From positions 1-44,282 of IMG/VR virus record IMGVR_UViG_3300035670_000419: 44,282 nt of DNA; one strand, 5' to 3'. The notes beneath the pieces were generated by a model that saw nothing but the letters and a program-made list of their open reading frames with translations, searched no databases and had not been told where the DNA came from. Positions 1 to 44,282 of this stretch are shown here, one piece after another. The position numbers and the translations under genes were made by a program. Position 1 is the first letter of the stretch; each line of letters opens with the position of its first letter. The DNA is from a virus.

Positions 1-169
1 GGTATTCCTTCAAGAAATACTGAAGGCCAGCGAAAACAACCTTTTTAGTGCCAGTTCTCCGAGTGGAGCGAGCGGTGAGGTTACTGAAAATAATCTCAGT
101 GCCTTTAGGATATTGGTGAATATGGCCTACTTTGTAGCCATCGATTAGAGTTGCTGGATTTACTTGCAT
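1..169 (-). CDS. nadV: Nicotinamide phosphoribosyltransferase homologue (NadV/NAMPT-like), N-terminal part only
   Basis: Only the first 56 codons are in the window; the rest lies beyond the left edge. The ATG at 169 opens a frame containing NPATLIDGYKVGH, QYPKGTE and FSNLTARSTR. These match the N-terminus of the NAMPT/NadV family, which is usually about 460-500 residues and makes NMN from nicotinamide and PRPP. In phages the same fold also occurs as Namat, which joins nicotinamide to ADP-ribose pyrophosphate to give NAD+ directly (NARP1 pathway). The gene follows the Prs-like gene after 29 nt, with no clear Shine-Dalgarno, so the two are probably co-transcribed and act on the same pathway. 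Family membership is clear; NMN-forming versus NAD+-forming activity cannot be decided from this fragment. Confidence 0.9.
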   Translation of the reverse strand, partial: MQVNPATLIDGYKVGHIHQYPKGTEIIFSNLTARSTRRTGTKKVVFAGLQYFLKEY

Positions 170-198
170 GACGTATGATACTCTAAGTTTTGAAAAAG

Positions 199-984
199 TC
201 AAGCGAAAAGATCCATTACGACAACATTTTCTGGGAAGTCGAAATTCGCTTGCGAGTTTGTAGTGTAGATTTTATGGAATTTTTCAGCAAGTGCTGTAAT
301 CCCGTTCCTTTCCGAATCAACGTGGGCAACAAAAAGGTCGATCTTTTTGGCCCCTTTCGAAGCCATCTCGTCGTAAAGTCCCGCGAAAGTTCCACCCATT
401 GCGCAAACATCATCAAAGATAACGTAGTGGAGATCTGGGTCAAGTTCCTGAGGAACTTCAATCTTTAGGATTTTTCCGTCGCTTACGTCACGGATTTTAT
501 TTGCCTGAAGAAATTGAGTTTTAAATTTCTCTGCGATTTTAAATGTTCGCTTCGATGCTCCTGCGTCTGGTGCTACAGATACGTCCCATTTTTCGATGAG
601 TCCGCTCAGAATAAACATTTCTACTAGATCCTGCAACTCTACAGTGTAGACGTTATTGATAAGGGCGGGGGTTACATCAGAGTGGGGACAGAGGATTTGA
701 ACGAGATCAAAACCCAAGCTATTTAAAATATCCGTGTAAACCTTGATCGAAAAAGGTTCCCCTTCGTTACAGATACGATCTTGGCGACTGTAGCGGACAT
801 ACGGAAGCAGAACTCCCATTTTTGCCAATGGATTACTCCGTTTCAAAGCGTCTTTCTGAAGAGCTAGTTTAATGAGGTCTCCGTCTTGGCAATTAATTAA
901 GATTGCTCCCTCATTATCCTTAAAATTCGACTGGCAGTGATAGCTCCCATCTGGGAACTTAAATTCTTTTCTGAAGTTTTCCAT
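199..984 (-). CDS. prs: Phage ribose-phosphate pyrophosphokinase homologue (Prs-like; possibly ADPR-PP synthetase Adps)
   Basis: A 261-residue protein of the PRPP synthetase family, which transfers pyrophosphate from ATP to ribose 5-phosphate. Visible motifs are LLPYVRYSRQDR (about 59-70), CPHSDVTPAL (99-108), VAPDAGASKR (137-146) and the PRPP-binding loop VIFDDVCAMGGT (188-199). It is shorter than bacterial Prs (about 315 residues). I start it at the ATG at 984: a longer frame from a TTG at 1017 would use the promoter's own -35 box as its first codons. The -10 box ends 6 nt before this ATG, so the mRNA should be leaderless. The next gene is the NadV homologue. Together they could make NMN from ribose-P and nicotinamide, or act as the Adps/Namat pair that rebuilds NAD+ from ADP-ribose and nicotinamide. 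Confidence 0.9.
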   Translation of the reverse strand: MENFRKEFKFPDGSYHCQSNFKDNEGAILINCQDGDLIKLALQKDALKRSNPLAKMGVLLPYVRYSRQDRICNEGEPFSIKVYTDILNSLGFDLVQILCPHSDVTPALINNVYTVELQDLVEMFILSGLIEKWDVSVAPDAGASKRTFKIAEKFKTQFLQANKIRDVSDGKILKIEVPQELDPDLHYVIFDDVCAMGGTFAGLYDEMASKGAKKIDLFVAHVDSERNGITALAEKFHKIYTTNSQANFDFPENVVVMDLFA

Positions 985-989
985 AATGA

Positions 990-1017
990 AATGTAACACT
1001 CTTTCCGAGTTTGTCAA
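990..1017 (-). promoter_or_regulatory. Sigma70-type promoter of the prs-nadV unit
   Basis: TTGACA at 1017-1012, 16-nt spacer, TACATT at 995-990, preceded by GTGT as in three of the other promoters. The ATG of the Prs-like gene begins 5 nt after the -10 box, so transcription should start at or within a base of it. The same design recurs at 4337, 13959, 27615 and 34876. Confidence 0.7.
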
Positions 1018-1026
1018 GAAGTTTTT

Positions 1027-1554
1027 TCAAACGCTCTTAAATGGTTCGTCCAAAATCAAATTAACAAATTTTATTATCCTTTTATAAACCTTTGAGTTTG
1101 TCGTAAACCCAAATCTTTCCGTGGCAACTTCTTTAATGTAGGTTTTTAGATCAGTTCCCATTTCGGCAGATCTCGCCTTGAGGTCGCAGCAAAACTCGGC
1201 AAGCTGCAAGTCATTCATTTGGCTAATACCACCTACAAAATATTGAGGGTGGTGATCGTTTGTTTGCTGATGTTGGTGTATGGCTGTTTTGAGTAAAGGA
1301 TCGGAGTTCTCTCTGTGTAAGGATTCCCACTCGATTCCTTCAAACTTAGAAATGTCATGTCGTCTCACTCGCTGAATCAATCTCCGAGCGAAATCCAAAT
1401 CTGCTTTAGATTCCGCGTGATCAATAATTCTCTCCGCTAGTTTTTCTGCTACAGAGTTTACATTGTTGATGTGATCTAAAACAGAAAACAATCGTCTCCG
1501 ATATGAATCCTTTTCCTCTAGGGAGGGTTTTTTACAAACTGTTTCCTCGCTCAT
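1027..1554 (-). CDS. DUF5662-like phage protein (probable HD-like helical fold)
   Basis: A 175-residue protein rich in His and Glu. Helical N-terminal half, RRHDISKFEG near residue 68, then HQHQQTNDHHPQYF near residue 93 and LAEFCCDLKARSAEMG near residue 118. This spacing of HD, HHP and a C-D-x-x-A-R-S segment is what I recall for the DUF5662 family of phage and bacterial proteins, which resembles metal-dependent HD hydrolases. The substrate is unknown. The gene overlaps the zinc-protein gene upstream by 23 nt and ends 10 nt before the prs promoter, placing it at the end of the unit that begins with the macrodomain gene. Family call is from motif memory. Confidence 0.65.
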   Translation of the reverse strand: MSEETVCKKPSLEEKDSYRRRLFSVLDHINNVNSVAEKLAERIIDHAESKADLDFARRLIQRVRRHDISKFEGIEWESLHRENSDPLLKTAIHQHQQTNDHHPQYFVGGISQMNDLQLAEFCCDLKARSAEMGTDLKTYIKEVATERFGFTTNSKVYKRIIKFVNLILDEPFKSV

Positions 1555-1750
1555 TTAGTCTATCTAGTCTCTCCGAATCTAAGCAGTATTCACAAAACCA
1601 TACGAGAAGCACACTCGCGGAGTCTTTTCTTTCAGGTTCTATTTTAGTCTCTTTTACCTTTAGCAAGGAGTGAGTTGTCACTTCTCCACAGTGTTTGCAC
1701 TGGAAAGTTTTTTTGTCAGAGTATTTTTCGAGAACCCTTCCGATCCTCAT
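1532..1750 (-). CDS. Small zinc-ribbon protein, function unknown
   Basis: A 72-residue protein with two Cys pairs: CKHC near residue 18 and CEYC near residue 53. Such a pair-of-pairs normally binds one zinc ion. The gene starts with an ATGA overlap on the end of the RNA ligase gene and runs 23 nt into the DUF5662-like gene, so it is probably translated by coupling. The spacing of the Cys pairs, with a basic linker between them, would fit a nucleic-acid or protein adaptor. I do not recognise a named family. Confidence 0.7.
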   Translation of the reverse strand: MRIGRVLEKYSDKKTFQCKHCGEVTTHSLLKVKETKIEPERKDSASVLLVWFCEYCLDSERLDRLNERGNSL

Positions 1751-2988
1751 GACAACACTTCCTCCCCTTTGTCGAGGGCTTCAGTTTCCTTAAGTAGGAA
1801 TCTGCTAGACTTAAATTTAAAAGCGTCAAAAGTCAGACCTTCTTTTCTAATAACTACGCCCTCTTCAGGAACGACGTTCTTACAAAGGAAGCAGTCTTTC
1901 TCATTAAATTCTTCTTTGAGCTTTTGCGCCCAACCTTCCCTCCAATTTTCGACAGAAGTATCAACTCCTCTTAGTTTGCAATAATCTTCAACAGTTCCAG
2001 TAAAGAATTGTGGACAGTATTTCAAACCAAACTTGTTACAAAACTCTTTGATTTGAGCATTGGAATATTCGAAAGTTAAACCTTCTGGGCTAGTATATGT
2101 GATTCTATAAACATAGACTTCATTATAAGGGGCTGTTACAGAATCTTTGTCGCAACCGTAATCATAACCACTTTGAATGACCCCGCCAGTTTTATTGAAT
2201 CCAACAATCTCTCCATAGATTGCCATACCATTTCCTAGAAGTTTTTCTAAGTGGGCGGTAGAGTCTAGCCAAAGGTCATACTTATCCTTTTTCGCTCTAA
2301 GGATTTTCTTTCTGCTAGAAACTACAAATTTATACTTTGGAGTCAAATTAAACTTCCAAAATTTTCTTTTAGCAAGAACTTTTCTCGCAGTGAAAGAAGT
2401 TCCGTGCAGTTTGTAAGAAATAGAGATAAGGTCGCTTAGTTCGAACTTACTAATATTTCGCCCAAAATGAGAAGTATCAATATGGAATTCAAATTGCCCA
2501 TCTACAAATTGCTTTGGGGAGTCAGTATCTGATCCACTTTTAGGTCCTCCAGAATTTCCACCTTCTTTAGGAATAAATTTCTCGCAAATTTCTTGGTCGT
2601 CAATCTCGTTAAAAATATCTCCTTCTTTTAATTTAGAAATATCACAGAAAGTCGAAAGAGAGGTTAGAGGCATAAGCATACCTTCGGAGAACTCACCCCT
2701 TAATTTCATTGCCCTTACTCTACCATTTCTTTCGATGTAGCCTTTCTTCTCCTTATCGAGATTTAACTCGGCATCTTTGTAAATAGAATTTCTGCTCAAA
2801 AAATCATGAGAGATTTTGCTTTCAACGGGGAAATAAACCATCAATCCTTCGGTTGCCGAAAGGTCAGTGATAACGTTATTTAAGTTAACGTTCCAGCAAA
2901 GCAGCTTGTCAGCATTGGAATGCTTTCTGGGATTCGAAATGCGGACGATTTGTGCCGCATAGTTTTCAGTAGTAACTTTGAGTTTCAT
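1747..2988 (-). CDS. RNA ligase, DraRnl/Rnl5 (DRB0094) type
   Basis: A 413-residue ATP-dependent RNA ligase. The nucleotidyl-transfer Lys is K193 in YKLHGTSF (motif I). YGEIVGF is a motif III candidate, EEGVVIRKEG fits motif IV and DAFKFKSSRFL motif V. The first 150 residues (ADKLLCWNV, GLMVYFP, VRAMKLRGEFSEGML) match the N-terminal accessory domain of the Deinococcus-type ligases, which seal 3'-OH/5'-phosphate nicks in RNA. I start at the ATG at 2988, which overlaps the stop of the GIY-YIG gene as ATGA; a TTG-initiated extension to 3012 is less likely. In phages such ligases commonly repair tRNAs cut by host anticodon nucleases. Its neighbour is an ADP-ribose-binding macrodomain. Confidence 0.88.
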   Translation of the reverse strand: MKLKVTTENYAAQIVRISNPRKHSNADKLLCWNVNLNNVITDLSATEGLMVYFPVESKISHDFLSRNSIYKDAELNLDKEKKGYIERNGRVRAMKLRGEFSEGMLMPLTSLSTFCDISKLKEGDIFNEIDDQEICEKFIPKEGGNSGGPKSGSDTDSPKQFVDGQFEFHIDTSHFGRNISKFELSDLISISYKLHGTSFTARKVLAKRKFWKFNLTPKYKFVVSSRKKILRAKKDKYDLWLDSTAHLEKLLGNGMAIYGEIVGFNKTGGVIQSGYDYGCDKDSVTAPYNEVYVYRITYTSPEGLTFEYSNAQIKEFCNKFGLKYCPQFFTGTVEDYCKLRGVDTSVENWREGWAQKLKEEFNEKDCFLCKNVVPEEGVVIRKEGLTFDAFKFKSSRFLLKETEALDKGEEVLS

Positions 2989-3800
2989 AAGCTTGTTTTG
3001 ATTATCTCCCAATTTGTTGAATTCAATCTCTCGGGGGTCATTCTGTTATGTTTTGGGTTTTTAGGTTCTGGTATTTTACCTTTATTTATAAATTCTTTAC
3101 AAGTCGAAAGTGCTAATTTTTTAGATTTTACAAAGGAGCAAAATTCCCCTTTTACTTCAAATTTTTCGCCATCTGGCGAAATGAAAGTGTAATTTTTTGA
3201 CCCACCTTTGCTCGCGTAAAGAAACCACTTCTCCTTTGGTAGTGTTGTGCCAGCAGCTTTTCTAAATGCGGACATTTTGGCCTTAGATTCTTCTGTGTGA
3301 GATTTTCCTTCAAATGAATTTTTATTATCTTTCAAGTATCGTTTTTGGCCTTTTGACATTTTAATTCTGCTTTCTTCCGAATGTTTTTTCCCCAAAAAGG
3401 GGTTTGGATGATTTCTGTAATATTCCTTGTTTCTTTCGGATATCTTTTTTTTAAAAATCTCAGATCTAACGAGCCCACTCTGCCCCTCTCCACCATCTGT
3501 TAAGTTTGTTAAAATCCCAGAACCTAAATCACGCCTTCCATACTGTGCAATCAACCCCTTTTCTAAATCAAAGCTCTCAAGTTCAGAAAGTCCCTCTTTA
3601 ATAATTTTATATGGGATCTCTCCAAATTCTTGTAAAATCTTTTTTGAAACACTATTTTTGAGCTTATTATTCCCCGCGATTTTTTGATGGTCTTTAACTC
3701 TCCGATATTTTCTACCCTGATTGTCTACGATCTTACCCTTGCCTATATAAAAGGGTAGTTGATTTCTAGGGTCTATTAAAGCGTAAACATAATATTCCAT
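2985..3800 (-). CDS. Free-standing GIY-YIG homing endonuclease with NUMOD3 DNA-binding motifs
   Basis: A 271-residue protein. The N-terminal GIY-YIG nuclease domain shows YVYALID (about 4-10) and FYIGKG (17-22), a basic RKYRRVKDH segment and NLTDGGEG near residue 98. Two NUMOD3-like motifs follow (GKKHSEESRIKMS near 138 and GKSHTEESKAKMS near 165), then a Lys-rich C-terminal region. This is the architecture of phage homing endonucleases (SegA/I-TevI-like). It sits between the macrodomain gene and the RNA ligase gene and does not interrupt either, but its stop codon overlaps the ligase start (ATGA), so it has inserted into an operon without breaking coupling. The ATG at 3800 has no obvious Shine-Dalgarno. 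Confidence 0.9.
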   Translation of the reverse strand: MEYYVYALIDPRNQLPFYIGKGKIVDNQGRKYRRVKDHQKIAGNNKLKNSVSKKILQEFGEIPYKIIKEGLSELESFDLEKGLIAQYGRRDLGSGILTNLTDGGEGQSGLVRSEIFKKKISERNKEYYRNHPNPFLGKKHSEESRIKMSKGQKRYLKDNKNSFEGKSHTEESKAKMSAFRKAAGTTLPKEKWFLYASKGGSKNYTFISPDGEKFEVKGEFCSFVKSKKLALSTCKEFINKGKIPEPKNPKHNRMTPERLNSTNWEIIKTSL

Positions 3801-3836
3801 GCACTTACATACACGGTCTTGGTCGTGGTGAGAGCT

Positions 3837-4331
3837 TTAAATATTCTTTTCTTTTTGAAATTTCTCAAAATCTATTCTATCGAGATCTCTAACGCAAAAT
3901 TTAATATCTATTGCGTCAGTTCTCCCAAACTTATTAAAAAAAATATCATGCATTACTGAAAAATCCCCACCCCCCAAACCGCAACCAATTTTGTAAGGCA
4001 CCTTTACTACAGAGCCATGGGGTAGCTCCCAAGCTAGTTTAGCTACAATTTTTTCCCAAGCCTCGTAGTTCGTTCTTGACGTTTCCTCAACCCCACCAAT
4101 GTAATATTGACCGTAGGCATTAATTACTTTAATGTCACCACAATCCACAATCTCATAAGTTCCGAGCTTTTCAAAAGCTCCCCTTTCTGTAGCTTTGTCT
4201 GCCAAAGCCGCCTTGGGGTATCTTCGAGCCATCTCTCTCGAAAGCCCGCCATGAATATGAAAGCAGTTCTTCTGCTCCATAAGATAATCCGCCTCCTCAA
4301 GGAAGAGGTCGTTCAAAACGTATTGAATCAT
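3837..4331 (-). CDS. Macrodomain protein (ADP-ribose binding; Appr-1''-p processing type)
   Basis: A 164-residue single-domain protein. CFHIHGGLSREMARRYPKAALADKA (residues 23-47, shown in part as HGGLSREMARRYP), VINAYGQY (69-76), TNYEAWEKIVAKLA (87-100) and VKVPYKIGCGLGGGDFSVM (109-127) match macrodomains that bind ADP-ribose. Family members hydrolyse ADP-ribose 1''-phosphate or remove ADP-ribose from proteins or nucleic acids (as DarG and Poa1p do). It opens a transcription unit: the -10 box ends 6 nt upstream of the ATG, so its message should be leaderless. Downstream come the GIY-YIG, RNA ligase and NAD-related genes. Binding of ADP-ribose is well supported; the actual substrate is unknown. 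Confidence 0.88.
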   Translation of the reverse strand: MIQYVLNDLFLEEADYLMEQKNCFHIHGGLSREMARRYPKAALADKATERGAFEKLGTYEIVDCGDIKVINAYGQYYIGGVEETSRTNYEAWEKIVAKLAWELPHGSVVKVPYKIGCGLGGGDFSVMHDIFFNKFGRTDAIDIKFCVRDLDRIDFEKFQKEKNI

Positions 4332-4336
4332 GGGCT

Positions 4337-4364
4337 ACGATAACCCACAATTCGGTTTTGTCAA
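4337..4364 (-). promoter_or_regulatory. Sigma70-type promoter of the macrodomain-RNA ligase unit
   Basis: TTGACA at 4364-4359, 16-nt spacer, TATCGT at 4342-4337, then 5 nt to the ATG of the macrodomain gene at 4331. Same spacing as the prs promoter. The -10 is a weaker match and lacks the TG extension. Confidence 0.6.
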
Positions 4365-4711
4365 GAAATTTTTAGAACTAAAATTGACGAAGACTCTTTA
4401 TCCCCCATCTCCAAGCAAATAATATCAAAATATCTTGCAAAGTAGAACTTTACTCCATTTTCGTCTACCCCTGTTTCAAATTCGAGAAGGGGATTTATTG
4501 CGTTCTCAAATCTTAAATAATCTGGGGCACTATTTTCCGAAAAGATGGGTCTCTCTGAGAATCTGTGATCCAAAGCCCAGTCATCCCCTTTTGTAAAAAA
4601 GGATAGCTCCCTAGCTTCTAAGAGATTCTCTCCGACTTTTACTTCGTAGCTCCCCTCGTAAGTCTCTGTAAGATAAATAACCTTATCGTCAGTATATAAC
4701 TTCATTTTCAT
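4361..4711 (-). CDS. Hypothetical protein, 116 aa
   Basis: No family recognised. The protein is acidic, with alternating short beta-type segments (VIYLTETYEGSYEVKVG near residue 11, VKFYFARYFDIICLEMG near residue 86) suggesting a small beta-rich or alpha/beta fold. It starts with an ATGA overlap on the gene upstream (stop at 4708) and is the last gene before the macrodomain promoter, whose -35 box overlaps its final codons. Coding is supported by its place in the overlapping operon and by normal composition. Confidence 0.7.
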   Translation of the reverse strand: MKMKLYTDDKVIYLTETYEGSYEVKVGENLLEARELSFFTKGDDWALDHRFSERPIFSENSAPDYLRFENAINPLLEFETGVDENGVKFYFARYFDIICLEMGDKESSSILVLKIS

Positions 4712-4995
4712 TTTAAATAAATTTCTAATAATTCTTTCTCAAACTGTAACTCTTCGTGATTTTTTGCAAACTCTAATGCGCTCTTTAAAAGATCCCTCTT
4801 TAAGGTAAATTTTTCTTTTAATGTATAATTTTTGATTAAGAATAAAATATGTGTTAAGTCTAACAACCAAGCAATTTCTACACCCTTTTCTTTGAAGGCA
4901 TCTCTTAAGGAACACTGTCTGTTTAGAAATCTTTCAATTTTTTCAGGATCTAAATGAAATGTCTCTACTAAAAAATCATTAAAGTTCGTATCCAT
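4708..4995 (-). CDS. Hypothetical helical protein, 95 aa
   Basis: No family recognised. The sequence is Leu/Lys/Glu-rich and predicted to be almost entirely helical (WLLDLTHILFLIKNYTLKEKF in the middle, ending in a Glu-rich helix). It overlaps the sulfotransferase gene by 17 nt upstream and the next gene by 4 nt downstream, so it is part of the same translationally coupled run. It may be a partner of one of these neighbours. Confidence 0.68.
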   Translation of the reverse strand: MDTNFNDFLVETFHLDPEKIERFLNRQCSLRDAFKEKGVEIAWLLDLTHILFLIKNYTLKEKFTLKRDLLKSALEFAKNHEELQFEKELLEIYLK

Positions 4996-5689
4996 ATTTT
5001 TCTGCTAAGATCTCAACGCTCTTTGGAACCGTTTTGCACAATTCGTTTTCACTCATGTTTTCTTTCTTTATTCTTAAGACCCCCGTGTTTAAATTCGGCA
5101 CCCTCTGTAAACCAAGATATTCGAAAGTATCCTGTAATGTCTCGTCTGGATTTTCCACGAAATCTTCTAATTTTACATTAAGTGCAATCTTTTCAGCGTT
5201 CGTAACTTTATTCGCCCAAAAATCTAAAATTTCCTCGTCTGTGTAATTGGGAGCCCAAACTCCAATGTCTAAAAGATTCGACATTTTCTTTACACTTTTC
5301 AGAAAAGATAAAGGATGCCTGACTAATTGAATATATTTAACTTGCCCCAATCTCTGAGCGAAACTTCGGTGATTCTCTTGCAAGTGCTGTGCTGGTTTTT
5401 TATCGCCATAGCAAAGTATATTAGTCTTGTATGCACTTGCTACGTCAAAACTCCTGAGTCTTTCTAACGAGTCTATCAAGGTCTTTTCATCTTTTTTCTC
5501 GGGAGAGTTCCCTAGTAACTCTTTCGTTCTATTCAAGCCCTCTTCCCAGTCTTCCTCAACAGGGGTTCCTAATAACCAATTTACAATATCTGCTTCGTGG
5601 GGGGCATAAAAATTTGGATGAAGATTTAATCCCTTATTGAAGAGAGTCGTTCCACTTCTTTTATTTCCAACAAAAAAACAAAATGTCAT
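4979..5689 (-). CDS. PAPS-dependent sulfotransferase-like protein
   Basis: A 236-residue P-loop protein. FFVGNKRSGTTLF (residues 5-17) is the 5'-phosphosulfate-binding loop of sulfotransferases and LVRHPLSFLKSV (122-133) the 3'-phosphate-binding motif with the conserved Arg and Ser. Members move a sulfuryl group from PAPS to hydroxyls or amines of sugars, lipids or proteins. The length is near the family minimum. It overlaps the beta-propeller gene by an ATGA. Glycosyltransferase genes a few kb upstream in the same unit suggest a glycan as the acceptor, but the sequence does not show which. Sulfotransferases are uncommon in phages. Confidence 0.82.
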   Translation of the reverse strand: MTFCFFVGNKRSGTTLFNKGLNLHPNFYAPHEADIVNWLLGTPVEEDWEEGLNRTKELLGNSPEKKDEKTLIDSLERLRSFDVASAYKTNILCYGDKKPAQHLQENHRSFAQRLGQVKYIQLVRHPLSFLKSVKKMSNLLDIGVWAPNYTDEEILDFWANKVTNAEKIALNVKLEDFVENPDETLQDTFEYLGLQRVPNLNTGVLRIKKENMSENELCKTVPKSVEILAEKYGYEL

Positions 5690-6456
5690 ACAACTAAAAT
5701 ATCGTAAATTTCTTTTTTATCTTCAAATTCTATCAAATCATATAGTCCACCTTCTTCGTTAATAAGAAGAATCTTTGCTCCTAGTCCACTTTCTTCCCCA
5801 TTTCTAGATTGGCTTACCCCAATCAGAAGTTTGTCACCTAGTTTTGCCAAACCTCTTGTGTAACCATCTAATTGTGTAATCGGCTCAAAATTCTTATATA
5901 GTTTAGAGAGCTTGCTCTCTAGGAAATAAACATCTCCACCTACCGCAAGAAGCGAATGGGGGTGTTTTAAACCTTGGATTTTTAAAGATTCCTTACTTTG
6001 AATATTTCCATTTTGAGATTCTGCCTTACTTAACTCAGATTCTCCAAATCCAGAAAAAAGAAGTTCTCCTTCAAAAAAACAGATTGAATTCAAATGAATT
6101 GAGTCCCCACCCCTTCCGGCTTTAAGAACCTCTTTGGGAGCGCCTTGCAAAAAACCGTTTTTGTATTCAATGACCTCTATAGAATCATCTGACGTGTTTA
6201 CTACAAAAAGTTGATTTCCGTTAAACGCCATCGAATGAATGTCTTGAAGTCCGCTACCGTAAGTGTTTTCTAATTCTAATTTTGTGTTGAGTTGTAATAT
6301 TTCTACCCCATTCCTTGCAAGGAAAATTTTTCCATCCTTTTCTGCTATTCCGGTGATACTACCACCAATAGTGACAAACCTAACTTCCGTTAGATCGTCA
6401 TTCAATACCGCTAGGTTATCTCTGCTTTTAGAATTGCAGAAAGAAACGAGTATCAT
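5686..6456 (-). CDS. Beta-propeller protein, DUF4915/TIGR03032-like
   Basis: A 256-residue protein built from repeated beta-strand blades: GKIFLARNGVEIL near residue 43, HSMAFNGNQLFVVNTSDDSIEVI near 74 (given here as HSMAFNGNQLFVVN), HLNSICFFEGELLFSGFG near 121, HPHSLLAVGGDVYFLES near 163 and GYTRGLAKLGDKLLIGVS near 197. The HSMAF, LNSICF, HPHSL and YTRGLA phrases resemble the DUF4915 / TIGR03032 family, for which no biochemical activity is established. No signal peptide is evident. The gene is coupled to the sulfotransferase gene by an ATGA overlap, so the two products may work on the same substrate. The DUF assignment is from motif memory. Confidence 0.65.
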   Translation of the reverse strand: MILVSFCNSKSRDNLAVLNDDLTEVRFVTIGGSITGIAEKDGKIFLARNGVEILQLNTKLELENTYGSGLQDIHSMAFNGNQLFVVNTSDDSIEVIEYKNGFLQGAPKEVLKAGRGGDSIHLNSICFFEGELLFSGFGESELSKAESQNGNIQSKESLKIQGLKHPHSLLAVGGDVYFLESKLSKLYKNFEPITQLDGYTRGLAKLGDKLLIGVSQSRNGEESGLGAKILLINEEGGLYDLIEFEDKKEIYDILVV

Positions 6457-7001
6457 TTTTTAATCTCAACTTCTAGGGAGTCAATGAATTTTGGCATCGA
6501 ACTTTCGATTCCTTTTGCTGAACTATTTACAACAATTTTATATCTTCCCTTTTCTTCCTTAATTTCGGCATTCTCTTTCGTGATTACCGGAGGTGAGTAA
6601 ATATTGATAAACCTTTCGAAAGTGTCTTTTACACTTTGCGGAATTTCTTTAATTTCCTCAACGATATCTTCAACCACTTCTTTTACGTCTTTAATAAATT
6701 CTTCTACACCCTCCTTGATATCTTCAAATTTCTCAAAGGTCCAGTCTGTTGTTTCAAGCTTATTTGCCACATTTTCTACGATCTCTTTCGTTTCGGTTAA
6801 AACAGTCACAACCTCTTTTGCAGCTTCCTCAATCCCTCCGAATGGGACTACTTTTGTGGGTCCCTCTTTTTCTACATTAGGGAATCCATTTAAAACTTCC
6901 AAATTTTCTTTTTGATCTACCTTAGATTTTTCCACCTTTTTCTTTTGGGCTTGCTTTGTGGTAATTTTCTTTACAACCTTTTTATCTGTTTTCTTTTTCA
7001 T
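6453..7001 (-). CDS. Lys-rich coiled-coil protein, 182 aa
   Basis: The first 30 residues are strongly basic (KKKTDKKVVKKITTKQAQKK), followed by an acidic helical region (about 57-135) with heptad-like Val/Ile/Leu spacing (EEFIKDVKEVVEDIVEEIKE) and a short C-terminal beta-like tail (GRYKIVVNSSAKG). The opposite charges of the two parts suggest a nucleic-acid-binding tail joined to a coiled coil for self-assembly. No family recognised. It lies 1 nt after the NADAR gene and overlaps the beta-propeller gene by 4 nt. Confidence 0.7.
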   Translation of the reverse strand: MKKKTDKKVVKKITTKQAQKKKVEKSKVDQKENLEVLNGFPNVEKEGPTKVVPFGGIEEAAKEVVTVLTETKEIVENVANKLETTDWTFEKFEDIKEGVEEFIKDVKEVVEDIVEEIKEIPQSVKDTFERFINIYSPPVITKENAEIKEEKGRYKIVVNSSAKGIESSMPKFIDSLEVEIKK

Positions 7002-7002
7002 C

Positions 7003-7545
7003 TTACTTCTTTGAGAATAGTTTGAATTTTTCTTTTTTTGTTTCTTCTATTTTTGGTGCTACCTTTTCTTCTAGTTTTGAAATCGTGGGCTTCTCTTGTA
7101 AACCTTTTCTAACCTCCTCTAAAATGAGTCCTAATTGATTCTGCCCCTCACCTCTTTCGTTAACTCCCCAATAGGTATCTCCCCAATGATTTGCATTAAT
7201 GAGTTTTTTATCCCCAGTGCTTAAAAGCAGTTTCTTTAATTCTGGGTCTGAGAACTTTTGCTTCATCAGGTCCACCATGATTCCATCCCTCATGTCTACC
7301 CAGTTTTTATAGACGGGAACTCCTACTGAAGCCTCGTTAGCTTTAAAAGGGTCTATCTTTGAGAATTTCTCAAAATCTTTTGGGTCTGGACACTTTTCGG
7401 CATGAAAGGCGTTTCCCGCTGATGGGAACTCTACCCCCCTTCTTTTCATCTTGTGAGGAAAAGTTAAAGACATAAATTCGAAATCATATAAGAATCCGAA
7501 AATTTTCTCACTGTCGCTAAAAACATAATTTACTACTGAATTCAT
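7003..7545 (-). CDS. NADAR-family protein (YbiA/DUF1768-like) with C-terminal tail
   Basis: Residues 10-147 match the NADAR (NAD and ADP-ribose) superfamily: FLYDFEFMSLTFP (18-30), EFPSAGNAFHAEKC (39-52), MRDGIMVDLMKQKFSDPELKKLL (85-107, key parts), TGDKKLINANHWGDTYWG (110-127) and GQNQLGLILEEVR (134-146). YbiA-type members cleave N-glycosidic bonds of riboflavin intermediates, and some NADAR proteins remove ADP-ribose from guanine. The common Glu in the (S)-E-H/N-x-F/Y-Q motif reads Gly here (SAGNAF), so activity is not certain. A Lys/Glu-rich tail (about 150-180) is extra. It overlaps the gene upstream by an ATGA. Context with a macrodomain and NadV/Prs homologues suggests ADP-ribose chemistry. 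Confidence 0.83.
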   Translation of the reverse strand: MNSVVNYVFSDSEKIFGFLYDFEFMSLTFPHKMKRRGVEFPSAGNAFHAEKCPDPKDFEKFSKIDPFKANEASVGVPVYKNWVDMRDGIMVDLMKQKFSDPELKKLLLSTGDKKLINANHWGDTYWGVNERGEGQNQLGLILEEVRKGLQEKPTISKLEEKVAPKIEETKKEKFKLFSKK

Positions 7546-7805
7546 ACTATTTTATACACTTTTATAAGGTCTTCTGGAACAAGGTCGGAAACATCGTCTC
7601 CTATATTAAACTTCCTCCCGTCTTCCACTTTGTCAAAAATTGAACGTATTTTCTCTATTCTTGGGTTCCCTGAGTTAATTAACACCACAAATTCTCCATT
7701 TATATACCTTTTATTAACTAAAATCTCTAAATCTTTACAAAAAACTGTATATCCACCTGTTGAATTTTTGACGCATCGCCTGACTCTTTCAATCGTTACG
7801 CTCAT
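7542..7805 (-). CDS. Hypothetical protein, 87 aa
   Basis: No family recognised. It is a small alpha/beta protein with a basic N-terminus (TIERVRRCVKNSTGG), a central beta region (YTVFCKDLEILVNKRYINGEFVVLI, key part LEILVNKRYI) and an acidic C-terminal half. Its ATG overlaps the upstream nuclease stop (ATGA), and its own stop overlaps the NADAR start in the same way, so it is tightly embedded in the operon and could act with the NADAR protein. Confidence 0.68.
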   Translation of the reverse strand: MSVTIERVRRCVKNSTGGYTVFCKDLEILVNKRYINGEFVVLINSGNPRIEKIRSIFDKVEDGRKFNIGDDVSDLVPEDLIKVYKIV

Positions 7806-8299
7806 ACTAGAAATGGGTTTAGTTTGTTGATCGTTATTCCTAAGCTATCGCAGGTCATCGTTAGATTTCCATCTACGTCTCCTTCTTTGTAAAGAGTTCC
7901 GTATTTTTTAAAATCTTTTTTTGAAATCCATCCCAAAAGCCAAACTTTTTCAAGAGATTTTAAACATCTCACAAAGATATAGCCGTCGCACTTTTGATCA
8001 TGATACGTGTAGGTCGTGCAATTAAAACTCACCTTTGGGGTTGCATTCGTCATTTTCGTCTTAATCTCCCACTTTAACCCTTGGGGATCTAAAATGTCAA
8101 AATCATAATACGCCATTTTTTCTGGGTGAAGCTTCCAGCCTTTTTTCGTTAAAAAGTCTCCCGCAACAACCTCTCCTAGGAAGGCATACAGATTCCTTTC
8201 TCCATTAAAAATGGATTTTGAATTCGTTTTAAATTCTTTTGCCAATTTTGAGGCTCTTTCCTTCTGTTCGTCGGAAGGGTAAAATTCAAGAATCTTCAT
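7802..8299 (-). CDS. PD-(D/E)XK-type nuclease-like protein
   Basis: A 165-residue protein with the order of motifs expected for the PD-(D/E)XK fold: FLGEVVAGDFLTKKGW (about 40-55, with E43), YYDFDIL (64-70) and GLKWEIKTKM (74-83), giving the D...E-x-K catalytic set D66 or D68, E78 and K80. Two beta strands follow with a DGYIFVRC segment near residue 105, typical of the family core. It resembles phage-encoded restriction-like or Holliday-junction-type nucleases, but the substrate is not shown. It overlaps the glycosyltransferase gene by 14 nt upstream. Confidence 0.7.
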   Translation of the reverse strand: MKILEFYPSDEQKERASKLAKEFKTNSKSIFNGERNLYAFLGEVVAGDFLTKKGWKLHPEKMAYYDFDILDPQGLKWEIKTKMTNATPKVSFNCTTYTYHDQKCDGYIFVRCLKSLEKVWLLGWISKKDFKKYGTLYKEGDVDGNLTMTCDSLGITINKLNPFLV

Positions 8300-9350
8300 C
8301 TCTCCAAGCTATATCCCTTTGTCTTAAGTGCCCGTTAAATTCCCCACCCTGTTCGTGATAAGTTAATATGTGAACAAAGCCCCCATCTCTTCTAATTACA
8401 TGATCCGCTGGACAATGTGGGAGCCCCCCTATACGGATTCCATTTGGATGCCACTTATTCCAAATAATAAAAAGATCCTCTGTTCCCTTTCCTTCGTAAC
8501 CAGAAAAATCTATAAGAGCCAACGCTCTTTCGGAACAAAGGGTATTTCCGAACCCACACCAATCCGAAGGGATAATTGCACCCTTCCCAAGACTTGGATA
8601 TGCAAAGTCAAGCCATCCGCGTCTCTTCCATCCAAACTTGGAAGTTACATCATAAACGTTGCCCGAAGGTTGACATTTTTTATCTATAAAAGTCTCCCAT
8701 CTTCTAATCTTATTAAAGATTGTTTTTCTCTTAGAGAGGCTTTTTTCTAAGTTTTCCGAGTCAGCCTCCATAGCTTTTAATGTATTCGTAAGCTCTTCTA
8801 GCCTCTTCAGAACTTTTTCAGGGACTTCTTTTTCTTCGTTGTAAAAGTTTGGCAAAATTTGCCTTTGTGGAGTTCCATGACCTAACATGAACGGACCTCC
8901 TCCCTGAGAAGGGTATGGACATGCCGTCACCCCATAGTAGCCGTGATCAAAATCCAAAAGATCAATCATACATCTTAAAGAGTTGACCTTTGGTATAACG
9001 TCGCTATCTAATGACCAATATAATTTAGAACATATCTGTTTTGCATAAACCGCCGAAGCAGTTCTCATTTTTGCAATTAATAATTGAGCGGACTCTTTAT
9101 AGTTTTTATGAGAGTCATCTACTTTTTCTAAGATAATATGTTTTACACTCCATCCCTTAGGAAGGGAGTCTTCATAGAACTTTGCTAAAAAATACATCTT
9201 TGAGCATCCGTCACTAACGAGAATCACTACACCCGCACTCTCCTCTCCAAGGTAGGAGATGTTCGCTAACACAGCTTCTGCTTGCATCCTTGTGGCGTAA
9301 GCATATCTGTTGGTCGCACAGACCGAAACTGAAATCAATCTTTCTTCCAT
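8286..9350 (-). CDS. GT-A type glycosyltransferase
   Basis: A 354-residue protein. The N-terminal half has an alternating alpha/beta pattern (SVSVCATNRYAYATRM, GVVILVSDG) ending in YWSLDSDVIP, whose D115-S-D117 is the metal-binding DxD of GT-A glycosyltransferases. A charged helical insertion (about 165-210, EELTNTLKAMEADSENLEKS) and a C-terminal region with GWLDFAYPSLGKG, DWCGFGNTL and GTEDLFIIWNKWHPNG follow; ED is a plausible catalytic acid pair. It probably transfers a sugar to a virion, DNA or host-surface glycan. No signal peptide or membrane segment is visible. It overlaps its neighbours by 14-16 nt. Confidence 0.8.
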   Translation of the reverse strand: MEERLISVSVCATNRYAYATRMQAEAVLANISYLGEESAGVVILVSDGCSKMYFLAKFYEDSLPKGWSVKHIILEKVDDSHKNYKESAQLLIAKMRTASAVYAKQICSKLYWSLDSDVIPKVNSLRCMIDLLDFDHGYYGVTACPYPSQGGGPFMLGHGTPQRQILPNFYNEEKEVPEKVLKRLEELTNTLKAMEADSENLEKSLSKRKTIFNKIRRWETFIDKKCQPSGNVYDVTSKFGWKRRGWLDFAYPSLGKGAIIPSDWCGFGNTLCSERALALIDFSGYEGKGTEDLFIIWNKWHPNGIRIGGLPHCPADHVIRRDGGFVHILTYHEQGGEFNGHLRQRDIAWRDEDS

Positions 9351-10174
9351 CTAGAAAGGCACCCGAAGATTAACGGATAAAACTTAGGTTGAATATCTGC
9401 CGCTTTTTTCCAAGCTTCCACACCAACAAATTCATAATCCTCTGTAGCGAGTTTTTCTTTAAAATCCTCAAATGTAAGATTCATCTTTTCTAATCTTTCT
9501 TCAAGAATTGAGGAAGGTTTTACTCCGACGCTTGTAGTAATCTCTTCTGGTTTTTCGAACGAAATTTCGTCTTGTGAGACAATAAAGATTCTCAAGAAAT
9601 TTCTAACCGCTCTCGCGAACGCTCTATTTGAAGCAATAGTTGTTAAATAATTTGCCCCAAAATCTTTAGAGCAGTTTCCGATATGTGCATCGGCAGATGC
9701 CGAAAACGAAACTTCTCTAAATCCTGTCTCAATGTTTGGTAGCCAAGTAATGGTGCATTCAACACATGCAAAATCGGGACCGGAAGAAACAACTCTTTCG
9801 CTAACATTAGAAAAACCTCTAAGTTCCGCCAATTCTCTATAGCCCCAAAGTTTGATAATCAGGTCTTCGTCCCTTGCTTTTGATTTTAAGTCATCCAATT
9901 CTTCCTTTGAGAGTGAGTCTAGATCTATAGGTTCCGACTTCTTAAGAAACTTTTCACGGTTTAAAGAAATATGTTTATTATCAATCATTTTTCTCCAATC
10001 GATCCGACCATCTTCGGAGAATGCATAATCAACCCCGTATCTGAGCCCCTGATCATCAAAAGACCATTTAGGAATAGTTTTATTTTGAGTAGATTTTTCC
10101 TCTACCTTTTTTGTCGCCCTCTTTTTAACGGGCGTTTTCTTCGCTGGAGTTTTTTTTGCAGTAGCTTTTCTCAT
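9335..10174 (-). CDS. Putative DNA-recombination protein with histone-like Lys/Ala/Pro tail
   Basis: A 279-residue protein starting at the ATG at 10174, which overlaps the previous stop as ATGA (a longer start at 10210 lies inside that gene). Residues 1-27 are an H1-like tail (KATAKKTPAKKTPVKKRATK). The core has LWGYRELAELRGF, VECTITWLPN and a conserved-looking stretch around YLTTIASNRAFARAVRNFLRI (key part NRAFARAVRNFL, about residue 185). The last motif recalls the A-E-T-x-A-x-x-R-A-L helix of Rad52/Erf-like single-strand annealing proteins, but this is a weak resemblance. A RecA is encoded elsewhere in the window, so an annealase would be an addition. Function is unproven. Confidence 0.55.
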   Translation of the reverse strand: MRKATAKKTPAKKTPVKKRATKKVEEKSTQNKTIPKWSFDDQGLRYGVDYAFSEDGRIDWRKMIDNKHISLNREKFLKKSEPIDLDSLSKEELDDLKSKARDEDLIIKLWGYRELAELRGFSNVSERVVSSGPDFACVECTITWLPNIETGFREVSFSASADAHIGNCSKDFGANYLTTIASNRAFARAVRNFLRIFIVSQDEISFEKPEEITTSVGVKPSSILEERLEKMNLTFEDFKEKLATEDYEFVGVEAWKKAADIQPKFYPLIFGCLSRWKKD

Positions 10175-11328
10175 AAAGTAAAAATCATATAATTGTTCAT
10201 GTCGTTCCAAAATAGTTCACTTTGAGTCTTGGGGAGTTCCGCAAGATTTTCGCTCAAATTGAACATAGGTAATTTAGCATCTAAATGCCATTCTGACAAG
10301 AAGAAATTTCCGGATGATGCAAGAATCTTTGACGACTTAAAGTATCCATTTTCCGGAATCTCTTGTAAAGCCTCGGGTCTAACGATCTTCTTTGGAGGAT
10401 TAAGGGAAAGTAACTTAAACTTTAGTTCTGGAAGTAGTGTCTCGATCTCCGTGACTACAGAATATTCTATGTTTAGTTGAGCTACCTCTCTAATAAAGTC
10501 TATATCCAAATCTTCAATCTCTTCGACTTTAAAAATCAAAGCCTTTAGTCTTCCTTTTAGTGCTTGTAATATCTGGTTAGAAACCCTTTTCTTAGTTACA
10601 AGATTGCAAAACCTACTTTCGGTATTCTTGAAGATAAAAAACTCCTCACCACCAAGGTCATATCTAATATTTATTAAATTATTTTGAAATAATTGATCAG
10701 GCAGTATGTGGTCTGGAATAACATCTATAATGGGATTCGTATAATTTTTCCCAATATATACCGTTTTCTGTGTCGTTTCTTTAACTCCTAAAATAGAAAG
10801 TGCAGCATTAGCAACTTCTTCAGGTTTAATCAAATTGATTGTCTTAGGATTTTCTACAACTGAATGGGTCGCCCTATTTCCATTCCTATTAGAGTTTAAA
10901 AACTGGCTGGCGGGATTCTTATAGAAAGGAGCGCAAACTTCTGATAAAGTAGGTCCGTAAAGCCCTACGCAAGGAATATCTAAGAGCCCAGCAACATGCA
11001 TCCATACAGAGTCGTTTCCTATGTGTAAAAGGGCGTTTTCGACAACGTAAGAACATTGAGACAGATTTGTCTTCCCTCTTAAGTCTTCACAATAGGGTAA
11101 TAATTTTTCCGCAACTGTTCCAATCTGGACAAACCTTACTCCTTCAAGACGCTTAATTAAGATCTCCAAAACTTCGCTATAATAATCGTAATTCTTACTA
11201 TCCATTCCCGAACCGTTATGGATAGTGATATAATTCCCCACAATAGGAAAAAACGAACGATACGGCTTAAGTGGTTCCTTAGGTAATTTTACGCCACAAT
11301 AGTTGGCATATACTTCTGCTAATTTCAT
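10171..11328 (-). CDS. C-terminal half of a split GT9 (heptosyltransferase-like) glycosyltransferase
   Basis: A 385-residue protein starting at the ATG at 11328. Its first 170 residues are the C-terminal half of a GT9 domain: YITIHNGSGMDSKNY (donor-side Gly loop), VRFVQIG, then LLHIGNDSVWMHVAGLLDIPCVGLYGPT (key part NDSVWMHVAG). The matching N-terminal half is at the end of the 635-aa gene upstream, in the same codon phase, and an HNH endonuclease gene sits between. The remaining 200 residues are not recognised. A longer start at 11376 is unlikely because it lies within the HNH gene. The two halves may associate into one active enzyme, or the activity may be lost. Confidence 0.8.
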   Translation of the reverse strand: MKLAEVYANYCGVKLPKEPLKPYRSFFPIVGNYITIHNGSGMDSKNYDYYSEVLEILIKRLEGVRFVQIGTVAEKLLPYCEDLRGKTNLSQCSYVVENALLHIGNDSVWMHVAGLLDIPCVGLYGPTLSEVCAPFYKNPASQFLNSNRNGNRATHSVVENPKTINLIKPEEVANAALSILGVKETTQKTVYIGKNYTNPIIDVIPDHILPDQLFQNNLINIRYDLGGEEFFIFKNTESRFCNLVTKKRVSNQILQALKGRLKALIFKVEEIEDLDIDFIREVAQLNIEYSVVTEIETLLPELKFKLLSLNPPKKIVRPEALQEIPENGYFKSSKILASSGNFFLSEWHLDAKLPMFNLSENLAELPKTQSELFWNDMNNYMIFTL

Positions 11329-11330
11329 AA

Positions 11331-11585
11331 TTAATGATGGATTCTTATATGACAATTTGCGCAAACAATCTCGCACTTTTTAATTTCTTTTTCAATTCTA
11401 CTAAAAGAATAGCCCTTTTGAAGGAGTTTAGATACACTCATTTCTTTTAAGGTTGGGTCGGTATGATGAAATTGAAGAACTCTATGGTCTGTCTCTCCGC
11501 ACACTTGACAACCTATTTCTCGCTTTAACTCCCGAACCTTCTCTCGGTTTTTATCGATTCTCTCTAGAGTTTTCCTGTAGCGCAT
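11331..11585 (-). CDS. Small HNH endonuclease inserted within a glycosyltransferase gene
   Basis: An 84-residue HNH protein: CQVC (26-29) and CANCH (75-79) form the zinc-binding frame, LQFHHTDP (37-44) carries the catalytic His pair and the final HIRIHH supplies the last His. The N-terminal helix is rich in Arg/Lys/Glu. Its start overlaps the end of the upstream frame by 35 nt, and its stop is 2 nt before the next ATG. It occupies almost exactly the break between the two halves of a GT9 domain and leaves no room for a group I intron core. It is therefore a free-standing homing-type gene that has split its target. Confidence 0.85.
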   Translation of the reverse strand: MRYRKTLERIDKNREKVRELKREIGCQVCGETDHRVLQFHHTDPTLKEMSVSKLLQKGYSFSRIEKEIKKCEIVCANCHIRIHH

Positions 11586-13458
11586 TGATATCTAAACCGT
11601 TATGTGTATAGGCTGGAATTCTTTGAGTTAAAATGAAGGGAGCAAACCATATGTCTACGAGTCCTTGATTTTCGCCCGAACCCTCCCAAACTTGGAAGTG
11701 CTCAAATTCTGGAGAATATGGAATTAAATTGATCCAAGGGAAGGGCTTAAATATCTGAAAGTTTTCTGGTTTGGTGCAAACATAAAACTCATGATCTTTG
11801 TAAAGATCTTTTAATCCTCCTAAAACACCCAAACTAATAATACAATCCCCTAAAGATTCTGGGATCATATAGCAGATTTTTCTCTTATCAGATTCTTTAA
11901 TAAAGTCTTTTAAATTCTTGGGGTAGTCTACAGAGTTTTCTCTTTTAGCTGTTTCAATGAAAAAATCATAGATATCTTTTCTTGATGCCCCGTTCTGCAA
12001 TGAAGTCAACCAATCCTGAACCCCCTTAGAGTCCCTGCCTTCATCCATCTTTAGGATACCAGAATACATGTCCATGATCCACTCGGTATCGTCTGTAATA
12101 TCTTTGAGGGGATATTCGGGATCTCTTTTCTCTCTTGAGAATTTGAAATCGTAATCTGTTTTCTCTAGACTATCTAAAAATGTCTCAATATTTTTTCCGA
12201 CTACTTCATCAGAAAAGTTTTGAATTGCCCATACTCTTCCTTCTTTTCCATGCTTTCTCGCTAAATCAGGTTTAGAAGAAACTCTTTTCATGAAGTTCTT
12301 GATCGACTCTGGTTTAACCGAAGCTTTGATAAAATTTGAGCCGTGTTCTCTGTAAGTGTCGTATCCTAGCGAATAGACAAACTCTTCCGAGGTGTATTGT
12401 GTGCCGCAAGAATAGGGAACCGTCGCTACTGGAAGTTCGGTTAGCATCGCTTCTATAATTGGAAGCTCCAAGCCACCCGAAGTCATGGGGTGGATATAAG
12501 CATCCATCAAGTTATAGATGATATTCATTTGCCCCTCTGACACCCCGACTGCTGGGTTGGGTGTGATCATAGAGTTGGGGGTTGAGCACGCCATACAGGG
12601 CGAAGAAATGCCTTTAAACGGGCTCACTGTAAAAGATCTGCAATTCGCACAAATATGCGTTGTGAGAATTTTATTAGGATCTAACTTAAACTCCTTGATA
12701 AAGTCCGGAATGTTCCAGCCCGAAGCCTCTGCCCAGCTAGTGTGTAAAAGAAGTTTCGCGTCAGAATTTTCTTTACAGTATAACGAGAAACCTTCTAATA
12801 GAGATCCTACAAGTTTTCTTAATTGGTTTCTGAATACAAATCCAAAGACTTTTTCGTGAGGTTCAATTCCACAGGCTTTTCTGAACTTCTCTCTTTCCTC
12901 TGCGGGAAGAGGATAAAAGTCATTACTTCCTACGGCACCCAATACTGTTTTAACATGATCTAGTCCCTCATTTTTTAGTGCTTCTTCAGCAAAAGATGCC
13001 CAGACCCAGAAATTCTTTGTCTTTCCTGCCGCCTCTATCGCCGCAGGGTAGATAGGTAAAGAGTCTAGGGTTGTCCATAGAACACAAGGGAACTTGTCCC
13101 ACCAAGCCTTGTTCCAATACCCCGCAAAAGCCCAAATATCTTCTGCCCCAATGTATACATCAGGTTTTTCAAGTTCTATGACCCTATCAATATTCCCCGC
13201 GCCATAATGGATATGTCGGAGAATGGCATGGTCCTGAACTCTATCTAATTCTCTAGGGTTGTCGGGTAGTGCGCCGTAGCATTTCCAAGGAACGTGCTTG
13301 CACCTTTCGTCTGACCATGTAAGGGGGCCAGCGGCATATTCTACGATATCATACTTTCCCGTCTTCCATAAGTATGAAAGAATGGCTAAGGAATTTCTTC
13401 CAAAACCAGACTTCAACTTACAGAAAGAAGAATGAAAAAGAATCTTTTTCTTAATCAT
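11551..13458 (-). CDS. GT4 glycosyltransferase fused to the N-terminal half of a GT9 domain
   Basis: A 635-residue protein. Residues 1 to about 440 form a GT-B fold glycosyltransferase of GT4 type: KILFHSSFCKLKSGFGRNSL at the start (key part SGFGRNS), an acceptor-side LEKPDVYIGAED, and the donor-site MTSGGLELPIIEAMLTELPV near residue 327. A zinc-ribbon-like insertion (CANC near 280, CMAC near 298) is unusual. From about 525 the sequence changes to KICYMIPESLGDCIISLGVLGGLK, the GT9 (heptosyltransferase) N-terminus, and stops at 635 shortly after HNGLDINALQ, where the HNH gene begins. The missing GT9 half is the next-but-one gene. Confidence 0.85.
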   Translation of the reverse strand: MIKKKILFHSSFCKLKSGFGRNSLAILSYLWKTGKYDIVEYAAGPLTWSDERCKHVPWKCYGALPDNPRELDRVQDHAILRHIHYGAGNIDRVIELEKPDVYIGAEDIWAFAGYWNKAWWDKFPCVLWTTLDSLPIYPAAIEAAGKTKNFWVWASFAEEALKNEGLDHVKTVLGAVGSNDFYPLPAEEREKFRKACGIEPHEKVFGFVFRNQLRKLVGSLLEGFSLYCKENSDAKLLLHTSWAEASGWNIPDFIKEFKLDPNKILTTHICANCRSFTVSPFKGISSPCMACSTPNSMITPNPAVGVSEGQMNIIYNLMDAYIHPMTSGGLELPIIEAMLTELPVATVPYSCGTQYTSEEFVYSLGYDTYREHGSNFIKASVKPESIKNFMKRVSSKPDLARKHGKEGRVWAIQNFSDEVVGKNIETFLDSLEKTDYDFKFSREKRDPEYPLKDITDDTEWIMDMYSGILKMDEGRDSKGVQDWLTSLQNGASRKDIYDFFIETAKRENSVDYPKNLKDFIKESDKRKICYMIPESLGDCIISLGVLGGLKDLYKDHEFYVCTKPENFQIFKPFPWINLIPYSPEFEHFQVWEGSGENQGLVDIWFAPFILTQRIPAYTHNGLDINALQENSRENR

Positions 13459-13948
13459 TTGCGTTCGAACTTTCTTTTCTTGCTTTTAAAGCGTCGGAAT
13501 ACATTCCAGAAAAGATGTGATCTAAAGAGAACCTGAGAAATTCTTTTAGAAGTTGAGATTCGTTAAAATCAAAACCAATGTAAAAACTCTTCTTCTCGTT
13601 TTGACCCTCTTGCTTATTGATCGAAAGCGAAAACCCAATTTGTTTACCATCCCTAGCATAGGGAGTGAAATTGATATAAGCTGACCCACCAGTTGAGGAG
13701 TGATAGAACCCCTTTTCTGCTGCGGCTTCGTTTTTCTCAATAGCTTTGATTAAAGCTGCGGCTTCGATAAGACTCAGCTTAACGTTAACCTTCTCTCCGT
13801 TTTTGAAAGAGGCTGCGCCTGTTGCTTCATCCCAAGCTGTTTGCTTTACCATCTCAATGAAGATGCCCTTCTTTTCTCCTTTCGAATTGAAAGAGATATT
13901 AGCAAGGCTCCCCTTGACCGACTTGTTTGGTTTATAGAACGTTAACAT
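13451..13948 (-). CDS. Conserved-looking hypothetical protein, 165 aa (possible PC4/Whirly-like ssDNA-binding fold)
   Basis: First gene of a transcription unit. The sequence has strands separated by a helix: GSLANISFNSKGEKKGIFIEMVKQ (key part KGIFIEMVKQ), KVNVKLSLIEAAALIKAIEK, then FYHSSTGGSAYINFTPYARDGKQIGFSLSINK (key part GFYHSSTGGSAYINF). A beta sheet followed by a helix with this type of YHxxxxxxxxxxF pattern resembles PC4/Whirly-like ssDNA-binding proteins, but I cannot confirm this. The mRNA is predicted to have a leader of about 4 nt, because the -10 box ends 11 nt before the ATG. It overlaps the GT4-GT9 gene by 8 nt. Confidence 0.75.
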   Translation of the reverse strand: MLTFYKPNKSVKGSLANISFNSKGEKKGIFIEMVKQTAWDEATGAASFKNGEKVNVKLSLIEAAALIKAIEKNEAAAEKGFYHSSTGGSAYINFTPYARDGKQIGFSLSINKQEGQNEKKSFYIGFDFNESQLLKEFLRFSLDHIFSGMYSDALKARKESSNAND

Positions 13949-13958
13949 AATTATGGAA

Positions 13959-13986
13959 AATATAACACATTTTTGGAGAGTGTCAA
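13959..13986 (-). promoter_or_regulatory. Sigma70-type extended -10 promoter of the glycan/NADAR unit
   Basis: TTGACA at 13986-13981, 16-nt spacer ending GTGT, TATATT at 13964-13959, then 10 nt to the ATG at 13948. The expected start site is near 13952, giving a leader of about 4 nt. The -35 box overlaps the last codons of the DNA polymerase gene. Confidence 0.85.
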
Positions 13987-16532
13987 CCCTTTAGATCTGC
14001 AAGTTTCATAAAAATCTTCTCATCTAATAGTCTAACTTTATCAAAAATTAAACTATCGTTCCACTTCTTGCCTTGAATGATTACTCTAGAGCCCTCTTGG
14101 AGTTTACCATATACGTCTAACTTTACGAAATCGAAAACGTCTGGTTCAAACTTCATACAGGTAATCACTCCTGTTTCGTCGCTGATATCTATCTTTAGGT
14201 ATTGCTTTCCAGCCTTTGACTTTTGATACTTGATTTCTTTAATTTCTCCGCAAACGTGATAGTAATACTCGCTAGATTCTGCGAACTCTTTGGCCGAAAC
14301 CAAATCTGAAGCGTGAGAGTTCCTACAAACTTCTCTGAGCGAAGTTGAATAACTGTAACCTAACAGTTCTTTTTCATACACATAATTTGCGAACTCTGGG
14401 AACGAATTATTCTGCAAAAAGATTTCTCTGTATGGTGCTGCTGATTTTTTGAGAGTTTCTGTTCGAGACGCTCTTGCAACTCTTTTGCCACTCTCGTTGA
14501 TCCAACTTGTCAGATCCTTGATTGCTGTAAATAGAGAATTGTTATATTCCATTCCGTTAGAAATCATGTAGTCTTTCTCTCCGTCTTTCAACAAATTGAA
14601 TAGCTGAGCCTCGTAAACTAACGACGATCTTGTCTCTCCGAACTTAATCAGAGAGTCCATAGTCCCCGCTTGAATCAGGGCAGAAAGAATCCCAATATTT
14701 AGTCCACTATCCTTTGCCGCCTTGAAGATTTGAAACTTTCCAATTCTTTCTCTTCCCACGAAAGCTTCTAAAGCTCCTAAGCTTTTTGATGAAATGCCTT
14801 TGATTGACTTGAGTCCGTATCTGATATCTGCACCCTCTTTGGTAAAATCCATTTTAGATTTCGACAAATCTGGGGGAAGGATCTTGATCCCAAAATGGAC
14901 AAGCTCCTGATTAATTAATGCAATTTCTTCTCTATTGTCAGCTTTTTGTTCGGCGGCATTTAAACACTCAATATAAAACTCTTGAGGGTATTTGAATTTA
15001 ACATACGTGCTCGACGCAGAAAGTGTAGCATAAGCCGCAGCGTGAGACAAGTTAAATGAATAGTGAGAAGAGTCTTGAACAACTTTCCATAGAACGTCCC
15101 CAATCTTAGGGTCTAACCCCTTTTCTTTGATCTTCTCTGAGATCTTTTCTTTCCAAACCTTTGCTTCCTCAACTTTCTTTTTACCCACAACTCTTCGGAT
15201 CGTTTCCGCGTCATCCAGTGAAAATCCGATATGGTGAATCATCTTCATCAACTGTTCTTGAAAAATAGGAATAGATCCGGTATCCTTAAGAACCTCGTCA
15301 AAGTATTCATGAATTGATTCGAATTGCCCCGTTTCTAAGTATCTAGCAAATTGATCGACATATGCTAAGGCCCCCGGACGCGCCAAGGCAATAACGGAAG
15401 CTAGGTGACTTAAATTTCTAGGCTTTACTTTTGATAAAACCCTAAAGTTACAATCTGCCCCAATTTGAAACAATCCATAAGGTGTGGGAAGTTCCTGTTT
15501 ATATTTTTCGTAGATGAATGGGTCTTCTACATCAATTTTGTTGAGATCGATTCCGATTCTGTCGCAAACTTTTGAAAGTAGGGTTAGATCTTGTAGTCCC
15601 AGAAGGTCAACCTTGATACACAGAATCTGAGCATAATTCATATCAAAAGATGATATTAGCTCCCCTTCTTTACTTCTCTCCAAGGGAATAAGCTCATTTA
15701 AAATACTTTCGTCATAAGCAATAAGATAGCCCGAAGCGTGAGAACTCTTATTCTTAATCACCCCCTCTAGTTTTTTGGCGATATCAAAAATCTTAGGGTT
15801 CTCATCAAAGAACTCTTTAATTTTCTTAGAATCTTTATATGACTCTTCTACTGTGTAAACTTTCCCGAATAGCTCAGGGACAGCTTTGGCAAGCTCTTCT
15901 GCGACATCGTTTGAATACGCCCCGACAATCTTCGCGCATTCCTTAATCACCGCCCTGCCTTTTAAAGTGGCTGTGGTTGAAAGTTTGCAACATCTGTTCG
16001 GATACTTTTCGAACAAGTATTCAACAACCTTATGTCTATGTTCGTGAGAAATATCTAAATCAACGTCTGGAGCCATCAGACCATCAATATATGTGATCCC
16101 ATCAATAACTTGAGACTTCGCTCTCGTGAGTGAAACGAATCTTTCAAAATACAACTCGTATTCTATAGGATCAATGCCCGTCACCCCAATAGAGTATAGA
16201 ACTAACGATGCAGGACAGCTACCCCTTCCTCTTCCGACAGGAATATTATTCTTGACGCAGAAATTAATGATATCCCAAATTAAAATAATATAATCTGTGA
16301 AACCAGTTTGTTTATAAACTCCCAACTCGTAATTTAGTCTATCAGTATATTTATCTCCAGATAAACCTCTTTTTGCCATTCCTTCCTCTGAAAGCTTTCT
16401 TAGGAAGTCTTCGGATGAAATTCCTGCTTCTGCCCCAGCGAGCTTAAGATCCTCTTTTGTAAGAGATACCTCTGGAAGCCTAACCCCCTTGATTCCTAAA
16501 TCGTAATCTGAAAACTGTTCTTTAAATTGCAT
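13983..16532 (-). CDS. dnaE: DNA polymerase III alpha subunit, catalytic body without PHP domain
   Basis: An 849-residue family C DNA polymerase. PVGRGRGSCPASLVLYS (about 98-114) and APDVDLDIS (154-162) match the palm; D156 and D158 correspond to E. coli D401 and D403, and D309 in IKVDLLGL to D555. A fingers region with RRVVGKKK and SYSFNLSHAAAY-type sequence follows, and a C-terminal OB fold (GEIKEIKYQKSKAGKQYLKI near 745). I start at the ATG at 16532; a start at 16607 would lie inside the exonuclease gene. The N-terminal PHP domain is absent and is encoded two genes upstream. With the exonuclease, primase, helicase and SSB it makes a nearly complete bacterial-type replisome. No tau, clamp loader or beta clamp gene is in the window. 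Confidence 0.95.
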   Translation of the reverse strand: MQFKEQFSDYDLGIKGVRLPEVSLTKEDLKLAGAEAGISSEDFLRKLSEEGMAKRGLSGDKYTDRLNYELGVYKQTGFTDYIILIWDIINFCVKNNIPVGRGRGSCPASLVLYSIGVTGIDPIEYELYFERFVSLTRAKSQVIDGITYIDGLMAPDVDLDISHEHRHKVVEYLFEKYPNRCCKLSTTATLKGRAVIKECAKIVGAYSNDVAEELAKAVPELFGKVYTVEESYKDSKKIKEFFDENPKIFDIAKKLEGVIKNKSSHASGYLIAYDESILNELIPLERSKEGELISSFDMNYAQILCIKVDLLGLQDLTLLSKVCDRIGIDLNKIDVEDPFIYEKYKQELPTPYGLFQIGADCNFRVLSKVKPRNLSHLASVIALARPGALAYVDQFARYLETGQFESIHEYFDEVLKDTGSIPIFQEQLMKMIHHIGFSLDDAETIRRVVGKKKVEEAKVWKEKISEKIKEKGLDPKIGDVLWKVVQDSSHYSFNLSHAAAYATLSASSTYVKFKYPQEFYIECLNAAEQKADNREEIALINQELVHFGIKILPPDLSKSKMDFTKEGADIRYGLKSIKGISSKSLGALEAFVGRERIGKFQIFKAAKDSGLNIGILSALIQAGTMDSLIKFGETRSSLVYEAQLFNLLKDGEKDYMISNGMEYNNSLFTAIKDLTSWINESGKRVARASRTETLKKSAAPYREIFLQNNSFPEFANYVYEKELLGYSYSTSLREVCRNSHASDLVSAKEFAESSEYYYHVCGEIKEIKYQKSKAGKQYLKIDISDETGVITCMKFEPDVFDFVKLDVYGKLQEGSRVIIQGKKWNDSLIFDKVRLLDEKIFMKLADLKG

Positions 16533-17151
16533 AAATTTGAATATATTTTTGAAATACTTGATAGTTGATCTCGATATCGTAAGACGAGTCGTGGAGTCTT
16601 TTTTCATCCACTTCTACACCCAATTCTTTAGCGAGGTCTACCAACTTATTACCTCTACCTTTTGCCTTCAGCATTGCAAACTGCCATGCTAGAAAATTTT
16701 CGAAGTCTGGTTTATGACTCCCTTTTGACCCTTTAGCTAAGGCAAGGGTATCTATTGAATTTTTTAAATAAGCCCAAGTATGAGATGCTCCACTTAATCT
16801 ACGAGCTACCTTATCCATGTAAATATCGAACCCAAGAATGTTGTGGCCCACATTGATAATACTTTCGTCAAATAGGTATTCTCCAAAATCGCTGAAGACT
16901 TTTTTAGGATCTTCCGCAAGATCTTTGTATTTTTCTAAGTTGAAGCCTGTAACATCTGCCGCCTCTTTGGAAACATTGATATCATCCCACCTAATGAACT
17001 TATCAACTAGATCAATTCTTTGAGTTCCTTTGAAAAGCGCATAGGAAATCTGCCAAGGTCTCGATCTGACGAGATTAAGACCCTCGGTTTCGGTATCCCA
17101 TACCACATATAGTTGGTTGGGCAAGTTTCTTAAAAAGTCGTTTTTAATCAT
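16522..17151 (-). CDS. DnaQ-like 3'-5' exonuclease (DNA polymerase III epsilon type)
   Basis: A 209-residue DEDD exonuclease. VVWDTETEGL (16-25) is ExoI with the Asp-x-Glu pair, VGHNILGFDIYMD (about 101-113) is ExoII and LHDSSYDIEINYQV (about 186-199) is ExoIII of the DEDDh subtype, with the catalytic His. The gene lies between the PHP-domain gene and the polymerase body and overlaps both (4 nt and 11 nt), so the three should be made together as a proofreading polymerase. It is a separate chain rather than an insertion in alpha as in PolC. Confidence 0.93.
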   Translation of the reverse strand: MIKNDFLRNLPNQLYVVWDTETEGLNLVRSRPWQISYALFKGTQRIDLVDKFIRWDDINVSKEAADVTGFNLEKYKDLAEDPKKVFSDFGEYLFDESIINVGHNILGFDIYMDKVARRLSGASHTWAYLKNSIDTLALAKGSKGSHKPDFENFLAWQFAMLKAKGRGNKLVDLAKELGVEVDEKRLHDSSYDIEINYQVFQKYIQIYAI

Positions 17152-17840
17152 TTCGGAAAAAAGTTTGAAGACCCACAGTGGTCTAAGTTTGGTCTGCCTA
17201 GGTCGGCACCCCTGTATCCTCTATTATTCATTGCTTTAAGGGTTTGCCACGCATCGAAATATTCTTCGTTTGGATAGTAGCAAGTTTGAGTTTCTAATGT
17301 TTCGCAATCTAAATCCTTAGCTAGATTCAAAACCTTTTCCCTTAAGAAATCGTCAAAGGGTAAATCGTTCTGTTCTAGAAAAAAGATCGGTTTCAAAGAA
17401 GTATCGAAGATACAAATCTTACCCTCAAAGAGATTTTTGAAAAGGAAACTGTCATAAAATGGAATCACCATCATTAAACTTTCGTCCCAAAAATCCTTGA
17501 TCTCTGCTGCTGTTAAGAAACCGTTATTTGTTTCTTGGTGAGAATATAGTTTAACCAAATGTTTATACCCATCTGTGTTTTTTGCAAAAACTCCAAACTT
17601 TGAAAGATTGTCTTTATCTTCTCCGTGTTTTAAGAGACCTCCGAATCTTAAAGAAACCCCTTCTTCTTTTGCGTTGAAATATGCTTCTGCAAAACCTGCT
17701 AATGAATCTTCTAGAACAAAAACTTCTGTTAATCCTAGTTTCTTCGCTATCGAAAATAGCGACTTTTCATCTTCTCCACTTCTATCAAATGTAATGATAG
17801 ACTTACCTACCGAATAGTGACTTTTGAATATATTAATCAT
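17148..17840 (-). CDS. Separate PHP-domain protein, N-terminal part of DNA polymerase III alpha
   Basis: About 230 residues. FKSHYSVGKSIITFDR at the start, AKKLGLTEVFVLEDSLAGFAEAYFNAKEEGVSLRFGG (key parts LEDSLAGFAEAY, RFGG), FAKNTDGYKHLVKLYS and a closing ALKAMN-type helix follow the order of the PHP domain of DnaE (usual phrases HLHTEYS, LTDHG, GYxNL). The first motif keeps only one His of the usual H-x-H, so metal binding and PHP proofreading are probably lost. It ends where the palm-proximal region of DnaE would begin. I prefer the ATG at 17840, which overlaps the previous stop as ATGA; 17852 is also possible. It is likely a structural subunit of the split polymerase. Confidence 0.8.
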   Translation of the reverse strand: MINIFKSHYSVGKSIITFDRSGEDEKSLFSIAKKLGLTEVFVLEDSLAGFAEAYFNAKEEGVSLRFGGLLKHGEDKDNLSKFGVFAKNTDGYKHLVKLYSHQETNNGFLTAAEIKDFWDESLMMVIPFYDSFLFKNLFEGKICIFDTSLKPIFFLEQNDLPFDDFLREKVLNLAKDLDCETLETQTCYYPNEEYFDAWQTLKAMNNRGYRGADLGRPNLDHCGSSNFFPK

Positions 17841-18796
17841 TTGTTTTCCCAAGGGTATTTTGGACAGCCAGTGTAAAGCCTTGCTTTTATCGTCTGACCT
17901 TCTTTTGGGCAGAGTTTAGATCTGTCTCGATCAGATGTGACAACGTTGTTATCCTTATCTAAAACTACATAGTATTTAACTTCATTCCTGTAGGGGCACT
18001 TCCACGCTTTCGGATTTCTTCCGCAAAGCCATTTCTTGCTTTCAGAGTCTGCCGCAAAGTTTGAAACCGCCCGATCAAGATCAAAACCTAAGAGGGACTC
18101 GCTCATGTAATGCAAGAACTCTTCCACTCCTCTCAAGCTCTCTTCTAGCATATTGCCTTCTAGAGAAACTCTTTGCAAAGGTTTCTGTGAAAACTTCAAG
18201 AACAAAAAGTCGCAATCAATTTTCTTAAGGTTCGGGTAAAGCTTCTTCAAGGCAAGCATATACATCAATGCCTGAATACTGAACCCAATTTCCTCTTCAG
18301 AGAATTTTGCCTTACTTGTTTTATAATCTACAATTCTGGCGTAGTCTCCGGAGATTGCAAACTTATCGATAAAGCCGATCATTCTATATCTCGTTTCAGA
18401 GTCCTCAAAATGATCGAAGGCTAATTCTGGGTCTTGCAAGTCGAGACCTTCTAAGTAAAAATCAAATTTTAAAGCCACAAGAATAAAGCCTTTAACCATC
18501 GCCTCATTTTCTTCAGTAAGCTCAAGTTCGAAATGTCGAGCTTGTGTTCTGATCATTCTCTTTACCGAAGGAATGATGTATGGGTCTTTGCTGTCCAAAA
18601 TCGCTTCCGCATACTGTTTTCTTCTTGGCTTATTTAGGCGAAGTAAAGTTTCCAATACTGCGTGGGTAACGTTTCCTCTTCTAGCTCCGTCATTTGACGT
18701 ATCAGGAATTTTCAAAACGTATTTACAATAATACCTCCAAGAGCACTCGTTGGCGCACTTCACTCTCGATGCTGATAATCTAACCAAGTCTTCCAT
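17837..18796 (-). CDS. RecB/Cas4-like PD-(D/E)XK nuclease with probable Fe-S cluster
   Basis: A 319-residue protein of the PDDEXK_1 group. ARRGNVTHAVLET (38-50) contains the RecB-motif His H45. D144 in IGFIDKF and the D157-Y-K159 of IVDYKTSK complete the active site, and SIQALMYMLALKK (about 173-185) is the following helix with Q-x-x-x-Y. Cys14, Cys18 and Cys24 near the N-terminus and C-terminal Cys in WLCGRN, WKCPYR, LCPKE and GCPKYPW could hold a Fe-S cluster, as in Cas4 and AddB. It likely processes DNA ends in replication or recombination. It overlaps the primase gene by 17 nt and the PHP gene by 4-16 nt. Confidence 0.85.
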   Translation of the reverse strand: MEDLVRLSASRVKCANECSWRYYCKYVLKIPDTSNDGARRGNVTHAVLETLLRLNKPRRKQYAEAILDSKDPYIIPSVKRMIRTQARHFELELTEENEAMVKGFILVALKFDFYLEGLDLQDPELAFDHFEDSETRYRMIGFIDKFAISGDYARIVDYKTSKAKFSEEEIGFSIQALMYMLALKKLYPNLKKIDCDFLFLKFSQKPLQRVSLEGNMLEESLRGVEEFLHYMSESLLGFDLDRAVSNFAADSESKKWLCGRNPKAWKCPYRNEVKYYVVLDKDNNVVTSDRDRSKLCPKEGQTIKARLYTGCPKYPWENK

Positions 18797-19694
18797 ATAG
18801 TTTAATCCATTCCTCCATCTCTCCGCTCACAAGCATATCTGAGAAGTCGCCATGAAGGGGTAATTCTACACTAACTTTGTCAAAAATGCAAGCGAGTTTT
18901 TCGCTAATTTTTTCGGCAGCGTTGTTTCCGATGTTGTTGTTTTCGGGCTCGTTATTCAGGGAAACATAAATCTCCTCTGGGTTCAATTCGATAAGTTCGG
19001 CTATTAGTCTTTTACTAATCTTGACGCCAAAAAGAACTAGCACGTTTCTGATTCCAACCTCCCAAAGTGCCAACATATCACCGATACTCTCGACTAACCT
19101 CACACTTTTCTTTGCTTGTATTTCAGACCTATTCAAAAATAATGGATATGCCCAATTTCTGGTCTTTCCTTTATTCTTCCACTTTGGAAGCATCTTACTC
19201 ATTAGAGCCCTTCCTGAGAATCCTATGATGTTCTTTCTATCATCGAAGATGGGGAAAGTATATCTGTTTCTCATAAAGCCCCCCATCGAAACTCCGCCAC
19301 CAAATGTCTCTATTGTCTCTAGTGAGATTTTTTTGTCTAGATAAATTTTGTGGTGAGGTAATAAAGTGCCAACACTTTTCATTGAAAAGGTTTCTATAAC
19401 CCCGTCTTTGAATGATTCTTGTTTTTCAAATCTCTCTTCTTCTGGTCCGGAGTTTATTCTTTCCCCTTCTATAACCTGATAGGCTTCCGCAAAAGAACAG
19501 TTGAGGGTTTTCTTTATCAAAAGTGCAAAACTTCCGCTATCGTCTGTTCCCCAATCTTTAAAGTTTCCATCTAACTTGTGGACTTGAAGCGACGTAGCAT
19601 TGTCACTTTGCCTGTAAAGTGGGGACATTCTTACATACTCCCCGTCATCGGAAAAATTATATCCGATTTTTCTTAAGATTTCTAAAACGTCCAT
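18780..19694 (-). CDS. DnaG-type DNA primase with TOPRIM domain, divergent
   Basis: A 304-residue protein. Residues 1-60 follow the layout of the CHC2 zinc domain (YVRMSPLYRQSDNATSLQVHK, key parts SPLYR and SLQVH; then FKDWGTDDSGSFALLIKKT) but have no Cys ligands. YTFPIFDDRKNIIGFSGRAL (145-164) is the DnaG catalytic N-lobe, and VRLVESIGDMLALWEVG (198-214) is the TOPRIM Glu motif with E202. The second TOPRIM motif reads IYVSLNNEPENNNIGNNAA rather than the usual D-x-D. It starts at the ATG at 19694, 1 nt after the helicase stop. The order helicase then primase is typical of phage replication modules. Confidence 0.85.
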   Translation of the reverse strand: MDVLEILRKIGYNFSDDGEYVRMSPLYRQSDNATSLQVHKLDGNFKDWGTDDSGSFALLIKKTLNCSFAEAYQVIEGERINSGPEEERFEKQESFKDGVIETFSMKSVGTLLPHHKIYLDKKISLETIETFGGGVSMGGFMRNRYTFPIFDDRKNIIGFSGRALMSKMLPKWKNKGKTRNWAYPLFLNRSEIQAKKSVRLVESIGDMLALWEVGIRNVLVLFGVKISKRLIAELIELNPEEIYVSLNNEPENNNIGNNAAEKISEKLACIFDKVSVELPLHGDFSDMLVSGEMEEWIKLYGRLG

Positions 19695-19695
19695 C

Positions 19696-21126
19696 TTAAA
19701 AATAATCCTTTTTCCCGTCTTTTTTATCCAACTGGATATCACTCTCTAAGTGAGCTACGACTTCCCTAAGAGTGCAGATTTCTTCTACTTTAAATCCATC
19801 GAATTTAAAATGAATATTGATCCTCTTAAAGTCCCCGTTTTGCATCTTTACAAGATCAATGAATCCCATTCCATTCTCACCCTGATTTCTTGACTCAGTG
19901 ACTTCTAGGGTATGCGTTCCGAATTTGCCACCTTCCATTGCCAACTCGTCTGGGGTTTTTGGTCTAAGCATTGCTAAGGTATTTACGAACCACTTAATCT
20001 GCTGGGACATTGCTATTGTTCCAGAGGCGTTTGTTTGGATAGCACTAATGATCGGGCATTTTAATTCTTGAGCGAGATCCTTTAACTTCGTTGCTTTGTT
20101 TCCCATCACTTGGTGTTCTTTCCAATGTTCTGAAATTGCCTCTCCAGTAAGTTTTAGATAATCGTAAAAAATAATTACCTTCTTGTTCTTTTTAGAATGT
20201 GAATAATGCCACCTTCTTACGATAGAGATAATCTCGTCAATTGGCTTGTTAGCTACATATAAGTGTTCTACGTTTTTTGGTCTATTGCTTAAAGTTTCTA
20301 GACCTTCTCTAACCAACTTTTCAAGTTTGGGTTCTTTTCTCCAAGAGCCATTTCTTAAGTAATATTCATTCACTCCTGAAATCTTGAAAGCCTGTCTAAG
20401 CATAACCTCTTCAGAAGTTAACTCGGTGTCTAAATATAGTGCTATGGTATCCTCGTCAGCGGTAACTTTTTCACAAATATCAACAAGGAGTGTCGATTTT
20501 CCTGATTTAGGAGGAGCACAGAACACATATAGCCCACCGTTCAAAAAGTCCCCGTAGAGCTTACGATACCATTTGTAAGGAACTTTGAAGCCAGTTTCTT
20601 GAGGGTTGTTGCCCCTTTCTTCGATGAAGTCGGAGATCGTGTCGAATAAATTGACAGGCTTTGTTTCTGGTTCATAAACATTAATTGATTTGCCGAACCT
20701 CTCTTCTACAAGACCTACGATTTCCCCAACTCCTTTATCTAAGTTTTTCGAGATCACTGAGTCAATGTCTTTCGACATATCTGACAAATCTCTAAGAACC
20801 GAAAGCTTTTTAAGTTCTTTGAATCTATCTAAAAAAGACTCTTCTGTAACCCTATCGGATTTCGTTATCGCTAATAAATAATCCCCAATAGAAACATCGT
20901 GGAAGTTTGTGATCCCTATGGAACCTAACCTTTCCGCCAGAAGCACGGGATCTACAGATTTCCCCTCTGCTATAAAATTTGAGATTGCGGAAAAGATCGC
21001 CCCATTAATTGATGTGAAGAAATCTGAGGACTTCACTAACGGGAGGATCTCAGTGACTAAACTTGGGAATTGAATACACCCCGCGATGCACGCTCTTTCC
21101 AAATCTTTTGAATGTAATTTTTGCAT
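19696..21126 (-). CDS. Replicative DNA helicase, DnaB-like
   Basis: A 476-residue protein. The N-terminal helical domain resembles DnaB-N (KDLERACIAGCIQ, FFTSINGAIFSAI). The RecA-like ATPase has Walker A APPKSGKST (204-212), EL-rich switch DTELTSEEVMLR, Walker B VIIFYDYLKL (about 323-332) and an Arg/Gln-rich region CPIISAIQTNASG. Members unwind DNA 5'-3' as hexamers at the fork. It is placed directly after the alpha-CTD-like gene (no gap) and 1 nt before primase. The C-terminal tail is Asp/Lys-rich (LDKKDGKKDYF), perhaps for contact with primase. Confidence 0.92.
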   Translation of the reverse strand: MQKLHSKDLERACIAGCIQFPSLVTEILPLVKSSDFFTSINGAIFSAISNFIAEGKSVDPVLLAERLGSIGITNFHDVSIGDYLLAITKSDRVTEESFLDRFKELKKLSVLRDLSDMSKDIDSVISKNLDKGVGEIVGLVEERFGKSINVYEPETKPVNLFDTISDFIEERGNNPQETGFKVPYKWYRKLYGDFLNGGLYVFCAPPKSGKSTLLVDICEKVTADEDTIALYLDTELTSEEVMLRQAFKISGVNEYYLRNGSWRKEPKLEKLVREGLETLSNRPKNVEHLYVANKPIDEIISIVRRWHYSHSKKNKKVIIFYDYLKLTGEAISEHWKEHQVMGNKATKLKDLAQELKCPIISAIQTNASGTIAMSQQIKWFVNTLAMLRPKTPDELAMEGGKFGTHTLEVTESRNQGENGMGFIDLVKMQNGDFKRINIHFKFDGFKVEEICTLREVVAHLESDIQLDKKDGKKDYF

Positions 21127-21666
21127 TTAACTTAAAAAGTCTTTTAATGTTTTTGGTTTAGAGATAACTTTATCTTCCCCAACTTTAAAGTCTAGAATTT
21201 CCACAGGTTCCGTATCCTTTACTTCTTCGAGAAGTGTTGGAGTTTTCCACATGCGGAATTTTCTGTCCAAATCCTCTTTGACATACTGATTAAAGAAGTA
21301 GTTGAGAGTTCTAACTTCTACCCTTGGTTTGATCGTAAAGACAAATTCTTTCCCATATTGTTTCAATAGCCTCTCAGCATTTCTCATTTCTATGCCCCAA
21401 TTTATCTTTGAGGTAGTTTTGATGAAAAATGTAATGACTTTTTTTCTAAGCTCCATCGAGAATTCGCAGGATTTTACTTCCTTCTTGAATTTGAGCTTGT
21501 GTTGGGACATTAAGTATTCAATTTCTAAGATAGATTTTGGCCCCAGCCCTTTAATTTGTTTTACCTCTTTCTTTGTCTTTTGGCAAAGATCTTCTTCCTT
21601 CTCGATTCCTACGGAAAAGAGCTTCTCCCTAACGCCTTTATTTAAAGAATCAAACATTTTCCCCAT
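21127..21666 (-). CDS. Protein with RNA polymerase alpha-CTD-like helix-hairpin-helix domain
   Basis: A 179-residue protein. Residues 10-60 (VREKLFSVGIEKEEDL, then KEVKQIKGLGPKSILEIEYLMSQHKL) match the C-terminal domain of bacterial RNA polymerase alpha, where L-x-x-x-G-I, E-E-L and I-x-G-L-G-x-K-S form the two helix-hairpin-helix elements that bind UP DNA and activators. The rest (IKTTSKINWGIEMRNAERLLKQYG, key part MRNAERLLKQYG; then VRTLNYFFNQYVKEDLDRKFRMW) is unrecognised and has basic helices. It lies directly before the helicase and could be a replication DNA-binding protein or a transcription factor. The start at 21666 overlaps the previous gene by 17 nt. Confidence 0.7.
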   Translation of the reverse strand: MGKMFDSLNKGVREKLFSVGIEKEEDLCQKTKKEVKQIKGLGPKSILEIEYLMSQHKLKFKKEVKSCEFSMELRKKVITFFIKTTSKINWGIEMRNAERLLKQYGKEFVFTIKPRVEVRTLNYFFNQYVKEDLDRKFRMWKTPTLLEEVKDTEPVEILDFKVGEDKVISKPKTLKDFLS

Positions 21667-21877
21667 CTTGAAAGTGTTTCATTAAATTTGAAACCATATT
21701 AGATTCCCATGCCATACCCACACCCTTTGCATAAGTTAGCAAGCCCCCTAATGTATTTAAGGATTTTGTCATTGGCATATAGCTCGGCTGGCCATTTTTG
21801 TCTGTGTAAAAGATCACGAACCCATCTTTGGTGTGTTCGTTTATACTTTCCAATATACTTTGTGGAATGTCTTGCAT
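21650..21877 (-). CDS. Hypothetical protein, 75 aa
   Basis: No family recognised. A short alpha/beta sequence: helix at the N-terminus (PQSILESINEHTKDG), a strand pair FVIFYTDKNGQPSYMPMT and a helical C-terminus with Gly-rich turn (LGGLLTYAKGVGMAWES). Its ATG shares a base with the stop of the nuclease gene (TAATG), and it overlaps the alpha-CTD-like gene by 17 nt, so it is clearly part of the coupled operon. Confidence 0.7.
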   Translation of the reverse strand: MQDIPQSILESINEHTKDGFVIFYTDKNGQPSYMPMTKSLNTLGGLLTYAKGVGMAWESNMVSNLMKHFQDGENV

Positions 21878-22323
21878 TAAATAACTTCTATCAATTTAAT
21901 TTTGTATTTCTCTTCTATCATTCTCTTAAACTCTTTAGGATCTTTGTCGAGAATTTTTTCCTCTTCCGCGAAGATCTCTATTAGTAAAAACCCATTAATC
22001 TCGCACCATTCTGTCTTTTTTAAATCTCTATGGATTTGATCTAAGAATTTGTTTCTGTCGTTTCCATGAAAAAACGGATTGAATTTCCCGTGTTGAGATC
22101 CGTGAATTTCAACACCAATATGTCTAGAGGCGTTAAAAATATCCAGTCTTAGTCTAGTTCCAGCTAAGGGCATCTCTTCGTAACAAACGTCGTTCGCCCA
22201 AAACTTTTTAAAGAACTGTTTGACTTTTTTTTGGAAATTACTTAATGACTTTCCTTCCCAATCTATTCTGTAATTCGAAATATTCTTGTAAGTATTAAAA
22301 CCATTAAGTTTTTTAAATTTCAT
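21877..22323 (-). CDS. Vsr/DUF559-like (EDxHD-type) endonuclease
   Basis: A 148-residue protein. YEEMPLAGTRLRLDIFNASRHIGVEIHGSQH (about 48-78; key parts EEMPL, RLDIF, GVEIHGSQH) matches the Vsr-like fold where an Asp in R-L-D and Glu/His in V-E-x-x-G-x-Q-H bind metal; QIHRDLKKTEWCEINGFLLIEI follows with the usual R-D-x-x-K helix and final strand. Relatives include very short patch repair endonucleases, DUF559 nucleases and phage homing endonucleases. It overlaps recA by 4 nt. It may be a free-standing homing enzyme or part of recombination; the sequence does not decide. Confidence 0.75.
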   Translation of the reverse strand: MKFKKLNGFNTYKNISNYRIDWEGKSLSNFQKKVKQFFKKFWANDVCYEEMPLAGTRLRLDIFNASRHIGVEIHGSQHGKFNPFFHGNDRNKFLDQIHRDLKKTEWCEINGFLLIEIFAEEEKILDKDPKEFKRMIEEKYKIKLIEVI

Positions 22324-23444
22324 TTTAACATTTCTAGAATATACGAATAGATCATTTTTTGTAAGTCTGGATTTTCCTCTAGAAAATTAACAAACCCGAA
22401 GTGCCCCTGAACTGACCCTCCTAATAGAGTTGGACTGATACCCGCTTTCTCTGCACTTTCTTTGAAGAGTTCGCTTTGAATAGAATACCAAGACCCCTTC
22501 TTTATAACAAGCCCCCAAGCCAAGGCCATATCCACAACCTCGTTAGCCTTCCAAACGCCTCCTGTGTGGTTATATTTGATAGGAACGGCCAGTTTAGATC
22601 CGGTTGTCTCATTGTAGGTTTTTCTGAAGTCAAATTCTGTATACCTACCTACAACCTTCTCACCCTCTTTGATATATCTTGGTGAGTTTCCGTCCCAAGC
22701 CATACCCATCTGGCAAATTAGGTCTCCGTAGAATTCTGGAGCTTTGCCGCCACCAGCCTTATTACCAGCGCCCCCAAATCCTGTCATATTACCTGCTCGA
22801 ATTTGTGAGCAAAGGTAAAGGTGGTGACCTTTTACGTGAATAGGAAGTGAAAGCTTTTTGAAAGCCATCGAGTTGACTCTGGCTACGCCCGCTCTTGCCT
22901 CTGCTTCTGAAAGGGTTTTCCCTCTTTCATCTGCTGTTGTTAACGCATTGATACTGTCAACAATGAAGAAGTATTTTAAGCCTTCCGGATTGTTATTGAT
23001 CAAATCTAGTATGTTTTGTAGAACAAATTCTGACGCATTTGATTTGATGACAATGAGTCGAGACTTGTCCACTCCGGACATTCTGATCTTTTTCTCTGTG
23101 AGTCTACCTTCAGCATCATAAACTACAACCCAGCCCTTCTCTCCGAAGTGCTTTTGCCAGTTAGCTCCCCAAGTTAGACCTTGCCCAGTTTTACCAGATT
23201 CTTTATCCCCGAAGAACATCGACATAGAGAAGGCGTTGTAACCTCCTTCTAAGTGTGCGTCTAATTGATATGAATTAGTTGAGATTTTGATCTCCTTTTC
23301 AAAGGCAACGTCTCCTGATTCGTAAACCACCCCATAAAACCCATCTGCCTCGGCACCACTAAAATACGAAACGATTCTCTCTAAAGGAGAGTTTGTCAAT
23401 ACCTCTCCGTCCGTTTTAACTGTTTTCTTTTTCTCTTTGCTCAT
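22320..23444 (-). CDS. recA: RecA/UvsX-type recombinase
   Basis: A 374-residue protein. Walker A is FFGDKESGKTG (77-87), Walker B YFFIVDSINAL (158-168), followed by LYLCSQIRAGNMTGFGG with the conserved S/C-Q-R pattern (about 209-225) and a GKAPEFYGDLI region corresponding to the L2 loop. These define a RecA-family strand-exchange protein; the length fits bacterial and phage RecA. It overlaps the Cys-rich protein upstream by 29 nt, with no Shine-Dalgarno of its own visible. It would act with the RecB-like nuclease and SSB in homologous recombination and recombination-dependent replication. Confidence 0.93.
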   Translation of the reverse strand: MSKEKKKTVKTDGEVLTNSPLERIVSYFSGAEADGFYGVVYESGDVAFEKEIKISTNSYQLDAHLEGGYNAFSMSMFFGDKESGKTGQGLTWGANWQKHFGEKGWVVVYDAEGRLTEKKIRMSGVDKSRLIVIKSNASEFVLQNILDLINNNPEGLKYFFIVDSINALTTADERGKTLSEAEARAGVARVNSMAFKKLSLPIHVKGHHLYLCSQIRAGNMTGFGGAGNKAGGGKAPEFYGDLICQMGMAWDGNSPRYIKEGEKVVGRYTEFDFRKTYNETTGSKLAVPIKYNHTGGVWKANEVVDMALAWGLVIKKGSWYSIQSELFKESAEKAGISPTLLGGSVQGHFGFVNFLEENPDLQKMIYSYILEMLK

Positions 23445-23601
23445 AAAATTCGCAATATTTACAAATATCTTGTGTTAATCCTTGAATGTTTAGTCTATAA
23501 CAAGTGTATCCGTCTCTGAATACCGTCCCACAACATGGCGAAGACTCATAAACAACTTTGTCTACCGACCTGTTCTTGCATGTCTCAAACTTCTCTTCCA
23601 T
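23416..23601 (-). CDS. Small Cys-rich protein, 61 aa
   Basis: No family recognised. Seven or more Cys are spread in C-K-N, SSPCCGT, YTCYRLN and ICKYCEF, consistent with one or two zinc sites or a small Fe-S cluster. It overlaps the glycosyltransferase-methyltransferase gene by 17 nt and recA by 29 nt. A purine-rich run (AGAGAAGA) lies just before its ATG and could serve as Shine-Dalgarno. Confidence 0.65.
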   Translation of the reverse strand: MEEKFETCKNRSVDKVVYESSPCCGTVFRDGYTCYRLNIQGLTQDICKYCEFYEQREKENS

Positions 23602-24775
23602 TTTCTTCTCTTTTTAAAACTGTAAGACCATTGTTAATCAATAATCTTTCAACCTCTTTCCAGTGAGGATTCTCTTCTAGGAATTCCTCGATTGCTGGCC
23701 TCAAGCCTTGTGGTTGCTTCCTGAAATCAGTTTCTTCTTCATCTTTAAATCCAAACGTTTCTGTGTCATGAAAAATTAAGAATTTTTTCGCCCTGTTTCC
23801 GTGTTTAGAGAGTTCCTTTTTTAATTGATCGTATCTGTGCCAAGTGTCAATAAACACAAGGTCCGCCTCTTCTATCTCAAATGACTCTTCTAGAACATCT
23901 TGTTTCGAAAACTCAAAATCAATCCCTGCTCCAGTTGCCAATTCTTTAGCGTGTTCAATATTCGGGCTTTGCTCTATGTCATACGACCTCATCCTTTTAG
24001 GACTCGCTGCTAAAAACGCCCAAGTAGAAACAACATCTCTAACGCCCATTTCTACAATCGTCTCGCTTTGTTTTGCGTAATTGAAAATGGTTGGTAATAA
24101 TTGATTTATATCACTATGCATTCTACATACGGCGACATAATTATTCAAAATCTCTCTGCTAGGTTTGGTTTCCTTGTATTTTTTCAGGAAGTCCAGATTT
24201 TCTTTTAGGTCGTGACTCATCGTCCAGCCCAATGCTTCGCAAACGTTCCTATTGTCTGGGTGGACCGGCTCCCTCTCATTTATTCTATAAAACCTACCCC
24301 CTAATCTACCCACCGCATTGTGCATTGCGTTTTCGAGAACCGCTCCGTCAAATCTAAACGATTCAAAAACGTTTCCATATCTGATATCTGCAAAAAAGAT
24401 ATCTGTAGAAAGTTGTTCAGAAGTATTCCAGTTGTTTCCGCCATATGGAACTCTAAAGTGAGCCATATTCGAAAATACTCGATGGATAACATCTTCCTCG
24501 CAAAGCCAAGAGTCTACCGAAAGTTTAATAAAAAGATCTGACTCTACATCTTTGTCCACTAAAAATTTATAACCTTCTGTAATTAATTCGAACTCACCCT
24601 TTTGTAATCCAGAGTTTGGAATACGGACATCTGCTTCAAAAGCTTCATCGTCGCCATTGTAAACTAGGCAAATCGTTGGATCAATATTCTTATAAGAAAG
24701 AATAAGGTCTTTAAGGTGGGGCCAATAACTTTCCTTGTCAAAGCAAGTTACTATAAAATTAATCTTTGTTTTCAT
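23585..24775 (-). CDS. Glycosyltransferase-like plus SAM methyltransferase fusion
   Basis: A 396-residue two-domain protein. Residues 1 to about 200 start with INFIVTCFDKESYWPHLKDLI and CLVYNGDD and contain DLFIKLSVDSWL, a GT-A-like layout without a standard D-x-D. From about 220, LLPTIFNYAKQSETIVEMGVRDVVSTWAFLAA (key part ETIVEMGVRDVVSTW) is the SAM-binding motif I of class I methyltransferases (CmcI/Methyltransf_24-like), followed by MRSYDIE, DLVFIDTWHRYDQLKKEL and FLIFHDTETFG. The Shine-Dalgarno AAGGTAA lies about 8 nt before the ATG. It probably attaches and/or methylates a sugar; the acceptor is unknown. The methyltransferase half is surer than the glycosyltransferase half. Confidence 0.75.
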   Translation of the reverse strand: MKTKINFIVTCFDKESYWPHLKDLILSYKNIDPTICLVYNGDDEAFEADVRIPNSGLQKGEFELITEGYKFLVDKDVESDLFIKLSVDSWLCEEDVIHRVFSNMAHFRVPYGGNNWNTSEQLSTDIFFADIRYGNVFESFRFDGAVLENAMHNAVGRLGGRFYRINEREPVHPDNRNVCEALGWTMSHDLKENLDFLKKYKETKPSREILNNYVAVCRMHSDINQLLPTIFNYAKQSETIVEMGVRDVVSTWAFLAASPKRMRSYDIEQSPNIEHAKELATGAGIDFEFSKQDVLEESFEIEEADLVFIDTWHRYDQLKKELSKHGNRAKKFLIFHDTETFGFKDEEETDFRKQPQGLRPAIEEFLEENPHWKEVERLLINNGLTVLKREENGREV

Positions 24776-24944
24776 TAAAAATTACCTTGAATTTAATTTC
24801 TTCTAGAATTGTGGGTGATCTGTCTTCGCTGGACGAATTTATTTTTTGAGATTTTTGAGGATCTCTTTTAAAGATCTTGTCATAATTACTCCTGTATTTT
24901 TCCCCATCTACAGGTCTTGGAGAATCCCCCTTACCCGCGCTCAT
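24759..24944 (-). CDS. Small conserved phage protein with SAGKGDxPRP motif
   Basis: A 61-residue protein. Its N-terminus SAGKGDSPRPVDGEKYRSNYDKIF is close to a short sequence (GKGDxPRP...YxxNYDxIF) found in many phage genomes and usually annotated hypothetical. The start is the ATG at 24944; the frame also extends to a TTG at 24953, which I reject. It overlaps the upstream gene by 14 nt and the GT-methyltransferase gene by 17 nt. The role is unknown. Confidence 0.72.
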   Translation of the reverse strand: MSAGKGDSPRPVDGEKYRSNYDKIFKRDPQKSQKINSSSEDRSPTILEEIKFKVIFNENKD

Positions 24945-25119
24945 ATAAATCAACGTCTCCTTCTATGTCTAACTCTGGATCATAAAACTTCAAATTAACA
25001 ACCGGAAACTTTTCCGTCGCAGAAGCAACAAGTTCAAGACTCATGACATTTTCTACATGTTTTCCATCGATGAGAATCTCCCACTGACCATCTTTATATT
25101 TTAGTTTTAACTTACTCAT
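24931..25119 (-). CDS. Hypothetical protein, 62 aa
   Basis: A small beta-rich protein: LKLKYKDGQWEILIDGKHVENVMSLELVASATEKFPVVNLKF (key parts WEILIDGKHV and FPVVNLKFYDP) then an acidic end. The pattern of an 'internal' DGxxV turn followed by L-E-L-x-A and P-V-V-x-L is similar to short phage proteins of unknown role. It begins with an ATGA overlap on the previous gene. Confidence 0.65.
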   Translation of the reverse strand: MSKLKLKYKDGQWEILIDGKHVENVMSLELVASATEKFPVVNLKFYDPELDIEGDVDLYERG

Positions 25120-25703
25120 CTATATTCTTCTTTAAAAAGTCTCCACCTCTTTGAGTCAATTTGTTTCCGTCCCGAATCGATATCTACAATTGTTTTAAGT
25201 AGACTATCTAGGTCGTCGTAGAAGTATTTCACTGGCAGCAATCCAAGCATCCAGAGGGGAGTTTTTTTGACGCCTCCTTCGACAAAAACAAAGATAGGCT
25301 TCTTTGCCTGATTTGCAACAACAATTTCGTGTATTGTTCCGAAAGTCGGAACATCTGGATTTAAGTATGCTATAATGAAATCCGCTCTATCTACCATTGC
25401 CAAATCCGCAGCGATAATTTCTCGCATGTGGTCATGAACGTCTTGCAGATTTCCGTTGGCACGCTTTTCTCTCAATTCGTTTTGGCTTTCTTTGTCCTCT
25501 TTAATGTCACTCTCAAAGGGTTTTTTGTATGGGTCGAAACAAACTACTCCCATCTGGGTTAGGGTATCAGAAACCTTATCTCTCCAACTTTCGCCGTCAG
25601 AGACAAACTCCATAGGTCCCACTAAATATGTCTTAGTCTTATTTAAGATGCTGGATTTGTTAATTTGAGTCTCTCGTCCAAGGCTTTGTCTATCTTCTTC
25701 CAT
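25116..25703 (-). CDS. Nucleoside 2-deoxyribosyltransferase-like protein
   Basis: A 195-residue protein. TYLVGPMEFVSDGESWRDKV (about 25-44), CFDPYKKPF, IIAADLAMVDRADFIIAYLNPDVPTFGTIHEIVVA (key parts DLAMVDRADFIIAYLN and GTIHEI) and KKPIFVFVEGG match the nucleoside 2-deoxyribosyltransferase / TIR-related Rossmann family, in which an Asp (here in A-D-L-A-M-V-D) and a Glu (G-T-x-x-E) are catalytic. Such enzymes swap or remove bases from deoxynucleosides. The ATG at 25703 lies 61 nt inside the small coiled-coil gene, so the true start may be a later codon. Near MazG and Nrd genes it fits nucleotide metabolism. Confidence 0.75.
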   Translation of the reverse strand: MEEDRQSLGRETQINKSSILNKTKTYLVGPMEFVSDGESWRDKVSDTLTQMGVVCFDPYKKPFESDIKEDKESQNELREKRANGNLQDVHDHMREIIAADLAMVDRADFIIAYLNPDVPTFGTIHEIVVANQAKKPIFVFVEGGVKKTPLWMLGLLPVKYFYDDLDSLLKTIVDIDSGRKQIDSKRWRLFKEEYR

Positions 25704-25795
25704 AATCTTCTTTTTTCCTTTTCGTTTCGTTCTTTAAGAACCTGTTCTCTCAGGTCTTCTAAAATTTCGTCAACCTGTTTTAATAAATCTTTCAT
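25643..25795 (-). CDS. Small coiled-coil protein, 50 aa
   Basis: A short frame from the ATG at 25795 (ATGA overlap on the stop of the dehydratase gene) to TAA at 25643. The product is a continuous charged helix: MKDLLKQVDEILEDL, then REQVLKERNEKEKRRLWKK. It fills what would otherwise be an 88-nt gap and shares its last 61 nt with the deoxyribosyltransferase frame. Coding is inferred from position, composition and the start-stop overlap. Confidence 0.6.
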   Translation of the reverse strand: MKDLLKQVDEILEDLREQVLKERNEKEKRRLWKKIDKALDERLKLTNPAS

Positions 25796-26676
25796 TTTAA
25801 TAAATCTTGTATCATTTCTTCAAATGAAAATTTAGGTTCCATATTTGGAGTGGCGACTGAATGAAAGTAAGTGTGTTCTTTTTGTAAATCTGGAACTGAC
25901 TCACAAAGTATTTCACCTTTTGAAGAAATTAATTGATTTGCTCCCCATTTGCATTGCTCGCCACTTTTTTCAAACATTATTCTAATAAAGTCCGCAACTC
26001 TTCTTGAAATCCCGCTTCCCAATTTCGGTGCAGATTTAGGCATGTCTTCTATACACTTCCAGATATAATTTGCCATATCTTCTGCGTGAGACCAGTCCCT
26101 CGATTCATTTAGGTTTCCTACTTTTAAAATTTTCCCTTTCGTAGTTTTTCTCTCTTTGATGTGGTCTGCGACCTTTTTAGACAGAAACCCTTCTGGTCTG
26201 CGAGGGCTTTCATGATTGAATAAAAAGGGTTGAATAGCTTCAATTCCTTCTGTCGCATAAGCCATAACTACTTGCCTCGCCGCCCTCTTACTGAGGGCAT
26301 AAGGAGAATTATCGTTTGAGATTTCTAAAGAACTACCTGCATTTAAATATTTGCAATTTGGGCTAAATTCTTTAATAGCCTTAAGTTGATTTTGCACGGC
26401 ATTTAAATTTGTAGCTAAAATAAGATCTACGTCATTTTCTTTTGGTCTAGCTATTGCTGCCAAATTAATAAAATGGGTAGGCTTTATTTCTTGTATAAGC
26501 TCTCTAGCCTCTTCGTCGATGCGAAGGTCATAATTAAAATATTCTACTCTGGGGTAGATTACGGTGGGTTTTGAAAGCGAAGTTCCATAAACTAGATTCT
26601 CATCTAATTTTGAAAGCATTTCTACTAAATAACTTCCAGTTTGGCCAGTAGCTCCTGTAACTACAATTCTATTCAT
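25792..26676 (-). CDS. GDP-mannose 4,6-dehydratase-like SDR enzyme
   Basis: A 294-residue extended SDR protein. TGATGQTGSYLVE (7-19) is the NAD(P)-binding Gly motif, AGSSLEI (113-119) and S-P-Y126-A-L-S-K130 the catalytic Tyr/Lys, and NHESPRRPEGFLSKKVADHI (from 154) the GDP-mannose dehydratase signature (NHESPRRGxxFVTRK in Gmd). ESRDWSHAEDMANYIW (about 188-203) matches the R-D-W-G-H-A-x-D motif. It probably makes a 4-keto-6-deoxy sugar nucleotide for the phage's glycosyltransferases. It is somewhat shorter than bacterial Gmd (about 340-370). Confidence 0.85.
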   Translation of the reverse strand: MNRIVVTGATGQTGSYLVEMLSKLDENLVYGTSLSKPTVIYPRVEYFNYDLRIDEEARELIQEIKPTHFINLAAIARPKENDVDLILATNLNAVQNQLKAIKEFSPNCKYLNAGSSLEISNDNSPYALSKRAARQVVMAYATEGIEAIQPFLFNHESPRRPEGFLSKKVADHIKERKTTKGKILKVGNLNESRDWSHAEDMANYIWKCIEDMPKSAPKLGSGISRRVADFIRIMFEKSGEQCKWGANQLISSKGEILCESVPDLQKEHTYFHSVATPNMEPKFSFEEMIQDLLK

Positions 26677-26903
26677 TCTATTGTTGAAGTAGAAAGGATT
26701 CTTCCTGACATCAATTCTTCGTGAAACTTTTCACTTATAGAGGCTAAGAACTGCTCTTTTTCCGCCTCTGGCACTGCCGACAAAAAAGCATACAGCACAG
26801 AAGACAAAACTCCAATAACAATCTCTTCACTAAATGAAAAGGGGTTCGCTTCTGTTACGCACTTTCCTTCTTCTTCGTCGTAATAAATTTCAAAAACTTT
26901 CAT
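26673..26903 (-). CDS. Hypothetical acidic protein, 76 aa, paralogue of the upstream 81-aa protein
   Basis: No family recognised. FSFSEEIVIGVLSSVLYAFLSAVPEAEKEQFLASISEKFHEEL (key parts EEIVIGVLSSVLYAF and KEQFLASI) aligns with the 81-aa protein encoded just upstream, so the two are a tandem pair. The protein is acidic and mostly helical. It starts with an ATGA overlap and ends with another. Confidence 0.7.
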   Translation of the reverse strand: MKVFEIYYDEEEGKCVTEANPFSFSEEIVIGVLSSVLYAFLSAVPEAEKEQFLASISEKFHEELMSGRILSTSTIE

Positions 26904-27145
26904 GAAATTCTTGTTAATGATGCTCCGAATCCGCCGCCTCTCATTTCTTCATTTAGAAGGGCCATCACTTCTGCCTGAAACTGTTCTTTGTTCTGACCTT
27001 CATCTAAGCACTCTGAAAGCGAATATAAAACCGAAGATAGCAATTTACTTACAAAGTCTTCTTCGAATTCAAAGTCGTTTAAGATTTCGACAAAAAAATT
27101 GCCGTTACCCCTTACCCCGATTTCTATCAATTTTTCACTTAGCAT
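26900..27145 (-). CDS. Hypothetical acidic protein, 81 aa, paralogue of the downstream 76-aa protein
   Basis: No family recognised. FEFEEDFVSKLLSSVLYSLSECLDEGQNKEQFQAEVMALLNEEM (key parts EEDFVSKLLSSVLYSL and NKEQFQAEVMALL) matches the next gene in order and spacing: F-x-x-E-E, LSSVLY, K-E-Q-F, E-E. It overlaps MazG by 11 nt. A Gly-rich C-terminus (RGGGFGASL) differs from the paralogue. Confidence 0.7.
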   Translation of the reverse strand: MLSEKLIEIGVRGNGNFFVEILNDFEFEEDFVSKLLSSVLYSLSECLDEGQNKEQFQAEVMALLNEEMRGGGFGASLTRIS

Positions 27146-27605
27146 CTTTTTGTCTATTAATCTCTTGTTTAATTTTTTCTTCAGGTCCGGTCCAATCTGG
27201 GGGCTTCATCCACTTCCCATCTTCTCTTCTGTAAGATCCTTCTGAGAACTTTGCCATGTTAGCCTCTTGAACAAAGTCTTCGATAGGTTCCATGTTAATG
27301 CCGTAAGCTAAGGCGGCTCCGTAGTTAACGTAGCTAATATCTGCAATTGCGTCTGCGATATCGGGCAACCTTTCTTCGTCCACACCCATCGATAGATAAA
27401 GAAAATCTTCTGCCACGATAGGACTACCGTCATCCTTTAACCCAATGATCGAAACACCACTTGCCTCTGCAAGTTCAAAAACTTCTTCAATAAGAAGTTT
27501 CACTCTTAACGTTGCCTCGTCCTGAGGAATCGAGGAGGGTTTGGTTCTAACTGTTTGCCCCGCCCTCTCCATGAAGGCTTTCACTTGAGATTGTATCTTA
27601 TCCAT
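27135..27605 (-). CDS. MazG-like nucleoside triphosphate pyrophosphohydrolase
   Basis: A 156-residue all-helical protein. LLIEEVFELAEASG (37-50) gives E40, E41, E44 and LPDIADAIADISYVNYGAALAYGI (80-103; key part DIADAIADI) gives D85 and D89, the E-E-x-x-E...D-x-x-A-D metal-binding core of MazG-like/HisE-type pyrophosphohydrolases. The end has NMAKF, REDGKWMKPPDW and GPEEK, typical of phage MazG-like proteins. It hydrolyses (d)NTPs to monophosphates; phage MazG is also discussed as a modulator of ppGpp. It is the first gene of a unit: the -10 box ends 10 nt before the ATG, leaving a leader of about 3 nt. Confidence 0.87.
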   Translation of the reverse strand: MDKIQSQVKAFMERAGQTVRTKPSSIPQDEATLRVKLLIEEVFELAEASGVSIIGLKDDGSPIVAEDFLYLSMGVDEERLPDIADAIADISYVNYGAALAYGINMEPIEDFVQEANMAKFSEGSYRREDGKWMKPPDWTGPEEKIKQEINRQKDAK

Positions 27606-27614
27606 ATTCTGGAA

Positions 27615-27643
27615 ATTATAACACCTATAAGCCCTATTGTCAA
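27615..27643 (-). promoter_or_regulatory. Strong sigma70 promoter of the MazG-replication unit
   Basis: TTGACA at 27643-27638, 17-nt spacer, TATAAT at 27620-27615: both hexamers are perfect consensus, with GTGT giving a TGn extension before the -10. Nine nt separate the -10 from the ATG at 27605. Expected start near 27608. This is the best promoter of the window. Confidence 0.92.
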
Positions 27644-27682
27644 GAGCTTATCTGAGATATTTATAATACTTAATCTTTAGTA

Positions 27683-30415
27683 TCAGCCCTCGCAGCTAGA
27701 ACACTCATTTAACTTTCTATAAAAAGCTTGTGCGGCATTGATAGAATGTTGATAGTAGAGAGACTTGATACCGCTTTCCCAAGCAAAAATTAAAAGTGCA
27801 TTAATATCTTTTGTCGGTGTTTCGGGAGGAACCATTAGGTTAAGGCTTTGCCCCTGATCTATGTATTTTTGTCTCTGGGCTGCTTGAATAACCGTTTCCT
27901 TCGCGCTAATTTCTGTGAAAGTCCTGAAAACATCTTTCTCTTGCTGGGAGAGCCCTGACAAGTGTTGAACTGATCCGTTTTTGAGGAGAATAGAGTCCCA
28001 TACTTCATCTGTATTTAAGCCCCTTTCATCCAAAACTTTTTCAAGATATGGATTCTTGAATGTGAACTTGAATTTGGCCAAATCTTTTACATAATAGTTA
28101 GACTTAAATGGCTCAATTGATTGGGAAACTTGCCCCAAGACAAAAGCGGAAGAGGTGTTCGGTGCTACAGCGTGCCTTGTGACCCATCTTTCTCCATATC
28201 CTTTTAGCATGGGAGGTTCTCCCAATTCTATCGCGGCTTTCTTCGACGCTTCTAGAGACTTCTCATTCATTGTCTTGAAGATCTCTACGTTCAACATTTG
28301 AGCCTCTAAACCTTCGAAAGGAATCATCTTGCTTTGTAGGAGCGAGTGCCAGCCTGTTGCTCCAATCCCAATAGCTCTTTGGTTTTCGGCAAATTTAACT
28401 GCCCTGTCCATAAATGGAATCTTCGAAGCTTTTTCAATAAACTCTGTGAGAACAGCATCTAAAAAGTATGCCATTACCTCTACTGCGTCCGTATCCTTCC
28501 ACTCGTCGTAATGCAAAAGGTTCATAGATGACAAGCAGCAAACGAAAGACTCATCTTCATTCGAAGAAAGCATGATTTCTGAGCACACATTTGACCCATG
28601 AATTTTTCTACCTTTATCTTTGTAGACCTGTGGGGCATTGTTATTTACATTGTCTGTAAAAAAGATGTAAGGAATTCCAGACTCCGATCTGCTCTTTAAT
28701 ACTTTCGCCCAGAGAGATCTCTTTTCTTTATCTCCATCGATCATGGATTTCATCCATTCGTCAGGAACACAAACCCCTGTAAATAAATCTTGGATTGGAC
28801 TTCCTTCAAGCTTTACTCTTAAAAGTTCCTCTACGTCACCGTGATCAATAGGCAGATAGCACCCCATAACGCCTCTACGAATAGAGGCTTGCTTGCAAGT
28901 GATCATTGCTGTATCGAACAGTCTCATAAAATGAACCGCCCCATCGGACTTTCCTCCACCTGAAATCTCAGAACCTCTCGCTCTCAATTCTCCAAAAAAT
29001 CCACTACACCCTCCTCCCATTTTTGTCATCATCCCAACCTCTGCTAGGTTATATAGGATCGATTCCATCGTGTCTGATAAATAAGAGTTAAAACAGTTAT
29101 GAACAATAACCCCAGAGACACTAAAAGAATGATCTTCTTCTACGGTTATATCATATACGGGTTCGTTATGGGTCAATTTTTTAAGTTTAAATGGACAGTA
29201 TCTGTTTCCGTCTGAAAATTCTATTCCAGAATGAGCACTATTTACCGAGAGATTTGTTTTACCTTGGTTGCAATAAATTGAAACTTTATAAACAAATTTT
29301 GTTGTTGATAGCTTACCAGCTTTAGTTTGCATTTGTAAGCCCATTCTGTATCCGCACCTAAGTCCTATCTCATAAAGAGACATGGCTAGTTTTGGGTTAG
29401 AGATAGTAAAGGATTGTTGGTTATACGTCTTACAACCATCACCAAGATAAAACCCCTCAAAGAACGAAGAGATAATTTCTATAGGGGCTTCTTTGAGATA
29501 CTGTGGAATGTTTTTAACTTTACAGTTTTCTCCGAAATTCTCTAAAAAGAATTCCCCCAAAACTACAGAGTTAATATTTAAAGTCAGCCAAGAGTTTGTT
29601 TTTCCATCTCTTTCGACATTACTCTCGTAAATATTAAATGGAAGGTTGGTTTTATCTTCAAGAATTTTACCAAAGCGTTCCATTTCTTTTCTAAATGGAA
29701 TTCCCATAGTTATTCTAATTCCATTAGGGGTTTTATTCTGATTTGTAGAAAGGGACCCTTCTGCAAACCAAAGACCCAAAGCCCAAGCGAGATCTCTATC
29801 TACTTTTACTTGCTCTATTTTTTTAGCTTCAAATTTCCCATTTCCATAATCCTTTTTATTATTAAACGATAAGGTCGGATATTCGCTATTTTGAAACAGA
29901 TCTACCTTATTATTCGTCGCAATATAATGAATTTTCGGATTTAGCTCATCAACCCTAACCCATCCTAAATTCGTTAAAACGGGGTGATTGCCAGTAATTT
30001 TGATCGGAGTTTTTCTTGTTTGAACTTTTATTTCAAAAATATCATTCTGGGAATTTCTTACTTGAACATTTGTAACCCTCCTGAATCTTCCTTTGTGTGT
30101 TAAAACCTGATCTCCAACCTTAATATCTTTTATTTGCGTGCCCCCCTCATGAAGGGTATTAATCCAAGAGTCTCCTGTTAAGCAAGAAATCGGAAGGCCC
30201 CTCTCTCTTCCAAAGTTTGCCCAAACAGGCGTGGATAAAAGGAACCACCCTTTATCCATGTATTCCTTGAACTTTTCTGAGAAACCAGACTTGTTTAGAA
30301 TTCTTTCTGCTGTATTTGCAATATTCTCAATTCTATCCTCTGGACTTTCTCCTTCGAGCAAATATCCGTTCTTCAAGAAAATTCTTGAAGGCTTTGTTAA
30401 CCATTTATACTTCAT
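27683..30415 (-). CDS. nrdA: Ribonucleotide reductase large subunit with embedded intein
   Basis: A 910-residue precursor: NrdA residues 1-77, an intein at 78-440 and NrdA residues 441-910, giving a mature subunit of about 547 residues, shorter than E. coli NrdA (761) and lacking the N-terminal ATP cone. GLPIS joined to CFNSYLSD gives the redox Cys (C441). GSNVCSEIMLSS holds the N-x-C-x-E active site (about 626-631), and the C-terminal ECSSCEG is the thioredoxin-reactive Cys pair. It reduces ribonucleotides to deoxyribonucleotides for phage DNA. The ATG follows the nrdB stop by 1 nt. No strong Shine-Dalgarno is seen. Confidence 0.94.
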   Translation of the reverse strand: MKYKWLTKPSRIFLKNGYLLEGESPEDRIENIANTAERILNKSGFSEKFKEYMDKGWFLLSTPVWANFGRERGLPISCLTGDSWINTLHEGGTQIKDIKVGDQVLTHKGRFRRVTNVQVRNSQNDIFEIKVQTRKTPIKITGNHPVLTNLGWVRVDELNPKIHYIATNNKVDLFQNSEYPTLSFNNKKDYGNGKFEAKKIEQVKVDRDLAWALGLWFAEGSLSTNQNKTPNGIRITMGIPFRKEMERFGKILEDKTNLPFNIYESNVERDGKTNSWLTLNINSVVLGEFFLENFGENCKVKNIPQYLKEAPIEIISSFFEGFYLGDGCKTYNQQSFTISNPKLAMSLYEIGLRCGYRMGLQMQTKAGKLSTTKFVYKVSIYCNQGKTNLSVNSAHSGIEFSDGNRYCPFKLKKLTHNEPVYDITVEEDHSFSVSGVIVHNCFNSYLSDTMESILYNLAEVGMMTKMGGGCSGFFGELRARGSEISGGGKSDGAVHFMRLFDTAMITCKQASIRRGVMGCYLPIDHGDVEELLRVKLEGSPIQDLFTGVCVPDEWMKSMIDGDKEKRSLWAKVLKSRSESGIPYIFFTDNVNNNAPQVYKDKGRKIHGSNVCSEIMLSSNEDESFVCCLSSMNLLHYDEWKDTDAVEVMAYFLDAVLTEFIEKASKIPFMDRAVKFAENQRAIGIGATGWHSLLQSKMIPFEGLEAQMLNVEIFKTMNEKSLEASKKAAIELGEPPMLKGYGERWVTRHAVAPNTSSAFVLGQVSQSIEPFKSNYYVKDLAKFKFTFKNPYLEKVLDERGLNTDEVWDSILLKNGSVQHLSGLSQQEKDVFRTFTEISAKETVIQAAQRQKYIDQGQSLNLMVPPETPTKDINALLIFAWESGIKSLYYQHSINAAQAFYRKLNECSSCEG
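29096..30184 (-). other. Intein with LAGLIDADG-like homing endonuclease in NrdA
   Basis: 363 residues, from Cys78 (CLTGDSWI, block A) to Asn440 (GVIVHN, block G) with Cys441 as the +1 residue. Block B is KITGNHPVL with the T-x-x-H. Two LAGLIDADG-like blocks are ALGLWFAEGSL (about 211-221) and SSFFEGFYLGDG (316-327), so an endonuclease domain is present. Block F is EPVYDITVEEDHSF. All residues for self-splicing (Cys1, His, His-Asn, Cys+1) are present, so splicing is expected to restore NrdA. Confidence 0.93.
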
Positions 30416-30416
30416 A

Positions 30417-31400
30417 TTAAAATAAATCGTCCGCTGTAATAGATTTGTTCTTTCTGCTATAGCTCACAGGTCTTTGGTGGAAGAAATCAAAATGGGCATC
30501 ACTAAATAGTTCTTCTTCAAACCATTTTACAGACTTTAAGGTTTTCTTGTCTACTTCAAAAATAGGCTTATATCCAATAAGTTCAAGGGAATCGTTTAGC
30601 CTTTTTTTAACAAATTCTTTTACTTCTTCAAGTTTAATAAAATCCAGATCTCCTTGATCAAAAACCCAATCTAGCACTTTGCATTCTGCCTCATAAGCCT
30701 TTTTGCAGAAATTGATTACCATGGTCTCCAAGTCTTCAGTGAAGAACTCCGGCTTTTCTTCTCTAATCTCATTAATAATGAATGCCCCGAATGCTGCGTG
30801 AATCTGTTCTTCCTTTGAAGTTGCCGCTACTGCGTTGTTGATATCCTTTAAAAGCTTACGATGCTTGTTAAAGGACATGAGGATGAAGAACTGACTAAAT
30901 AACGACACGTTCTCGATGAACAAAGAGAACAAAATTATAGACCTAAGGAAATTTTCCTCTAATCTCGCATTAGAGAATTGCTTATATTTCTTTAGGTAGT
31001 TGTGCCTATCGATGATCGCTGGGATTTCGTAAATCTTTTCGAAGTCCTCATTGAGCCCCATCACCTCTAAAAGGTGACTATATGCTCTTTCGTGCCTAAC
31101 TTCTGATTCGGCGAATGTTGCCCCAACCATTAAAATCTCAGGCTTTGGAAGGTGGTCTCCTAATTTTAGGAAGAAAGTTTTTACTGAAACCTCAATTTGT
31201 GAAATAAGTAATAGACATTTTTTAACAATTTCTCTTTGATAGTCAGTTAGATCGGAATGGAATTCAGCAACATCTGTCGCAAACGTCCACTCCTTATGAG
31301 TCCAGTAGGACTCTCCTATCGCGTCACAAAACTCTTCACACTTAGGATATTCAAATGGTTTAAAATGTTCTCTCGGTTCAAATAAATTCTTTTCACTCAT
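30417..31400 (-). CDS. nrdB: Ribonucleotide reductase small subunit (class I)
   Basis: A 327-residue ferritin-like protein. Metal ligands visible: E70 (LISQIEVS), E100 and H103 in AESEVRHERAYSH, E163 in FIENVSLF, E198 and H201 in EEQIHAAF. Tyr107, seven residues after E100, is at the position of the radical Tyr122 of E. coli NrdB. It supplies the radical to NrdA, encoded next after a 1-nt gap. Upstream is a 69-nt gap; the sequence before the ATG has an AT-rich GTGTAATTAATTA but no good -35 and no Shine-Dalgarno, so an own promoter is only possible. Confidence 0.94.
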   Translation of the reverse strand: MSEKNLFEPREHFKPFEYPKCEEFCDAIGESYWTHKEWTFATDVAEFHSDLTDYQREIVKKCLLLISQIEVSVKTFFLKLGDHLPKPEILMVGATFAESEVRHERAYSHLLEVMGLNEDFEKIYEIPAIIDRHNYLKKYKQFSNARLEENFLRSIILFSLFIENVSLFSQFFILMSFNKHRKLLKDINNAVAATSKEEQIHAAFGAFIINEIREEKPEFFTEDLETMVINFCKKAYEAECKVLDWVFDQGDLDFIKLEEVKEFVKKRLNDSLELIGYKPIFEVDKKTLKSVKWFEEELFSDAHFDFFHQRPVSYSRKNKSITADDLF

Positions 31401-31469
31401 GGGTAATTAATTACACCTTACAATCTCGTAATCTCTGGATACTATTTGCGTCATTACGCCTAATTTAAT

Positions 31470-31670
31470 TCAGCAGTATCTCACCTCGGCGAGACTTGGG
31501 AGTGGCTTCTTTATTCCTAGTTGTGAATAAATTTCAACGTATGGTGTTACCTTTTCAAAAACTAAGTCTAAATGATTCTTAATTTCTTCAACCTGTTCGG
31601 GACTTAATTCTCTCGATTTTGAGATTTCAAAATAGCCCTTTAACCAATATGTGAAATTTTCCGGTGTCAT
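31470..31670 (-). CDS. Small conserved-looking phage protein, 66 aa
   Basis: The sequence FTYWLKGYFEISKSRELSPEQVEEIKNHLDLVFEKVTP (key parts YWLKGYFEI and EQVEEIKNHLDLVF) recalls short phage proteins containing a W-L-x-G-Y-F/M-E-I-x-x...L-x-x-E-Q-x-x-x-I-x-x-H-L-x-L-V pattern, whose role is unknown. It ends in a Cys, overlaps the upstream gene by 4 nt and is followed by the 69-nt gap before nrdB. Confidence 0.72.
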   Translation of the reverse strand: MTPENFTYWLKGYFEISKSRELSPEQVEEIKNHLDLVFEKVTPYVEIYSQLGIKKPLPSLAEVRYC

Positions 31671-32014
31671 GACTTAACCCGATCTAGTTCGTGTTTTTTA
31701 CCCTTGCGTTCCTTAGAATAGTTATCTAATTCTTTCCTTCTAATCGGGTCCTCCGCGCCAACCTTGTCTTTCCTTTTTTCTGACCATTCAGCAGATCTAT
31801 CCCAAAGCTCTCCAATAGTTCCCGCTTTTTCAGTCTTCTTTAAGAAGTCTTTTTGTGAAAAAGGATCGAATTTAGAATCTAAACTAGCTTGGGGGACCGT
31901 CCAAACTCTAATCCACTCCTCCCCATCTTCAAAATATTCGTGCTTATCCTTCATTGATTGAAGGATCTCTTTCGTCTCTCCCGTTGAGGGGCTCCTGTAA
32001 ATATAAAGTGGCAT
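31667..32014 (-). CDS. Phage protein with FmdB-like N-terminus, 115 aa
   Basis: MPLYIYRSPSTGETKEILQSMKDKHEYFEDGEEWIRVW (key parts MPLYIYRSPSTGE, HEYFEDGEEWIRVW) is the layout of FmdB-like regulatory proteins (M-P-x-Y-x-Y...C-x-x-C), but the Cys pairs are missing. The rest is charged and helical (EKRKDKVGAEDPIRRKELD). Similar Cys-less forms are common in phages and have no assigned function. It follows the GT4 gene after 1 nt. Confidence 0.72.
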   Translation of the reverse strand: MPLYIYRSPSTGETKEILQSMKDKHEYFEDGEEWIRVWTVPQASLDSKFDPFSQKDFLKKTEKAGTIGELWDRSAEWSEKRKDKVGAEDPIRRKELDNYSKERKGKKHELDRVKS

Positions 32015-32015
32015 T

Positions 32016-33089
32016 TTAAATGTTTGCTAAAATTGTATCTACGGTTCTTGCCCAAGAGAATTCCGTCGCCAAAGCTTCTCCGTTTGGGTTTGGCGTTTTT
32101 GCCAGTTCTGCGGCCTTTTCAAGAGCTTCTTCAAGATCTTCATCCTTGAAGTCGAACCATAATCCTTGATTTACAAAGAATCCTTTTTTAAAAAAGATTC
32201 CGTCTTCTGCATCTCGCATTCCAGAACTCTTAACAAGTATCGAGTTAGATTCGTTTGCAAAATCTTTATGAACATGCTCGTTAAGAACGACACTCCATTT
32301 CCCCAAGCACAGAGACTGAAAGGTCGGTAAGTTGAAACCTTCGCAAGACGACATTCCTGTAAGGTCTACATCTGCCGCGTTCAAAACGTCATTATATTCC
32401 TCTAAGGTTCTAGAGAAGCCCAAGAAGTTCACATTAAATGGTTGTTCTCCGTTGGGAAACGTAGAACTTACCAAAGCCTTTAAGTGCTTATCATCCATAA
32501 ATGGATTTGAAATTGCACAGTTCAAGGCATACCCGTCTTTATTACCGAACTTTCTAATCCAAGCCGCAAGAACCCTTAGGGTATTTTTTCTTGACTCGAA
32601 CTTTCCATAAAGACCAAAAGTCTTAACAGACTTCCCTAAGTATCTTTTTCCAGTTTTTTTGAAGTGATGAGAATCAAAACCTAAGGGACAATATACAACA
32701 TTTTCAAGACCAGACTCTTCAAAAACTTTTTTAGTATATTGTGAAGAAACAAATACAGTTCTTTGTTGTGAGAGAATCTTCCTTTCGATATCGGTCAACT
32801 GATCTGTTTCGTGAAAAGTAAATGAGCACGGCTCATTTTGAAATGACTCATTCAAACCCTGAATGTGCCATAATTTAATCCCTTTTGCGTTTCTATCTGG
32901 AAATTTAACGCCCCTCTCAAGGCTTTCGGAGATCCAATCTTTAAATGGCTCCTCAATAGAAAAGGCTGATAGATCCATATTCCCGATTGGGATAACGGAT
33001 ACCTCCTCTTTTCTGTTAAAGAGTTCTCTAAGAATGTTAATACTAACATTCCCGAAAGAAAGGGAGTTGAGAGGGACGTTAAGTTGCAT
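32016..33089 (-). CDS. GT4-type glycosyltransferase
   Basis: A 357-residue GT-B glycosyltransferase starting at the ATG at 33089, 1 nt after the ssb stop (a start at 33203 lies inside ssb). Features are NVPLNSLSFGNVSINILREL near the N-terminus, FVSSQYTKKVFEESGL (acceptor-side helix), KTFGLYGKFESRKNTLRVLAAW (start of the donor domain, key part KFESRKNTLRV) and LTGMSSCEGFNLPTFQSLCLGKW, the E-x-x-x-x-x-x-E-like sugar-nucleotide site in the form C-E-G-F-N-L-P. No membrane segment. It is the only glycan gene in this nucleotide unit. Confidence 0.85.
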   Translation of the reverse strand: MQLNVPLNSLSFGNVSINILRELFNRKEEVSVIPIGNMDLSAFSIEEPFKDWISESLERGVKFPDRNAKGIKLWHIQGLNESFQNEPCSFTFHETDQLTDIERKILSQQRTVFVSSQYTKKVFEESGLENVVYCPLGFDSHHFKKTGKRYLGKSVKTFGLYGKFESRKNTLRVLAAWIRKFGNKDGYALNCAISNPFMDDKHLKALVSSTFPNGEQPFNVNFLGFSRTLEEYNDVLNAADVDLTGMSSCEGFNLPTFQSLCLGKWSVVLNEHVHKDFANESNSILVKSSGMRDAEDGIFFKKGFFVNQGLWFDFKDEDLEEALEKAAELAKTPNPNGEALATEFSWARTVDTILANI

Positions 33090-33090
33090 C

Positions 33091-33504
33091 TTAGAAAGGA
33101 ATTTCGTCGTCTTCAACGTCCACGACCACAGGTTGGTTCGCGGCCTTTGGTTTTGGAGTTCCTTCCTTTTCGGAAGGCTGTCCGGACCCACCAATGAACT
33201 CAAAATCTTCTCCAGTGATTTTAATTTTGGTTCTCTTGTTCCCCTCGTTATCCTCCCAAGAGTCCTGAGTCAACCGACCTTCAACATATAGCTGACGGCC
33301 CTTTTTCGCATACTGACCGAGAATCTCAGCCTGTTTGCCCCAGAACACTACATCAACGAATGTAGTTTCCTCTTTCTTTTCCCCATTCGAGGTAAACTTT
33401 CTGTTAAGGGCAATCGCCACTTCAGCAACAGAGGTTCCACTCGAAAGAGTCCTTAGTTCCGGATCTCTAGTGAGATTCCCCATAATTATTACTTTATTTG
33501 CCAT
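33091..33504 (-). CDS. ssb: Single-stranded DNA-binding protein
   Basis: A 137-residue bacterial-type SSB. The OB fold is visible in NKVIIMGNLTRDPELRTLSSG, EVAIALNRKF, TTFVDVVFWGKQAEILGQYAKKG and LYVEGRLTQDSWED. It has a flexible Pro/Lys linker (KEGTPKPKAANQP) and the acidic C-terminal tip DDEIPF used to recruit partner proteins. The length is on the short side for bacterial SSB (about 140-180). It protects ssDNA at the phage fork. It overlaps the membrane protein gene by 11 nt. Confidence 0.95.
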   Translation of the reverse strand: MANKVIIMGNLTRDPELRTLSSGTSVAEVAIALNRKFTSNGEKKEETTFVDVVFWGKQAEILGQYAKKGRQLYVEGRLTQDSWEDNEGNKRTKIKITGEDFEFIGGSGQPSEKEGTPKPKAANQPVVVDVEDDEIPF

Positions 33505-33793
33505 ATGTTTTGTCTTTAAAAATTAATGTATTTAATGTCAGTGCTATAATTGCTGCCGCAAACGCCAAGAGGATTTCCCCTTTTGAAAAGATTAATGTGA
33601 ACCAGAATGAAAAGCAATAGCAGCAATTTAAGGGGTATAATGAGTATTTTACTACTTTTGAAAAAAGGTCTTTTCTTGTCTTCGCTAAATTCAGCCTCTC
33701 GAATAGAGGTTTTGAAAATATTCCTCCAAGATCTGTAAAATTCAGAAAAAAGAAAACCGAATAGCTCGCCAGAATTAAAACAACTTCGTTCAT
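33494..33793 (-). CDS. Small membrane protein with Cys motif
   Basis: A 99-residue protein with hydrophobic segments near 3-18 (VVLILASYSVFFFLNF), about 53-70 (PLNCCYCFSFWFTLIF) and 72-92 (ILLAFAAAIIALTLNTLIF). The CCYC pair and the S-L-Y-P-L context recall small DUF1360-like membrane proteins (C-x-x-C-x-x-F/W), but the match is loose. The ends are Lys-rich. It overlaps the kinase gene by an ATGA. A role in membrane remodelling or superinfection exclusion is possible but unproven. Confidence 0.7.
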   Translation of the reverse strand: MNEVVLILASYSVFFFLNFTDLGGIFSKPLFERLNLAKTRKDLFSKVVKYSLYPLNCCYCFSFWFTLIFSKGEILLAFAAAIIALTLNTLIFKDKTYGK

Positions 33794-34380
33794 TTAGATA
33801 TCCTTCCCTCTGGGCCTGATAGGAAAATTGAATTGCTTAAATCAAATGCGGCTTCTTTAGCTAAAGTGAGATTAGTATCCCAAACTACTTTAAAATTTGC
33901 TTTTCCTTCGATCCTCGGATCATTCCTAGCCTCGTCCTCGTTTGGAGGAGTTACTCGTATTCCATTTTCAAGTCTAGATATATGAACTAATACACCATTC
34001 ATTTTCTCAATTACCCAAGAAACCTCATCTTCCTCAAACTCATCGTATCTTACGTCTGTGACTATCGCATAATCAATACTTTCTGATTCTTTTATCTTCC
34101 TCTCTAAAAGGTCTGTCCAGAACTTTCCTTGGGTCCTTTCTCTTGCGATCTTCCCAAACGAGACGAGAAGGGGCCTGACTAATTCCTTCTCCTCTTTCGA
34201 GCAGGAGAAGATATCAATCGAAAACTCTTTCTTCAAAAGATCGTTAAGCTTTAACTTAAGCTCATCGGCCAAAGCAAACCTTTTTGCCTTTTTACCTTGT
34301 TTTTCAAAGGCTTCTACCAAAAGGGAACACATTAGGTCCTTTCCTGAAGTCGCTACCCCACTGAGTCCTATAACCCTCAT
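33790..34380 (-). CDS. Deoxynucleoside monophosphate kinase-like P-loop protein
   Basis: A 196-residue kinase-like protein. IGLSGVATSGKDLMCSLL (4-21) is a P-loop of the G-x-A-x-S-G-K-D type seen in T4 gp1-like dNMP kinases and dephospho-CoA kinases. KRFALADELKLKL (33-45) is the A-D-x-L-K substrate segment, and DYAIVTDVRYDEFEEDE carries the V-T-D-V-R-x-x-x-E of phage dNMP kinases. RLENGIRVTPPNEDEARNDPRI fits the lid. It would phosphorylate dNMPs for DNA synthesis next to ssb and nrdAB. Confidence 0.82.
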   Translation of the reverse strand: MRVIGLSGVATSGKDLMCSLLVEAFEKQGKKAKRFALADELKLKLNDLLKKEFSIDIFSCSKEEKELVRPLLVSFGKIARERTQGKFWTDLLERKIKESESIDYAIVTDVRYDEFEEDEVSWVIEKMNGVLVHISRLENGIRVTPPNEDEARNDPRIEGKANFKVVWDTNLTLAKEAAFDLSNSIFLSGPEGRISK

Positions 34381-34865
34381 TCTAATGTGTAAGTTGTTGA
34401 AGTCGAGGTATTCCCAAATCCCGTGGGCGTCTCCTGAGGAAGAACGGAAAGGGTTAATAGAGAAAGAAGCGCCTCAAGAATGGATTGGTCAATATCTAGT
34501 GGCGAAATTTCACGAAAAAATGTAGGATCTTTAATTAAACTGGGCATAATTACATTATAAAGATTCGCCGCGTTATCAAGCGCTTCATAACTTAAGCTAA
34601 ATGGCACTGTCTTGTTGTAAATCTCCTTCTTCAAGAAGAAGGTGGTTTGTCCAATTTTAGAAGCTGTCGATGTTAAAATACCATCTTCCTCTAAGGATTT
34701 AAGAGCGAGATACGACAACTGTGCGGCTGAATTTGAAAGCCTGTCCGTATCAATTTCTATAGCGAACGTATCGTCTTTTAAGAAATATTCTAAACAGGTT
34801 TTTTTATAATCTTCCAAGCTTCGTTTTGAAGTGTCGTTCTCACAGACGATGATGTTCATATCCAT
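34377..34865 (-). CDS. Hypothetical protein, about 162 aa
   Basis: No family recognised. It is a mixed alpha/beta protein with a Ser/Thr/Gly-rich tail (TGFGNTSTSTTYTLE). The frame is open to an ATG at 34874, but that codon is only 1 nt from the -10 box and so upstream of the expected transcription start (about 34869). I therefore start at the ATG at 34865; one more at 34859 is possible. It is the first gene of the nucleotide unit and overlaps the kinase gene by an ATGA. Confidence 0.72.
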   Translation of the reverse strand: MDMNIIVCENDTSKRSLEDYKKTCLEYFLKDDTFAIEIDTDRLSNSAAQLSYLALKSLEEDGILTSTASKIGQTTFFLKKEIYNKTVPFSLSYEALDNAANLYNVIMPSLIKDPTFFREISPLDIDQSILEALLSLLTLSVLPQETPTGFGNTSTSTTYTLE

Positions 34866-34875
34866 AATTTCCATA

Positions 34876-34903
34876 AATATAACACTTATTACGATAGTGT
34901 CAA
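34876..34903 (-). promoter_or_regulatory. Sigma70-type extended -10 promoter of the dNMP kinase-ssb-nrd unit
   Basis: TTGACA at 34903-34898, 16-nt spacer ending GTGT, TATATT at 34881-34876. The ATG at 34865 lies 10 nt after the -10 (leader of about 4 nt). The -35 overlaps the last codons of the 86-aa frame upstream. Confidence 0.85.
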
Positions 34904-35149
34904 GAAGATTTTAGAAGAAAATGCAGCCAGAATGATTTTTTTCTTTGAAACCCCTTCAAAATCTTCAAACTTAGGAGGGTATGGCACTCCAGCGCAAGAG
35001 CACATTCTGAAGCTCCATGGGGAAATTTTAGCGAATAGCCTTTTAGAAAAATCTTGATCTGATTGCTCAAATCGCCTAAGGGCTTTGAGTAAAGAGTTTC
35101 TCTTGTTATGAACTATCTTACTCTTTCTCTTTGAGATTTTGGGCTTCAC
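34889..35149 (-). CDS. Possible small basic protein, 86 aa
   Basis: A GTG-initiated frame next to the noncoding region. The N-terminal half is basic (KPKISKRKSKIVHNKRNSLLKALRR, key part SKRKSKIVHNKRNSLLKALR). MCSCAG and PPKFEDFEGVSKKK follow, and the last 15 residues are hydrophobic and coincide with promoter sequence. No family is recognised and no Shine-Dalgarno is clear. It may be real or a chance frame; the basic N-terminus and lack of stop codons over 86 codons favour it slightly. Confidence 0.45.
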   Translation of the reverse strand: MKPKISKRKSKIVHNKRNSLLKALRRFEQSDQDFSKRLFAKISPWSFRMCSCAGVPYPPKFEDFEGVSKKKIILAAFSSKIFLTLS

Positions 35150-35181
35150 GATCTTATCTCTTATTAATTAATATTAATTCT

Positions 35182-35510
35182 ATAAACCTTGTTTTCCTTT
35201 AGGAAAGGAAAAATTAGGCAACACAAGTCCATAGCCAAAGCTTTAGCTTAAGCTGCCTAACCCCTTAGATTTCCTTTGAGGTCTCAATCAAAATTACGGC
35301 ACAAGCCGCGTCAACTTCCCCTTATTCGGGGCACAGGATTCCGCTACATCAACCCCTAAGCTCTTCAACAAACTTACGAGAATCCTGCCAAGTCCGGACT
35401 CAGTTCTGAGATATTATGGTCTCTTTCCTGAGCTACCCGAAGCCTTTTTAAACCCACTCTTGGACAAGGAGCGGGAGGGTTACGATAAAGTTAAACGAAA
35501 ACCATCAGAA
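35182..35510 (-). ncRNA. Candidate structured noncoding RNA (gap 35150-35525)
   Basis: This is the only gap above 300 bases and no credible ORF lies in it. On the minus strand it holds a string of stems: AACCC/GGGTT (35477-35481 with 35451-35455), CTCAG/CTGAG (35399-35403 with 35428-35432) enclosing GAGA/TCTC, CAGGATT/AATCCTG (35334-35340 with 35381-35387), CCCC/GGGG (35318-35321 with 35328-35331), CGGC/GCCG (35297-35300 with 35305-35308), TTAGGCA/TGCCTAA (35214-35220 with 35254-35260) and a 9-bp stem with 3-nt loop at 35192-35212. It is visibly richer in G+C than the flanking genes. The strand is assumed from the neighbours. I could not match it to tmRNA, RNase P, 6S or group I introns. Confidence 0.55.
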
Positions 35511-35516
35511 AGTCAA
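35488..35516 (-). promoter_or_regulatory. Weak promoter candidate for the structured RNA
   Basis: TTGACT at 35516-35511, 17-nt spacer, TAACTT at 35493-35488, just before the first stem of the structured region. The -10 box matches consensus at only three positions, so this is tentative. Confidence 0.3.
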
Positions 35517-35525
35517 GAGATTTTT

Positions 35526-37844
35526 TCAATAAAAAACATGAGAGCCCAAACCCAATTGAACGAGAGGCGTGGCTTCTAAAGAAATATGATTACCATATTG
35601 AATAGAATACTCTGATAGGTTAGGACCAGAATTAAAAAAAGAAAAAGTAGAGGAGCTTGACGGAGAAACTTGAGTGGCTTTAAAAGCTCCCCTATAATAA
35701 AGAGTTCCGACTTGAGACGTTAATGGAAAAAAACCTCCCATTGTATCTCTATCAATTCTATAGTTTTCTTCATTTGAGCAAGAATTAAGAAGAATCATTG
35801 AAACCCCTCCATTCACTTCCTCAAAAGTTGAAGAGCTTTCATTTCTTAAAGATACAGTATAATAAAAAACTTTTAAGGAATCGTTTTCAATGACTTCACT
35901 TGTTGAAAAATTTGGAACATATGTTTGAAAATAAGAAAATTCTGAAATGAAAGTTTCATAAGAAGCTTCATTGGGTGGGGAACTTACAAAAACTTTAGTA
36001 ACGTAAAACTTTTCATTGTGCAAGATTTTTTTGCATTCGAAAGCCAAGGAGCTTCGTTTGTAATTTTGCTCCATAACGATTTTTGTATTCAAAATAATCT
36101 TTTCAAAATCACCGAATGACTCAAGGGAGTAATCTCCATAATAATTTGATTTTTCAAAACCTATAAATCCTGCTTTAAATTCTGGGCAAATTGCATAGTG
36201 AAAATTTTCTACAAAAGTTTTACCTTTGTTGAAGACAATGTTATCAAATCTTTTATTTGTAGAGTTATGAGTCAAGCCCTTCTGAGAAGAAAAGGAGAAC
36301 TCTTCTTCATAAGACCCAGAAGACATCGCTGACCGATAGGAGTCTACGGCGGTCCCAGAATTAGTTACATTGTAAGTTTCGTTTGTAGATGACGAAAAAG
36401 AGGACGAAACAGGAGAGTCATCTATAACTGTTGTAGAAAAGAAACCTACAACAGAACCTATAGTAGATATTGTCTCGATTACGTTTAAGACAGTTGTAGA
36501 GTAATTTTTTGGATCAATCTTAATTATAGTTGGAACAGTTATAAAAATAGAAGTCCCCAAAATAGAAGAGATATTCGAAGAAGCCTCTTGTATATTTTGT
36601 GCAAAAACCTTTAAAGCGGTGGAGTTCGCCGCAGACCTTTGTCTAGTGGAAATTTCTTCGATAAGGAAGGAAGAATCTAATGCACTAGATTTGGTTTGCA
36701 CAAATTCCTCTGATTCCGTCCATCCAAAAACAGAAGTGTATGTGATTACAGAACTTGCGATAGAATTCCCGAAAGATCTTCGATACGAAATATCACCTTT
36801 ATCAACAGTAGTGATATTGTCAGACCAATTATAACTACTTGAAAAACTAGAGAAAGCCTGAGAAAATGGAATACCCTCTAAAAGCAAAGAATTGTCATAA
36901 TCAAAATCTTTAGTTAATGCAAAAAAACTTTCCAAAGGATTAAAATAATTTTCAACGAAAACACTTATAGTCGAAGCAGTCCCTACAGATTTTCCACGAA
37001 CTAAAGAGTAGGAAGAAGTTTCTTCGCTAGGTATTTCAAAAAAACTTTGAAAAGTTTGCGTAAGGTTAGATGCAATGACAGAAGAGCCCTGACTAGTTGA
37101 ATAATTGACTATGACAGATGTAGTTGTTAAAGAAGATAAAAATCTATTAAAACTCACCGAGGAGGTCTCATAGAATGAAAATGAATCTTGGAAGGTAGAA
37201 GTTATAAAATTTTCAATTTCTGCGGTAAAGGATTCTTGAGAAGTTTGTTGAATGTTTTGGACAACAGAACTTGAAGAATCTTCTGCAAAAGATCTCGTAG
37301 AGGTTGTTGAACTCACACCCACAGTTTCGTAAGAACTTGTTCCAGCGTAGCCGTCTGGGGAGCTTTGATTGCTTATGATAGTTTTATATACATAAGTTGA
37401 ATTGATAGAATCTACAGAATTGTAATTCGTTCCATATGTTGTATTCGTTTCAAGAGTAGTTTCCCCGATACCCGTATTCGTTGTTGTAAGTAATGTTCTT
37501 GTGGCCTTTGAGGTCGCCCCAAATTCGGAGATCGTTTCATTTTTGTAAAAAACTACAGAAGAAACTTCTCTATTATAAAAGCTGACTTCATTCTCTCCAT
37601 CAACATTTTTGGCAATCGTCAAATTTTCAGTAACTTGATTACTAGATTCATTAGAAATATTTAATTGATAAGTTTGAGTAAATTGCCTTGTCAAGCCTAT
37701 AGTTTCTGAAGAATTGGAAGAAGAACCTTCCGCGTGGAAGGTGTTCATGTTTCTATACAAATTTTCGGATTTACTCGAAAAAACAGAACTTTCAAAACGG
37801 TAGTCAGGAACGTCGTAATTAAATAGTGAACTTCTAAATCTCAT
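35526..37844 (-). CDS. Ser/Thr/Asn-rich probable virion protein, 772 aa
   Basis: Long runs rich in Ser, Thr and Asn with many T-T-N, S-S-S and E-T-S-S motifs (GVSSTTSTRSFAEDSSSSVV) and hydrophobic strands every 6-10 residues; no Cys except near the end. Such composition is typical of secreted or virion-surface beta-structures. The C-terminal 200 residues are more ordered (FVENFHYAICPEF, GFIGFEKSNYYGDYSLESFGDF, key parts only) and may form a globular domain. It overlaps the 153-aa gene by 11 nt and is last in the structural cluster, so it may be a tail decoration or fibre. No chaperone gene follows. Confidence 0.7.
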   Translation of the reverse strand: MRFRSSLFNYDVPDYRFESSVFSSKSENLYRNMNTFHAEGSSSNSSETIGLTRQFTQTYQLNISNESSNQVTENLTIAKNVDGENEVSFYNREVSSVVFYKNETISEFGATSKATRTLLTTTNTGIGETTLETNTTYGTNYNSVDSINSTYVYKTIISNQSSPDGYAGTSSYETVGVSSTTSTRSFAEDSSSSVVQNIQQTSQESFTAEIENFITSTFQDSFSFYETSSVSFNRFLSSLTTTSVIVNYSTSQGSSVIASNLTQTFQSFFEIPSEETSSYSLVRGKSVGTASTISVFVENYFNPLESFFALTKDFDYDNSLLLEGIPFSQAFSSFSSSYNWSDNITTVDKGDISYRRSFGNSIASSVITYTSVFGWTESEEFVQTKSSALDSSFLIEEISTRQRSAANSTALKVFAQNIQEASSNISSILGTSIFITVPTIIKIDPKNYSTTVLNVIETISTIGSVVGFFSTTVIDDSPVSSSFSSSTNETYNVTNSGTAVDSYRSAMSSGSYEEEFSFSSQKGLTHNSTNKRFDNIVFNKGKTFVENFHYAICPEFKAGFIGFEKSNYYGDYSLESFGDFEKIILNTKIVMEQNYKRSSLAFECKKILHNEKFYVTKVFVSSPPNEASYETFISEFSYFQTYVPNFSTSEVIENDSLKVFYYTVSLRNESSSTFEEVNGGVSMILLNSCSNEENYRIDRDTMGGFFPLTSQVGTLYYRGAFKATQVSPSSSSTFSFFNSGPNLSEYSIQYGNHISLEATPLVQLGLGSHVFY

Positions 37845-38295
37845 TTATAGCCCAAGTATAAAAATTAACAAAATTATTTTCAGCAGGAGAAGATGGGGTG
37901 ACTCCAATCCATCGAGATCTAAAAGGTTGAATTGAAAGAGCTTTTGTAAATTTACAAATAACAGCATAATTAGAAATTTTTCCTAAAAATAAACCAAATT
38001 GAGAAGGTGGCAAATTTTCCTCATCTCCTATCGGAGAGGGCATTGTTGATGAAAACTCTAATGAAAACTCAGAAATACTTCCCGCACTAGAAGAAATATT
38101 TAAAATCAAAAATCCAGTTTCTTGAATTTCAACCCATTCGTTTAAATTTTTCGCAGAAATGTTATTTATTAAGCCATCGAGTAATTTAACGTATCTTTTG
38201 TCGTCTTCTGTTTTAAACCCTAGATTCCAAATCCTACAGTTATCGGAAGATCCAGATTTAAATCCAATTTTTTTAGGTCTCCAAGGTTTGTTCAT
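37834..38295 (-). CDS. Structural-cluster protein, 153 aa
   Basis: No family recognised. It has a basic start (NKPWRPKKIGFKSG), a middle of short beta strands (WVEIQETGFLILNISSSAGSISEFSLEFSS, key part ETGFLILNISSSAG) and an aromatic end (NFVNFYTWAINEI). Its ATG shares a base with the stop of the 823-aa gene (TAATG), suggesting equimolar, coupled production. Probably a tail component by position. Confidence 0.65.
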   Translation of the reverse strand: MNKPWRPKKIGFKSGSSDNCRIWNLGFKTEDDKRYVKLLDGLINNISAKNLNEWVEIQETGFLILNISSSAGSISEFSLEFSSTMPSPIGDEENLPPSQFGLFLGKISNYAVICKFTKALSIQPFRSRWIGVTPSSPAENNFVNFYTWAINEI

Positions 38296-40766
38296 TAGAA
38301 TCCAGATATTAAAATTTCTTCCGAGTTGTAACCATCAAATACACTCAATTTCGCAATAGATACCCCTTTATTTAGAGATCTGTCATAATCAACTTGAATA
38401 AATGGCTCATTAAAGATATTTGGAGAAGTTATCATTGCCGCTGCTGGATTCTCAAACTTTCCGCTTTGTCCAAAAGTAAACCAACCACTCTCTTTAAAAT
38501 CGTAAACATTTAAACCATACCCAGATTTTAAATTCCACATATCTTTAAAATCGACAGGAACTTCCGGACCAAGCATAATTCCACTCCCAGAACCAGACCC
38601 CTCTAAAAGAGTCCATATTCCAGAGACTTGGCCACTTAAATTTCCACTTCCGAGAACGCTACCAGATCCGGTAAGATAACCAGTATGAGAATAGTCAACA
38701 GAGGCAGAAACGTTTCCAGAAAAGGTTCCAGAAAAGAAAGGAACCAAATCTAGATGAAAAATATTATTATTATACTCGATAGCTCTAGATTCACTTTCAT
38801 CCCAACCACTAGGAGCGATATACCTACCAGTTATATAGAGGTCATCATCGAAATCCACCCCAGTCATACTAATAACAGAAGTTCTATAAATAGGGGTATA
38901 ATAGGTTACGCCCGATCCCAAATCGACCTCATGATTTCTGACAAAATCAGTAATGTAAGTTGATGAAATTAAAGAATTATTTGATCTTTTTCTTAATTCA
39001 ATATTTAAGTCTGGAAGGGAAATTAAATATCCAGTATAATCGTAAAGCAGGATATACCCAGATAGATAAAAATTACAAGGTTTTCCAGAGCCAATGAGAT
39101 ATTCGCGAGTTGGGCTGAAATTGTAGGAGTATAGGCTTCCAGTCCAGTTTCCGTAACCGTCTGTATAATTTGTAACTGTTGGGAAGAGTTCTCCAGCCAA
39201 TCTAGTATCAGAAGCAACACAAGATAAGTATGTATATGGAATATTTCCAGTAAGAGAACCTTCAAATACTTGGTAGCCATTTTCGTTATCGATTATTCCA
39301 GAAACATAACCAGAAATCATTCCTGATATATCATTTAAAGAGGGATCTTGAGCATACGCCATTCCCGAAATTAATTTAGAATAAATTCCAGTAGGAACAT
39401 AAACACCAGATAGAGTAGATGTCACAAAACCGCTGAATCCCGACTGATTATAATAGTAAGAAGATATTGAAGAAATCAAAGTAGTTCCAGAATAGAATCC
39501 AGAAATAATCCCATTATGAGGTATGTTAAGACCGCTTGTTCCAATACCCCCAGTTCTACCTTCTGAGTAATAAAGAAATTCCGTGGAATTTACATACCCA
39601 GTCATAGGTATGTGAACCCCACCAGATAAGTAATAACCAGAATATGCTTTATTAAAAACATAACTTCCGCTACCATCCAATATAAATCCAGATAGTTGAG
39701 ATCCGGAAGACAAATAAAAAGTTTCACCTGAGCGAGAGCCACTCGGAACAACACCACTATTTAAAACCGAAAAATCTCTTATAATAGATCCGGTATGATA
39801 GTATGTAGCAGAGATGTCCCCACTCGCGTTTCCAGAAAAAATAAAACCAGACATGCCAACGACCCCAGTCAAATAATTAACTGCGGGAGAAGTAATCGTT
39901 CCACCCCCAAGTAAAAAACCTGAAACAAATCCTGAAATATTCCCAGACTCTAAAGACCTAAGTTGGTTAGACAAACCACCAGAAACATATTCGAGAGAAA
40001 CCTCTAAGTTTCTAGCTGCTCCACGATAGTATGATAGAACATTAAAAATTTTACTCCCCTGAGTAGAGAATGAAGTGTCTTGGTTCGGGGAAATTGAGAA
40101 AATCTCCGACCCTCCAGTAAAAGATGATTCAACATTTACAATTGTAGAGAATTTTCCAAAATTAGAATCTATATTAATCTTGATGCCAGAAGAATTTAAG
40201 GGTTGATCTTCTAAGCTTAACATTTGAATCAAACACCCAGTTTGACATACCCCCGTCTCCCACCCAGATATAGAGAACCTAGAAGAGTGAGTAGAGTCCA
40301 CACTAGCGTTAAAAAATCTAAAACTTCTAGAAGGTGTTAAATTTTCAAAAAAAACATTAACGATATTATTGCCAGATTCAGCAGTATTTAAAACTTGAGC
40401 TTCTAAAGACGGCCTACTACCACTAACAAAGCAAGAATATTCAATTTCAGAAGAACTATTAATTAAAATATTATCATAAACCCCAGAAGACTTACTCTGG
40501 CCATGAATAGACTCCACCCCATTAATAAATAAATCAAAAGAATCATATGAAAACTTTATTTTAAAATCCTTAGTATCAGTATTTAAAGAAGAAATGATTG
40601 AACCATCTACAGAAATCAGCCCATTCGAACATGTCAAACCAAAGAAGCCGTCCCCAGTTAAACCTATTTGAAAATCTGACGGCTGATTAACAAACCTAAC
40701 AGAAGTTTCAAAAACGCCACTTTCTTGAGAAGAGATACTGCGCAAGCTATATCCAGAATTTATCAT
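38295..40766 (-). CDS. Large Gly/Ser-rich tail protein with repeated S-G motifs, 823 aa
   Basis: The first 270 residues are beta-rich with T-G-D-G-F-F-G-L-T style turns, resembling a lectin/LamG-like sandwich. From about 270 to 510 and again at 690-750 the chain is made of short repeats around S-G-x-[YFI]-x-S-G (SGFVSGFLLGGG, SGFIFSGNASGDI, SGYYLSGGVH, SGMISGYVSGI, SGNLSGQVSG), spaced about 8-20 residues, like a fibrous beta structure. A C-terminal domain ends with a LSVFDGYNSEEILISGF. It is probably a tail fibre or tip appendage. An AGAAGGGG purine run lies 14-20 nt before the ATG. It overlaps the 904-aa gene by 4 nt. Confidence 0.72.
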   Translation of the reverse strand: MINSGYSLRSISSQESGVFETSVRFVNQPSDFQIGLTGDGFFGLTCSNGLISVDGSIISSLNTDTKDFKIKFSYDSFDLFINGVESIHGQSKSSGVYDNILINSSSEIEYSCFVSGSRPSLEAQVLNTAESGNNIVNVFFENLTPSRSFRFFNASVDSTHSSRFSISGWETGVCQTGCLIQMLSLEDQPLNSSGIKINIDSNFGKFSTIVNVESSFTGGSEIFSISPNQDTSFSTQGSKIFNVLSYYRGAARNLEVSLEYVSGGLSNQLRSLESGNISGFVSGFLLGGGTITSPAVNYLTGVVGMSGFIFSGNASGDISATYYHTGSIIRDFSVLNSGVVPSGSRSGETFYLSSGSQLSGFILDGSGSYVFNKAYSGYYLSGGVHIPMTGYVNSTEFLYYSEGRTGGIGTSGLNIPHNGIISGFYSGTTLISSISSYYYNQSGFSGFVTSTLSGVYVPTGIYSKLISGMAYAQDPSLNDISGMISGYVSGIIDNENGYQVFEGSLTGNIPYTYLSCVASDTRLAGELFPTVTNYTDGYGNWTGSLYSYNFSPTREYLIGSGKPCNFYLSGYILLYDYTGYLISLPDLNIELRKRSNNSLISSTYITDFVRNHEVDLGSGVTYYTPIYRTSVISMTGVDFDDDLYITGRYIAPSGWDESESRAIEYNNNIFHLDLVPFFSGTFSGNVSASVDYSHTGYLTGSGSVLGSGNLSGQVSGIWTLLEGSGSGSGIMLGPEVPVDFKDMWNLKSGYGLNVYDFKESGWFTFGQSGKFENPAAAMITSPNIFNEPFIQVDYDRSLNKGVSIAKLSVFDGYNSEEILISGF

Positions 40767-43477
40767 AATGTCGGATACCCCCCTTCTCTAGGAAACCCAT
40801 CAGGAACGTTTCTCCATCGTCTTCTAGACTCTTCGTTGTGGAAAAGAGGTGGGTTTTTCTTAAACTCCAATCTTAAGTTAGGATCTTCCGGAATTGGAAA
40901 AGAATTACTGAACGATAAACTAGTGGAAGGCGCTCCGTCATAAAAACGAACGCTCATGGATCTAAAGCCATCGCTTATCTTAAAATTTTCTTCAGGAACC
41001 CCATTTAATTCTATATCATATCCAATCATTTCCTCAGTTTGATTTATTCTTAATGGTGAAACATAGTCATCGATAGCCTTTTCAAGATCCGTAGTTTTAG
41101 GAAAACATCCTAATTCGGTTTCGTCGTAGTAATATTCATCGATGATACTTTCACTTAAGGATGCTCCAACCAAATTGCTTACAAGAGTATTGTCGAGAGC
41201 GCTATGTGAATATTTTCTAACAATTTCTATTTTAGGAACTCTTAAAAGGGTTTCCACCGAAGAGTTATTATTTACAAAAACATAATAGCCTCCAGCATAA
41301 GGAATGTGCTCGCTTTCCGGACTTGCTTCTTGCTCTCTAACAGAACTTTGAGGAGGCATCCAAAATATAATTCCTTCTATCGAAACTTTTTTAGCCTGAA
41401 GGGATCTTAAACCAACCTTAACGGGAGTTTCATAGCCTTCTATGTAAGACTCTTTTATTGTATCTTTCGGGTGAAAATCGTAAGTTTGTAAATTGCTTAC
41501 AGATAAGGCCCCAGAATTTTTACTGGACTTATATCTTTTAACAAGAAAAATCTTATCCGTATCAACCCATCCACCATTTTCATCATTTTCAGAGTCTGGG
41601 TGATCATTCTTTAAATCAGATGAAGAAAGTTGGCCGTTTAAATCCAAAGATAAGATTGACGAGATTTCTTGGGGAACAAGTTCATCACATATTTGTATCA
41701 AACTTTCTAAATAATCACCTTCTCCATAATTTGGAAGCCACATAGGGTCCCTTTCAACAAGTATAAAAGCATCTTTAGTTTCCCCAGTAGAATTTACAAG
41801 CTCATCAATATAACTTTCTGGGTTTTGAACTGTGAAAAATTTAGAAAAGTCCAAACCGATTTCTCCATGCTCATAATATTTTGCGGAGTCACCACCAGCA
41901 GCTATTACAGAAGGAGAGTTTCCTATTTTAGAATCATATTTTCTGATAAAGAACTTACCTAAAAAGTCAGAGCCTATAGACGACTCCCACTCATACCTAG
42001 TTGAAAATTTTTCATCATTACGAGACCCGATAAAAAAATAATAATCATCTTCTTCATCTTCCTGACTATCTATTAACTGCATAGCCTCTCCACCAATGGC
42101 ATTTTTTAAGATATCAAAACCTCCCGAATTGATTTCTTTTGAAAAAACCTTCTTTATGGTAAGGTCCGAAAGCGGCATGGAAAATTTCATTAAATCGATA
42201 TCATCGTTGATTTTTAAATCATGATACGCCCTATATTCGATAGAAACTCCATTGATCCCTTCTACGCTTTTTGAGGTCTCAACCCTTTCTTGAGCAGCTT
42301 CGGGACTCACGATTCCATAAACGTTGAGCCAAGCTATAGCCTCCCTTAGTCTTGGGGAATACATACTACACATACAAAGAAACTCTAAAAGGTCGTATTT
42401 GTCCGTGGCCCATTCACTAAAGCTACCACCAGAAGTGCCCACATAAGCTGACGCAAATTTAGCCATAGGTTGCAAGGGCGATAGCAAATCTTTTAAAGTA
42501 AGAGCCCTACAAACCACCCTTTTACCAAATTCATAATTACATTGATAATCCCTTTCTTGACCTTCTCTTCCGAAATAACCCAAAACGTTATTAGAATAAG
42601 TCCCTTCTAAAGATCTCGAAGTATTGATACTCAGAACATTACAGTTAGAATCTAAGCCTTTTAAATTTATATCGATACCAGACCTGATATCTAAAAAGAC
42701 GATCTCACCATCTTCCCAGTAAAAAGTCCAACCAAAATCTCGACACCAATTTGTTAAGACATCTCTTAAAGTCCCAGTATAATCTTTTTTATAAGTAGAG
42801 GTTCCTTGAGAAAATGGAACAGAAGAAATTCTAAGAGAGGGCCATCCATCATTAATGGCAGTCATCAGATCTTGAAAGGAATATTCAACATCAAGAATTC
42901 TCAAATCCCTGATTTTTTCACAATCTATCTTCCTCATGTCTTCTTCAAACTCTTGAATGAGTTCAAATGGGCTAGTCTCACAAACATCACAAGGATCAAC
43001 AATAACATTTATCTCGTCATCTCCGCAAGGATCAATGAAATCTCCAACAATGATCAATGGATCTTGCCCGTAAAAAGATCCTCTTTTCCAACTTTTGATA
43101 GAGTTCCCAGAGATTTCAATAGTCTTTGGCAAAACTTGGTGGTGTTTGCCCCACAAACCCACTAATATTTTGTCTAAAATAAAACTACCATCAATAAAGT
43201 CAACATTAATAACAACGTCACCTGACGGAGAACAAGAACGTTTTTCTTTTATAGGGTATCCAAAAAAGACCAAAGAGCCAATTTCAATTTTGATCGGATT
43301 TTTTAAAGAAAGGGGAAAGGATTCCAAAACGTTATCTTTATCAATTAGCGAAATTGATACGCTAGAAGATCTCTTTAAGTCTCCAACCTGATAGTCTGCG
43401 CCTATAACTTTAACCTTGTTAGAAAGGCCACTCAATTTAATAGGATTTATTTTTTTAATTTCAAAAGACTCACTCAT
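40763..43477 (-). CDS. Probable tail hub/tip (baseplate) protein, 904 aa
   Basis: The N-terminal part (residues 1-115) has regular strands typical of tail hub domain I (KLSGLSNKVKVIGADYQ, VFFGYPIKEKR). Near 220-275, YTGTLRDVLTNWCRDFGWTFYWEDGEIVFLDIRSG (key parts LRDVLTNWCRDFGWTFYW, GEIVFLD) resembles the gp27/T5 pb3-like hub motif in which a helix is followed by two strands. Several CxxC-type pairs (DPCDVC, CMCS) are unusual. The C-terminal 150 residues are separate. A Shine-Dalgarno AAGGAAA is about 10 nt before the ATG. It overlaps the upstream gene by 8 nt. Assignment is by position and motif; no search was possible. Confidence 0.6.
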   Translation of the reverse strand: MSESFEIKKINPIKLSGLSNKVKVIGADYQVGDLKRSSSVSISLIDKDNVLESFPLSLKNPIKIEIGSLVFFGYPIKEKRSCSPSGDVVINVDFIDGSFILDKILVGLWGKHHQVLPKTIEISGNSIKSWKRGSFYGQDPLIIVGDFIDPCGDDEINVIVDPCDVCETSPFELIQEFEEDMRKIDCEKIRDLRILDVEYSFQDLMTAINDGWPSLRISSVPFSQGTSTYKKDYTGTLRDVLTNWCRDFGWTFYWEDGEIVFLDIRSGIDINLKGLDSNCNVLSINTSRSLEGTYSNNVLGYFGREGQERDYQCNYEFGKRVVCRALTLKDLLSPLQPMAKFASAYVGTSGGSFSEWATDKYDLLEFLCMCSMYSPRLREAIAWLNVYGIVSPEAAQERVETSKSVEGINGVSIEYRAYHDLKINDDIDLMKFSMPLSDLTIKKVFSKEINSGGFDILKNAIGGEAMQLIDSQEDEEDDYYFFIGSRNDEKFSTRYEWESSIGSDFLGKFFIRKYDSKIGNSPSVIAAGGDSAKYYEHGEIGLDFSKFFTVQNPESYIDELVNSTGETKDAFILVERDPMWLPNYGEGDYLESLIQICDELVPQEISSILSLDLNGQLSSSDLKNDHPDSENDENGGWVDTDKIFLVKRYKSSKNSGALSVSNLQTYDFHPKDTIKESYIEGYETPVKVGLRSLQAKKVSIEGIIFWMPPQSSVREQEASPESEHIPYAGGYYVFVNNNSSVETLLRVPKIEIVRKYSHSALDNTLVSNLVGASLSESIIDEYYYDETELGCFPKTTDLEKAIDDYVSPLRINQTEEMIGYDIELNGVPEENFKISDGFRSMSVRFYDGAPSTSLSFSNSFPIPEDPNLRLEFKKNPPLFHNEESRRRWRNVPDGFPREGGYPTL

Positions 43478-44282
43478 TAATAAAATTTCCTTCGTTTGTG
43501 TAAATGGACTCCACAGAAAAGCAAGGTGTTAGAGATTCTCCATATCCAAGCTCCACGGAGCTAAGTTGTTTAAATTCAGAAATAGGAAGTCTTTTCCGAT
43601 TTACAAACCCCATAATTGAATTGTCATAAAAATTAGTTTCAATGAAATTACCTGATGTAAAATCTGTTTTGATATTTACTCCAGAAAATACTATTTTAGA
43701 AAGTGTTCCAGAAGTGGCGGAATAATCCGAAGTCTTTAGAACAAACCCAGAAAGGGTTAATTCGTAATCCACTCCGCTGATGATTACATCACCGTTGATG
43801 AAAAGTAACGAATTTTGAGAGGCCGGAGAAATAACAGAACCGGAGAGATAGTCCCCAGAGTTTATTGAATCAATAGTGTAGGAATGTGGTATAACATCAA
43901 GAACACCAGTAGATGTTAAGCTAGATCCCGACTTTATCAAAAGTTTAGATGAGTATGTATAATCAGAAACTTTATTCATTAACTGACCGTCATAAAAAAA
44001 TAAAGTGTCGCCAAAGTTATAGGAAGAGTATGTCTTAAAATAACCATTAACAAGATCAAAGAAAATTCTCTCATTAAAGTTTACATTACTACCAGACTCT
44101 AGAGAAACAGTATAAAACAAAGAGTTTGAACAACTTAAAGTTTTAATTCCAGATTTTTGGAAAGTAGATAAAAACGCCAAGTCAACTTCTGAGGGGACTT
44201 CTTGAGTAGAATAGACCAAAGATGGGTTAAGTCCAGAGATATACTCATTATCGGCACAATAAGCTACACCAAATGAGTAACC
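43470..44282 (-). CDS. Structural protein cut by the right window edge
   Basis: The frame is open from the right edge (first codon GGT at 44282) through to 43470, so the N-terminus lies outside the window. The 270 residues seen are Ser/Gly/Tyr-rich beta structure (SNSLFYTVSLESGSNVNF, FINGDVIISGVDYEL, SGVNIKTDFTSGNFIETNFYD shown by key parts). An internal TTG at 44219 could be mistaken for a start. It is presumably a tail-tip or appendage protein made before the 904-aa hub-like protein, with which it overlaps by 8 nt. Confidence 0.7.
   Translation of the reverse strand, partial: GYSFGVAYCADNEYISGLNPSLVYSTQEVPSEVDLAFLSTFQKSGIKTLSCSNSLFYTVSLESGSNVNFNERIFFDLVNGYFKTYSSYNFGDTLFFYDGQLMNKVSDYTYSSKLLIKSGSSLTSTGVLDVIPHSYTIDSINSGDYLSGSVISPASQNSLLFINGDVIISGVDYELTLSGFVLKTSDYSATSGTLSKIVFSGVNIKTDFTSGNFIETNFYDNSIMGFVNRKRLPISEFKQLSSVELGYGESLTPCFSVESIYTNEGNFINE

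Follow-up and report, generated by a model that had tools for sequence, protein, structure and literature searches.

A published route of NAD+ rebuilding in phages is NARP1, a pathway in which NAD+ is made again from ADP-ribose and nicotinamide by two enzymes, Adps and Namat (PMC12774641, PMC11559045, PMC13232231). NrsAB of phage ICP1 raises NAD+ during infection, and mycobacteriophage DyoEdafos encodes NARP1 in one operon with RyDEP, an enzyme releasing ADP-ribose. Jumbo and T4-like phages are also reported to carry sets of Macro, NADAR, and RNA-repair genes, with predicted counter-defense roles and a stated co-occurrence above chance (Iyer et al. 2021, 2022). The counter-defense idea for such sets is not new and has been published (Iyer et al. 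2021, 2022; Osterman 2024).

Herein, we compare these systems with a locus in a 44,282-nucleotide stretch of viral DNA (the window) from a large, uncultured phage. It shares its domain families with the sets of Iyer et al., whose reports predate the NARP1 chemistry and, at least in their accessible parts, describe neither this five-family cluster nor the Adps subclade discussed below. What is new here is that subclade, virus-only and uncultured, to which the window's Adps belongs: its members combine a remodeled Adps loop with a remodeled adenine clamp in the partner Namat.

Composition and order of the cluster

The preliminary description had grouped NadV-like, Prs-like, RNA ligase, macrodomain, and NADAR proteins into a single gene set. 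All five families are indeed present by Pfam, phrog profiles, and AlphaFold2, and they lie within 7.5 kb, all on the minus strand, among closely spaced genes (Table 1). They are not contiguous, however, as other genes lie between them (DUF5662, zinc ribbon, GIY-YIG/NUMOD3 homing endonuclease, sulfotransferase, DUF4915, and small unknowns). Two identities also need refining: the NadV-like assignment holds for the family but not for a complete gene, since the contig end cuts it, and the Prs-like protein is rightly placed in its superfamily, whereas trees favor an Adps-like identity within it.

Table 1. Genes of the cluster, with positions in the window and the evidence for each assignment
Product	Position	Strand	Evidence or sister counterpart
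Namat/NadV-like, 5' part	2..169	-	Pfam NAMPT_N 1.3e-10; phrog_448 7.8e-16; rest cut by contig end
Adps-like (Prs superfamily), candidate ADP-ribose pyrophosphate synthetase, TTG start	199..1017	-	phrog_619 2.8e-62; trees
DUF5662 protein	1027..1554	-	Pfam PF18907 9.8e-18; not matched within the 38 kb cluster region of the sister
Small CxxC zinc-ribbon-like protein	1532..1750	-	N-terminal part kept in sister (60% over 48 aa)
RNA ligase, N-terminal OB-fold, phrog_968	1747..3012	-	phrog_968 5.7e-62; motif I KLHGTS; sister 67% identical
GIY-YIG/NUMOD3 homing endonuclease	2985..3800	-	Pfam NUMOD3 3.1e-11; phrog_314
Macrodomain, SCO6735/BT1257-like	3837..4331	-	phrog_335 5.8e-20; profile against PDB; AlphaFold2 and Foldseek
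Protein without assigned function	4361..4711	-	33% identity to sister counterpart
Protein without assigned function	4708..4995	-	54% identity to sister counterpart
Sulfotransferase	4979..5689	-	Pfam Sulfotransfer_3 5.3e-10
DUF4915 protein	5686..6456	-	42% identity to sister counterpart
Lys/Glu-rich protein	6453..7001	-	C-terminal part kept in sister
NADAR (YbiA-like) protein	7003..7545	-	Pfam 1.8e-18; alignments; Foldseek

A sister phage (179 kb contig) has the same order, NadV-Prs-ligase-macro-NADAR, with proteins ~45–67% identical, and keeps it although the intervening genes have been replaced. This retained order lifts the clustering above chance in one respect. At the corresponding place, the sister lacks the homing endonuclease, which is probably a selfish insertion. 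Inspection of the sister's list of open reading frames, the gene not being among the search queries, revealed no sulfotransferase in its cluster.

Searched by megablast, 20 kb of the sequence matched none of 50,697 phage records; PADLOC models gave no hit for ten proteins, and a tRNA search found none. The promoter scan gave no more than shuffled sequence does. Terminator-like sites numbered 16 against a shuffle mean of 8.8 (~2x), a figure that says nothing firm on transcripts.

The probable Adps and Namat pair

The Prs-like and NadV-like genes are best read as a NARP1 pair (Adps and Namat), not as PRPP synthase and NadV. In trees, the window's Prs-like protein joins the Namat-linked proteins, and a moderately supported split (SH-aLRT 87, FastTree 0.885) separates this group from Prs, that of E. 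coli included. PRPP synthase identity is disfavored by this placement as well as by the loop, which is not the Prs loop DDMIDTGGT; it reads DDVCAMGGTF, where Adps usually has DDICDGGxTF. As in the NARP1 loci of SPbetaL1 and Bas63 and in NrsAB of ICP1, Adps is followed directly by Namat, the superfamily is the same, the Prs-type catalytic residues are conserved, and the clamp-loop Arg is found in the window. The stretch PHSDVTPALINNV is common to the Adps-like proteins of the window and ICP1. The window differs from these systems, besides the loop, in having HVDSE instead of the HGIFS motif, and the sister in its clamp, GSGAYMFNVTRD.

The Namat/NadV open frame spans positions 2–202, with a likely ATG at 169 that leaves ~56 codons, and its start codon lies downstream of Adps, ~30 bp past the stop; the sister shows the same order. 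At 79 of 80 related viral loci, a Namat/NadV gene likewise lies within 10 kb, usually as the direct neighbor. The window fragment aligns to the start of the sister's protein, MKLNPLHAVDFYK, and its STR aligns with TSR40 of SPbetaL1, thus keeping the clamp-loop Arg. The sister's loop, STKY, agrees with the rule that the residue after Lys takes the stacking place; a stacking residue of this kind (Arg, or the residue after Lys/Tyr) is not strictly diagnostic.

The catalytic site and clamp helix of the window's Namat lie beyond the contig end, whereas the sister's Namat is complete. Its match to the Namat structure 9w5x (E 1e-141) is better than that to human NAMPT (~1e-50). Its clamp helix departs from the published GS[FY]T[YF]QxxTRD (GSX-Phi-X-Phi-X-Phi-TRD) by one extra residue and a Gly at position 3, where all other Namats of the first survey have Phe, Tyr, or Trp. 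An insertion in the clamp helix recurs in 14 of 25 Adps/Namat pairs of the subclade as opposed to 1 of 167 other pairs (counted by hand and ignoring kinship).

The subclade carries the loop DD[IV]xxxGGTF. FastTree (0.86) and a 55-taxon IQ-TREE tree (SH-aLRT 88) unite it; an interim 104-taxon IQ-TREE tree does not. No isolate in INPHARED exceeds ~40% identity, and an IMG/VR scan with a single Adps sequence returned nothing.

Macrodomain, NADAR, and RNA ligase

The macrodomain has no match in Pfam, but its profile finds PDB entries 2fg1 (1.2e-23), 5e3b (1e-22), and DarG (1.5e-16), and its AlphaFold2 model (pLDDT 92) matches DarG, Poa1p, and TARG1 in Foldseek. The catalytic Lys of DarG (K80) and TARG1 (K84) is replaced at the aligned position by Gln75, which sets the protein apart from the Lys-dependent DarG/TARG1 type. 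Together with the best profile matches, this residue places it, by sequence, among the DarG/TARG1-like enzymes, in the Gln-type (SCO6735/BT1257) branch. SCO6735 is an ALC1-like DarT antidote whose Gln85-type glutamine is essential; both that glutamine and the ALC1-like fold are found here. On the other hand, identity is ~20%, and the first (phosphate-binding) loop is one residue shorter (HG-GLS for MGSGVA), which makes catalysis uncertain.

The NADAR/YbiA assignment is supported by profile (67.8 bits against a Pfam cut-off of 35.1) and by fold (Foldseek: YbiA 5e-8, 8bau 1.4e-4). In the numbering of E. coli C7 NADAR, the E88-type Glu, present in four other phage NADARs, has given way to Gly (window) or Ala (sister), and the K95-type Lys is kept in the window and is Arg in the sister. 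The protein thus lacks the conserved Glu/Lys combination, and with one conserved active-site Glu missing, its catalysis too must be called uncertain, although in E. coli C7 NADAR, E88A cost little activity in vitro. The proposed action against DarT is weakened on the NADAR side by this missing Glu. Narrow scans with two-sequence alignments, one of the macrodomain and one of NADAR, each found only the sister.

The RNA ligase motifs look intact, with K-x-HGTS (motif I, including its Lys) and the C-terminal ligase motifs EG(V/I) and K-x-KS conserved in all four aligned sequences. In the sister, a T4-Rnl1-type second RNA ligase and RlaP adjoin NadV.

Co-occurrence with NARP1 in other phages

In large phages, NadV (22–33%), macro (40–56%), and NADAR (>48%) are each common (PMC9503650), so that joint presence alone is weak evidence. 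The expectation that the families co-occur in relatives is borne out by the sister and, beyond it, by the macrodomain: after deduplication, 9 of 18 contigs have one no farther than 10 kb from Adps (3.8 expected, P 0.005). For NADAR, proximity to Adps among other NARP1 phages is marginal. The expectation fails for the RNA ligase (3/14 near Adps, 2.6 expected) and for 26 polymerase relatives at greater distance, each of them a fragment, in which no Adps, NadV, or NADAR was found. A seemingly strong linkage of RNA ligase with NARP1 (28 of 80 loci) was dropped once ligase lineages were counted, being reduced to 3 of 23 with the window's own lineage included. RNA ligase and macrodomain, for their part, lie within 5 kb of each other in 5 of 10 cases (1.1 expected; P 0.002, or 0.06 after deduplication).

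Proposed function and alternative explanations

We consider it fairly likely that the cluster combines a NARP1-type pair, which would reconstitute NAD+, with enzymes for ADP-ribose handling and RNA repair. Cleavage of NAD+ by host NADase effectors would leave ADP-ribose and nicotinamide; Adps would add pyrophosphate to the ADP-ribose, and Namat would couple the resulting ADP-ribose pyrophosphate to nicotinamide, restoring NAD+. The macrodomain, and perhaps NADAR, may remove ADP-ribose from soluble signals or from ADP-ribosylated DNA or RNA. Since their product, free ADP-ribose, is the Adps substrate, they could feed the pair much as RyDEP does in mycobacteriophages, although the window has a macrodomain and NADAR and no RyR-domain protein. 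The RNA ligase would mend RNAs cleaved by host nucleases. NAD+ rebuilding as counter-defense, part of the earlier proposal, is well supported by the published work on NARP1 homologs; from the sequence we infer the enzyme activities, the use of released ADP-ribose by Adps, expression of the genes together, an effect on host defense, and counter-defense by the whole set. If the set works in this way, products of NADase and ADP-ribosylation defenses would be recycled into NAD+ and cut RNA mended, and several defense classes would be blunted by one locus.

The analysis itself shows the families, gene order, conservation in the sister, Adps/Namat kinship, and macrodomain clustering with NARP1 elsewhere. 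That kinship, the Namat/NadV neighbors of related loci, the macrodomain clustering, and the sister's second ligase and RlaP speak for the NARP1-type reading. Counted against it were the cut Namat of the window, the atypical Adps loop with the sister's clamp, the missing Glu of NADAR and the shortened macrodomain loop, the chance-level proximity of RNA ligase to Adps, the interleaved unrelated genes, and the frequency of each family in large phages. The last two, the sharing of the cluster with only one close relative, and a proximity to NARP1 that is marginally above chance for NADAR and not above it for RNA ligase would also suit a loose collection, in which large phages gather such genes, nearness owes mostly to chance in one lineage, and each gene acts alone. 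We regard this as rather unlikely, given the order kept in the sister at such protein divergence with the intervening genes replaced and the above-chance clustering of macrodomains with NARP1 in other phages. Ordinary nucleotide salvage, with Prs and NadV making PRPP and then NMN for general metabolism or for a NARP2-type route with a host NMN adenylyltransferase, is unlikely. Profile matches do name Prs and NadV, published Namat retains NMN formation from PRPP, the subclade loop has GGT as Prs does, and clamp position 3 of the sister's Namat is not aromatic. Yet the loop is without the Asp-Thr of Prs, the Prs-like protein groups with Adps, the clamp-loop Arg is kept, and NadV is distant from KVP40/NARP2-type NadV (25–30% identity). 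The window, a genome fragment, also has no match to NMN adenylyltransferase (NadM/NadR, PF01467), and the HIGH-family proteins of the sister comprise only a cytidylyltransferase-like one of 134 aa and none resembling NadM/NadR; this absence counts for NARP1, which needs no such enzyme.

Very improbable, in our view, is a role of the macrodomain and NADAR in clearing by-products, namely ADP-ribose phosphates from NAD+-dependent RNA 2'-phosphate removal (KptA/Tpt1), in the service of RNA ligases. The nearness of RNA ligase and macrodomain in this and several further phages, RlaP and the second ligase of the sister, and the presence of Poa1p, an ADP-ribose-1''-phosphate phosphatase, among the best folds would fit it, but KptA/Tpt1 (PF01885) was found neither in the window contig nor in the sister or 13 other contigs, and the genes adjoining the ligase showed neither a polynucleotide kinase nor a 2H partner. 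Within the NARP1-type reading, the Adps loop, presumed to face the substrate, and the Namat clamp helix have changed together, and the branch might handle a different or additional ADP-ribose-type substrate (e.g., phosphorylated or modified) fed by the macrodomain and NADAR; we find this quite unlikely. The remodeled branch poses a clean biochemical question (which substrate?) and offers natural pairs for answering it; it also suggests a wider spread of NARP1 among viruses than the isolates studied so far reveal.

Three other phage contigs (G030, G033, and G041) carry all the families. In mycobacteriophage Whirlwind, an RNA ligase of the phrog_968 type lies ~5 kb from NARP1.

Cluster composition and the sister phage

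Both ends of the 44,282-base window, which is the entire IMG/VR contig, are open. All genes of its first 7.5 kb lie on the minus strand, mostly with overlaps of a few bases or gaps of <40. Profile searches confirmed the five families listed in the preliminary description, namely an N-terminal fragment of NAMPT/NadV plus proteins of the Prs superfamily and of the RNA ligase, macrodomain, and NADAR families. The NadV-like gene leaves the contig (open frame of 202 bases), its likely translation start being the ATG at 169 by comparison with the sister phage. Interleaved among the five are genes for DUF5662, zinc-ribbon-like, homing endonuclease (GIY-YIG/NUMOD3), sulfotransferase, DUF4915, and small unknown proteins.

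The DNA polymerase identified one close relative, the sister phage (a contig of 179,178 bases; polymerase identity of 73-80%). The two share the gene order NadV, Adps (the Prs-like gene), zinc-ribbon, RNA ligase, macrodomain, two small unknowns, DUF4915, Lys-rich protein, and NADAR. The homing endonuclease, DUF5662, and sulfotransferase of the window have no match in the cluster region of the sister, where a methyltransferase and one other gene separate ligase and macrodomain instead of the homing endonuclease. T4-Rnl1-type RNA ligase and RlaP genes adjoin the sister NadV; RlaP is a nucleotidyltransferase believed to act together with RNA ligases (PMC7824862). Adps, NadV, and NADAR were found in none of 26 more distant relatives, all of them fragments.

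Features observed in the window, the sister phage, and other records
Record	Position (strand)	Feature	Observation
Window	2985-3800 (-)	GIY-YIG/NUMOD3 homing endonuclease gene	between RNA ligase and macrodomain, overlapping the ligase start
Window	8286-13458 (-)	several glycosyltransferase-like genes	adjoining the cluster on its upstream side, including one of the heptosyltransferase family 9 type
Window	13983-16607 (-)	polymerase III alpha-like gene	uninterrupted
Window	25116-25703 (-)	nucleoside 2-deoxyribosyltransferase-like protein	Pfam 6.7e-12
Window	27683-30415 (-)	ribonucleotide reductase large subunit	apparent intein (CLTGDSWINT ... VHNC), judged from sequence alone
Sister (G001:C1)	86624-90493	polymerase III alpha-like protein	interrupted near residue 520 by approximately 1.3 kb within a single 1296-aa open frame
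Sister (G001:C1)	173642-174079	second phrog_335 macrodomain	more typical; away from the cluster
Mycobacterium phage Whirlwind (L046)	7135-14812	Adps, Namat, polynucleotide kinase, phrog_968-type RNA ligase	inside about 8 kb
L048 (CAKLQF020000015)	7099-10316	Adps-like, Namat-like (GSFTYNYLTRD), NadM-Nudix genes	consecutive

A NARP1-like pair on a virus-only branch

In the phage pathway NARP1, Adps yields ADP-ribose pyrophosphate, which Namat combines with nicotinamide into NAD+ (PMC12774641). Judged by sequence, the window pair is NARP1-like. Its Prs-like protein groups with Namat-neighboured proteins and is separated from true Prs, that of E. coli included (FastTree 0.885; SH-aLRT 87), and a Namat/NadV gene lies nearby in 79 of the 80 related loci of an IMG/VR scan. 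Bacterial true Prs matches carry a DDMIDTGG-type loop and no Namat neighbour; bacterial Adps matches carry the loop DDIC(D/A)GGxTF and have Namat. The complete NadV of the sister shares about 45-51% identity with its closest Namat-type relatives but only 25-30% with NadV of the KVP40 or NARP2 type, and its best PDB match is the solved Namat. The clamp-loop Arg is present in the window fragment, and a profile search of window and sister found no NMN adenylyltransferase.

The Adps proteins of window and sister have the loops DDVCAMGGTF and DDVCAKGGTF, respectively, and in trees both group with DD(I/V)xxxGGTF-bearing proteins (FastTree 0.86; SH-aLRT 88), a branch found on viral contigs only. None of the bacterial Adps matches has this loop, and no INPHARED entry exceeds about 40% identity. 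The Namats adjoining branch Adps commonly carry an insertion in the adenine-clamping helix (GSFTYQgavtxdaIVTRD; GSGAYMFNVTRD in the sister), present in 14/25 branch pairs vs 1/167 other pairs, counts uncorrected for kinship; the window Namat is truncated before this helix. As the window polymerase is absent from the tested branch carriers except the sister, the branch spans different phage lineages.

Further Adps-like genes were encountered elsewhere. The Whirlwind locus is an independent neighbourhood of NARP1 and RNA repair. Transporters and an AraC regulator give L048, recorded as Acinetobacter phage MD-2021a, the look of bacterial chromosome; several Acinetobacter genomes (L274-L278, L288) hold similar Adps/Namat pairs, and the Acinetobacter 'NadV' operon may in reality be NARP1-type. 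In two contigs, L312 (212 kb) and L313 (156 kb), an Adps-like gene (DDIIDGGRTF) adjoins a NadV with GVGGLLVQNHSRDD at the clamp position, neither Namat-like nor usual Nampt.

Macrodomain and NADAR

The predicted macrodomain structure (pLDDT 92) matches BT1257, Poa1p, DarG, and TARG1. In alignments, its Gln75 falls where DarG and TARG1 have their catalytic Lys and where BT1257 and 5e3b/SCO6735 have Gln. SCO6735 strips ADP-ribose off thymidine in DNA and saves cells from DarT, its Gln85 being essential (PMC9411070). Compared with other phage macrodomains, the window protein lacks one residue in its first binding loop.

The window NADAR conforms to the NADAR/YbiA family and fold. Glu88 of the superfamily is replaced by Gly (Ala in the sister), and Lys95 is retained (Arg in the sister). 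Since the E88A change had little effect on the E. coli C7 enzyme and K95R left it active in vitro (PMC11543638), the window protein may be active. T4 NADAR processed guanosine-ADP-ribose in vitro, yet failed to save cells from DarT1 (PMC11125620).

Recurrence in other NARP1 phages

The proposed co-occurrence of the set gave a mixed result: the sister keeps it, the 26 more distant relatives show none of Adps, NadV, and NADAR, and among other NARP1 phages the macrodomain lies near Adps more often than expected, NADAR marginally so, and RNA ligase no more than expected. Among 43 other NARP1-carrying contigs, 23 hold a phrog_335 macrodomain, 11 NADAR, and 14 a phrog_968 RNA ligase. With the sister left out and near-duplicates removed, the macrodomain lay ≤10 kb from Adps in 9/18 (3.8 expected, P 0.005), NADAR in 4/9 (1.8 expected, P 0.07), and RNA ligase in 2/12 (2.4 expected). 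Ligase and macrodomain were ≤5 kb apart in 5/10 (P 0.002), or 3/8 after deduplication (P 0.06). Only the macrodomain result merits weight, since the null assumes uniform placement per contig, a rough model for modular phage genomes, and the analysis involved several tests. Three other contigs hold all families (G030, G033, and G041). In G030, NADAR, ligase, and macrodomain all fall inside 6.3 kb, at a distance of >21 kb from Adps; about 8 kb of G041 spans macrodomain, Namat, Adps, and NADAR.

Proposed working and novelty

We infer both the enzyme activities of the cluster and their cooperation. Host NADases would release ADP-ribose and nicotinamide, from which Adps and Namat would rebuild NAD+. 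Macrodomain and NADAR may free ADP-ribose from conjugates or signals; Adps uses ADP-ribose as substrate, and the set could thereby return it to NAD+. RyDEP, encoded within a NARP1 operon, supplies Adps with its product (PMC13232231), a precedent for an ADP-ribose-releasing enzyme feeding Adps. Cut RNAs would be resealed by the RNA ligase.

The counter-defence idea is already proposed in the literature, and the NARP1 pathway is established. Iyer et al. 2021 and 2022 proposed a role against NAD+-based defences for the Macro, NADAR, NadV, and RNA-repair genes of phages, and stated that such genes co-occur more than by chance. Newly described here is a gene set of this kind whose divergent Adps/Namat branch is confined to viruses and whose combined cluster is conserved.

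Possible inteins elsewhere in the genomes

The apparent intein of the ribonucleotide reductase large subunit probably holds a homing endonuclease domain. The polymerase III alpha-like sequences suggest an intein in the sister that is absent from the window.
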